37,546 nt of DNA. It comes from an uncultured Sulfurovum sp. (GTDB taxonomy: Bacteria > Campylobacterota > Campylobacteria > Campylobacterales > Sulfurovaceae). Below the pieces are notes generated by a model. The model saw nothing but the letters and a program-made list of their open reading frames with translations, was not told the origin of the DNA and made no database searches. Made by a program: the position numbers and the translations under genes. Shown one piece after another: positions 1 through 37,546 of this stretch; positions within the stretch are counted from its first letter, which is position 1, and each line of letters begins with the position of its first letter. The stretch covers positions 55,945-93,490 of the forward strand of contig CACVAZ010000117.1 in the NCBI GenBank assembly GCA_902727995.1, written 5' to 3'.

Positions 1-387
1 GATTTAAATTTTTCATCTTATCTAATTAAGCCTGTATTGCGTTCAGACTTGATGGCTGCACTACAAAAAGTCTCTGATAAAGTAGATGGAGGAAGATCTA
101 TTCCTTTGCCTTGTGATTGTTATTGGGATTCAAAAAGTAAAACATTGTTTCACAATGATGAATCAGTATTCTTAACAAGGAGAGAGCTAAAGTTATTTGA
201 ACTCCTAGTTGATAAAGCTGGAACACCTTGTTCGGATGATGAAATATTTTTCTATGTTTGGGGAGATGAATTTGACAAAGTGATTACCAACTCTTCCATT
301 AGAACATTGGTTAAAAACTTACGTAAAAAAATACCTACAGAATTGATTAAAAATCAATATGGTGTAGGGTATAAAATAAATTTTTAA
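1..387 (+). CDS. Response regulator, C-terminal part (end of receiver domain plus OmpR/PhoB-type winged-helix DNA-binding domain); 5' end lies outside the window
   Basis: The frame is open to base 1 (DLNFSSYLIKPVLRSDL...), and 'YLIKP' is the conserved Lys-Pro end of a receiver domain. It is followed by a Trans_reg_C-like winged helix (LTRRELKLFELLVDKAG...SIRTLVKNLRKKI...GVGYKI). The listed TTG start at 37 is internal. Confidence 0.88.
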   Translation, partial: DLNFSSYLIKPVLRSDLMAALQKVSDKVDGGRSIPLPCDCYWDSKSKTLFHNDESVFLTRRELKLFELLVDKAGTPCSDDEIFFYVWGDEFDKVITNSSIRTLVKNLRKKIPTELIKNQYGVGYKINF

Positions 388-1229
388 TCTTCTAATAATG
401 TAGCGATATTTTTTTCTAAGTATTTAGCTACAGCATCTTCATCATTTGTTTCTTTTAATATAATATTAGCTTTATCTTTTACGCTATCGAGTGCATTATG
501 GACAGCGACAGCTGTTCCAGCTAATTTAAACATACCAATGTCATTGAGTCCATCACCAAATACAGTTGTATTTTTTGCTTCAACGTTTAGGTATTCATGT
601 ACTTTACTTAGGGCATGTGCTTTATCGCTGAGGGGATGAAGAATGGTTAAAAAATAGCAGTTCATGTAGTTTTCAGGAGCTAATTTAACTTCAATACTAG
701 TAGTAAATACTTTTGAGAGATGTTGGGCTAGGGGTCTTAATACTTTTTCTTCTCCCATATAGACAAGTTTTAGGGTGTCTTTTGCACCTCTAATATTTTT
801 AACATAGGATAAACGCTTATCTAAAGTATAGGAGTCTTTTATAAGGCGTTCTTGATGGTAGTTTAGTTGAGAAGGAATTTCAAATGTTTCATTTAAGTAT
901 TTATGGTCACTTAGTGCGATGACATAAGGAAATATATCAAATTTTTTACTCTCTTCAATAATTGCGTCACCTATATTTTTGTCTAAAACGTTTAAATCAA
1001 TGAGTTTTTTTTCTCTGTTGGCAACCATAGCACCATCGAGTGTAATCAAAGGGATATTTAGTTTAAGATCTTTTAAGAAGTCATTGGTCTTTGCAAAGCT
1101 TCGGGCCGTTGCAATAGAAAGCATTGCGTGATTGGCTTTTTCATTCCAAATATCTTTTGAAAATTGACTAACAGATTGCGTACTGTGTAAAAAGGTATGG
1201 TCTAAATCGGTAATAAACAATTTTTGCAT
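384..1229 (-). CDS. HAD-superfamily (Cof-type) hydrolase/phosphatase
   Basis: N-terminal DLDHTFL motif (DxDxT), 'LITLDGAMV', and C-terminal 'VFGDGLNDIGMFKLAGTAVAVHNA' typical of Cof-type HAD phosphatases. Confidence 0.88.
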   Translation of the reverse strand: MQKLFITDLDHTFLHSTQSVSQFSKDIWNEKANHAMLSIATARSFAKTNDFLKDLKLNIPLITLDGAMVANREKKLIDLNVLDKNIGDAIIEESKKFDIFPYVIALSDHKYLNETFEIPSQLNYHQERLIKDSYTLDKRLSYVKNIRGAKDTLKLVYMGEEKVLRPLAQHLSKVFTTSIEVKLAPENYMNCYFLTILHPLSDKAHALSKVHEYLNVEAKNTTVFGDGLNDIGMFKLAGTAVAVHNALDSVKDKANIILKETNDEDAVAKYLEKNIATLLED

Positions 1230-1281
1230 GAAGTATCTTTTTTAAAGAACATTATATCTAAGAATTTGCTAAACTTTGGGC

Positions 1282-1677
1282 ATGGAAATATTACTACAAG
1301 TCATCTTTTTTATGCTGCTTTTTGAACTACTTGAGATTTATCTACATAGAGCAGATACTTTAGCCACTTTGATAGACAAATTATATGTTTATTATAATCA
1401 ATCAATTTTTATTTTTTTCTTAGTACATCCTTCTTTTTATTATGTATTAGGGGTATTACTTTATTTTGATGCTTTTAATTTTTATGGAATGATCATTTTA
1501 ATTTTAAAAACATTTGATTTATTTTTTAAAATAGAACTTATAAAACAGCGTTATTTTAAAAAAAGTATGGACAGTGAACTTAAAAAAATGATGGGAATGA
1601 AACTTACTTTCTCTATGAAGTTTTTATCTATACTTGTACATGTGCCACTTCTCTATATGGGAATTAGCTCAATTTAA
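1282..1677 (+). CDS. Small multi-pass membrane protein of unknown function
   Basis: Hydrophobic ORF with several predicted TM stretches. ATG at 1282 is more likely than the TTG at 1276. Confidence 0.6.
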   Translation: MEILLQVIFFMLLFELLEIYLHRADTLATLIDKLYVYYNQSIFIFFLVHPSFYYVLGVLLYFDAFNFYGMIILILKTFDLFFKIELIKQRYFKKSMDSELKKMMGMKLTFSMKFLSILVHVPLLYMGISSI

Positions 1678-1689
1678 CAATAACTTGAT

Positions 1690-1695
1690 TATAAT
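1690..1695 (+). promoter_or_regulatory. Candidate -10 element (TATAAT) upstream of rho
   Basis: Exact TATAAT about 50 nt upstream of the rho start. Confidence 0.35.
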
Positions 1696-1745
1696 GGTAA
1701 GACTACAAATACTATAAAATCCCCAAACAGCTTTCAAGAGGACCT

Positions 1746-3059
1746 ATGAGCGAACAACAACCCAAAAAAAATAAGAAAAATAATAATAGAACACATGTAC
1801 CTGTACAGGGTTATAAAGTAGAAGATTTACAAAAAGAACCAATGGAAAATTTGGTAGCGATTGCTTTAAAAGAACGTGTTGAAAACCCCAATGAATTTAA
1901 ACGAAAAGATCTTATTTTTGAAATTTTAAAATCTCAAGTATCACAAGGTGGATTCATCTTGTTTACAGGTATTTTAGAAGTTATGAATGATGGTTATGGT
2001 TTTCTAAGATCCGAAGATGGAAATTTCGCTAATTCTCAAAATGATACTTACGTAAGTGGTACACAAATTAAACGTTTTGCCCTTAGAAATGGTGATATTG
2101 TAACAGGTCAAGTAAGACAACCTAAAGATCAAGAAAAATATTATGCTTTACTTAAAATTGAAGCAATAAATTACTTGCCTCCTGAAGAGTCTAAGAAAAG
2201 ACCTCTTTTTGACAACTTAACCCCCCTTTATGCTTCAGATCAACTCAAGCTAGAATACAATCAATCTAAACTTACAGGTAGGGTTCTTGACCTTTTTTGT
2301 CCTATTGGTAAAGGGCAAAGAGCATTAATTGTTGCTCCTCCAAGAACAGGTAAAACAGAACTTCTTAAAGAGTTAGCACATGGAATTACCCATAATAATC
2401 CTGATGCTACATTAATGGTTCTCTTGGTTGATGAAAGACCTGAAGAGGTAACTGATATGCAACGATCAGTTAAGGCAGAAGTTTACTCTTCTACTTTTGA
2501 TTTACCTGCACAAAACCATGTGAGAACAGCTGAAATGGTTATTGAAAAAGCAAAAAGACGTGTTGAGTCTGGTAAAGATGTTATTATTTTACTTGACTCG
2601 ATTACAAGACTTGCACGTGCTTATAATACCGTAACGCCTAGTTCTGGTAAAGTACTTTCTGGTGGGGTAGATGCTAATGCTTTGCATAAGCCAAAGCGTT
2701 TCTTTGGTGCTGCTAGAAACATTGAAGAGGGTGGTTCTTTGACCATTATTGCTACAGCGTTAATTGACACTGGAAGTAGAATGGATGAAGTTATTTTTGA
2801 AGAATTCAAAGGTACAGGTAACTCAGAAGTAGTACTTAACCGTTATGTTTCGGAGAGACGTATTTATCCTGCTATTGATGTAACTAAATCTGGTACTAGG
2901 AAAGAAGAACTGATGGTAACGGCTGAAGATCTTCAAAAAGTATGGGCAATTAGAAATGCAATGCAAAATATGGAAGATGTTGAGGGGTTAAAATTTCTTT
3001 TCTCTAAAATGAACAAAACTAAGAACAACGAAGAGTTCTTAGCCATGATGAATGAGTAA
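1746..3059 (+). CDS. rho: Transcription termination factor Rho
   Basis: Full-length Rho: cold-shock-like RNA-binding region ([12 protein letters not shown]), Walker A ([12 protein letters not shown]), Walker B ([16 protein letters not shown]), '[55 protein letters not shown]'. Confidence 0.98.
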
Positions 3060-3069
3060 CTAATATACA

Positions 3070-3807
3070 ATGAAAATAGGCGTATTTGACTCAGGAGCAG
3101 GGGGTCTTAGCGTTGTTAAATCTCTTCTTGCACATAAGCTCTTTGATGAAATTATTTATTATGGGGACACAGCTCGTGTTCCTTATGGTCCAAAAGATCA
3201 AAATACCATTATTCGTTACTCTCTTGAAGCCTTAGAATTTTTTAATAATTTTGAAATTGATTTACTTATTACAGCTTGTAATACCGTATCTGCCTATGCT
3301 TTAGCCGAAATGAATGCACAAAGTGCTTACCCTGTATTGGGAGTGATTGAACCTGGAGTATTGGCATTAGAGAATAGCTTATTAAATAAAGATGACAATA
3401 TATTAATTATCGCTACACGAGCAACCATAGCTTCTAAGCGTTACGAAAATGCATTGAAGAAGCTTGGACATACCAATATTACTTCATTGCAAACAGGGCT
3501 TTTTGTTCCTTTAGTAGAAGAAGGTATTTTTGAGGGGAAGCTTTTAGAAGCTACGATGGAGCATTATTTTTCTGAGATTGAACAGCCTAAAGCAATTATT
3601 TTAGGCTGTACACATTTTCCTCTTATTGGTGAAAAATTAAAAAATTATTTTAACAATGAACCTCTTTTAATTCATTCTGGTGAAGCCATTGTTGAGTATT
3701 TGGAAGCCAGATATGATTTATTTCGAAAAAAAGAAGCAACAGATTTAAAAATATTTGCTTCTGATAATGTGGCTGGATTGAGAAAAATTGCAGACTCTTG
3801 GTTATAA
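3070..3807 (+). CDS. murI: Glutamate racemase
   Basis: MKIGVFDSGAGGLSV, 'ACNTVSAYAL', 'LGCTHFPLI' catalytic motifs. Confidence 0.97.
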   Translation: MKIGVFDSGAGGLSVVKSLLAHKLFDEIIYYGDTARVPYGPKDQNTIIRYSLEALEFFNNFEIDLLITACNTVSAYALAEMNAQSAYPVLGVIEPGVLALENSLLNKDDNILIIATRATIASKRYENALKKLGHTNITSLQTGLFVPLVEEGIFEGKLLEATMEHYFSEIEQPKAIILGCTHFPLIGEKLKNYFNNEPLLIHSGEAIVEYLEARYDLFRKKEATDLKIFASDNVAGLRKIADSWL

Positions 3808-4767
3808 AATTCCAACAGCCTCACGAATTTGAGCCATTTTGGCATTAGCAATTTTATTCATTTTTTTTGCACCATCATTTAAAATATCTCTAACTAGGTC
3901 AGGATTATTTAGATACATTTCACGTTTTTCTCTTGCTTCAGAAAACTCGTTCCAAATTAGTTCTTTAAGGTATTTTTTAAAGTGACCATATCCTTCTTCT
4001 CCTGTATTATAACGCTCTTTTAAGTCAAGTTGACCTTGATTATTTAAAAATAGAGCTGCAATGTTATAAATATGGCAACCCTCTGATTTTAAAGGTTCTC
4101 CAAGAGGGGTGGATGAACTCAAAATCTTATTACAACGTTTTTGTAATTTTTTTTCAGTTTCCATAAAAATATCGATGGCATTATCATATGATTTTGACAT
4201 TTTTTGACCATCTATTCCAGGGATAGTAGCTACTTCATCGTTGACTACATGTTTAGGTAAGGTAAAAATTTCTCCATAATCATTGTTAAATTTAGTGGCA
4301 ATGTCTCGCGTCATTTCGACGTGTTGTATCTGGTCTTTTCCTACAGGTACTTTCTGCGTATCTAACAATAAGATGTCAGCAGCCATAAGTACAGGATAAG
4401 AGAAAAGAGCATGGTTTGCTGTAATGCCTTTGGCTACTTTGTCTTTGTAAGAGTGAGCACGTTCTAGTAGACCCATTGGGGTAAATTTAGAGAGCATCCA
4501 GTAGAGTTCAAGTACTTGTGGTACATCACTTTGAATCCAAAAAGTTGTTTTTTGGGGATTAATGCCTAAAGACAAGTAATCGACAGCTGCATCAAAAGTA
4601 AGTTGTTTCAAAAGAGCAGGGTCTTTAGAAGTTGTTAGTGAATGATAATTGGCTATAAAAGTAAAAAGTTCTTCTTTTTCTTGAAGCTCAATCATGGGTT
4701 TCATGGCTCCAAAATAGTTACCAATATGAAGTTTTCCAGAGGCTTGAATTCCTGTAAGTACACGCAT
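3802..4767 (-). CDS. trpS: Tryptophanyl-tRNA synthetase
   Basis: 'GIQASGKLHIGNYFGAM' (HIGH-type motif) and 'GQKMSKSYDNAI' (KMSKS), class I TrpRS. Confidence 0.98.
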   Translation of the reverse strand: MRVLTGIQASGKLHIGNYFGAMKPMIELQEKEELFTFIANYHSLTTSKDPALLKQLTFDAAVDYLSLGINPQKTTFWIQSDVPQVLELYWMLSKFTPMGLLERAHSYKDKVAKGITANHALFSYPVLMAADILLLDTQKVPVGKDQIQHVEMTRDIATKFNNDYGEIFTLPKHVVNDEVATIPGIDGQKMSKSYDNAIDIFMETEKKLQKRCNKILSSSTPLGEPLKSEGCHIYNIAALFLNNQGQLDLKERYNTGEEGYGHFKKYLKELIWNEFSEAREKREMYLNNPDLVRDILNDGAKKMNKIANAKMAQIREAVGIL

Positions 4768-4923
4768 GTTTATCCTTAAAAATAATGTTGTAAGTATAGC
4801 TAAAATATTAGTTTAAACTACTTTTTAAACGATTTATAATAGCTTTAAATTTAAACTTAATTTTTTTATTTTATAACGTTTTTTGGTGTTTTATTGTATG
4901 ATAGTCATATTAAGGAAAAGATT

Positions 4924-5346
4924 ATGAAAAAGATATTAACAATTTTATCAATAGTACCTATAATCGTATTTGCTGGACTTAATGTAGATAAAGTTACGAA
5001 TACATTATCTAATATTAAAGGAGATAAAATAATTAGCTTTTTTAATGCTAATGGACATATCCCTTTAAATGGTAAAATTAAGCTTACCACATTAAAAAGT
5101 GCTGATATTGTACTTTTTGCATCGAAGAAATACAACTCAAAAATGACAATTGTCAATTCATATAAAGAGTTAAAACAAAATAAAAACAGTATAGGTGCCA
5201 TTTACTTGAAAAAGGGAAGAACTCAAATAGTTTTTGTTAAAGAACGTTTAACGGCACATGGATTAATCTTAAATCCTAAATATAAAAACCATCTTTTGAA
5301 TGAATGGCAATTAGATCCTAAATCTTTTAGAGATACCGAAGAATAG
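4924..5346 (+). CDS. Secreted/periplasmic small protein; possible remote similarity to YfiR/DUF4154
   Basis: Signal peptide MKKILTILSIVPIIVFAGL from ATG 4924, preceded by 'aaggaaaag'. The C-terminal half has 'ADIVLFASKK...SIGAIYLKKGRTQIVFVKERLTAHGLILNPKYKNHLL'. It lies immediately upstream of a membrane GGDEF-EAL gene. Confidence 0.65.
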   Translation: MKKILTILSIVPIIVFAGLNVDKVTNTLSNIKGDKIISFFNANGHIPLNGKIKLTTLKSADIVLFASKKYNSKMTIVNSYKELKQNKNSIGAIYLKKGRTQIVFVKERLTAHGLILNPKYKNHLLNEWQLDPKSFRDTEE

Positions 5347-5456
5347 TATTTTAATTTGTTTTATAAAGTCAAATTTATTAGGGTTAATAACTAATGTTCA
5401 CAATTAGGCACATTTTTATGTTAAAATACACCTAAAATAAGTGAATAGGAGGAATT

Positions 5457-7337
5457 ATGCTTAGTAAATTTAGTTTTTTTAACAATAACAGAATTTATTT
5501 TTATGTTATTATTGCTTATGTGTCTCTTTTTTATTTGCTTTCATTGAGTTATAAAAATATAGAACCATTTCAGGTAAAAGTTAAAAATACACTTTTAAAT
5601 GAGGCAATGGCTTTAGTTGATGATACTTCTAATAATATATTAAATAGCATTGTAGATAAAAGTTTAGATTTTGTCTCTACAAATGTACAAAGTAAAGAAT
5701 TACGTCTTGAAAATGAAAGGATATTATCTTTAATAAAAAGTACAGACATTAATTCAATGTTCGTCCTTTATTTTCTAAAAGATGATTACTTCTTTTTATT
5801 AGATACCGATAAAAAAGAACATTCTGAGTTAGATGAGGTATTTATTCCAGAAAATGGAAAGTTATTTTCTCAGGTTATTAAGGAGAAAAAGAAAAAAGTT
5901 TTTCTTCAAAAAGAGGTTGACTCTTTATCTTTTACTTTGTTAAAACCTATTGTCCAAAATAATAGGACAGTGGCTTTGTTGGTTATAGATTATACGGAGA
6001 GTCGTCTTATTTCTTTATTGGATATTTCCGTTAAGGTATTAACCTACTTATTTATTTTAACTTTAACACTTATTTTCATTTTTATATATTATATTATATA
6101 TACGCGTTATGGTAAATATAAAGTGTATAGAAATCCTCAAACCAATACTTTAAATCGAGCTTACATGGTAGACAACTACGAGAAAATTGATTTTAAAAAA
6201 TATTATGTTGCTTTAGCAGATATAGATTTTTTTAACAAAATCAACAATCGTCATGGACAAATTAATGGGGATAAAGTTATTATTTCTGTCATAAAAATTA
6301 TGGCTAAACATTTAGGTAGTCAAGATAAATTTATTCAGTATAGTGGAGAAGAATTTTTACTGTTAATTAATAGAAATTCTAAATCTGAAAAAAATTTACG
6401 AGACTTGTTAGAAGAGATTAGAATGTCAGTTAGCAGTGCTACTTTTACAATAGAAGATGATCGTTTTAGCATTAGTATTTCTATGGGTGTTCTTTTAAAT
6501 ACTCAAATAGAGAAATCACTTCGAGATGTTATTCATAAAGCAGATACAGCTTTATATGAAGCGAAGCATAATGGTCGAGATATGATTTCCTATTATGATA
6601 TCTCTCAACCTAAAAGACTTTATAGAGAAAAATTAAGAGAGATGATTGAGTCAGACAAACTGGTTTGTTATTATCAACCTATTAGAGATTTAGAGACAAA
6701 GTCTTTACACCATTATGAAGCATTGTTAAGAATAGAAGACGGTGACAATATTATTTTCCCAGATAAAATCTTACCAGATTTAGAAGACTCTTATTTATAT
6801 ACAAATTTAACAAAAAGAGTGATTGAATATAACGTTAATATATTACGTCTCGATCCTAAGATGATTATATCTATTAATTTGTCTGCAGATGATTTAGTGA
6901 ATGATGCTATTTTGTCAATCTTAGCACAAAATGCAGATTTAGCAGAACGATTGTTAATAGAAATTCTAGAAAACAAAAGCATTGATTATAAAAAAGTTGA
7001 GCTTTCTATTCAAAAACTTAAACTCTTTGGCTATAAAATTTGTATTGATGATTTTGGTTCTGGTTATTCAAACTTAAATCACCTTTTAAAACTTTCTATT
7101 GATTACTTAAAAATTGATGGAAGTATTATTAAAGAAATTACCCATGATAAACGTGCCTATACTATCGTTAAAACATTTGCAAACTTTTGTAGACAAAATG
7201 ATATTGAAGTGATTGCAGAATTCATTGATAAGCAAGATGTGGTTGATATTTTAAAAAGTTTTGGGGTAAGATATGGGCAAGGCTGGTACTTTTCAAAAGC
7301 AGTACCTTATGAAGACTTAGATAAAGATCATAAGTAG
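5457..7337 (+). CDS. Membrane-anchored GGDEF-EAL cyclic-di-GMP signalling protein
   Basis: Two TM segments bracket a putative periplasmic sensor. GGDEF domain with SGEEF signature. EAL domain with EALLRI, INLSADDL, IDDFGSGYSN, LKIDGSII. Confidence 0.93.
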   Translation: MLSKFSFFNNNRIYFYVIIAYVSLFYLLSLSYKNIEPFQVKVKNTLLNEAMALVDDTSNNILNSIVDKSLDFVSTNVQSKELRLENERILSLIKSTDINSMFVLYFLKDDYFFLLDTDKKEHSELDEVFIPENGKLFSQVIKEKKKKVFLQKEVDSLSFTLLKPIVQNNRTVALLVIDYTESRLISLLDISVKVLTYLFILTLTLIFIFIYYIIYTRYGKYKVYRNPQTNTLNRAYMVDNYEKIDFKKYYVALADIDFFNKINNRHGQINGDKVIISVIKIMAKHLGSQDKFIQYSGEEFLLLINRNSKSEKNLRDLLEEIRMSVSSATFTIEDDRFSISISMGVLLNTQIEKSLRDVIHKADTALYEAKHNGRDMISYYDISQPKRLYREKLREMIESDKLVCYYQPIRDLETKSLHHYEALLRIEDGDNIIFPDKILPDLEDSYLYTNLTKRVIEYNVNILRLDPKMIISINLSADDLVNDAILSILAQNADLAERLLIEILENKSIDYKKVELSIQKLKLFGYKICIDDFGSGYSNLNHLLKLSIDYLKIDGSIIKEITHDKRAYTIVKTFANFCRQNDIEVIAEFIDKQDVVDILKSFGVRYGQGWYFSKAVPYEDLDKDHK

Positions 7338-7355
7338 GGTGCAATTTATTGCACC
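7338..7355. terminator. Bidirectional hairpin between convergent genes
   Basis: GGTGCAA-TTTA-TTGCACC perfect 7-bp stem, T-rich 3' on the plus strand (attactttttaa), in the gap between a + and a - gene. Preceded by GTAG. Confidence 0.6.
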
Positions 7356-7363
7356 ATTACTTT

Positions 7364-8773
7364 TTAATCATCATCCATTCGCTGACCACGTTTACGTCCA
7401 GAAATATCCAAAGGTACTCCTTCAAAGTCAAACTTCTCTCTAAACACATTTGATAAATAGCGTCTGTATGAGAAGTGAAGTCCATCTGGTCTATTGGTAA
7501 TAATGGCTATTTTAGGGGGTTTAGTTTCATATTGAACGGCAAACTTAATGCTAACAACCCCTCCATTAACTGTTGGAGGATGATGTCTTGTTGTAGCAAA
7601 TTTTAGCACTTCGTTAAGTTTGGCCGTTGGAATTCTTGTTTTGTAACGCTCATAGATAGCCACAATATCATTTAAAATTTTATGTACTCTAAGACCTGTT
7701 TTTGCCGAGATGGTAATAAGTGGTGCATAGTGTAAAAATTTAAGTTCATCACGAATGTCTTCTACAGCTTTGCTATAGGTTGCTTCATCCTCTTTATGTA
7801 TGTCCCATTTGTTAAGAACAATAATACAGCCTAGTTTGTGTTTTTCAACAAGGTTTGCAATACGCTCATCAAGTTCTAAAACACCAACAGTAGCATCAAT
7901 TATGAGTAAAGCAATGTCTGCTTGGGCTAACATCTCTTCTGTTCGTCCGAAGGCGTATTTTTCAATACCTAAGATTTTACCACGCTTTCTAATACCTGCT
8001 GTATCAACGAAAGTGATTTTACGATTCTGATACTCTAACGTTTCATCAACAGGATCGATGGTTGTTCCAGCAACGGGGGAAACGACAACACGTTCTTCAT
8101 TTAAAAAAGCATTAAGTAAAGAACTTTTTCCTGTGTTAACACGACCAATAATAGCTACTTTAATGTCTCTATCTTCTTTTTCAACTTCATCTACTTGAAC
8201 CATCTCAACAATATCTTCAAATGAAAGTTCACTATCTTCTTCTAGTTGTAAACCTTGATTTTCTTCTTCTCGCACAGGAATATACTCTTCAAGCCATGCA
8301 TAAAAATCATTCATATAACGGTTATGACTTACAGACATGGGAAAAGTTCTCTCAGCACCAAATTCTAAAAAATCCCAATAACGAATGGACTCATCTTTAT
8401 CATTGTCTATTTTGTTGACAACCAGTGCAATGGGTTTGTTTAGGCTTTGAAGTTGATAAAAAAGTTCTTTGTCTTCTTCTTGGGGAATATTTTTTCCATC
8501 AACAAGATAAATAATCATGTCAGCTTCATCAGCAGCACGTAAAGAGAGTTTTTTAACCGTAGCAAACATTTCTGTACTGTCGTCAATTCCTCCTGTATCT
8601 ATGACTTCAAAGTCACGGTTTCCTGAAATGGTAACTTGTCGTCTTTTGATGTCACGGGTTGTACCCACAACATCAGAGGTAATGGCATCTCTTTGTCTAA
8701 GAAGTCTGTTAAATAGGGAACTTTTCCCTACATTTGGTCGCCCTAAAATAGCAACCTTTTTTAGTTTTGTCAT
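7364..8773 (-). CDS. der: Ribosome biogenesis GTPase Der (EngA)
   Basis: Tandem GTPase domains (GRPNVGKSSLFN...; GRVNTGKSSLLN...), NKID/NKWD motifs and C-terminal KH-like domain. ATG at 8773 (MTKLKKVAILGRPN) is preferable to the 8812 start. Confidence 0.97.
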   Translation of the reverse strand: MTKLKKVAILGRPNVGKSSLFNRLLRQRDAITSDVVGTTRDIKRRQVTISGNRDFEVIDTGGIDDSTEMFATVKKLSLRAADEADMIIYLVDGKNIPQEEDKELFYQLQSLNKPIALVVNKIDNDKDESIRYWDFLEFGAERTFPMSVSHNRYMNDFYAWLEEYIPVREEENQGLQLEEDSELSFEDIVEMVQVDEVEKEDRDIKVAIIGRVNTGKSSLLNAFLNEERVVVSPVAGTTIDPVDETLEYQNRKITFVDTAGIRKRGKILGIEKYAFGRTEEMLAQADIALLIIDATVGVLELDERIANLVEKHKLGCIIVLNKWDIHKEDEATYSKAVEDIRDELKFLHYAPLITISAKTGLRVHKILNDIVAIYERYKTRIPTAKLNEVLKFATTRHHPPTVNGGVVSIKFAVQYETKPPKIAIITNRPDGLHFSYRRYLSNVFREKFDFEGVPLDISGRKRGQRMDDD

Positions 8774-8842
8774 ATTATTATATCTTTCTGCAGGGTCAGC
8801 TTTACCAACCATTTAATTGGTCGAATTATAGCAAGTTTTTAA

Positions 8843-10018
8843 TTATTGGTTGATGTTAGGCAAATTTTCAACATAAAGTGATTGAGAAGGAAAAGCAAAG
8901 TCTGAATTATTATCTTCTATAATTTTCATTATTTCTAAGTTTACCTCTTCTTTTATTTCCATATATTTAGCCCAATTAGCCGTATTTGAAAAGGTATAAA
9001 TAAATATATCTAAAGAACTATCATTAAAAGCAGTAAAGTTGACGAGCATGGTCTCTTTTTGGGCAATACCTTCATGGTTTCTAAGCATTGTTTTAATGTC
9101 ATTAAGAATTTTTTTCATTTGTGGACTTGTTGTTGAGTAAGTTAGCCCAATAGTCATCTTAATACGTCTTACCCCTCTTCTTGAAAAATTTTCAATAGGA
9201 CTGTTAGCAATGACTTGGTTAGGTAAAGTAATAAGGGATTTTCCAAAAGAGCGAATTTTAGTTGTACGCATTCCAATGTCTTCAACTGTTCCCTCTACAC
9301 TACCAATTTTTATCCATTCTCCAATTCGTATTGATTTATCAAGAAGTAAGGCAATTGATCCAAAAAGATTTGCTGCTGTATCTTTAGCAGCCAAGGCAAA
9401 GGCTAGACCACCAATCCCTAAACCAGCCACCAGACCTCCTACATTGATACCCCATACTTGTAGCACAGCACCTAGCCCAATAAATAAAACAATTCCTCTA
9501 ATTATGGTAAGTATGAAATTTCCCATTTCATGTGCAAGTTCAGGATTAAAACTTTTGGTAAAATGGTAAATAGCTCCTCTTAATGCATGGGTTAGAGCAA
9601 AGATTGCCCAAAATAAGTTGTAAACAAGCATGGCATCTATAAGTTGTGCAATAAATGTTGTTTCTATAAAAAGCAAGGCAAAGAAAAGACGAACGCCAAT
9701 AATAACAAAAACGAAAGTAAGGGGTCCTTTTAACGCAGAGAGTATTCGGTCATCATAATAGGTTTGGGTACGTGTCGTAAGAGGTTGTAGAACTTTAATA
9801 GCTAAGGTTGCAAAAAGTTTACGCAAAGTTAAAAAGAATAAGAGTGAAAAAATGGCAGCTAAAATATTTGCCAAAGGTATATTGAAATACAGTTCACTAA
9901 AAAAAGAGACTTCTTCTATTTGATAAAGATGATTTAACCAGTTTTGAACTTGAGGAAAAAAATTGATATCAAGTTTTTCAATGATTTCTTGGGTTTGGGT
10001 TACATTGTTGTCATTCAT
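8843..10018 (-). CDS. Small-conductance mechanosensitive channel (MscS family)
   Basis: TM-rich N-terminus, then 'VAGLGIGGLAFALAAKDTAANLFGSIALLLDKSIRIGEWIKIGSVEGTVEDIGMRTTKIRSFGKSLITLPNQVIANSPIENFSRR', a diagnostic MscS pore/beta domain. Start likely MNDNN at 10018. Confidence 0.94.
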   Translation of the reverse strand: MNDNNVTQTQEIIEKLDINFFPQVQNWLNHLYQIEEVSFFSELYFNIPLANILAAIFSLLFFLTLRKLFATLAIKVLQPLTTRTQTYYDDRILSALKGPLTFVFVIIGVRLFFALLFIETTFIAQLIDAMLVYNLFWAIFALTHALRGAIYHFTKSFNPELAHEMGNFILTIIRGIVLFIGLGAVLQVWGINVGGLVAGLGIGGLAFALAAKDTAANLFGSIALLLDKSIRIGEWIKIGSVEGTVEDIGMRTTKIRSFGKSLITLPNQVIANSPIENFSRRGVRRIKMTIGLTYSTTSPQMKKILNDIKTMLRNHEGIAQKETMLVNFTAFNDSSLDIFIYTFSNTANWAKYMEIKEEVNLEIMKIIEDNNSDFAFPSQSLYVENLPNINQ

Positions 10019-10136
10019 CTTAATCTCTTTTTTAAATATTATTTTATCTAAAAAAGTAGATATAATGCTTCTTTTAGTCACAGTTTTTGTACATAAACTT
10101 GATTAGATATAGTTATAAAAATAATAAAGGAATATT

Positions 10137-10877
10137 ATGAACAAAATATTAATATTGTTGGGCTTTTTACTTGCATCAAGTTTTTTACAAGCAGAAACAA
10201 TTAAGGCTGATTTCAAAGTAGAATTTGGGATTATTGGTGAAATAGGAATTGCGAATGCAATTTTAACCAAAGATGATAGAGTTTATGAAATTAATGTAAA
10301 ATTAAAGGCAACAGGGATTGCTAATACGCTATCAGGAGGAAGGAAAGAACATCATATCTCTAAAGGACATATTGAGAACGGTGTGATGGTATCAGACTAT
10401 TATCAAGTGACTAAATCTCATGGCTCAAAAATGACGACTAAGCTTTACAGTATTAACCATGAAGAAAAAACTGTTAAAAAAGAGTACAAACGTTGGAAAA
10501 ATGGAAAACTAAATGTTGATGAGACGGATACTTTAGATTTTTATTCTGCTGATGATTTATTAACGCTTTATTTTAATTTAAATAAAAAAATAACAGATAA
10601 AAGGATTAGTAAGAATTATACTTTTAAAGCAGTTGGTGCTGAAAAGCAACAAGGGGAAGTTGAAGTGCTTATTCCTAAACAACTGAAGATTAAAGACTAT
10701 AAAGAAATGTTAGGAGAGAGTGATGACTCTTGGTATGCAAAAGCCATTGTGCATCAAGATATTTTTTCATCTGATAAAGGAGAATTGTTACTTCGTATTG
10801 GAAATGATGGTATTACCCAAAAAGCTGTCTTAAAAGATTTAATATTTTTTGGAGATATTAGAGCTGAGAGAATTTAG
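10137..10877 (+). CDS. DUF3108-type secreted protein
   Basis: Signal peptide (MNKILILLGFLLASSFLQAE); beta-rich body ending in '...ITQKAVLKDLIFFGDIRAERI' resembling DUF3108 proteins. Confidence 0.65.
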   Translation: MNKILILLGFLLASSFLQAETIKADFKVEFGIIGEIGIANAILTKDDRVYEINVKLKATGIANTLSGGRKEHHISKGHIENGVMVSDYYQVTKSHGSKMTTKLYSINHEEKTVKKEYKRWKNGKLNVDETDTLDFYSADDLLTLYFNLNKKITDKRISKNYTFKAVGAEKQQGEVEVLIPKQLKIKDYKEMLGESDDSWYAKAIVHQDIFSSDKGELLLRIGNDGITQKAVLKDLIFFGDIRAERI

Positions 10878-10886
10878 TTTTCTCTC
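10866..10886. terminator. Candidate terminator overlapping the DUF3108 gene stop codon
   Basis: GAGAGAA-TTTAGTT-TTCTCTC perfect 7-bp stem followed by ctctttaatatttttattt; lies between convergent genes. Confidence 0.5.
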
Positions 10887-10899
10887 CTCTTTAATATTT

Positions 10900-12102
10900 T
10901 TATTTACGTTTAGGAAGTTTCTTGAAACAGTTAAGACATTTCTTACTTTCTTCTCTAATAATACTAGACTTTCGAGCGATGGTTTCTCGAAACTGAGGTC
11001 GATAATGACGAACAAGTTTTCGTAGTTTCTCATAGGATTTTCCTTTAATTTTAACTACTTTTGCTGTCTGTTTTTTGACATATCGTCCAGGATTTACAGC
11101 ACGGTTTTTCTTATACAGTCCAAAGTGTAAATGAGGTCCTGTACTACGTCCTGATGTTCCGACGTATCCAATGGTTTTACCTTGTTTGACATAAGAACCT
11201 CTATGAATACCTTTAGCATAGCTTTTCATATGAGCATAAAGTGTTTTAAGTCCATTGGCATGTTGGATTTCTATGGTTCTCCCATAACCACCTTTCCAGC
11301 CTTTAAATACGACTTTCCCTTTTGAAGAAGCCACAATTCTTGAACCAGAACGTGCAGCATAGTCAATACCTAAGTGAGGACGATAACGTTTATGAATAGG
11401 ATGATAACGCCTGTGACTAAAACCACTTGAAATTCGCTTCATATTAGGAACAGGTTGAATAAAACGGGTGCTATAAGTACGTTTGTATTGTGTACCTAAA
11501 GAGTCATAATACTTTTCATTGTCCATTAAGAAGCCGTAAAAACGTTGTTTGTTAATTTCAATAAGACAGGCATCAATTTGTGGGCTAGTGTAGGGTTTGT
11601 TGTTTCGATAGCGTTGGGTATAAAAAATGATAATTCGGTCACCCTTTTTCATTTTATGAAAAGGAATACTTTTTGAATAAACTTCTTCAAGCTCTTTTCC
11701 ATAGAACCATGTTTTAGTCGCTTTATATAAGTCTTTTTTAAAACCATATTTCATCTTTATGGAGATGGTTCTTTCAATCAAGTCATAGGGAATTTCTACA
11801 TATTTATAGCTATAACCCTTTTTTGAATTTTTTAATTGAAGCATTAGTTCATCAGAAACAGGAATATTTATGGTCGTGATTTTCCCTTTTTTTCGGTTAA
11901 TACTGTAACTTTGACCAGCTCTAATTTCTTGAATAAGTTCTTTGTCTTCTTTGTGCATATTATAATAAGTTTTTTGAGGAATACCATGTTTCTTTAAAAA
12001 ACCTAAAAAAGTTAGTTTGTTACTCCATTTGTATTCTTTAGCTGAAATGTTTTGGGTAAAAAGAAGGAGGGAAATTAATATAAGTAGTACTTTTATAGGC
12101 AT
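10900..12102 (-). CDS. M23-family zinc metallopeptidase (peptidoglycan endopeptidase)
   Basis: Signal peptide; 'HLGIDYAARSGSRIVASSKGKVVFKGWKGGYGRTIEIQHANGLKTLYAHM...GTSGRSTGPHLHFGLY' with HxxxD and HxH motifs intact. Confidence 0.94.
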   Translation of the reverse strand: MPIKVLLILISLLLFTQNISAKEYKWSNKLTFLGFLKKHGIPQKTYYNMHKEDKELIQEIRAGQSYSINRKKGKITTINIPVSDELMLQLKNSKKGYSYKYVEIPYDLIERTISIKMKYGFKKDLYKATKTWFYGKELEEVYSKSIPFHKMKKGDRIIIFYTQRYRNNKPYTSPQIDACLIEINKQRFYGFLMDNEKYYDSLGTQYKRTYSTRFIQPVPNMKRISSGFSHRRYHPIHKRYRPHLGIDYAARSGSRIVASSKGKVVFKGWKGGYGRTIEIQHANGLKTLYAHMKSYAKGIHRGSYVKQGKTIGYVGTSGRSTGPHLHFGLYKKNRAVNPGRYVKKQTAKVVKIKGKSYEKLRKLVRHYRPQFRETIARKSSIIREESKKCLNCFKKLPKRK

Positions 12103-12190
12103 ATAATATCTTTTTGTAAATTTTAAAACAGATTCTAACCGAAAGGTTCTTATAAGTATGGTAAAATTCCAAAAAAATTAAAGGTTATAT

Positions 12191-13090
12191 TTGAAAAAAT
12201 ATATTTTAGGCATGGATAGGGGTATTTTATTTATGCTTTTAGCTTCACTCTCTTTTGCATTTATGGGTGGCTTTGTTAAAGTGTTATCGCAAATATTACC
12301 AGCCGTGGAAGTGACTTTTTTTAGAAATATTTTTGGGGTAGTTTTGGTTGGTTTATCCATTTATAAAATACCTTTAAAACAAACAGGTGGAAAATTTTTA
12401 CTTTTAGTTTTTCGAGGTTCAATGGGCTTTGCTGCTCTTTTGGCTTATTTTTATTTGATTGCTAACATTCCTTTAGGTGAAGCCATTACTTATAATAAAA
12501 CTTCTCCCATATTTGTAGCCATATTTGCCTATCTTTTTTTAAATGAAAAACTTGGAAAAAACGCTATTTTAGCTATTTTACTTGGGTTTGTAGGCATTTT
12601 ATTTGTGGCTCAACCCACAGGAGGCTCTTTTGATAAATATGATGTTTTGGGTATTTTTTCAGGCATAGGAGCAGCTTTGGCATATACCTCCATACGAGAA
12701 CTTAGAAAATATTATGATACCCGTGCCATTGTGATGTCATTTATGAGTATTGGAACCATTGCTCCTTTGATCTTAATGCTTAGTACCCCTTATGTTTCAG
12801 TCTCTTCAGATTTTGATTGGATGTTTTCTGAGTTTATCATGCCAAAAGGCATTGAATGGTTTTATGTGACAGCTGTGGGACTTTTTGCGACTGCTTCACA
12901 GCTACTCATGACTAAGGCATATGAGTTAACCAAGGCTGGAATTGTAGGAACAATCTCTTATTCTAATATTGTATTTGGGGTGATTATTGGGCTTGTGTTG
13001 GGTGATGCTCTACCTAATATTTGGACATTTTTAGGTATAATATTGGTTATCAGTTCGGGTCTTTTAGTGGCTCTTGCTAAAGATAAATAA
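12191..13090 (+). CDS. EamA/DMT-family transporter
   Basis: About ten TM helices in two EamA-like repeats (PAVEVTFFRNIFGVVLVG...; GIVGTISYSNIVFGVIIGLVLGDALP). Start is TTG at 12191 or ATG at 12212. Confidence 0.88.
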   Translation: MKKYILGMDRGILFMLLASLSFAFMGGFVKVLSQILPAVEVTFFRNIFGVVLVGLSIYKIPLKQTGGKFLLLVFRGSMGFAALLAYFYLIANIPLGEAITYNKTSPIFVAIFAYLFLNEKLGKNAILAILLGFVGILFVAQPTGGSFDKYDVLGIFSGIGAALAYTSIRELRKYYDTRAIVMSFMSIGTIAPLILMLSTPYVSVSSDFDWMFSEFIMPKGIEWFYVTAVGLFATASQLLMTKAYELTKAGIVGTISYSNIVFGVIIGLVLGDALPNIWTFLGIILVISSGLLVALAKDK

Positions 13091-13103
13091 AGAGGATTAA
13101 AAT

Positions 13104-13904
13104 ATGAAATTAATAGCTGGACCTTGTGTATTGGAGAGTCGTGACACGGTCATGAGAATTGCTGAATCATTAAATAAATATTATGAAGATTGTACTAAAG
13201 ATTTTTATTTTAAAGCCAGTTTTGACAAAGCAAATAGAACTTCACTGAATTCTTTTAGAGGGCCTGGGCTTGATGAGGGCTTGAAAATGCTTCAAGAAGT
13301 AAAAGAGCAGTTTGGTTATAAGTTATTAACTGATGTTCATGACTATACCCAACCAGCCACTGTAGCTGAAGTGGTTGATGTCTTACAAATCCCTGCTTTT
13401 CTCTGTCGTCAAACAGATTTACTGGTCGCTGCTGCGAAGACAGGTGCTGTAGTGAACATTAAAAAAGGGCAATTTTTAGCACCACAAGCCATGGAGCATT
13501 CTGTTGCAAAAGTACTTAAAACACGTGGTTTTGAGGGTAAAGTTTCATATGAAAATTCAGAAAAGTACAATGTCTGGTTAACAGAACGGGGTTCAAGTTT
13601 TGGTTATGGTAACTTGGTAGTAGACATGAGAGGCTTAAAGCAAATGCGAGAGTTTGCTCCTGTAATTTTTGATGCAACACATTCAGTTCAACAACCAGCT
13701 TCTGGTGGAGCAACCTCTGGAGGAGACTCTGCTTTAGTGCCTTATCTGTCACGTGCAGCAGCAGCCGTTGGGGTCGATGGTTTCTTTTTTGAAACACATT
13801 TTGACCCAAGTATTGCGTTGAGTGATGGGCCCAATATGATAGAATTAAAAAAATTAGATGCCTTAATGAAACAAATTGAAGCGATACAATCTATTGTTGA
13901 ATAG
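13104..13904 (+). CDS. kdsA: 3-deoxy-8-phosphooctulonate (KDO-8-P) synthase
   Basis: '[11 protein letters not shown]', '[27 protein letters not shown]', '[10 protein letters not shown]', '[20 protein letters not shown]'. Confidence 0.98.
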
Positions 13905-13905
13905 C

Positions 13906-13920
13906 TTCGATTTCATCGAA
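13906..13920. repeat. Short inverted repeat directly after the kdsA stop, similar to the cores of the ribH-nusB palindromes
   Basis: TTCGAT-TTC-ATCGAA perfect 6-bp arms; compare GTTCGATTAAATCGAAC at 14501-14517. Confidence 0.6.
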
Positions 13921-13941
13921 CAAAATAAAAGATTAATTCGT

Positions 13942-13947
13942 TATAAT
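13942..13947 (+). promoter_or_regulatory. Candidate -10 element (TATAAT) upstream of ribH
   Basis: Exact TATAAT in an AT-rich spacer 29 nt before the ribH ATG. Confidence 0.35.
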
Positions 13948-13975
13948 CATTTAAATTTATTTAAAAGACAAAAGG

Positions 13976-14452
13976 ATGTTGATGACAACAGTTGAAGGTA
14001 ACTTACAAGTAGATACACGCAAAAAAGTAGCAATTATTAATGCGAGGTTTAACCATTTTATTACCGATAGATTGGTAGAGGGAGCTGTGGATGTGTATGC
14101 AAGACATGGTGGAAATGCTGATGATTTAGATTTAATTTTGGTTCCAGGTGCATTTGAAGTACCTTTTGCATTAGATAAAGCTTTGGCTTCTGGTAAGTAC
14201 GATGCTGTATGTTGTTTGGGGGCAGTTATTCGTGGGGCAACACCTCATTTTGATTATGTTTCAGCAGAAGCAACAAAAGGAGTCGCATCAGCAACTATGA
14301 AACATGGTAAACCAGCAACTTTTGGGGTTTTAACCGTAGATAGCATTGAACAAGCCATTGAACGTGCTGGTACAAAAGCTGGTAATAAAGGTGGCGAAGC
14401 AATGGCTGGGCTTATTGAACTTATGAATTTATATACGGCTTTAGAGGTGTAA
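13976..14452 (+). CDS. ribH: 6,7-dimethyl-8-ribityllumazine synthase
   Basis: '[15 protein letters not shown]', '[11 protein letters not shown]', '[15 protein letters not shown]', '[27 protein letters not shown]'. Confidence 0.98.
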
Positions 14453-14467
14453 ATAGTTTATGTATGT

Positions 14468-14522
14468 CGTAGGTTTGATTTTATCGAACGTTAATATGTT
14501 GTTCGATTAAATCGAACCTACG
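14468..14522. repeat. REP-like inverted pair (two GTAGG-headed palindromes in opposite orientation)
   Basis: CGTAGGTTTGATTTTATCGAAC (14468-14489), 11-nt spacer, GTTCGATTAAATCGAACCTACG (14501-14522). The arms are reverse complements apart from 2 positions, and each arm is itself palindromic. Confidence 0.8.
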
Positions 14523-14534
14523 GTATTTTGAATA

Positions 14535-14567
14535 TATATAAAAGTTCAAATTTTGAATTTTTATATA
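14535..14567. repeat. AT-rich long hairpin upstream of nusB
   Basis: TATATAAAAGTTCAAA-T-TTTGAATTTTTATATA: 16-bp arms with a single G.T position. Confidence 0.75.
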
Positions 14568-14582
14568 CATTTTAAAAATGTA
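14566..14582. repeat. Perfect palindrome 20 nt before the nusB start
   Basis: TACATTTT-A-AAAATGTA, 8-bp perfect arms with a 1-nt centre. Confidence 0.75.
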
Positions 14583-14601
14583 ACGAAGGTAAGAATAAAA
14601 T

Positions 14602-15054
14602 ATGGCAACAAGACATCAAGCAAGAACAGCAGTAGTAGGACTTTTATACGCCTATGATTTAGGTAATGAAAATATTTCAACTTTTACAGATGATATTTTA
14701 GAAGAAGATAAAATAAGAAATAAGCAAAGGGAATTTTCACATACTCTTTTTAATGGAACAATTGAAAACTTAGTGCTTATTGATACTGAAATACAGAAGC
14801 ATCTTAGATCTTGGGATTATAAATCAATTGGTAAAGTGGAAAAAGCAATCATGCGTTTGGCTACTTTTGAGATTATGGTTGAGGGAACAGATAAACGTAT
14901 TATTATTAATGAAGCCATTGAGTTGGCAAAAGTTTTGGCTGATGATAGGTCTCCACATTTTATTAATGCTGTATTGGATGCAATAGGTAAAGAAGAAGCA
15001 GCCAATATTGAGAAACCTGAGGAGATTGAAGTACCTAAAGAGAAACCTGAGTAG
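14602..15054 (+). CDS. nusB: Transcription antitermination factor NusB
   Basis: 'MATRHQARTAVVGLLYAYDLGN...LRSWDYKSIGKVEKAIMRLATFEIM...IIINEAIELAKVLADDRSPHFINAVLDAI' typical NusB; follows kdsA-ribH. Confidence 0.96.
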   Translation: MATRHQARTAVVGLLYAYDLGNENISTFTDDILEEDKIRNKQREFSHTLFNGTIENLVLIDTEIQKHLRSWDYKSIGKVEKAIMRLATFEIMVEGTDKRIIINEAIELAKVLADDRSPHFINAVLDAIGKEEAANIEKPEEIEVPKEKPE

Positions 15055-15057
15055 CTT

Positions 15058-15627
15058 TTAAAAAGGACTACTCGGAGAATTCCCAATGGGTGTTCCTAAA
15101 GTTGGATGTTGATTCTTCTGACCATTTTGTCTAGGAATGGGTATTCCTAAAGATGGATTATTAAATGGGTTCGTTGAAATGGGTGTAGGGACGGTTTCAT
15201 TTCCTGGCATAGGAATGGTAACGGCATCTTTATAATTATCTATTTCATCTTGTGGAATGATTTGATCATCATAAAATTCTTCATTATCAAACATAGAAAG
15301 ATTGGCTTCTTTTTCTCTTTCTAATTGTTCTTCATCCGATATGTATTCTGCTCCCTCAGGAATGGTTCTTGTTAAATTTTTTTCTTGACTATGATTTAAA
15401 TCATTCTTAAGTGTCTCATTTTTGGTTGCTACTTCTTCTTTATCCCTTTCTGTAAGAGGAGGATGAGGTATGCGTGTGTAAGTTGGAACATTGCTTGTAT
15501 TTCTTTGACTGTTCTCTTTGTCTTCTTTAATCATCTTATAGGCATAAAACCCCAAGCCAATGAATATAACCACAGTTATGAGAAGTATTTTAAGAAAAAT
15601 CGTAGATTTTTTTTCATTATTTTGCAT
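15058..15627 (-). CDS. Single-TM protein with Glu/Asn/Pro-rich low-complexity tail, unknown function
   Basis: N-terminal TM (IFLKILLITVVIFIGLGFYAYKM), then an acidic linker and a P/N/G-rich tail with imperfect repeats (PSLGIPIPRQNGQ / PTLGTPIGNS). Confidence 0.6.
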   Translation of the reverse strand: MQNNEKKSTIFLKILLITVVIFIGLGFYAYKMIKEDKENSQRNTSNVPTYTRIPHPPLTERDKEEVATKNETLKNDLNHSQEKNLTRTIPEGAEYISDEEQLEREKEANLSMFDNEEFYDDQIIPQDEIDNYKDAVTIPMPGNETVPTPISTNPFNNPSLGIPIPRQNGQKNQHPTLGTPIGNSPSSPF

Positions 15628-15638
15628 TTTACACCTTT

Positions 15639-15655
15639 TAGTAGAAAGTCTACTA
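15639..15655. repeat. Short inverted repeat upstream of the TM-protein gene (possible operator)
   Basis: TAGTAGA-AAG-TCTACTA perfect 7-bp arms, 12 nt upstream of the 15627 start. Confidence 0.4.
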
Positions 15656-15748
15656 GACCTTAATTTAAATTATGCTTTTCCTTTTATAAATATTTAGATA
15701 TAAAGTGATTGTTGAGTATAATCACGAATTATTAAGATAAGGATAAAT

Positions 15749-16810
15749 ATGAGTGCCTTAAATAACAGAAGAATGACCATAGATGAAGCAGTTGAACTAA
15801 TTGAAAAAGCAGATTTAAAAACTTTAGGTCGCATGGCTTCAGAAATGAAAGCCAAACTTCACCCTGAAAAAATCACTACTTTTGTGGTTGACAGGAATAT
15901 AAACTATACTAATATTTGTTGGGTAGACTGTAAGTTTTGTGCATTTTACACGCATGAAAAAAAAGAAAATGCTTACATCTTGACTTTTGAAGAAATTGAC
16001 CAAAAAATAGATGAGCTTTTAGCTATTGGTGGAACACAAATTTTGTTTCAAGGTGGGGTTCATCCTAAATTACAGATTGAGTGGTATGAAGATTTAGTAG
16101 AACATATTGCTGTTAAATATCCACAAGTAACGATTCATGGTTTCTCTTCTATTGAAATAGATTACATTGCGACACGTTCTAAGATTTCTATTTCAGAAGT
16201 GATAAAACGGCTTAGAGATAAGGGTCTAAGTTCTATTCCTGGTGCTGGAGCTGAAATATTGTCTGACAGAGTTCGGGACATTATTGCTCCTAAAAAACAT
16301 GATAAAGACCAATGGTTAGAGGTGCATCGACAAGCACATAAACTAGGTGTAAAGTCAACAGCTACCATGATGTACGGAACAGTTGAGACCATTCGCGAAA
16401 TTGTTGAACATTGGGATTATGTCCGTCAACTCCAAGATGAAACAGATGGGTTTAGAGCATTTATTATGTGGTCATATCAAAGTGACCATACGCAGTTAAA
16501 ACGAGAATTACCCACCATTTCTAAAACAACCCCCAATCAGTACCTGCGTTATTTGGCTGTGGCTCGTCTATTTTTAGATAATGTACCAAATATTCAAAGT
16601 TCTTGGGTCACACAAGGAAGCTACATTGGTCAAATGGCATTAAAATTTGGAGCAAATGACTTAGGTTCTACCATGATGGAAGAAAATGTAGTTTCAGCTG
16701 CTGGTGCTGCGAATTCGATGAATCAAGATGAAATGATAGAGCTTATACGTGACATAGGCGAGAACCCTGCTAAACGTAATACGGCCTATGATATTTTGGA
16801 GCGATTTTAA
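15749..16810 (+). CDS. mqnC: Cyclic dehypoxanthine futalosine synthase (radical SAM, menaquinone via futalosine)
   Basis: 'DRNINYTNICWVDCKFCAFY' (CxxxCxxC), 'ILFQGGVHPKLQIEWYEDLV', 'GAGAEILSDRVRDIIAPKK', 'SSWVTQGSYIGQMALKFGANDLGSTMMEENVVSAAGA'. Confidence 0.95.
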   Translation: MSALNNRRMTIDEAVELIEKADLKTLGRMASEMKAKLHPEKITTFVVDRNINYTNICWVDCKFCAFYTHEKKENAYILTFEEIDQKIDELLAIGGTQILFQGGVHPKLQIEWYEDLVEHIAVKYPQVTIHGFSSIEIDYIATRSKISISEVIKRLRDKGLSSIPGAGAEILSDRVRDIIAPKKHDKDQWLEVHRQAHKLGVKSTATMMYGTVETIREIVEHWDYVRQLQDETDGFRAFIMWSYQSDHTQLKRELPTISKTTPNQYLRYLAVARLFLDNVPNIQSSWVTQGSYIGQMALKFGANDLGSTMMEENVVSAAGAANSMNQDEMIELIRDIGENPAKRNTAYDILERF

Positions 16811-16813
16811 AAA

Positions 16814-18121
16814 ATGACAAAAAATTTACTATTAAAAAAAATAATAATACTAACATTACTAATTCAAGGAACATTAATGGGTGCAAACCTAAGCCAATTA
16901 AAAATTAAGAACACAGACGTACCATTCATATTTGAAGAAGATAAAAACTTACCAATAGTTTCCATGCAATTAATTTTTAAAGATTCAGGTTCACTCTCAG
17001 ACACGCAAGATGGTTTAACACAAATCTCAGCTTCCCTACTGAATGAAGGAACTAAAAAAGAGGGTTCTGTTGGTTTTGCAACAAAGCTTGAAAACAGAGC
17101 CATTTCATTGAGTACTCATGCTGGAAATGAGACTTTTGTCATAGAAGTAGGATCGCTTAAAGAAGCGTTTCCTTACGCCATTGCACGTTTAAAAGAGTTA
17201 CTTAGCGATCCTAATTACAGCGAAGAAACATTGGGAAAAATTAAAACACAGACCATAGGGGCTTTAAAAAGAAAAGAGAGTGACTTTGACTATATCTCAA
17301 ACTTAGAACTAAAGAAGATGCTTTTTGAGGGTACTCCTTTGGCAAAACCTAGTGAAGGAACTGTTCAGAGTGTTGAAGGAATTGAGCTTGTAGACATTGA
17401 TAAACATCTTGGTAATCATTTAGGCGTGAACAATGCTATTGTAGTCATGGGTGGTGATATTTCAGAAAAAGAGGCTGCTGCATTTGCTACAGAGGTTTTG
17501 TCTTTGCTCTCCAAAGTAAATTCAAAGAAAATAGAAACAATGGAAGCTACAGCTAAAAGACAAGTTAAAGAAAAGATTCTTAATAGTGAACAAGCTTATG
17601 TTTATTTTGGATCACCGTTAAATGTTACTTATGATTCAAAAGAGCGTCACTTAGCACAAGTGGCATCATTTGTTTTGGGTAGTTCTGGCTTTGGTTCACG
17701 TATGATGGAAGAGATTAGGGTTAAAAAAGGTTTGGCATATTCAGCTTATAGTCGTTTTAATATTAATAAAACACACGCTTATTTTTCTGGTTATTTACAA
17801 ACCAAAATAGAAACAGGAGAAGAAGCTATTTCTTCAGTCAAAGAGGTTGTTCAAACTTTTTTAGACAAAGGTATTACAGCAGAAGAACTTAAGGCTTCAC
17901 AACAATTTTTGTTGGGTTCAGAACCTCTTAGAAATGAAACACTTTCTCAGCGTCTGGGTCAGGCTTTTCAAGAATACTACACTAACAAGCCATTGGGTTC
18001 GGCAAAAGAAAACTTGAAGAAAATAGAAGCTATTACTCTAGAAGAGATAAATGCTTTTATTAAGAAGCATAAAGAGATAGCTGAACTTTCATTTTCAGTG
18101 GTCACAGGGAAGAAGGGATAA
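16814..18121 (+). CDS. M16-family peptidase-like protein with degenerate zinc motif (probably non-catalytic subunit)
   Basis: Signal peptide; M16 fold signatures ('GSLSDTQDGLTQISASLLNEGT', 'SSGFGSRMMEEIRVKKGLAYSAYSRFN', 'GSEPLRNETLSQRL'), but GLTQISAS replaces the usual HxxEH. Confidence 0.88.
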   Translation: MTKNLLLKKIIILTLLIQGTLMGANLSQLKIKNTDVPFIFEEDKNLPIVSMQLIFKDSGSLSDTQDGLTQISASLLNEGTKKEGSVGFATKLENRAISLSTHAGNETFVIEVGSLKEAFPYAIARLKELLSDPNYSEETLGKIKTQTIGALKRKESDFDYISNLELKKMLFEGTPLAKPSEGTVQSVEGIELVDIDKHLGNHLGVNNAIVVMGGDISEKEAAAFATEVLSLLSKVNSKKIETMEATAKRQVKEKILNSEQAYVYFGSPLNVTYDSKERHLAQVASFVLGSSGFGSRMMEEIRVKKGLAYSAYSRFNINKTHAYFSGYLQTKIETGEEAISSVKEVVQTFLDKGITAEELKASQQFLLGSEPLRNETLSQRLGQAFQEYYTNKPLGSAKENLKKIEAITLEEINAFIKKHKEIAELSFSVVTGKKG

Positions 18122-20063
18122 ACTCTTTAAGTAATCCTGCTTTAGAAAAATAATATCCTTGGGAGTAATCAACTCCTAAGTTGGTAATTATATTATAAAT
18201 ATTTTCATTTTCTACATATTCAGCAATGGTTTTAATGTTTTGTTTTTTGGCAAAAAAGACAATGGTCTCTACTATGTCTTGTGAAAATGAATCCTGTTCA
18301 ATATGTCGAATTAAACTACCATCAATTTTGATATAATCAGGTTGATAGGCATGAATACGTGCAAAATTAGATTCTCCTGTACCAAAGTCATCAATGGCAA
18401 GTTTTACACCCCATTTTCTAATTTCTTGAATAAAATGCTTGGTAATTTCTTCATTGGTAATTTTTTCATCTTCTACGAATTCAACAATAATTCTATGTGC
18501 TTCCGTTTTATACTTTGTTAAAAGAAGAAAAAATTCGTCTCTTGTTCGATGGTCTTCTATGTCTATTGCTGAGAGATTTATGGAGATTTCTATGTCCATA
18601 TTAAAAAGTGCTCGAAATGAATTACGTAGTACGGTAGAGCTAATTTCATGATAGTATTTACCTTCTTTGGCTATTTCTAAAAAATGACGAGGGGAAATGA
18701 CGTTGTTATTGTTATCAATGAGTCGAACGAGTGATTCATACTTCATGATTTTTTTTGTTTTATTTTCGACAATGGGTTGGAAATAAGAGACAATATTGAA
18801 AGTGGCTATGGCTTCTTTTAGCATAATAAATCTATTTAATTTTTTGTTTGAAAGTTTTGTGGCTTCTTCTAAAAAATTTGTAGCAATAATAAATTCTTCT
18901 TTACTTGCTAAAATTTTACTGAGTCCCATTCTTGCATTGTCCAGTGCATTTTCTCCATAGGCTAAGGAACATACAATTGATAGGCTATAGTCTACAATAC
19001 CAATTTTGATTTCTTCATGGTTGATTTTCTGTTGAAAAGCTCGAAGTATTTCACTTGTCTTTTTTTTGTTTAGAAAGCTATGATCCTCTTTTATAAAAGC
19101 AAACTCCCCATTATTAAGAATATAGATATTGTCAAAGTTACATTTTGAGGGCATATATTTCAAAAGTTCTTTGGCAAAAATTTGTTGAAGTTTTTTTGTG
19201 ACTTGTTTTGTAAAAGAATGCTTTAGATAGGTAAACTCTTCAATTTTTACAAGAAAAAGAATACATTGTTTATGTTGTTTTAAATAGTCACTTAATTGTT
19301 TTGAATGATGAATAATATCGGTTACAGGAATGGAAAGGCTAATAAACTCTTCAACTTTTCCATTGATATTGACAATGGGTTGTATGGTTGTCTGTAGATA
19401 GTAAAGTTCACCTGATTTTGTTTTATGTTTTAGAAGACCTTTCCATATTTCTTTCTTATAGGCAATTTGATTCCAGATAGACGTAAAAAAATTAGGAGAT
19501 TCTTTTTGAAAGTTAAAGAGACTATGGTTCTGACCAATTAATTCTTCTTTTTGAAAACCAGATACTTTACAATAGGTTTCATTAACATAAGTGATTATAC
19601 CATTTCTATTTATTTTTGAAATGATTGCTGATGCATTGGTAATATTATGGTATTCCTCAATAAGATTTTGTTGTCGTTTTTTTTCTTTAATTTGCTCAAT
19701 TTTATTTTCTAAAATTTCTTTATTCACTGGTTTTTGTAAGTAGCCTTGTACACTATAATTAATACTTTCTTGTAATAAGACATTGTCAATATAAGCTGAA
19801 AGAATAATAATCGGAACTTCTTGATTAGTGGCTCTAATCATTTTAATAAAATCGCTACCATTTACATTTGGCATGGATAAATCTGTAATGATTAAGTCAA
19901 TTAAATTTTCTTTAAATTTCATAAATCCATCCAGACCATCTTCAGCAAGAATAAGTTTAGAACAGAGTTTTTTGAGTAGATGAGAAGTAATTGTTCTGGT
20001 AAGTTTATCATCTTCAATGTAGAGTATATTAAATAAGGGTTGATTTAATATTTTGGATCTAAT
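18102..20063 (-). CDS. Receiver-PAS-degenerate GGDEF-EAL response regulator, with probable non-canonical start
   Basis: The listed ORF starts at 19922 inside the receiver domain. In-frame upstream sequence (IIRSKILNQPLFNILYIEDDKLTRTITSHLLKKLCSKLILAEDGLDGF-MKFKENLIDLIITDLSMPNVNG) supplies the missing receiver half. PAS, GGDEF-like 'NNGEF', and EAL-like 'ESLVRLID...INLSAIDI...IDDFGTGESN...IKIDGSLI...IAEYVEN'. Confidence 0.85.
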   Translation of the reverse strand: MRSKILNQPLFNILYIEDDKLTRTITSHLLKKLCSKLILAEDGLDGFMKFKENLIDLIITDLSMPNVNGSDFIKMIRATNQEVPIIILSAYIDNVLLQESINYSVQGYLQKPVNKEILENKIEQIKEKKRQQNLIEEYHNITNASAIISKINRNGIITYVNETYCKVSGFQKEELIGQNHSLFNFQKESPNFFTSIWNQIAYKKEIWKGLLKHKTKSGELYYLQTTIQPIVNINGKVEEFISLSIPVTDIIHHSKQLSDYLKQHKQCILFLVKIEEFTYLKHSFTKQVTKKLQQIFAKELLKYMPSKCNFDNIYILNNGEFAFIKEDHSFLNKKKTSEILRAFQQKINHEEIKIGIVDYSLSIVCSLAYGENALDNARMGLSKILASKEEFIIATNFLEEATKLSNKKLNRFIMLKEAIATFNIVSYFQPIVENKTKKIMKYESLVRLIDNNNNVISPRHFLEIAKEGKYYHEISSTVLRNSFRALFNMDIEISINLSAIDIEDHRTRDEFFLLLTKYKTEAHRIIVEFVEDEKITNEEITKHFIQEIRKWGVKLAIDDFGTGESNFARIHAYQPDYIKIDGSLIRHIEQDSFSQDIVETIVFFAKKQNIKTIAEYVENENIYNIITNLGVDYSQGYYFSKAGLLKEFIPSSL

Positions 20064-20248
20064 AATGCTCTCCTTTACCTAAAGTAGGGTATTTCTACTT
20101 GAAAGAATTTTAGTTAAATATTTTAATTTATAATGCTTTTTGTCAATAAACTTGATTCTTAAATAATGATAGGTTACTTAACGGTACAGCATTTTAGTGT
20201 TTTATTTTAAATCTTCATGTATAATAAAAAAAATAAAAAGGAGTGTAA

Positions 20249-22033
20249 GTGAAAGAAGCTAAAATATTGTTTCAAAAATTAAAAATAGTTTCTCTTTTAG
20301 ATTTAGCATTGTTAATTCCTTCCTCTTATAATAATACGACACTTGCTACCCATATTGTGATGGGGGAAAGACAAACATTTGAAGCCAAAGTTGATGAGGT
20401 TAGTGCTGTTAATGGAAAATTACGGCTCTCTTTTTGGTTACCTAAATTTAAGAAACGGATCTCTTCCATGCTTTTTCGTGTTACCCCTTATCATTATCAG
20501 GTTTTTACACTGGGTTCAGAACATTATATTCAAGGGAAAGTAGAAGAATATAATGGCTCTTTACAAATGAATCAAGCAAAATCACTTAAGAGAATAGGGG
20601 AAATCATTCCTAAATATACGAGTGTTGTAAAAGCGAGTAGTATGCGTTCTTTAATCGAACACTACATAACGGAACAAAGTTTGTATGCTGAGGGCTTAAA
20701 TGACTTTGAAGTTCGGACACTTTTAGGCTTACATTATCCTAAGTATTTAGAAGAGATAGAGAATTATGACAAAGAAGTTCTAAAGTTTATAGAAGCTTTT
20801 AATCATATGAAAAAGCTAAAAGGAAAACGCGAAGACTTTCCTGCACTTGAAGCATTAAGAGGAAAACTTAGTCCTTTTGTCAATGCCTTGCCTTTTACGT
20901 TAACGAAAGAACAACAATTTGTTATTGATGAAGTACAAGAGGATTTAAAAAGAGTAGATAAGGCAACTAAGCGTTTGGTTATTGGTGATGTAGGTTCTGG
21001 TAAAACCATGGTTATTTTAGCAGCAGCTATCATAGCTTATCCGTCAAAATCCATACTTATGGCACCCACTTCATTACTGGTTATTCAACTCTATGAGGAG
21101 GCGATGAAATATTTACCAAAGAGCGTAAAGATTGCTTTAGTGATGCAAGGAAAAAATGAGGGGGATTATCTAAATGCTGATTTTATTATAGGAACACATG
21201 CCATTCTTTTTAAAGAGGACATGCCTAACGCTTCACTGGTTATGGTGGATGAGCAACACCGTTTTGGAACCAAACAAAGAGCTTTACTTGAAGCCATGAT
21301 GGCTAATAAACAGAAGAAGCCTCATTACTTACAATTTTCGGCAACACCCATACCCAGAACCCAAGCCATGATGCAGTCTGAACTCATAGATGTAAGTCTT
21401 ATTACCTCTACCCCTTTTGAAAAAGACATTAGCACTAAAGTAGTGGGAAAAGAAGACTTTCCTGTAATGCTAGAAGCAATCAAAAAGGAAATAGCAGAAG
21501 ATCATCAAGTTTTGATTGTTTATCCTTTGGTTGAAGAAAGTAAAGAGATTCCCTATCAATCACTTGACGAAGGACGAGGATTTTGGGAAAAAAAATTTGA
21601 GAATGTTTATGTAACGCATGGAAAAGATAAGAAAAAAGAAGCTGTTTTACAGGAGTTTAGAGATAAAGGAGAGATACTTTTAGCCACTACTGTAGTTGAA
21701 GTGGGTATTTCGTTACCAAGGCTTACACTTATTGTTATTGTGGGTGCAGAACGTTTAGGCTTGGCGACACTTCATCAGTTACGTGGTAGAGTGGGGCGTT
21801 TAGGATTAAAAAGTTATTGTTACTTGTTTAGCAATAATAAAAAGAATAACAGGTTACAAGCATTTACCCAAACGCAGAGTGGTTTTGAAATTGCCAAACT
21901 AGATTTGCAGTTTAGAAACTCTGGTGACATTTTAGATGGTACGATTCAAAGTGGTATGCAATTTAAATGGCTCAATTTAGCAGAGGATGAACATCTTGTC
22001 TCTGTAGCAAAAGGAAGAATAAATAACTTATGA
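20249..22033 (+). CDS. recG: ATP-dependent DNA helicase RecG (GTG start)
   Basis: 'GDVGSGKTMVI', 'VDEQHRFGTKQR', 'FSATPIPRTQAMM', 'LRGRVGRLGLKSYCYLF', N-terminal wedge/OB-like region. Confidence 0.95.
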   Translation: MKEAKILFQKLKIVSLLDLALLIPSSYNNTTLATHIVMGERQTFEAKVDEVSAVNGKLRLSFWLPKFKKRISSMLFRVTPYHYQVFTLGSEHYIQGKVEEYNGSLQMNQAKSLKRIGEIIPKYTSVVKASSMRSLIEHYITEQSLYAEGLNDFEVRTLLGLHYPKYLEEIENYDKEVLKFIEAFNHMKKLKGKREDFPALEALRGKLSPFVNALPFTLTKEQQFVIDEVQEDLKRVDKATKRLVIGDVGSGKTMVILAAAIIAYPSKSILMAPTSLLVIQLYEEAMKYLPKSVKIALVMQGKNEGDYLNADFIIGTHAILFKEDMPNASLVMVDEQHRFGTKQRALLEAMMANKQKKPHYLQFSATPIPRTQAMMQSELIDVSLITSTPFEKDISTKVVGKEDFPVMLEAIKKEIAEDHQVLIVYPLVEESKEIPYQSLDEGRGFWEKKFENVYVTHGKDKKKEAVLQEFRDKGEILLATTVVEVGISLPRLTLIVIVGAERLGLATLHQLRGRVGRLGLKSYCYLFSNNKKNNRLQAFTQTQSGFEIAKLDLQFRNSGDILDGTIQSGMQFKWLNLAEDEHLVSVAKGRINNL

Positions 22034-22383
22034 GAATTATTTGGTTTACACTAGGAGGCGTTTCACTTTTTTTAGCATTTTTAGGGGTACTTTTGCCCCT
22101 TTTACCAACAGTACCTTTTTTGCTAGTCTCTGCATTTTTTTTCGCTAAATCTTCAGAAAAGGTGCATGATTGGCTAATAAGTCATAAGTTGTTTGGAACA
22201 ATGATAAGAGATTGGCATGAAAGAGGTGCGATTGCTTTAAAGTCGAAGTATTTTGCTACGGTTTCTATTGTTTCTGTGGTATTGATTTCTCTTTTATTTG
22301 GCGTAAAATTAATGGTTATTTACCTACAGATTTTTGTTTTATCTTTAGTTTTGCTATTTATTTGGACGCGTCCTAATAATTAA
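22030..22383 (+). CDS. DUF454/YbaN-family inner membrane protein
   Basis: 'GGVSLFLAFLGVLLPLLPTVPFLLVSAFFFAKSSEKVHDWLISHKLFGTMIRDWHERGAIALKSKYFAT', diagnostic DUF454; 4-nt overlap with recG. Confidence 0.92.
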   Translation: MRIIWFTLGGVSLFLAFLGVLLPLLPTVPFLLVSAFFFAKSSEKVHDWLISHKLFGTMIRDWHERGAIALKSKYFATVSIVSVVLISLLFGVKLMVIYLQIFVLSLVLLFIWTRPNN

Positions 22384-22389
22384 GAGAGT

Positions 22390-22411
22390 AGGGTGTATTA
22401 AAATGCACCCT
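22390..22411. terminator. Bidirectional hairpin between convergent genes
   Basis: AGGGTGTAT-TAAA-ATGCACCCT 9-bp stem with one G.T; also preceded by GTAG; lies between + and - genes. Confidence 0.6.
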
Positions 22412-22419
22412 CTTAACTA

Positions 22420-22950
22420 TTAATAAAGACCAAATTTTCCATCAGCCCTTTTATACATAACTCTCATAAGACCATCATGGTCATTAAAAACGATAAATTG
22501 TCGCTTATTTTCAGCTTTTAATGCTTCAATGGCTTCTTCAAAATCGAGTGGTTTATGAAGTTCTAAATCCATAGGGACAAGTTCAATATCTTGGGCGTCA
22601 AGTTCAAGTACAGCTTCTGCTTCATCGCCTAAATCTTTAAAGGACATAACCTTGTGATCTTTAATTTTATCAGCATGTCTTCTTAATGCTTTTTGTGCTC
22701 TTGCAAAAGCATTGTCAGTGGCTGCATAAACATCTTGATCACTTTGCGTAATCACAATGGTATTTTTGTCTTTTAAGTTTAGGACAAGTTCAACTGACAC
22801 GTTTTTCTTTGTCTTACTGTCAGCTGTAATAATGGTATTCGATGAGATAATATTTAAGTTGTATTTGTCTAGACTATCAATACTTTCAGAGATATGTTCT
22901 CTAATAGAATCTGATAATTCATAATGTCTTCCCACTATATTTTTGCTCAT
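22420..22950 (-). CDS. hpf: Ribosome hibernation-promoting factor, long form (HPF/YfiA/RaiA family)
   Basis: 'GRHYELSDSIREHISESIDSLDKY...' N-terminal HPF domain plus C-terminal 'LHKPLDFEEAIEALKAENKRQFIVFNDHDGLMRVMYKRADGKFGLY'. Confidence 0.93.
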   Translation of the reverse strand: MSKNIVGRHYELSDSIREHISESIDSLDKYNLNIISSNTIITADSKTKKNVSVELVLNLKDKNTIVITQSDQDVYAATDNAFARAQKALRRHADKIKDHKVMSFKDLGDEAEAVLELDAQDIELVPMDLELHKPLDFEEAIEALKAENKRQFIVFNDHDGLMRVMYKRADGKFGLY

Positions 22951-23078
22951 AATTTATCCTTTTGTATTTAATAACTTCAAGATATAACTTCTTAAAAGTC
23001 AAGCTCTTTAGGTACTTTAATTGTACACTTCTATGGTTAATAGATAGTAAACAAAACTAAATTTATTACCATAATAAC

Positions 23079-23582
23079 TTAAAGCTTTTGGAGTGTTCTT
23101 CTGTGAAAAGTAACGTTTCGATTTTGAGGGTCATCAAAGTCTTTATAGCTTATGTAGGTGTCAATTATTAGAGAGATGGTATTGTAAAATCCTCCACTAT
23201 TATCACTCCATGTTGCATTTAGATTACTTATTCCCCCTGATGGATCAATGGAGGTGTTACATCCATTTAACAAGCTATTGTTTCCAATGTATTTAATATT
23301 GATTTCTACTCCATATCCAGCAGTAGTATCACCAAAATGGTCAGTAATTTTTTCGAGGCAACTATTAGTAGTATTCCTATCATAATAGAGAGCATAGAAA
23401 ATTGCTAATTCGGTGTAACTTCGTGCCAATAAAGTAGCTTGTTCTTTTTGGTATTGTGCTGTTGTGGCTTTAATGGTCTTTGCTGTAACACTCATAATCA
23501 TACTTGTAATAGAAGCCATAATAACAATCACAAAAATAGCTGTTATCATTGAAAAGGCTTTTTTATGCTTAGAATTTATCAT
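23079..23582 (-). CDS. Pseudopilin-like protein lacking Glu5 (MshP-like position)
   Basis: 'KKAFSMITAIFVIVIMASITSMIMSVTAKTIKAT' type IV pilin-like N-terminal helix with Thr at +5; ATGA overlap with the upstream pseudopilin gene. Confidence 0.82.
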   Translation of the reverse strand: MINSKHKKAFSMITAIFVIVIMASITSMIMSVTAKTIKATTAQYQKEQATLLARSYTELAIFYALYYDRNTTNSCLEKITDHFGDTTAGYGVEINIKYIGNNSLLNGCNTSIDPSGGISNLNATWSDNSGGFYNTISLIIDTYISYKDFDDPQNRNVTFHRRTLQKL

Positions 23583-24517
23583 CGTATAATCGCTTTCTCT
23601 TTGCAGGTACTAATATTGTATTTTTGACCAATGTTTTCAGAAGCACAGAGTTTGAACTGAATAACTCCACCATTTTCGGTAAATTTGAAGACAGAAATAT
23701 TGGTAGCCATGCGTTTTTTAATTCCACTGGTATAACGTTCGCCATTCCATGGTTGGTAGTTATAGTAGAGATAAAGATTATAAAGTCCATCACCTACAGG
23801 GTCTTCATCTATGGGAACTAAAGCATAAGCACTCCATGCTAGTTTATAGCGTTCACTAATGATGATAGGTTTATTGTCTACAAAGGTAAGGTTGGTGTCC
23901 TCATTGTTTGTCACCCGAAAGATACAAGCAGTTTTACTAGGATCAATAAGCCCCATACAAGAAGGGTTATATTCGGTATCCTCAATATAGTAGTTTGTTT
24001 TTTGGGAGAAAAGTATGGCAGCAGCGTGACTATTGTCACTCATTGTAACTTTTCCATTGGAGAGATTGTTCATAATATTCGCTGTCTTACTCAATTGTGA
24101 AGCAGGTGTTGTGACGCTAAAACGATTGGCTGTACTGTAATCGGTAACACCTGACCATCCTGGTGTCTCCGAGGCAGAAAAACTGTCATTGTCATATCCT
24201 ATCCATTCAATGGTTGTAAAGTTATTATCATATTTTGGAATGTTTTTAAGCATAATCCAATCCGTATCTTCGACAAAACCTGTTTTACTAGAATCTTTGG
24301 CAACACTTGTTCCTTGGATGCGATAGGTTAGACGGTTAACAATTTGATTGGAGACCAGTTCTGTTTTGGTTGTGACCTTATACATAGCACGTTGTGTAAT
24401 AAGATTTTCATAGACTTGAACAATAATGGAAGAGCTAATAGAGGCAACAACCCCTAAAATTACTAAGACAAAAACAACTTCAATTAGACTAAATGCAGGG
24501 TGGCTTTTTTTTATCAT
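23579..24517 (-). CDS. Type II/IV pseudopilin (prepilin-type N-terminus, MshO-like size)
   Basis: 'HPAFSLIEVVFVLVILGVVASISSSIIVQVYE' class III signal with Glu5; ATGA overlaps at both ends. Confidence 0.87.
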   Translation of the reverse strand: MIKKSHPAFSLIEVVFVLVILGVVASISSSIIVQVYENLITQRAMYKVTTKTELVSNQIVNRLTYRIQGTSVAKDSSKTGFVEDTDWIMLKNIPKYDNNFTTIEWIGYDNDSFSASETPGWSGVTDYSTANRFSVTTPASQLSKTANIMNNLSNGKVTMSDNSHAAAILFSQKTNYYIEDTEYNPSCMGLIDPSKTACIFRVTNNEDTNLTFVDNKPIIISERYKLAWSAYALVPIDEDPVGDGLYNLYLYYNYQPWNGERYTSGIKKRMATNISVFKFTENGGVIQFKLCASENIGQKYNISTCKEKAIIR

Positions 24518-25281
24518 AACTCTATTTCTCCTTGTGGTTCGAAGGTTCCAATATTACAAGAAAAGGCTTCTAGACTAATGTTCTTGTCAAGTTCTTTAAC
24601 GCCACTCTTGGAAGTTAGAGCTACTTTGATGTGTTTAATATTACTAGGAACACTACTTGTCAGTGCTAATTGTCCTCCAATGTTTGTCTGTACCGAAAGA
24701 ACAGAATTCACAGGAGCATCTTTTCGGTAGGAAACCTTGGTATGCATATTGAGTCCAATATCCACATAATCCCCAATGTCTGCTGTACTATCTTGATTGT
24801 TGTAAACAGTAATACCTAAATTACTATTGGCATAATCATCGACATCATCAAAGTGAGTGAAATCAGACTCATTCATGTCACTATTTGTGCTATTGAGGTC
24901 AGGACCAAAGCTAGGTGAGGGGGTATAAACTTGACTTCCTCCTACAAGTGAAATTCTTCCTGATACCCCTTTGAGTCCTGCAATGCTTCCAGCATTAAAA
25001 TTAAAAGGTGTTATCGTTTGCTGGGTGTCCAAAATGGGAGATGTTCCAATGGCAAGATTGGCATTGGCTTCATCCCAATTCATAGATAAAATGACTCCTG
25101 TCTGTGCAGCAGCAGCAGCAATGGCTTCTTGTTGGAGGGCAACATTACTACTACGAATTGATTGTTGAATTAGCATGGGACTTGAAAGTAATACAATTCC
25201 AATAATCACCAAAGCAAAGATAAGTTCTATCATTGCAATGGCAGGTTTAGATTTTTTTATACTGATGCTTTCTTTGCTCAT
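24514..25281 (-). CDS. Type II/IV pseudopilin (prepilin-type N-terminus)
   Basis: 'KPAIAMIELIFALVIIGIVLLSSPMLIQQSI' class III signal with Glu5. ATG at 25281 preferred over the TTG at 25293. Confidence 0.86.
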   Translation of the reverse strand: MSKESISIKKSKPAIAMIELIFALVIIGIVLLSSPMLIQQSIRSSNVALQQEAIAAAAAQTGVILSMNWDEANANLAIGTSPILDTQQTITPFNFNAGSIAGLKGVSGRISLVGGSQVYTPSPSFGPDLNSTNSDMNESDFTHFDDVDDYANSNLGITVYNNQDSTADIGDYVDIGLNMHTKVSYRKDAPVNSVLSVQTNIGGQLALTSSVPSNIKHIKVALTSKSGVKELDKNISLEAFSCNIGTFEPQGEIEL

Positions 25282-25286
25282 TTTCT

Positions 25287-28200
25287 TTACCAATCCATTT
25301 TACCATTAGCATCAATTTTTTTAGTAATTTCAGCCTGATTTCCCTCAACTCCAATTCCTGTTAAAGCTGAAATATCTTTAATTGCTAGTCTGAAGAAAGG
25401 AATACCTGCACTGTTGTCTGTGTTCTTGTGGTAGCGTAACCATGGTTGCGTATTTATCTCTATTTCAGTTTTAGTTAATGTTTCAGGAACACTTTTACTG
25501 TATTTGACATAGATATTATTAATTCTTCCATTTAAAAATGAAGGAATAATTGCTGGTTCGATTTGAAAATCACTATTACTACTGATTAAACTGCTAACAT
25601 TACTATCTAGCTTACTATTATGTTCACGATCAACGTACCAGCCTAAATCAGTTTTTTGTGTATTAAATCCAATGTTTTTAAGGTTCATATCATTGTCACA
25701 CCAAGATCTATTTTTAGAAATTTTACAATAAATCTCTACCATCAGTGGGGTATGAATTATTTTTTTAGTGGTTTCAGGATAAACTTCTTTATCGGAGCGA
25801 ATACGTGCGTAGAAAAAAGTCCTTGTTTGGTCAATGATACCTGAGTTCTTTTTGTGCAAAGCTTCTTGCTCTTTGCCTTCTCTCATTGACTTACTTGCCG
25901 TTGAATTGGCATCAAAGGCAACAAAATTAACTTGTATTGGATTCGTGGCTTCATTATAATGTTTTTCCATATTATAAGAGACTTTTAAACTTGTATTTCC
26001 CTCATTTTCATCTAAAAAATCATTGGCTTTAATGTGAATATTTTTAAAATAACTTACATCTCCATTAAGTCCATTAAGTTTGACAATCTGTTGAGGATAA
26101 ACAGGCGTTCCGTTGGAGGTTTTAATCTCTACTTTTCCTTGTTCATCACTATAGTTTTCTTTAAAAGTAGGTATAAAATTTAAAGAAAGTTCAACATCGT
26201 TAGCAAGACAGCTTTTGCTAAAGTTAGTTAGCTTTTGTCCATTCTTATCTTCAGCAATAATCGTACTGCTAATTTCTACAGCCATTTCATCGCTATCATT
26301 AAGATTATTGGTGTAGAGGTAAGCTCGTCCATCTTTGTTGGAGTTATTGAACGTCATGTTTGTTAGATTAAAGGCATAGGGTTGAAAATGTATTTTTAAA
26401 TCCTTATAACTATCTCCTTCATTCGATGCAATATTACACCCTACTTTTCCACTACTATTGGGAATATTACTAGCACTGTTTAAGACACAGCCTATATTAT
26501 TTAGGTTTTTGTTAATATCTGTCCAGTTAACATCTTCGATGTGCAGGGTATATTGTCCAACATTGGTATGTGTGAAAGTTGCATTGATTTTGGAATCTTT
26601 AAAATTGTATTCTTTAGGGTAGTTCTTTTCATCAGCACATTGCATTGTGCTATTTTTATTAAAAATAAGGGTGCTGTTGAGTTCTTTAGCATTATCTGTT
26701 TCATAATTTTCAATAAGGTTAGTCGTTCCATAGGGTGTTGCTTTGGTGAAAAGAGTGTAATTATACCCCGTGCTTAAATTAAGATAGTCATTCTCCAAGT
26801 AACTGCTATCACGATAAAGAGTATTGTTAAATTCATTACTCTCTTTGATGCTTACATGAAAATGAGCTGGACGTATGGCAAAACTATGTGAGTAATTACT
26901 CGACTCATTTGTGGTTAGTGCTTTTATGGCGTAATCATTTGAATTGGTATAGCTACCATAAACTAAAGTTCCATTTTCATCAACAAGATAAGAAACACGG
27001 TAGTTTGCCAATCGAGTTGCTCTATCAATCTTAATATCTTGCAGGACATCATAACGGTTACTACTGCTATCTCCTAGATGAACATATTTTGTATAGAGAA
27101 TATCATTCGTTAGCGTAGTATTTCTATCTAAGAGTTCCACTTTAAGAGTTATATTCTTAACCATTTGAGGATCATCATTTTTGTCATATCCTACTAAACT
27201 GTAGTCAAAAGCACGACCTGATATTTGAGTGTAAAGATTTTCTTTAAGCGACTGTGGATTGTTTTCAACGTCCTTGCTATTAGTCCGTTCTACAGCAAAA
27301 CGAAGTGTATCATCCCCTTCAATAGTTGCCATCATCACTGTATCATCAAGTAAAAGATTAAATGCATTTGAAAGCATCACATAGAATGTTTCACTCCCCT
27401 CTTTTAGTGTATCTCCTTTGACATAAATGGTAATGGTTTGTTCTTGTGTTCCTGCTGGAAAAACAACTGTGCCACTACTTGGAATATAATCACTATCACT
27501 CATTGCTGTTCCATTACTTGTGGCATATTGAACTGATCTATTTGTTAATCCAACCTCACTTAGTCGTAAAGTAAAGGTAAAGGCTTTTGTCCCACTGTCT
27601 CCCTCGGTATGGCTAATGTCCTTAAGTAAAATAGTAGGAAAATTATGAAGGGTTTTCATGCTATAATCTTCGACTTCTCCATCAAGTGCTGAACCTGTTG
27701 CATTTAACTCTTGTTGTGAACTGTATCTGAAACGTGCATAAATATTTTCACCATTAAAATTAAGCTTAGCCACATCAGAAGCGTTCACTTGAAGGTAAAT
27801 GCTTCCACTAGAACCATCAACATCTTTAGCAATCTGTTCTGAGACGGTAAATTGACCATCTCTATTCCAATCAATCCATGCATTAAGATAGCCAGAACCT
27901 TTTGTTTCTATGTTGATGTTGTTCAAAGAATTGAGCGAAGTAATTTGATAGCCTTGCAGTGACACAGTTCCTATTTTTACGCCATCATCTTGTTCATCTA
28001 AATTAGCATTTACTGATGGTTTTCCATTATTTTCATTGCTTACTCCATTCCCTAAGTAAATTGTAGGGTTACCATAGCTAGGCAAGGAGTGTCTAGCACC
28101 ATTGCTTTCTAGTTTGGTTGGATAATTTTCAGGTAAATCTCCAAAATCAAATTTAAACTCTGCATCCGTACACATTGCTCCATCATTAAGACTTACTTTG

Positions 28201-31200
28201 GTACTTTCTGCAAACCATACAGCTTCTGCTGAATTGGCTACATCGATTCGATAAATATTACCACTCTTGTTGTCATAGATATAATAAAATCCACTAGCAT
28301 CAAAAAAACTTGCACCAAAACCTCTATTGCCTACTAAAGAGGTGTCTTGTTTTGATAGTTCTTGACCTGTTAATGGATCTATTTTATAGAGGTACTTCGT
28401 ACCATTTCCATTATTGACAGCATAAAGTTTATTGTCTTTAGGGTTAAATCCCCAATCAGCAGTAGTTAAATTAAAACTTAATTCAAATTCTCTAATTTTT
28501 GTAAGATAAGTTAATGATTTTGGATCAAGATCTATAACCACAACCCTTTGACCATTACCATTAACCTTTAGATAAAGATGACCATTATTATCTACATCAC
28601 CAACATAGGAATCAAATCCATCAAGTCCTGATATAAGAAAGTCTTCAGTTATCCAGTCTCCTTGCTTATCCATACCAATTCGTGAAATCGTACCATTTTG
28701 TGTTGTATGGTTATATCCCCAAAAATAACCATCTTTTTTGTTAAACCCTAAGGCATTGATATTATCATCAGATACATTATTTTTAATCGAGGTCATTTCT
28801 CCATTTGCAAGATTTAGAGCATTGATATCAGTTGGTTTATTTTGAAACATAAAGGCTGTTTGTAAACAACCAATGGGATTGCTCTCTTCATTGTCATCAT
28901 TTATAATGGTAGCTAGAGCAGTCACGGATTCAGGAGTAAAAATAGCATTGCTAATATTGGTTAATTCGAGCGTAAAAGTTTCATTGTCTTCAACTTGAGT
29001 ATCTCCCTTGATTAGCACTGAAATACTTGTACCATTAGCATCTTTAGGAATGATAATACTCTCTCCTTGGGCGATTGAATCTTCTTGATAGTCTTCTCCT
29101 AGCATGGCTGTATTATCACTCAATTTGTAGCTAAAGCTAATCTCTTTGGGGGCTGGTCTATTGAGTACAATGTTAAAGAACATCTGTGTTGTACTTGTAT
29201 CTCCTTCTACTATAGAAGGATTCGATGCAATACTGATTGAAGCATTTTCAATGGCTATTTGTGTACCATTACAAGAAAGCCCTTCGATGTCTCCGTCTGC
29301 ATTGGTAATGGCAGATGGAACCAATACACCTGTTTGAAGATTTACTTTATAAAGTCTTTTTCCATCAAGGTCATCTCGTCCTTCATCTTCTACATAAAGA
29401 TTACCATCACTAGCAAAAGCCAAACCTTCAGCATCAGCTAAATTTTGTAATCGAGTTACAAAAGTTGTCAATCCTGTTTTTAGGTCAATACTATAAAGTG
29501 GTGGTTTGAGATTAGAATAATCATAGTCATCAATAGCATAACCTAAACCTGTAAGAGGATCAATTGCCAAACTTGATAAGTCAACATTGGTATTTTTAGG
29601 ATAACCATCAAGTACCGTCCAATTGTCAGGGTCAAATGCATATAGTTTAGAGTCATATTCACCACTAATAATGTAGAGTATTTCTTTGTTTAAAACAGGG
29701 TCAAAGTAAAATTCAGCCCCATCCACAGCTCCTGAAATAATGTTGTTTTTAACTTTTTCAGTAGCACCACTGTTTACATTTATTGTGTATAAATCACTTG
29801 GTCCAGAATCATCACTATTTCCTTGAAAAGCATAAAAAGTATGATTACTCGCTCTATAAGCTGAACCCTCACCATTAAACTGTTTGTCGATATTAACAAC
29901 AGAGGCAAAAGGCAAAGGATCTCCATTGGGAATCATAGAGACTTTATAGAGTTTTTTATTATTATCAGTTAGTGCATAACAAGTGGCTGATGAAGTTTCG
30001 CTTGATGGGTCTGAACAGTCATTAAACTCTACATGAAGGTAGGGTGCTTTTGATGAAGAACCATCATAAGAATCAGCAACACGTTTTCCATTTCCTGAGA
30101 TAATAAATGCCATGGCATTACCATTATTCCATCCGTCTTTATTGACTATTTCTTGAACAATACTCTTTAAATCACTTGTTCTCTGTTCAGAATCTTGTTT
30201 GTTTTTATTCATCCATGCTTCAGGTGACCAAGATACAAAGGCTGTTGTTTTATTTCTATTGCTTATATTATAAGCCGTAGAAATAAATTGAGATGCATGG
30301 TTCGTACTTTCTCCATAAATGGTTAAGTTGGTAGAGTCTGAATCTTTTTCTTCTGAGGTAAATTGGATGTAGGCATTGGTAATACTCGCTCCTTTTGGAA
30401 TAGAGAGATTTTGAAAACGAAGTCCTATTATTTGTTGGTGATCCTCTTGTGTCATCTCTAGGTCACTGCTTCCAATGTTCATGTTCCCATTACTTACTCG
30501 CTCTTCAGCATCGTCATCATCATCAGATATTTTTACTTCAATTGATGAGGGATTTTCGGTACATGCCAGTTCACTAATTATTTCATCATCATTCATAATA
30601 GTGGCTATGGCAGTTACTGATTCAGGAGTAAAAGTAGCATTGTCTATGTTGCTTAATTTTAGGGTAAAAGTTTCATTGTCTTCAACTTTAGTATCTCCTT
30701 TTATTAGTACAGAAATACTGGTAGAGTCAGCATTTTTAGGAATGCTAATGGTTTGCCCTTGTGCGATTGAACCTTCTTGATAGTCTTCCCCAAATATCGC
30801 AGAATTATTACTTAAGGTGTACTCGAAGGTAATTTTTTTTGGAGCTGGTTTATTTAGTATTATATTAAATAACATTTCTTTTAGACCACTGTCTCCTTCT
30901 GTTATAGAAGGATTTGATTCAATGCTAAGGGAAGGGTTGTCAATAAGTTCAATGGATGTGGTGATTTTAAAGTTGGATTCAACAGTTTGTCTTTCTGCCC
31001 AAAACATATCAAAATTATAGGTATTTCCAATGACTAAATCTAAGTTGTCTAAGTTAACAGACTTTTCTTCTTTACCATGAATTCCTCCAATATCAACAGC
31101 CAATTTATTATTAATAAACACCCAAACATCATCATCCCCAGAAAAGGTAAATATTTCGCCACCTTGATAGGTAAATTGAGAGTGTATTTCATAGGTCATA

Positions 31201-31643
31201 TGATAATTATGTTCTTGTCCCTCATTGCCAAAAAGCTGATTATCTAAGGGAAAAAAACCTTCATAGTTCACGTTTGAAGTTTCGCCCATAGGATTAGTCT
31301 CACTGTCATAAACATACACATTGTTTTGTTTTTCTAAGGTAATGGTATAAGGCATTGATTGATTAACTCCTGAAACATCATTGTACCATTGATTAAAAGT
31401 ATTGTGAGTTGTTGAGTTTTTTGTAGAATTATTAAAAACAGGATTTCTATTTTCATCAAGTTGATCTTGTACCATTCCGTAGTCTAATCCAGCAAAATTC
31501 CAATTATTAAATTCTGCATAAAGTTCAAAATCGGGGTGAGAACTTTTAAAGTCTCTTAGAGTACCCGATAAGGTAATGCTTTGAGAATAAAGGGTCAAAG
31601 TACTAAAAGAAAGTAAAAAAATTAATTTAAAAATATTTTTCAA
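25287..31643 (-). CDS. Giant secreted protein (2118 aa): fibro-slime/PA14-like head, two similar Calx-beta repeats, propeller-like segments, GEVED, further Calx-beta, MshQ/DUF6701-like C-terminal region
   Basis: Signal peptide MKNIFKLIFLLSFSTLTLYSQS; 'FTFSGDDDVWVFINNKLAVDIGGIHG' (fibro-slime); Calx-beta 'EGDSG...GEDYQEGS...GDTKVEDNETFTLKLSN...IMNDDE'; GEVED 'GYLNAWIDWNRDGQF...ARFRYS...DGEVEDYSM'; 'HSFAIRPAHFHV'; C-terminus '...ALTGIGVEGN...NGKMDW'. Confidence 0.92.
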   Translation of the reverse strand: MKNIFKLIFLLSFSTLTLYSQSITLSGTLRDFKSSHPDFELYAEFNNWNFAGLDYGMVQDQLDENRNPVFNNSTKNSTTHNTFNQWYNDVSGVNQSMPYTITLEKQNNVYVYDSETNPMGETSNVNYEGFFPLDNQLFGNEGQEHNYHMTYEIHSQFTYQGGEIFTFSGDDDVWVFINNKLAVDIGGIHGKEEKSVNLDNLDLVIGNTYNFDMFWAERQTVESNFKITTSIELIDNPSLSIESNPSITEGDSGLKEMLFNIILNKPAPKKITFEYTLSNNSAIFGEDYQEGSIAQGQTISIPKNADSTSISVLIKGDTKVEDNETFTLKLSNIDNATFTPESVTAIATIMNDDEIISELACTENPSSIEVKISDDDDDAEERVSNGNMNIGSSDLEMTQEDHQQIIGLRFQNLSIPKGASITNAYIQFTSEEKDSDSTNLTIYGESTNHASQFISTAYNISNRNKTTAFVSWSPEAWMNKNKQDSEQRTSDLKSIVQEIVNKDGWNNGNAMAFIISGNGKRVADSYDGSSSKAPYLHVEFNDCSDPSSETSSATCYALTDNNKKLYKVSMIPNGDPLPFASVVNIDKQFNGEGSAYRASNHTFYAFQGNSDDSGPSDLYTINVNSGATEKVKNNIISGAVDGAEFYFDPVLNKEILYIISGEYDSKLYAFDPDNWTVLDGYPKNTNVDLSSLAIDPLTGLGYAIDDYDYSNLKPPLYSIDLKTGLTTFVTRLQNLADAEGLAFASDGNLYVEDEGRDDLDGKRLYKVNLQTGVLVPSAITNADGDIEGLSCNGTQIAIENASISIASNPSIVEGDTSTTQMFFNIVLNRPAPKEISFSYKLSDNTAMLGEDYQEDSIAQGESIIIPKDANGTSISVLIKGDTQVEDNETFTLELTNISNAIFTPESVTALATIINDDNEESNPIGCLQTAFMFQNKPTDINALNLANGEMTSIKNNVSDDNINALGFNKKDGYFWGYNHTTQNGTISRIGMDKQGDWITEDFLISGLDGFDSYVGDVDNNGHLYLKVNGNGQRVVVIDLDPKSLTYLTKIREFELSFNLTTADWGFNPKDNKLYAVNNGNGTKYLYKIDPLTGQELSKQDTSLVGNRGFGASFFDASGFYYIYDNKSGNIYRIDVANSAEAVWFAESTKVSLNDGAMCTDAEFKFDFGDLPENYPTKLESNGARHSLPSYGNPTIYLGNGVSNENNGKPSVNANLDEQDDGVKIGTVSLQGYQITSLNSLNNINIETKGSGYLNAWIDWNRDGQFTVSEQIAKDVDGSSGSIYLQVNASDVAKLNFNGENIYARFRYSSQQELNATGSALDGEVEDYSMKTLHNFPTILLKDISHTEGDSGTKAFTFTLRLSEVGLTNRSVQYATSNGTAMSDSDYIPSSGTVVFPAGTQEQTITIYVKGDTLKEGSETFYVMLSNAFNLLLDDTVMMATIEGDDTLRFAVERTNSKDVENNPQSLKENLYTQISGRAFDYSLVGYDKNDDPQMVKNITLKVELLDRNTTLTNDILYTKYVHLGDSSSNRYDVLQDIKIDRATRLANYRVSYLVDENGTLVYGSYTNSNDYAIKALTTNESSNYSHSFAIRPAHFHVSIKESNEFNNTLYRDSSYLENDYLNLSTGYNYTLFTKATPYGTTNLIENYETDNAKELNSTLIFNKNSTMQCADEKNYPKEYNFKDSKINATFTHTNVGQYTLHIEDVNWTDINKNLNNIGCVLNSASNIPNSSGKVGCNIASNEGDSYKDLKIHFQPYAFNLTNMTFNNSNKDGRAYLYTNNLNDSDEMAVEISSTIIAEDKNGQKLTNFSKSCLANDVELSLNFIPTFKENYSDEQGKVEIKTSNGTPVYPQQIVKLNGLNGDVSYFKNIHIKANDFLDENEGNTSLKVSYNMEKHYNEATNPIQVNFVAFDANSTASKSMREGKEQEALHKKNSGIIDQTRTFFYARIRSDKEVYPETTKKIIHTPLMVEIYCKISKNRSWCDNDMNLKNIGFNTQKTDLGWYVDREHNSKLDSNVSSLISSNSDFQIEPAIIPSFLNGRINNIYVKYSKSVPETLTKTEIEINTQPWLRYHKNTDNSAGIPFFRLAIKDISALTGIGVEGNQAEITKKIDANGKMDW
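28886..29253 (-). repeat. Second copy of a highly similar Calx-beta module in the 2118-aa protein
   Basis: 'ASISIASNPSIVEGDTS...RPAPKEISFSYKLSDNTAMLGEDYQEDSIAQGESIIIPKDANGTSISVLIKGDTQVEDNETFTLELTNISNAIFTPESVTALATIINDD' closely matches the copy at about 30580-30940. Confidence 0.85.
30580..30940 (-). repeat. First copy of the highly similar Calx-beta module in the 2118-aa protein
   Basis: 'PSLSIESNPSITEGDSG...KPAPKKITFEYTLSNNSAIFGEDYQEGSIAQGQTISIPKNADSTSISVLIKGDTKVEDNETFTLKLSNIDNATFTPESVTAIATIMNDD'. Confidence 0.85.
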
Positions 31644-31710
31644 AATTAAATCCTTTTTATAATTTTATTTTAATAAAAGTATAATAGGCTTTTACTTCTT
31701 TTTAGGTTAA

Positions 31711-31735
31711 AATTTATATATTAAATATATAAATT
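31711..31735. repeat. Perfect 25-nt AT-only palindrome between two giant genes
   Basis: AATTTATATATT-A-AATATATAAATT, 12-bp perfect arms; 29 nt downstream of the 1816-aa gene stop and upstream of the 2118-aa gene. Confidence 0.8.
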
Positions 31736-31755
31736 AATAATAATTTAAGTTTATT

Positions 31756-31781
31756 AATCCATTTTACCAATCCATTTTACC
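31756..31781 (-). repeat. Perfect tandem duplication of 13 bp across the stop codon of the 1816-aa giant gene
   Basis: aatccattttacc x2 (minus strand GGTAAAATGGATT GGTAAAATGGATT): the sequence encoding the terminal GKMDW is repeated beyond the TAA. Confidence 0.9.
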
Positions 31782-34700
31782 TACGGAATGCACTCCTGCT
31801 TTGGACTTGATGATGTTACCTGACTCTCCAATTCCTGTCCATTGGGAATCATCTTGATTGGTACAATTTACTACATAGTAAGGAGGCATCCCTTGTGGAT
31901 GATAATCGAGTACAGGATCGGTTCCAATGCTTATTTTAGTACTAGGAATAGTACAATTGTTAAAACTAGTAAGAACTACACCATTGCGTCCTGAGCTAAA
32001 TTTAACAGGAATGGGGGAAATGTTGACAACATTTGGATTGGGAGTGAGGGAAGTGACTTCTCCATCACTACTTTGGTCATGGTTGACCGAAAGATACCAC
32101 CCTTGTTGTTTTCTTGGACTACTTTCTATGACCGTATTATTTAAAATGCCTGTCTCTTGACAATAGGCTTTTGGGGCATTACAAAAGATATCGACATTCA
32201 AAGGGGTGCGAACTACTTTAGACTTTTTGAAGTAAATACGTGGATAATTTAATAGGTCAGAAGCCACTTGAGTAAAATAAAAATTACGTTCAATGCCATT
32301 GAAGTTTTTCTCTCCTTTAGGAACATGCTGCGTACTCTTATTGGTTTCACTGTAGGCTGTATCGGATTTCACATGAATGTTGTCAAACTTAATGTTGATG
32401 GGATTAATGGGCTGGGTTAAATGTTTTTGAATGTTGTAGCGTAAATCTAACTCGACCGAACCATTTTTTCCATCAAGAAATTTATCTGCTGTGATGTTTA
32501 ATTCATCAGTTACGTAGGCAAGAGTGTTGTAGTTTGAAAGATTATAGTCTTCATTGTTAAAACGTTCCATACGTATGATATTGACCTCTTCACGGCTATG
32601 GTTCCCTTCTATTGGAGCTGTTAAAATGGTTTTAGGAGCAGTAATGAGACCATCTTCACTTTTAAGACTTGCCAAAGGGGTGAGTAAAAGATCTTTTGCC
32701 ATACACGAATGGCTAAAGTTACTGGTACTAACATTATTTTTTCCTTGTGCCACAATCTCTCCTTTGAACTGCATTCCTGTCTGGTAATAGTTTTGGTTTA
32801 AAGGACTCATGTAAATAAAATCAGGATGGCTATTGTTGGGTAAATTATGTTGTGCTAAATCGACTTTAAATTGAAAAGGATAAAACGTTAAATCAATTCC
32901 ATGTTGCTTGACAGCAATGTTACAGCCTGAACGCTGGTTTGAATGGAGTGTTGCAGAAGTACTTTTTCCTAATTCACAATCACCTTTTACTCGGTCTACT
33001 TCTGCCCAGTCTTCATCCTCTGTTAAGGTTACATGGTATTTCCCAACATTATCATGCATAAAAGTTGAGCTATTAAATACACCATTAGCAAAAGTAATGT
33101 TTTGATTAATTCCTGTGGTATTAGCACAATGTGTTAATCCTGTATTGTTAAAATCAAAAGTTTCTGAAAAACTTTTATTGTAATCAAGAGCAGAATCATA
33201 GCTAAGATATTTGGTTGCAACCATAGAAAGATTATAATCATAACCTGCTGCTACTCTTAGATTGTGATTGGGATATTCGCTGGAAATTTTTTCACTGTTT
33301 CCATCAGAAATTTTGATAAAAAAACGTTCAGGACGAATGGAAAAATCATCTTTAGCATCATTGTAGGCTATGTTTGTAAAAGCATTAAAACAGGTTTTAG
33401 GTGCTGTGTTACAGTCTGCTTGAAGAATTCCTCCTTGCTCATCGAGCCCATAAGTAATGCGAAAGCGTACGTCTTTATGAGCAGGGAGCATTGCTAAATC
33501 GTCTATGGCTACATTGACCCCTGATAGGGCATTAATACGGCTAAGAGCAGGATTGTTTTTAATGTGATAATAGTTACGGTAAAGTACTTTTTGGTTTACG
33601 TCATCAAGTAATTCTACTTTGATGGTCACGTTGTCTAAAGCTTTTTCTTGGGTCATGTTTTCATCATAAAAAAGTACAGAATAATCAAAATCACGACCAA
33701 CTATTTGTGTGTACCAAGCATTTCTAGCCTCTGAGTTAATAATAGGATTGAGTCCTGAGTTGGTTCTTTCTATGTTAAAAGTACCGAGTAGTGGTTTAAA
33801 ACTTGAACCAAAGTAAATCGCATAATCTTCAACTTCTCCATCACTTGCTGATTCTGTAGCATTTAATGTGGCTGTGGATGAATATCTAAAACGCAGATAA
33901 GTTTTTGTATCTTCGATTAGTCCATCGTTAACATTAACACTAAGTGTATGTGTTCCTGTTGTTAATGCTAGTCCTGTAAAGATTTTTTCACCAATATCAT
34001 CAAAGTCTCCATCTATGTTGTAATCAATCCAAGCATTTAAATAACCAGCTTTTGAGACTTTTATTTTTAAGTCATGACTTGTATTTAAATCTAAAAATGC
34101 TCCATTTAAATTTGATCCATTTGCTAAATTTACCCCATCGTCATCATCTGTACCATTTAGATCATCTCCTGTTGCGTCTACATTGTGGTAGCTATGAATA
34201 TCATGGTCAACTTCGGTTCCCATGAAAATACCATTGTCAATATTATGTCTAGGTGTTCCATAACTTATGGGTGCATCACCACGGTCTGTAAATACCAGTG
34301 AAGCTGTGAGACAATTTGTTCCATCATTAAAGTCTGCTTCTTGGGAAGCAGATAAAAAAAACTTTTCGCCTGTGTTCAGATTAAATTCAAAGAATCCATT
34401 TCCCAAACTGTCATTGGCAAAAAATCGTCCATTAGCATCTGAAAAAGTTGAATCGAATTGGTAGCCTGTATGAGGAGAACCAAGGCTAGAGACAATACCT
34501 GTTGCTACATCAATTTTAACCAATGCTCCTCCATCAATAATCCCATGTAGGTATTTACCATCAGGTGTAAATGAGAAGTCCAATAACGAAATGGCTTTGT
34601 CTAAGGTAATTTCACTAACGCTTTTATCGGATAAATTGATTTTGAAAATTTTCTCATAGTCTTGTCCTGGTCCAGAGATATAATATTCATTGGCATAAAT

Positions 34701-37214
34701 AGCCCCTGCAAAAAGTTGCTTTGTCGTTAAAATGCTTGGTAGTTCAGAAATGTTTCCCAAACTAATCACTTTTCCTGTTTTACTAATTTTTACCAACTCT
34801 TTTTTATAGAGTCCAAAAATATAGTTACTGATATTAGTATCCCCCGAATCGGCATAAGCTAAGGCATTATACATTTTATTGCTACCCTCTGAATCAAGTA
34901 CGATAAAATCAAAAGGGTTCTTGGTGGTGTCAACTTTATGAAGCCACATTTTATTGGTAGAAGTAGGATTATCTCTATTAACAGAACTCGATATATACAT
35001 GCTATCATCACAAATAAAAGGAGCATCTTCACCCTCACAACCACAATCTCTTAGTGTTCCATCAATATTTTTATTAGAAATGGTATTTTGATATAAATTT
35101 GTTACTTGATTATCACCCATTTGACCTTGAAAAATATAAAATTCATCATAATAACCTGATAGCGTAGACATGGTTATGTCATCTGTAATATTCTCTATGC
35201 CTCCTGTGTAAGGATTACTTCCTTTTAGTTCACCATTGATGTAGAGTTTCATACCTTGACCTCCAAAAGTAAAGGTGACATGAACCCATTGGGTGTCACT
35301 GTCTCCTCCATCACTATTAGTAAAAAAGACTTCATTGGTATGAATGGTATTGCCATTAAGATGCACATCAATGCTTCCCTTATGCAAGTCACCTCCTACA
35401 CGAATGGCTTCAATGTCAAACAAGCCTTTTTTGAAAAGCCATGAATCACTTGCCCAAATGTTATGATGGTCGTAAAGTAACATGGACACCGTACCTTCTG
35501 TTAAGGCATAGTCTGCATGATGAGGTATTTTTAAGCCTGAGGATTGATAGCCGTTAAGCGAAGTACACATGTAATCTTTATCATCATCGGTCATAATTCC
35601 AGTAGCCGTACCAAGTGCATGGTTTACTGTGGGAGAATTGTCTATTTTCCACTCTTCATTACCACAGTCATCAAATCTGAACTCTCCGATGTTTTTTATA
35701 GAAAGAGGCGCTAAGTCATCATTTAAAATAATGATTGGAACCGTATTGCTACCATCAATACTTATGTTGACTTCATTATGAATTTTAAAATAGAAAGATT
35801 CATGGGATTCTAGTTGAGTATCTCCCTTAATACTAATTGGAATGCTAAGCGTAGTTTCTCCTCCTGTAAAAATATGTTTATCTAAGAGAGTTTCATAATC
35901 ATTATTGCTAGATTCAGCTGAACCGTCAAAGGTATAAAATTCAATAGAGGAGTTCGGTAATGCAGGTTTATCAAGGCTTAAAGTGATGTTCAATTCACGC
36001 TGTGTGCTGTTACCCTCATAAATTTCATAGGAAGGCATGTCAATTTTGATGCTAGGAAGTGAACCATCATCATTTATAATGCTTATTTGTATTTGCTCAT
36101 TTAGTCCACCCCAATTTAGTTTATAAAGATTCCAAAAACCAATATGAAAAACTTCATCATTTTCCATTTTTGTGTCCCCATTAATAGGAACTTTTATCGT
36201 AAAATATGTTTCTCCACCTGTGAAGTTGACATCATTTTGTGTATAAATATAGTCATTATCCCCCCATTGGTTTTCTGCTGTTTCATTCCATGTCCCATAA
36301 GTAAAAGAAGAATCTACTAACGCTGGGTTATCTAAAATAATATTGGCTTCTAAAAATGTTTGACTACTATTTCCTTCTACAATAGAAAGTGCACTATGTT
36401 CAAAAGAGATAACAGGAAAATCACCATCATCATCCCAAATTCGTAGCTCACTTTCACTATTATCAATATCAGGACTTCCTGAAATTACCAATTTTAACGC
36501 TTCATTATGTTCTATTTCTAGGTCTCCTATAATAGGAATTTGAATAATTTTTTCTTCATCTCCTGTTATAAACAGAACATTTCCTGCAATAGGTGTATAG
36601 TCAACATTAGGAGTAGCTGTATAATATGAAGCCTCTGCCGTTTCATAATCAATAGAAATATTTGGTTCACCCACAGGCAATGGTTTATCTAAAAATATTC
36701 TACAAGATATATTATTATTATCACCAATATTTCCTTCATTAGTACTCTCACAACTAACATTGACAGTAACAGACTTATCCACATCATCGTCAATAATTGT
36801 TCCCAAAGCTTTTCCTGTACCTGTCACAGAATAGCCACTCGTTGGGGTAGTAATTTGCAGATAAAAGTACTCATTGCTTTCATGAATGGCATCATCTAAA
36901 ATATCAATGGTTACAGTTTTAGAAGTAGAAGGGGACAGAGAAGTAAACCAAATAGCTGTGAATACATTACTACTTTTAGCTGTGTAGTCCGTACCTGAGA
37001 TAGCTGAACCATTTATGGTTTGATAATCAATGTGAACGGGAGAAAAGATTGAAAGGGGAAGTTCATCAACCGTAACGGTGAAGCTTATGGTTCCTTCACT
37101 CTCATTAACAGAAGCATTGGAAACCTGTACTCCTACGTTGACACCATCAGCAAAAAGCAAAGCAGAGAAGAATAAAGAGAATGAAAAAAAAACTTTTTTA
37201 TAAAAAGAAGCCAT
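31764..37214 (-). CDS. Giant secreted protein (1816 aa): four N-terminal Calx-beta-like repeats, LamG-like domain, propeller-like segment, GEVED, MshQ/DUF6701-like C-terminal region
   Basis: Signal peptide MASFYKKVFFSFSLFFSALLFADG; Calx-beta repeats ending in IIDDD/IWDDDG/IINDDG/ILNDD; LamG-like 'QWVHVTFTFGGQGMKLYINGELKGSNPYTGG'; GEVED 'GYLNAWIDYNIDGDF...LRFRYS...SDGEVEDYAI'; 'DFSIRPERFFIKI'; C-terminus 'WTGIGESGNIIKSKAGVHSVGKMDW'. Confidence 0.92.
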   Translation of the reverse strand: MASFYKKVFFSFSLFFSALLFADGVNVGVQVSNASVNESEGTISFTVTVDELPLSIFSPVHIDYQTINGSAISGTDYTAKSSNVFTAIWFTSLSPSTSKTVTIDILDDAIHESNEYFYLQITTPTSGYSVTGTGKALGTIIDDDVDKSVTVNVSCESTNEGNIGDNNNISCRIFLDKPLPVGEPNISIDYETAEASYYTATPNVDYTPIAGNVLFITGDEEKIIQIPIIGDLEIEHNEALKLVISGSPDIDNSESELRIWDDDGDFPVISFEHSALSIVEGNSSQTFLEANIILDNPALVDSSFTYGTWNETAENQWGDNDYIYTQNDVNFTGGETYFTIKVPINGDTKMENDEVFHIGFWNLYKLNWGGLNEQIQISIINDDGSLPSIKIDMPSYEIYEGNSTQRELNITLSLDKPALPNSSIEFYTFDGSAESSNNDYETLLDKHIFTGGETTLSIPISIKGDTQLESHESFYFKIHNEVNISIDGSNTVPIIILNDDLAPLSIKNIGEFRFDDCGNEEWKIDNSPTVNHALGTATGIMTDDDKDYMCTSLNGYQSSGLKIPHHADYALTEGTVSMLLYDHHNIWASDSWLFKKGLFDIEAIRVGGDLHKGSIDVHLNGNTIHTNEVFFTNSDGGDSDTQWVHVTFTFGGQGMKLYINGELKGSNPYTGGIENITDDITMSTLSGYYDEFYIFQGQMGDNQVTNLYQNTISNKNIDGTLRDCGCEGEDAPFICDDSMYISSSVNRDNPTSTNKMWLHKVDTTKNPFDFIVLDSEGSNKMYNALAYADSGDTNISNYIFGLYKKELVKISKTGKVISLGNISELPSILTTKQLFAGAIYANEYYISGPGQDYEKIFKINLSDKSVSEITLDKAISLLDFSFTPDGKYLHGIIDGGALVKIDVATGIVSSLGSPHTGYQFDSTFSDANGRFFANDSLGNGFFEFNLNTGEKFFLSASQEADFNDGTNCLTASLVFTDRGDAPISYGTPRHNIDNGIFMGTEVDHDIHSYHNVDATGDDLNGTDDDDGVNLANGSNLNGAFLDLNTSHDLKIKVSKAGYLNAWIDYNIDGDFDDIGEKIFTGLALTTGTHTLSVNVNDGLIEDTKTYLRFRYSSTATLNATESASDGEVEDYAIYFGSSFKPLLGTFNIERTNSGLNPIINSEARNAWYTQIVGRDFDYSVLFYDENMTQEKALDNVTIKVELLDDVNQKVLYRNYYHIKNNPALSRINALSGVNVAIDDLAMLPAHKDVRFRITYGLDEQGGILQADCNTAPKTCFNAFTNIAYNDAKDDFSIRPERFFIKISDGNSEKISSEYPNHNLRVAAGYDYNLSMVATKYLSYDSALDYNKSFSETFDFNNTGLTHCANTTGINQNITFANGVFNSSTFMHDNVGKYHVTLTEDEDWAEVDRVKGDCELGKSTSATLHSNQRSGCNIAVKQHGIDLTFYPFQFKVDLAQHNLPNNSHPDFIYMSPLNQNYYQTGMQFKGEIVAQGKNNVSTSNFSHSCMAKDLLLTPLASLKSEDGLITAPKTILTAPIEGNHSREEVNIIRMERFNNEDYNLSNYNTLAYVTDELNITADKFLDGKNGSVELDLRYNIQKHLTQPINPINIKFDNIHVKSDTAYSETNKSTQHVPKGEKNFNGIERNFYFTQVASDLLNYPRIYFKKSKVVRTPLNVDIFCNAPKAYCQETGILNNTVIESSPRKQQGWYLSVNHDQSSDGEVTSLTPNPNVVNISPIPVKFSSGRNGVVLTSFNNCTIPSTKISIGTDPVLDYHPQGMPPYYVVNCTNQDDSQWTGIGESGNIIKSKAGVHSVGKMDW

Positions 37215-37280
37215 GGCAATTCCTTTAAGAAATATTATATGACTGGATTATAGTATATTTATAATTTCTTAAAGATTAAT

Positions 37281-37301
37281 TTATATTTTATATTTTATAT
37301 T
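37281..37301. repeat. Heptanucleotide tandem repeat (TTATATT)x3 upstream of the 1816-aa giant gene
   Basis: Three exact consecutive copies of TTATATT, 67-87 nt upstream of the start codon. Confidence 0.8.
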
Positions 37302-37336
37302 TATTTAATTATACTTTTCTCTTATAAAAAATCATT

Positions 37337-37546
37337 TTACCACTCAAGCTTACCACTTGATTTTGTATTTGATTTCATTTTAAGAATGTTTCCTGTGTTT
37401 CCTACTCCTGTCCAAGTAGAACTGTCTTTGATAGTACCTGAGATTATGTAGTGGGGTACTCCATTCGGTACTCCAGCTTTGGAGATTCCTGAATAGTAAC
37501 GTAGTTGAGGGTCAGTATAAATATCAACTCTAGCATCTAAATCATT
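37337..37546 (-). CDS. C-terminus of a third giant/paralogous surface protein (truncated by window end)
   Basis: Open frame on the minus strand from the window edge: NDLDARVDIYTDPQLRYYSGISKAGVPNGVPHYIISGTIKDSSTWTGVGNTGNILKMKSNTKSSGKLEW*, homologous to the last ~60 aa of the two neighbouring giants. Not in the supplied ORF list. Confidence 0.85.
   Translation of the reverse strand, partial: NDLDARVDIYTDPQLRYYSGISKAGVPNGVPHYIISGTIKDSSTWTGVGNTGNILKMKSNTKSSGKLEW

Follow-up and report, generated by a model that had tools for sequence, protein, structure and literature searches.

The minus strand of a 37,546-nt stretch of DNA from an uncultured Sulfurovum sp. (hereafter the window) carries in its last 14.5 kb the end of one giant gene, two complete giant genes (encoding 1816 and 2118 aa) and three overlapping genes for prepilin-type proteins. 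On the strength of sequence comparisons, we consider it likely that this locus is the tip module, detached from the machine genes, of a type IV pilus of the MSHA (mannose-sensitive haemagglutinin) type, in which exchangeable giant adhesins share one minor-pilin base. The locus supplies a candidate tip module for the MSH systems of Epsilonproteobacteria, and makes it possible to test clearly how a single pilus might change its adhesin. The three prepilin genes (MP1, MP2 and MP3, together the trio) and their neighbors are arranged as follows.

37337..37546, minus strand: C-terminal 69 codons of a third giant, ending GKLEW; identified by profile and cut by the contig end
31764..37214, minus strand: giant 1, 1816 aa; signal peptide, four Calx-beta domains, Laminin_G_3, DUF6923, GEVED and a C-terminal region ending GKMDW
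25287..31643, minus strand: giant 2, 2118 aa; signal peptide, fibro-slime/PA14, three Calx-beta domains, DUF6923, GEVED and a C-terminal region of ~680 aa ending GKMDW
25290..27344, minus strand: conserved C-terminal region of giant 2, modeled (pLDDT 88.9) as an all-beta, Ig-like stalk, the terminal tail at low confidence
24514..25293, minus strand: MP1, putative minor pilin with Glu5 in the GspI/PilV/MshD position; likely start TTG 25293, alternative start ATG 25281
23579..24517, minus strand: MP2, 312 aa, putative minor pilin with Glu5 in the GspJ/PilW/MshO position; N_methyl match, most conserved of the trio
23079..23582, minus strand: MP3, 167 aa, putative minor pilin without Glu5 in the GspK/PilX/MshP position; conserved C-terminal tail HRRTLQKL
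22420..22950, minus strand: ribosome-hibernation factor (S30AE, PF02482), the syntenic boundary gene beside MP3, outside the pilus module

These open reading frames agree with the preliminary description of this DNA, in which at least three minus-strand giants are followed by three prepilin-type genes. The third giant is partial and unreadable further upstream, because the end of the window is exactly the end of the contig. A Sec-type signal peptide can be read from the sequence at the N-terminus of both complete giants. The tight packing described before holds for the 4-nt overlaps between MP1 and MP2 and between MP2 and MP3, but the 5-nt gap between the last giant and an MP1 start at ATG 25281 is probably a 7-nt overlap with MP1 beginning at TTG 25293, because MP1 starts 7 nt inside the giant in 31 relatives, its start codon overlapping the TGG-TAA end of the giant gene. 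In a promoter and terminator scan, terminator-like sites were no more frequent than in shuffled sequences. Near the module, the window also encodes a GGDEF-EAL protein (5457-7337, plus strand) and a response regulator-PAS-EAL protein (18102-19922, minus strand), which are possibly relevant to it, as MshE-type ATPases carry an MshEN domain.

The order giant-MP1-MP2-MP3 is conserved far beyond chance. Relatives of MP2 were taken from named genomes of Sulfurovum, Sulfurovaceae, Hydrogenimonas, Nitratifractor and Sulfurospirillum, giving 76 MP1-MP2-MP3 sets (window included), of which 64 have a giant immediately upstream, seven lie at or near a contig edge and five have none adjacent. A giant thus sits directly upstream of the trio in 64 of 69 decidable loci, mostly with short overlaps, and the same order recurs in more distant Campylobacterota families. 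It follows that giants upstream of the pilins, earlier held to be unusual, are the standard arrangement in this phylum, differing from the D-O-P-Q order quoted for classic MSHA. In nearly all relatives, the trio is found in synteny with a giant and not beside unrelated genes. The flanks are conserved as well, with lon, a gene for a BamD-like lipoprotein, fliW and/or proC on the giant side and the hibernation factor on the MP3 side. In relative G113 (L281:71-6409, plus strand), a 2112-aa protein with the C-terminal end SGSRMDW is encoded on the far side of the hibernation factor and appears to be a giant that has moved. In a Campylobacteraceae genome (L280:8885-9906, G189) MP2 is interrupted and the giant, MP1 and MP3 are kept, as in a decaying trio.

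The giants combine variable N-terminal regions with a shared C-terminus. Pfam finds Calx-beta, DUF6923 and GEVED in both complete giants, PA14/fibro-slime in the 2118-aa protein and Laminin_G_3 in the 1816-aa protein; these are adhesin-type domains, and no DNA-binding domain was seen. The C-terminal region of ~680 aa is common to the giants and occurs in 193 of the 397 Campylobacterota genomes sampled. The 76 giants whose C-terminus can be read all end in [KR]xxW, whereas only five of 827 other open reading frames end in W. This end also occurs in giants that do not overlap MP1 (in the window, those at 31764 and 37337), so the overlap with the MP1 start codon cannot account for the terminal Trp. 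In an AlphaFold2 model (pLDDT 88.9, pTM 0.81), the C-terminal region forms an all-beta, Ig-like stalk whose last 20 residues are poorly modeled (51-59), yet the last of them is Trp in 58 of 58 sequences. Such a tail, conserved and yet flexible, would be expected of a docking strand. A PDB sequence search with the C-terminus gave chance matches only, and a fold search returned Ig-like chains (PrgB, FdeC, invasin) with low TM-scores. A tree of the C-terminal regions separates the giants into two old groups, one of upstream giants and one of giants adjacent to MP1; genome G021 has a recent duplicate.

The proposed likeness of the giants to MshQ, a putative adhesin (PMC7096442), and its family DUF6701 is supported at the level of the family. 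DUF6701 was matched in 30 of the 397 Campylobacterota genomes, in 26 of them above the Pfam cut-off (best 5e-24), and among the matches listed, most coincide with the coordinates of the giant profile. The C-terminus of one relative's giant scores 56 bits against a cut-off of 27, and a same-genus counterpart of the 1816-aa giant matches below the cut-off (E 2.7e-5). The giants in the window, in contrast, are too diverged for a direct Pfam match to DUF6701, and none was found anywhere in their genome. At the level of sequence similarity, the giant family is DUF6701-related, and the window copies belong to it through a chain of similarity.

Beside a giant in genome G009 (C59, around 63906-65396; L054), a 5282-aa open frame matches parts of the N-terminal domains of P0004 and is possibly an even larger surface protein. 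The genome of the window itself (G000:C69, 6953-8806) encodes another open reading frame, of 1087 aa, with three tandem copies of the domain at residues 366-547 of the 2118-aa giant.

The three small proteins show features of minor pilins. The Pfam N_methyl model matches MP2 above its cut-off and MP1 weakly, and the window copy of MP3 has no match to it. Position 5 of the mature protein is Glu in all MP1 and MP2 and never in MP3 (76-80 loci), and MP3 resembles GspK and PilX in this respect. In a profile search of the window proteins, the curated MshD, MshO and MshP models did not match the trio, whose assignment to these families rests on gene order, the Glu5 pattern and length. The AlphaFold2 model of MP3 (pLDDT 83.7) shows a long N-terminal helix and four strands; a Foldseek search with it gave no convincing pilin match, the best pilin-type matches being XcpGHIJK and XcpV-XcpW (E 0.33-0.35). 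Within MP2 (23579-24517), the motif EWIGYD...PGWSGF is highly conserved throughout the phylum, which is striking for the body of a minor pilin. Further prepilins accompany the module in some relatives. Many Sulfurovum-type loci have a fourth prepilin of ~220 aa after MP3 (L101, L104, L107, L130, L132-L134, L136-L138, L140, L145, L149, L152 and L153), and in others (L105, L108-L110, L112 and L113) the opposite strand carries a similar gene upstream of the giant. In relative G006 (L070:396-1947, plus strand), three prepilins resembling major pilins (GFTMIELIFVIVIIGILASVAI) are encoded in convergent orientation to an unlinked giant; these are candidates for an MshA-type major pilin, and such candidates were seen only there.

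At the level of gene content, several giants do share one trio, as the preliminary description supposed. Of 16 genomes from the same genus, 13 contain a single MP2, in one the MP2 is split over two contigs and in two none was found, while these genomes carry mostly two or three giants. That giants may act in trans on a shared trio is best supported by two draft genomes (G015 and G017), in which the trio has no linked giant and the giants are on other contigs. What is unusual in this probable MSHA-type tip variant is that several giants share one trio.

The trio may also have a counterpart in natural transformation. CtsT of Campylobacter jejuni has been linked experimentally to transformation, and we take lon and fliW of this species to lie at cj1073c-cj1075. 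PMC8308473 places the 100-aa ctsT at cj1077, next to proC at cj1076, and by these locus numbers the trio site is syntenic with the ctsT site. Some Campylobacteraceae (L274-L276) have the trio at the same site without a giant, and two further loci (L283, L284) read lon-bamD-fliW-proC followed by prepilin genes of 97/98 aa and 208-242 aa and a gene of 144 aa, with the pilins shortened and the giant missing. Since sequence matches are weak at this site, it is the synteny that leads us to infer that ctsT and its neighbors are a remnant of the trio, and in Campylobacter the three-gene site seems to survive without a giant as a DNA-uptake locus. This would suggest where the minor pilins used by Campylobacter in natural transformation came from, and possible intermediates can be seen in living genomes, from a trio with its giant through a trio lacking one and a shortened trio to loss of the locus.

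Conversely, the trio and giants could themselves form a competence pseudopilus as in the C. jejuni Cts system, with the giants as DNA- or matrix-binding heads for uptake. Besides the shared site beside proC (L283, L284) and the same pilin order, this reading draws on the ctsRDPXEF operon, whose gene order and protein types (PMC10893306) are compatible with mshK-L-M-N-E-G. We nevertheless regard it as unlikely, as uptake is documented where the giant seems to have been lost and the pilins reduced, and the giants bear adhesin-type domains. The Cts system resembles the one described here in site and pilin order, judged by synteny, and in a compatible order of machine genes, and differs in its shortened pilins, its lack of a giant at the site and its function in DNA uptake.

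The machine that would assemble such a tip had been proposed to be either a type IV pilus or a type II secretion system (T2SS), and the mshL- and mshE-like genes looked for upstream of the giants were found in the same genome on another contig. Its MshL secretin (G000:C57) scores 264.2 bits against the curated cut-off of 250.2, and MshL exceeded this cut-off in 11 of 12 tested genomes. The same contig carries a GspE/MshE-type ATPase gene, recognized by its T2SSE domain in a truncated copy. Here the order is J-K-L-M-N-E, with the mshI and mshE sides cut by contig ends; the complete order I-J-K-L-M-N-E-G, without pilin genes inside, is found in G055 (L208) and relatives, mshI, mshJ and mshK being named by position, without a curated family match. 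The MshE homolog of G055 contains an MshEN domain (PF05157, 57.4 bits). Across the sample, MshL was detected in 188 of 193 giant-bearing genomes, with five lacking it, versus 130 of 204 others (Fisher p 3e-19, in a phylogeny-naive test). Direct linkage is seen in four other genomes: L270, L271 and L272 contain a single cluster of diverged giant-MP1-MP2-MP3-pilin-mshI..G, and L238 a similar giant-trio-machine cluster that is cut off at mshE. The giants of these clusters end in ..GVK[VL][YF]R instead of W, and we therefore treat them as a diverged, paralogous set.

Of the two machines proposed, the MSHA-type one fits. In the T2SS alternative, MP1-3 would be GspI, GspJ and GspK and the giants secreted substrates; the GspI-J-K order with Glu5, Glu5 and a last pilin without Glu5 is indeed alike, and the genome has a GspD-like secretin. 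However, its T2SS locus (L218; L215-L217 in relatives) encodes a separate set of GspK-, G-, H- and I-like pseudopilins, which rules out the trio as the I/J/K set of this T2SS, and in the four genomes above the giants co-locate with MSHA-type machine genes instead. We thus consider this alternative very improbable. The least credible reading, with hardly any weight in our view, is that the giants work as free-standing adhesins, at the surface or released, and merely share an operon with the pilins: some giants lie away from the trio and each has a signal peptide, but the invariant Trp at the C-terminus of every giant and the 7-nt coupling to MP1 point to a common docking partner.

For the tip module of an MSHA-type pilus, we propose that MP1, MP2 and MP3 would prime and cap the filament, with MP3, which lacks Glu5, at the very tip. 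Each giant would be a Sec-exported adhesin of the MshQ/DUF6701 type, in which variable N-terminal binding domains (Calx-beta, PA14/fibro-slime, LamG) are followed by DUF6923/GEVED segments and the conserved Ig-like C-terminal stalk. The [KR]xxW-COOH tail may then dock on the minor-pilin base, by analogy with PilY1, whose C-terminus adds a beta-strand to PilX in models (PMC11046646). Because one trio co-exists with two to three giants, sometimes on other contigs, the giants may be alternative tips for the same base, and a cell could therefore vary the adhesin displayed on a single kind of pilus. A bolder version, to which we give somewhat less than an even chance, holds that [KR]xxW is a tail code by which any one of several giants, whether its gene lies in cis or in trans, docks on one trio, and that the DNA-uptake pseudopilus of C. 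jejuni (CtsT and its neighbors with ctsRDPXEF) is what this pilus became when its giant adhesin was lost.

MSH systems were already known from Epsilonproteobacteria through a survey of machine genes (Denise 2019), in which MSH was encoded almost exclusively in a single locus (PMC6668835). In the open-access literature, we found no paper on an MSH tip module in Campylobacterota; what is new here is a probable MSHA-type tip variant with several giants per trio. The usual single locus is not matched in the window genome, where tip module and machine genes are on different contigs, and a single cluster was seen only in L270-L272 and L238. With the MSHA of Vibrio and Shewanella (mshD-O-P-Q), the system shares MSHA-type machine genes, three putative minor pilins in a matching order and a large protein from a DUF6701-related family, but differs in that the giant precedes the trio, the module is separate from the machine genes and several giants are present per trio. 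It also resembles the tip complex of PilY1 with the minor pilins PilV/PilW/PilX/FimU (PMC7541494), in which a large tip protein with a variable N-terminus and a conserved C-terminus is encoded together with minor pilins. Unlike PilY1, neither giant has a Pfam match to the beta-propeller (PF05567) at E<=1. Furthermore, Myxococcus, which has multiple alternative PilY1 tip sets (PMC7541494, PMC13190605), uses one pilin set per PilY1, in contrast to the one trio for several giants found here.

Follow-up and report, generated by a model that had tools for sequence, protein, structure and literature searches.

The closest described counterparts of the proteins analyzed here are MshQ of the MSHA pilus and the PilY1/PilC proteins of type IVa pilus tips. 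The conserved C-terminus of PilY1 docks PilX, and its heads are variable (PMC13190605). MshQ is described as an MSHA component of unknown function (PMC9815625) and as a putative MSHA adhesin, the loss of which lowers surface MSHA (PMC7096442). We analyzed a window of 37,546 nucleotides from an uncultured Sulfurovum sp. (contig CACVAZ010000117.1, positions 55,945 to 93,490), with three genes for giant proteins (A, B, and C) and three minor-pilin-like genes. As in MshQ, a homologous C-terminal domain, recognized by profile-profile comparison, is combined with variable N-terminal modules, minor-pilin genes adjoin, and MshL/MshE-type machinery is encoded in the same genome. Unlike MshQ, A and B are too diverged for the Pfam model and have much longer heads; moreover, the giants stand first, not last, in the operon, there are two or three of them per pilin set, and their gene cluster lies apart from the mshL-E cluster. 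On the model proposed below, the giants would resemble the PilY1/PilC tips in conserved C-terminal docking on minor pilins, variable N-terminal binding domains, and several paralogues (PMC13190605). However, they have no C-terminal PF05567 propeller, the tail being an Ig-like stack, and a single pilin set seems to serve all the paralogues here, in contrast to M. xanthus, where every PilY1 comes with a set of its own. With generic Calx-beta/GEVED/LamG surface proteins the giants have common types of head module in common, but the giant tail is a separate homologous family. The features of the locus are as follows.

37337..37546, minus strand: giant C (third), last 69 residues and stop; terminus of a B-type tail, ending ...GKLEW
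31764..37214, minus strand: giant B, 1816 aa, with an N-terminal Sec-type signal peptide as judged by eye
35709..37142, minus strand: B head, four Calx-beta domains
35079..35696, minus strand: B head, LamG/ConA-like domain (Laminin_G_3)
34290..34988, minus strand: B, DUF6923 repeat block (propeller-like), common to A and B
33795..34289, minus strand: B, GEVED region
31767..33782, minus strand: B tail, 672 aa, diverged DUF6701/MshQ-like module (profile alignment, AF2, Foldseek)
25287..31643, minus strand: giant A, 2118 aa
30945..31643, minus strand: A head, signal peptide and fibro-slime/PA14 domain
28881..30935, minus strand: A head, Calx-beta, a domain of ~190 aa (DNRLRE-like by eye), a propeller-like domain of ~240 aa, and Calx-beta
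28149..28856, minus strand: A, DUF6923 block
27648..28151, minus strand: A, GEVED region
27303..27638, minus strand: A, Calx-beta between GEVED and tail, without counterpart in B and typical of A-clade relatives
25290..27302, minus strand: A tail, 671 aa, DUF6701/MshQ-like, ending ...GKMDW
24514..25293, minus strand: minor-pilin-like gene 1 (listed TTG start; E5 present)
23579..24517, minus strand: minor-pilin-like gene 2, 312 aa, Pfam N_methyl
23079..23582, minus strand: minor-pilin-like gene 3, 167 aa, PilX/MshP/GspK-like, with Thr, not Glu, at position 5

The contig ends where the window ends, so that giant C is cut off and only its remnant is readable. A sequence-only reading of this DNA had proposed that the giants share a C-terminal chassis beneath different heads, and this was borne out, with two corrections. 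By blastp, the C-terminal tails of ~670 aa (A1449-2118 and B1146-1816) align with 27% identity over 710 columns (E 4e-58), as does a block upstream of the tail covering DUF6923 and GEVED (A1027-1339 and B846-1143, 30%, E 1e-25). The motifs quoted in that reading fall within these two blocks, and the region common to A and B starts before the tail, at DUF6923. Colinearity of the chassis is interrupted, however, by a Calx-beta domain that A has between GEVED and tail (aa 1336-1447) and B does not. The heads do differ: Pfam and NCBIfam assign a fibro-slime/PA14 domain and three Calx-beta domains to A, and four Calx-beta domains and LamG to B, in addition to DUF6923 and GEVED in each. The third protein was said to have the same terminus; indeed, its 69-aa remnant aligns with the C-terminus of B (41%, E 5e-14) and with that of A (31%, E 2e-8) and, going by identity, is B-type. 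The likeness of the tails goes beyond that of generic Calx-beta/GEVED proteins. A Pfam scan of the tails found neither Calx-beta nor GEVED, the A-B tail alignment scores 609 compared to 13 for a shuffled tail, and profile alignment of tail with head stayed at noise level (probability 0.1).

Profile comparison identifies the tail as a DUF6701 domain (the MshQ C-terminus) that has diverged strongly, a relationship newly recognized here. DUF6701 is the family annotated for MshQ of the MSHA pilus, and the tail is connected to MshQ by way of the Pfam DUF6701 model. A profile of 60 tails aligned with 14 Campylobacterota DUF6701 proteins at probability 100 and E 5.8e-63 (hhalign), over 571 columns reaching the last residue; shuffled and reversed controls gave E 0.2-0.8. 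In Pfam, the tails match PF20419 best, with 3 of the 60 recognized (best E 1.2e-10), while in the window the B tail received no score and full-length A and B no match. Searching the organism's own genome for this family found none, but the control genomes gave no match either. Tail homologues are present in 139 of 200 Campylobacterales genomes. A contig search with one tail had no match, and with a clade alignment it returned Sulfurovum/Campylobacterota MAGs. No MshQ-like tails were found on plasmids with one DUF6701 protein as the query, the tail profile gave only noise against PDB sequences, and the literature on DUF6701 and on Sulfurovum pilus adhesins held nothing relevant.

The B tail is modeled by AF2 as all-beta (mean pLDDT 83), except for its last 27 residues, which are unfolded in the isolated model (pLDDT ~40). 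Foldseek retrieved generic Ig/MG-domain stacks (PrgB, complement C3), with PrgB the best fold match, and no specific structural relative. The module is always at the very C-terminus, and the last four residues are [K/R]-x-x-W in all 69 complete members that were examined, with W final and K/R at -4; three of the seven invariant tail columns fall within the last 27 residues (p 0.002).

Gene A is the first in a tight operon, followed by the three minor-pilin-like genes. The same order, a giant and then pilin-like genes of ~250, ~310, and ~165 aa with overlaps of a few nt, was seen in the 39 loci examined; the pilin-like neighbors are kept across genera and also follow some DUF6701-positive giants (L133, L139, L144). 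Pfam N_methyl was detected in 25/25 gene-2 homologues and 13/25 gene-1 homologues. Gene 3 matched no Pfam family, and its prepilin-type N-terminal hydrophobic segment was recognized by motif only; its AF2 model, built from two input sequences (pLDDT 63), has a long N-terminal helix and three strands and found no PDB pilin match. For gene 1, the likely start is an ATG at 25281 (255 aa), 5 nt past the giant A stop. We therefore dropped conserved translational coupling as a reading of the -7 overlap between giant and gene 1, which results from the listed TTG start because the ...D-W codons (GATTGG) at the end of the giant contain TTG. Pilin 2 is single-copy in 24 of the 26 genus genomes having it, and at least 15 of these genomes carry 2-3 tail termini; relatives have two or three giants but usually one pilin set, with giant counts taken from fragmented MAGs. 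In a test on 24 loci with one control gene, the neighboring HPF gene, tails co-diverged with the pilins beyond HPF (partial r 0.29-0.48, all p<=0.001), whereas heads hardly did so (partial r -0.03 to 0.18).

Judged from its gene content, the organism's genome has MSHA-type pilus machinery. Its secretin scores 262.3 bits against TIGR02519 (MshL), above the cut-off of 250.2, and is followed by an AAA ATPase (MshM-like), a TPR-like protein, and an MshEN-T2SSE ATPase, in the order of mshL-M-N-E; two PilT-family ATPases are also encoded. The PF05567 propeller of PilY1 is absent from the tails in a Pfam scan, and a search of the genome for it, run with no positive control, gave no match.

We consider it likely that A, B, and C are alternative tip proteins, serving as adhesins and in priming, of a single MSHA-like type IV pilus made by this Sulfurovum-like vent bacterium. 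One operon holds the neighboring giant genes together with a single minor-pilin set, and the three giants are therefore probably alternative sticky tips of one pilus. Each giant would be exported to the periplasm, where its DUF6701/MshQ-type tail would dock on the three minor pilins, which are co-transcribed and would form a complex. The terminal GxG..G...[K/R]xxW peptide would probably supply the strand that completes a sheet of the 167-aa pilin (PilX/MshP-like), as suggested by the low-confidence stretch of the isolated model and by analogy with PilY1. The complex of minor pilins and giant would then prime pilus assembly and ride on the tip out through the MshL secretin, and the exposed head, with its Calx-beta, LamG, fibro-slime, and propeller modules, would bind in a Ca2+-dependent manner. 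With more giants than pilin sets, a single base would be contested by different heads, and the repertoire would be renewed by duplication, head exchange, and gene conversion of tails.

Alternatively, the giants could be secreted or outer-surface adhesins that leave as cargo through the type II-like/MSHA secretin or through a separate GspD system, with the tail as export signal. The genome does encode a second, GspD-like secretin through which they might leave, type II secretion also has pseudopilin-like genes, and the [K/R]xxW found at every C-terminus might serve as a signal for sorting. We regard this as unlikely, since the tail is homologous to DUF6701, the family annotated for MshQ, and co-diverges with the pilins, and since the only fixed gene partners of the giants are minor-pilin-like, with no gsp genes nearby.

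Comparison of related genomes for head exchange, as the sequence-only reading had suggested, revealed recombination between heads and tails. Two tandem copies in one relative (L055_3 and L055_4) have unrelated heads on tails that are 96% identical; the shared tract of 2,107 bp, which includes ~1.1 kb without any difference, reaches from 5 codons ahead of the tail to ~35 bp beyond the stop, and the DNA before it is unrelated. On its B tail, L055_4 carries the fibro-slime head seen in window A (47%). A further protein, L065_5, joins an A-clade tail to a B-clade DUF6923-GEVED module. These chimeras make it quite unlikely that heads were never exchanged and that A and B are simply old paralogues, with domains gained or lost vertically and tails alike by common descent only, even though the A/B split is the same in the tail and DUF6923-GEVED trees and B-clade heads are mostly uniform. 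As far as sequence comparison goes, head exchange is real but occasional. Diversification by head replacement stands for relatives and is not supported as the origin of the A/B pair in the window: the tails of A and B belong to lineages that diverged at the base of the genus, the DUF6923-GEVED tree splits alike, and 16 of 19 B-clade members with a head present have B-type domains. On this evidence, the window pair is an old duplication.

The C-terminal module had also been called constant and assigned to assembly or anchoring. Among B orthologues, the median identity of the tail is 45% compared to 59% for DUF6923-GEVED, which is the better conserved of the two in 74 of 78 pairs; what is constant is therefore its position and its partners, not its sequence. 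A discrete C-terminal assembly module below variable heads was upheld, whereas anchoring is better read as docking to the minor pilins of a type IV pilus, an option that the earlier reading omitted. That the giants are outer-membrane-anchored fibrillar adhesins, with the tail as surface anchor and the pilin genes as incidental operon partners, is very improbable: surface adhesins commonly contain modules of the Calx-beta, LamG, and GEVED types and PrgB resembles the Ig-like tail, but Pfam scans found no lipobox, T9SS, RTX, or autotransporter domain, and the pilin neighbors persist across genera.

With tails co-adapting to the pilins and heads exchanged, one pilus type could display alternative adhesive tips. 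More tentatively, the giants may form a tip-cassette system, in which several giant MshQ-like proteins of a cell share one minor-pilin base, tails co-adapt with pilins and are homogenized by gene conversion, and heads swap between paralogues; the tail family might then be a pan-Campylobacterales tip module largely missed by current domain models. The tip-protein reading offers a concrete hypothesis for MshQ function, PilY1-like tip formation and priming, along with a natural series of head/tail chimeras usable for testing it. It would also extend the tip module to ~70% of the sampled Campylobacterales genomes, compared to the ~4% of sampled genomes of the phylum in which PF20419 finds it.

In the window, two giant proteins, A and B, align from A1449 and B1146 to both C-termini (27% identity, E 4e-58), and their DUF6923-GEVED regions form a separate alignment (E 1e-25). 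The C-terminal chassis proposed in the sequence-only reading is therefore common to both. A carries an extra Calx-beta between GEVED and the C-terminal module of about 670 residues (the tail; everything N-terminal is the head). A Pfam scan of 60 tails found neither Calx-beta nor GEVED, and the tail profile matched the B-head profile with a probability of 0.1; the tail is thus no array of Calx-beta or GEVED domains. Run over the window and the fetched loci of relatives, an iterated tail profile gave 70 long matches, which extend to the C-terminus in every gene whose end is present. Trp is the last residue in 69/69 members with the 3' end present, with Lys/Arg four residues from the end. The source MAG (2.4 Mb, 222 contigs, 85% complete) has the window at the end of contig C117. 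On the minus strand the order is C (last 69 codons), B (1816 aa), A (2118 aa) and three small genes (255-259, 312 and 167 aa); a ribosome hibernation factor gene comes next, 128 bp further on.

37337-37546, minus strand: third giant, C, cut by the contig end
31764-37214, minus strand: giant B
25287-31643, minus strand: giant A
24514-25293, 23579-24517 and 23079-23582, minus strand: minor-pilin-like genes (pilins 1, 2 and 3)
22420-22950, minus strand: long-form hibernation-promoting factor HPF/YfiA, downstream of the pilin cassette
20249-22383, plus strand: RecG-like helicase and DUF454 protein, in convergent orientation to the pilus cassette

In 39 loci a giant has three genes of ~250, ~310 and ~165 aa behind it on the same strand, most of them separated or overlapping by a few nucleotides. 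The N-terminal methylation motif is present in 25/25 homologues of gene 2 and 13/25 of gene 1; gene 3 has an N-terminus of the same kind, but with Thr replacing Glu5, as is typical of the PilX/GspK class. Because a gene of 176-182 aa stands at the HPF position in 24 of the loci used, synteny there looks conserved. Two further genes, of ~805-811 and ~216-220 aa, also recur as a pair beside giants of this family (L043, L044, L052, L075, L085, L088, L096, L133 and L139), the larger being Lon protease-like, judged by its C-terminus. Elsewhere in the same genome are pilus machinery genes.

Contig C57: PilO-like protein, MshL (over the curated cut-off), AAA ATPase, TPR-like protein and MshEN-T2SSE ATPase, in an order that fits mshL-M-N-E
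Contigs C94 and C13: two PilT-family ATPases

A second secretin, GspD-type, lies apart from the MshL-type one on contig C174 (L154:199-2454).

Scanned singly, the 60 tails had DUF6701 as their top Pfam family, with 3 tails matching it (best E 1.2e-10), and proteins above its cut-off occur in 10/249 genomes of the phylum. Profile against profile, tail and DUF6701 (14 Campylobacterota hits, one of them below cut-off) matched with probability 100 and E 5.8e-63 over 571 columns, up to the final residue, whereas column-shuffled and reversed control alignments gave E 0.2-0.8. By this comparison the window tails are diverged members of the DUF6701 superfamily. Several DUF6701-positive giants (L133, L139, L144) have the same three neighbour genes. 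The tail profile matches in 139/200 genomes of the order (49/71 genera), and the nearest tail carriers among named records are Sulfurovum and other Campylobacterota MAGs. Other Campylobacterales families also have tail homologues, in open frames of 4,039-4,079 aa (G221, G208, G456), which are candidates for still larger tip proteins.

The tail had been read as a constant module, but it is less conserved than DUF6923-GEVED: among 13 B orthologues, median identity is 45% against 59%, and DUF6923-GEVED is the more similar in 74/78 pairs. In a tree of 67 tails, B falls with 18 sequences of the same genus and A with 20 (support 100 and 87, respectively); most other genera have one copy. The DUF6923-GEVED tree gives the same split with L065_5 as sole exception, an A-type tail carrying a B-type DUF6923-GEVED module (a long branch, but its head scores 365 bits against B). 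In domain calls from small home-made profiles, B-clade heads hardly vary (Calx-beta repeats, some with LamG, ahead of DUF6923-GEVED) except in L055_4, L042_0 and L062_3, and A-clade heads are a mosaic built from B-clade head modules. The head of L055_4 is a 47% match to window A's fibro-slime head. Locus L055 has two B-type genes in tandem with 2,107 bp in common at 96%, starting 5 codons upstream of the tail and ending ~35 bp beyond the stop:

L055:7467-9570 and L055:11728-13830: tandem tails

The middle ~1.1 kb is identical (100%), the edges are 79-98%, and the DNA upstream is unrelated. This looks like a probable recent gene-conversion tract with the module as its bounds; otherwise the identity would be an assembly artefact, in a MAG contig with a coverage of 4.6x. 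Exchange across the A/B divide is thus observed in relatives, yet window A and B are long diverged. Diversification by head replacement is supported for relatives (L055_4, L065_5) but not for the window pair.

Corrected for the neighbouring HPF gene, tail distances correlate with those of the three pilins (partial r 0.29, 0.48 and 0.44; p<=0.001) across 24 loci with this one control gene, so that some shared ancestry may remain; for head distances the values are weak or nil (0.15, -0.03 and 0.18). Since tail distances track the pilins beyond HPF and head distances hardly do, we infer that tail and pilins may co-adapt. Pilin 2 occurs in 26/34 genus genomes and is single-copy in 24/26; of the other two, one is apparently a gene split over contigs and one lies in a 6%-contaminated MAG. 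Among genomes with a single pilin 2, at least 15 have 2-3 distinct tail termini (G000, the source genome, with G008, G018, G027, G036, G044, G063, G075, G085, G095, G097, G103, G105, G115 and G119). In contrast, M. xanthus has a separate minor-pilin cluster for each PilY1 (PMC13190605).

An AF2 model of the B tail (21 sequences) is all-beta, with pLDDT 83 and pTM 0.71. Against the PDB, the model matches the Ig-like stack of the adhesin PrgB best; its other matches are macroglobulin-domain stacks. Residues 646-672 have pLDDT of about 40 and hold 3/7 of the columns invariant in 60 sequences. A terminus conserved yet not folded alone in the model suggests that it may fold on a partner, for which the predicted PilX-PilY1 strand complementation is the nearest precedent (PMC13190605).

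The mshB-Q genes of V. cholerae encode structural parts of the pilus (PMC4624765). Loss of mshQ, a putative adhesin gene, lowers surface MSHA (PMC7096442), and MshQ function has been described as unknown (PMC9815625). The DUF6701 side of our profile comparison consisted of Campylobacterota proteins; this domain forms the C-terminal part of MshQ. The tail had been proposed as an assembly/anchoring module; assembly stands, and anchoring is better read as docking, so that the module is best read as a putative, diverged MshQ-type pilus-tip docking domain.
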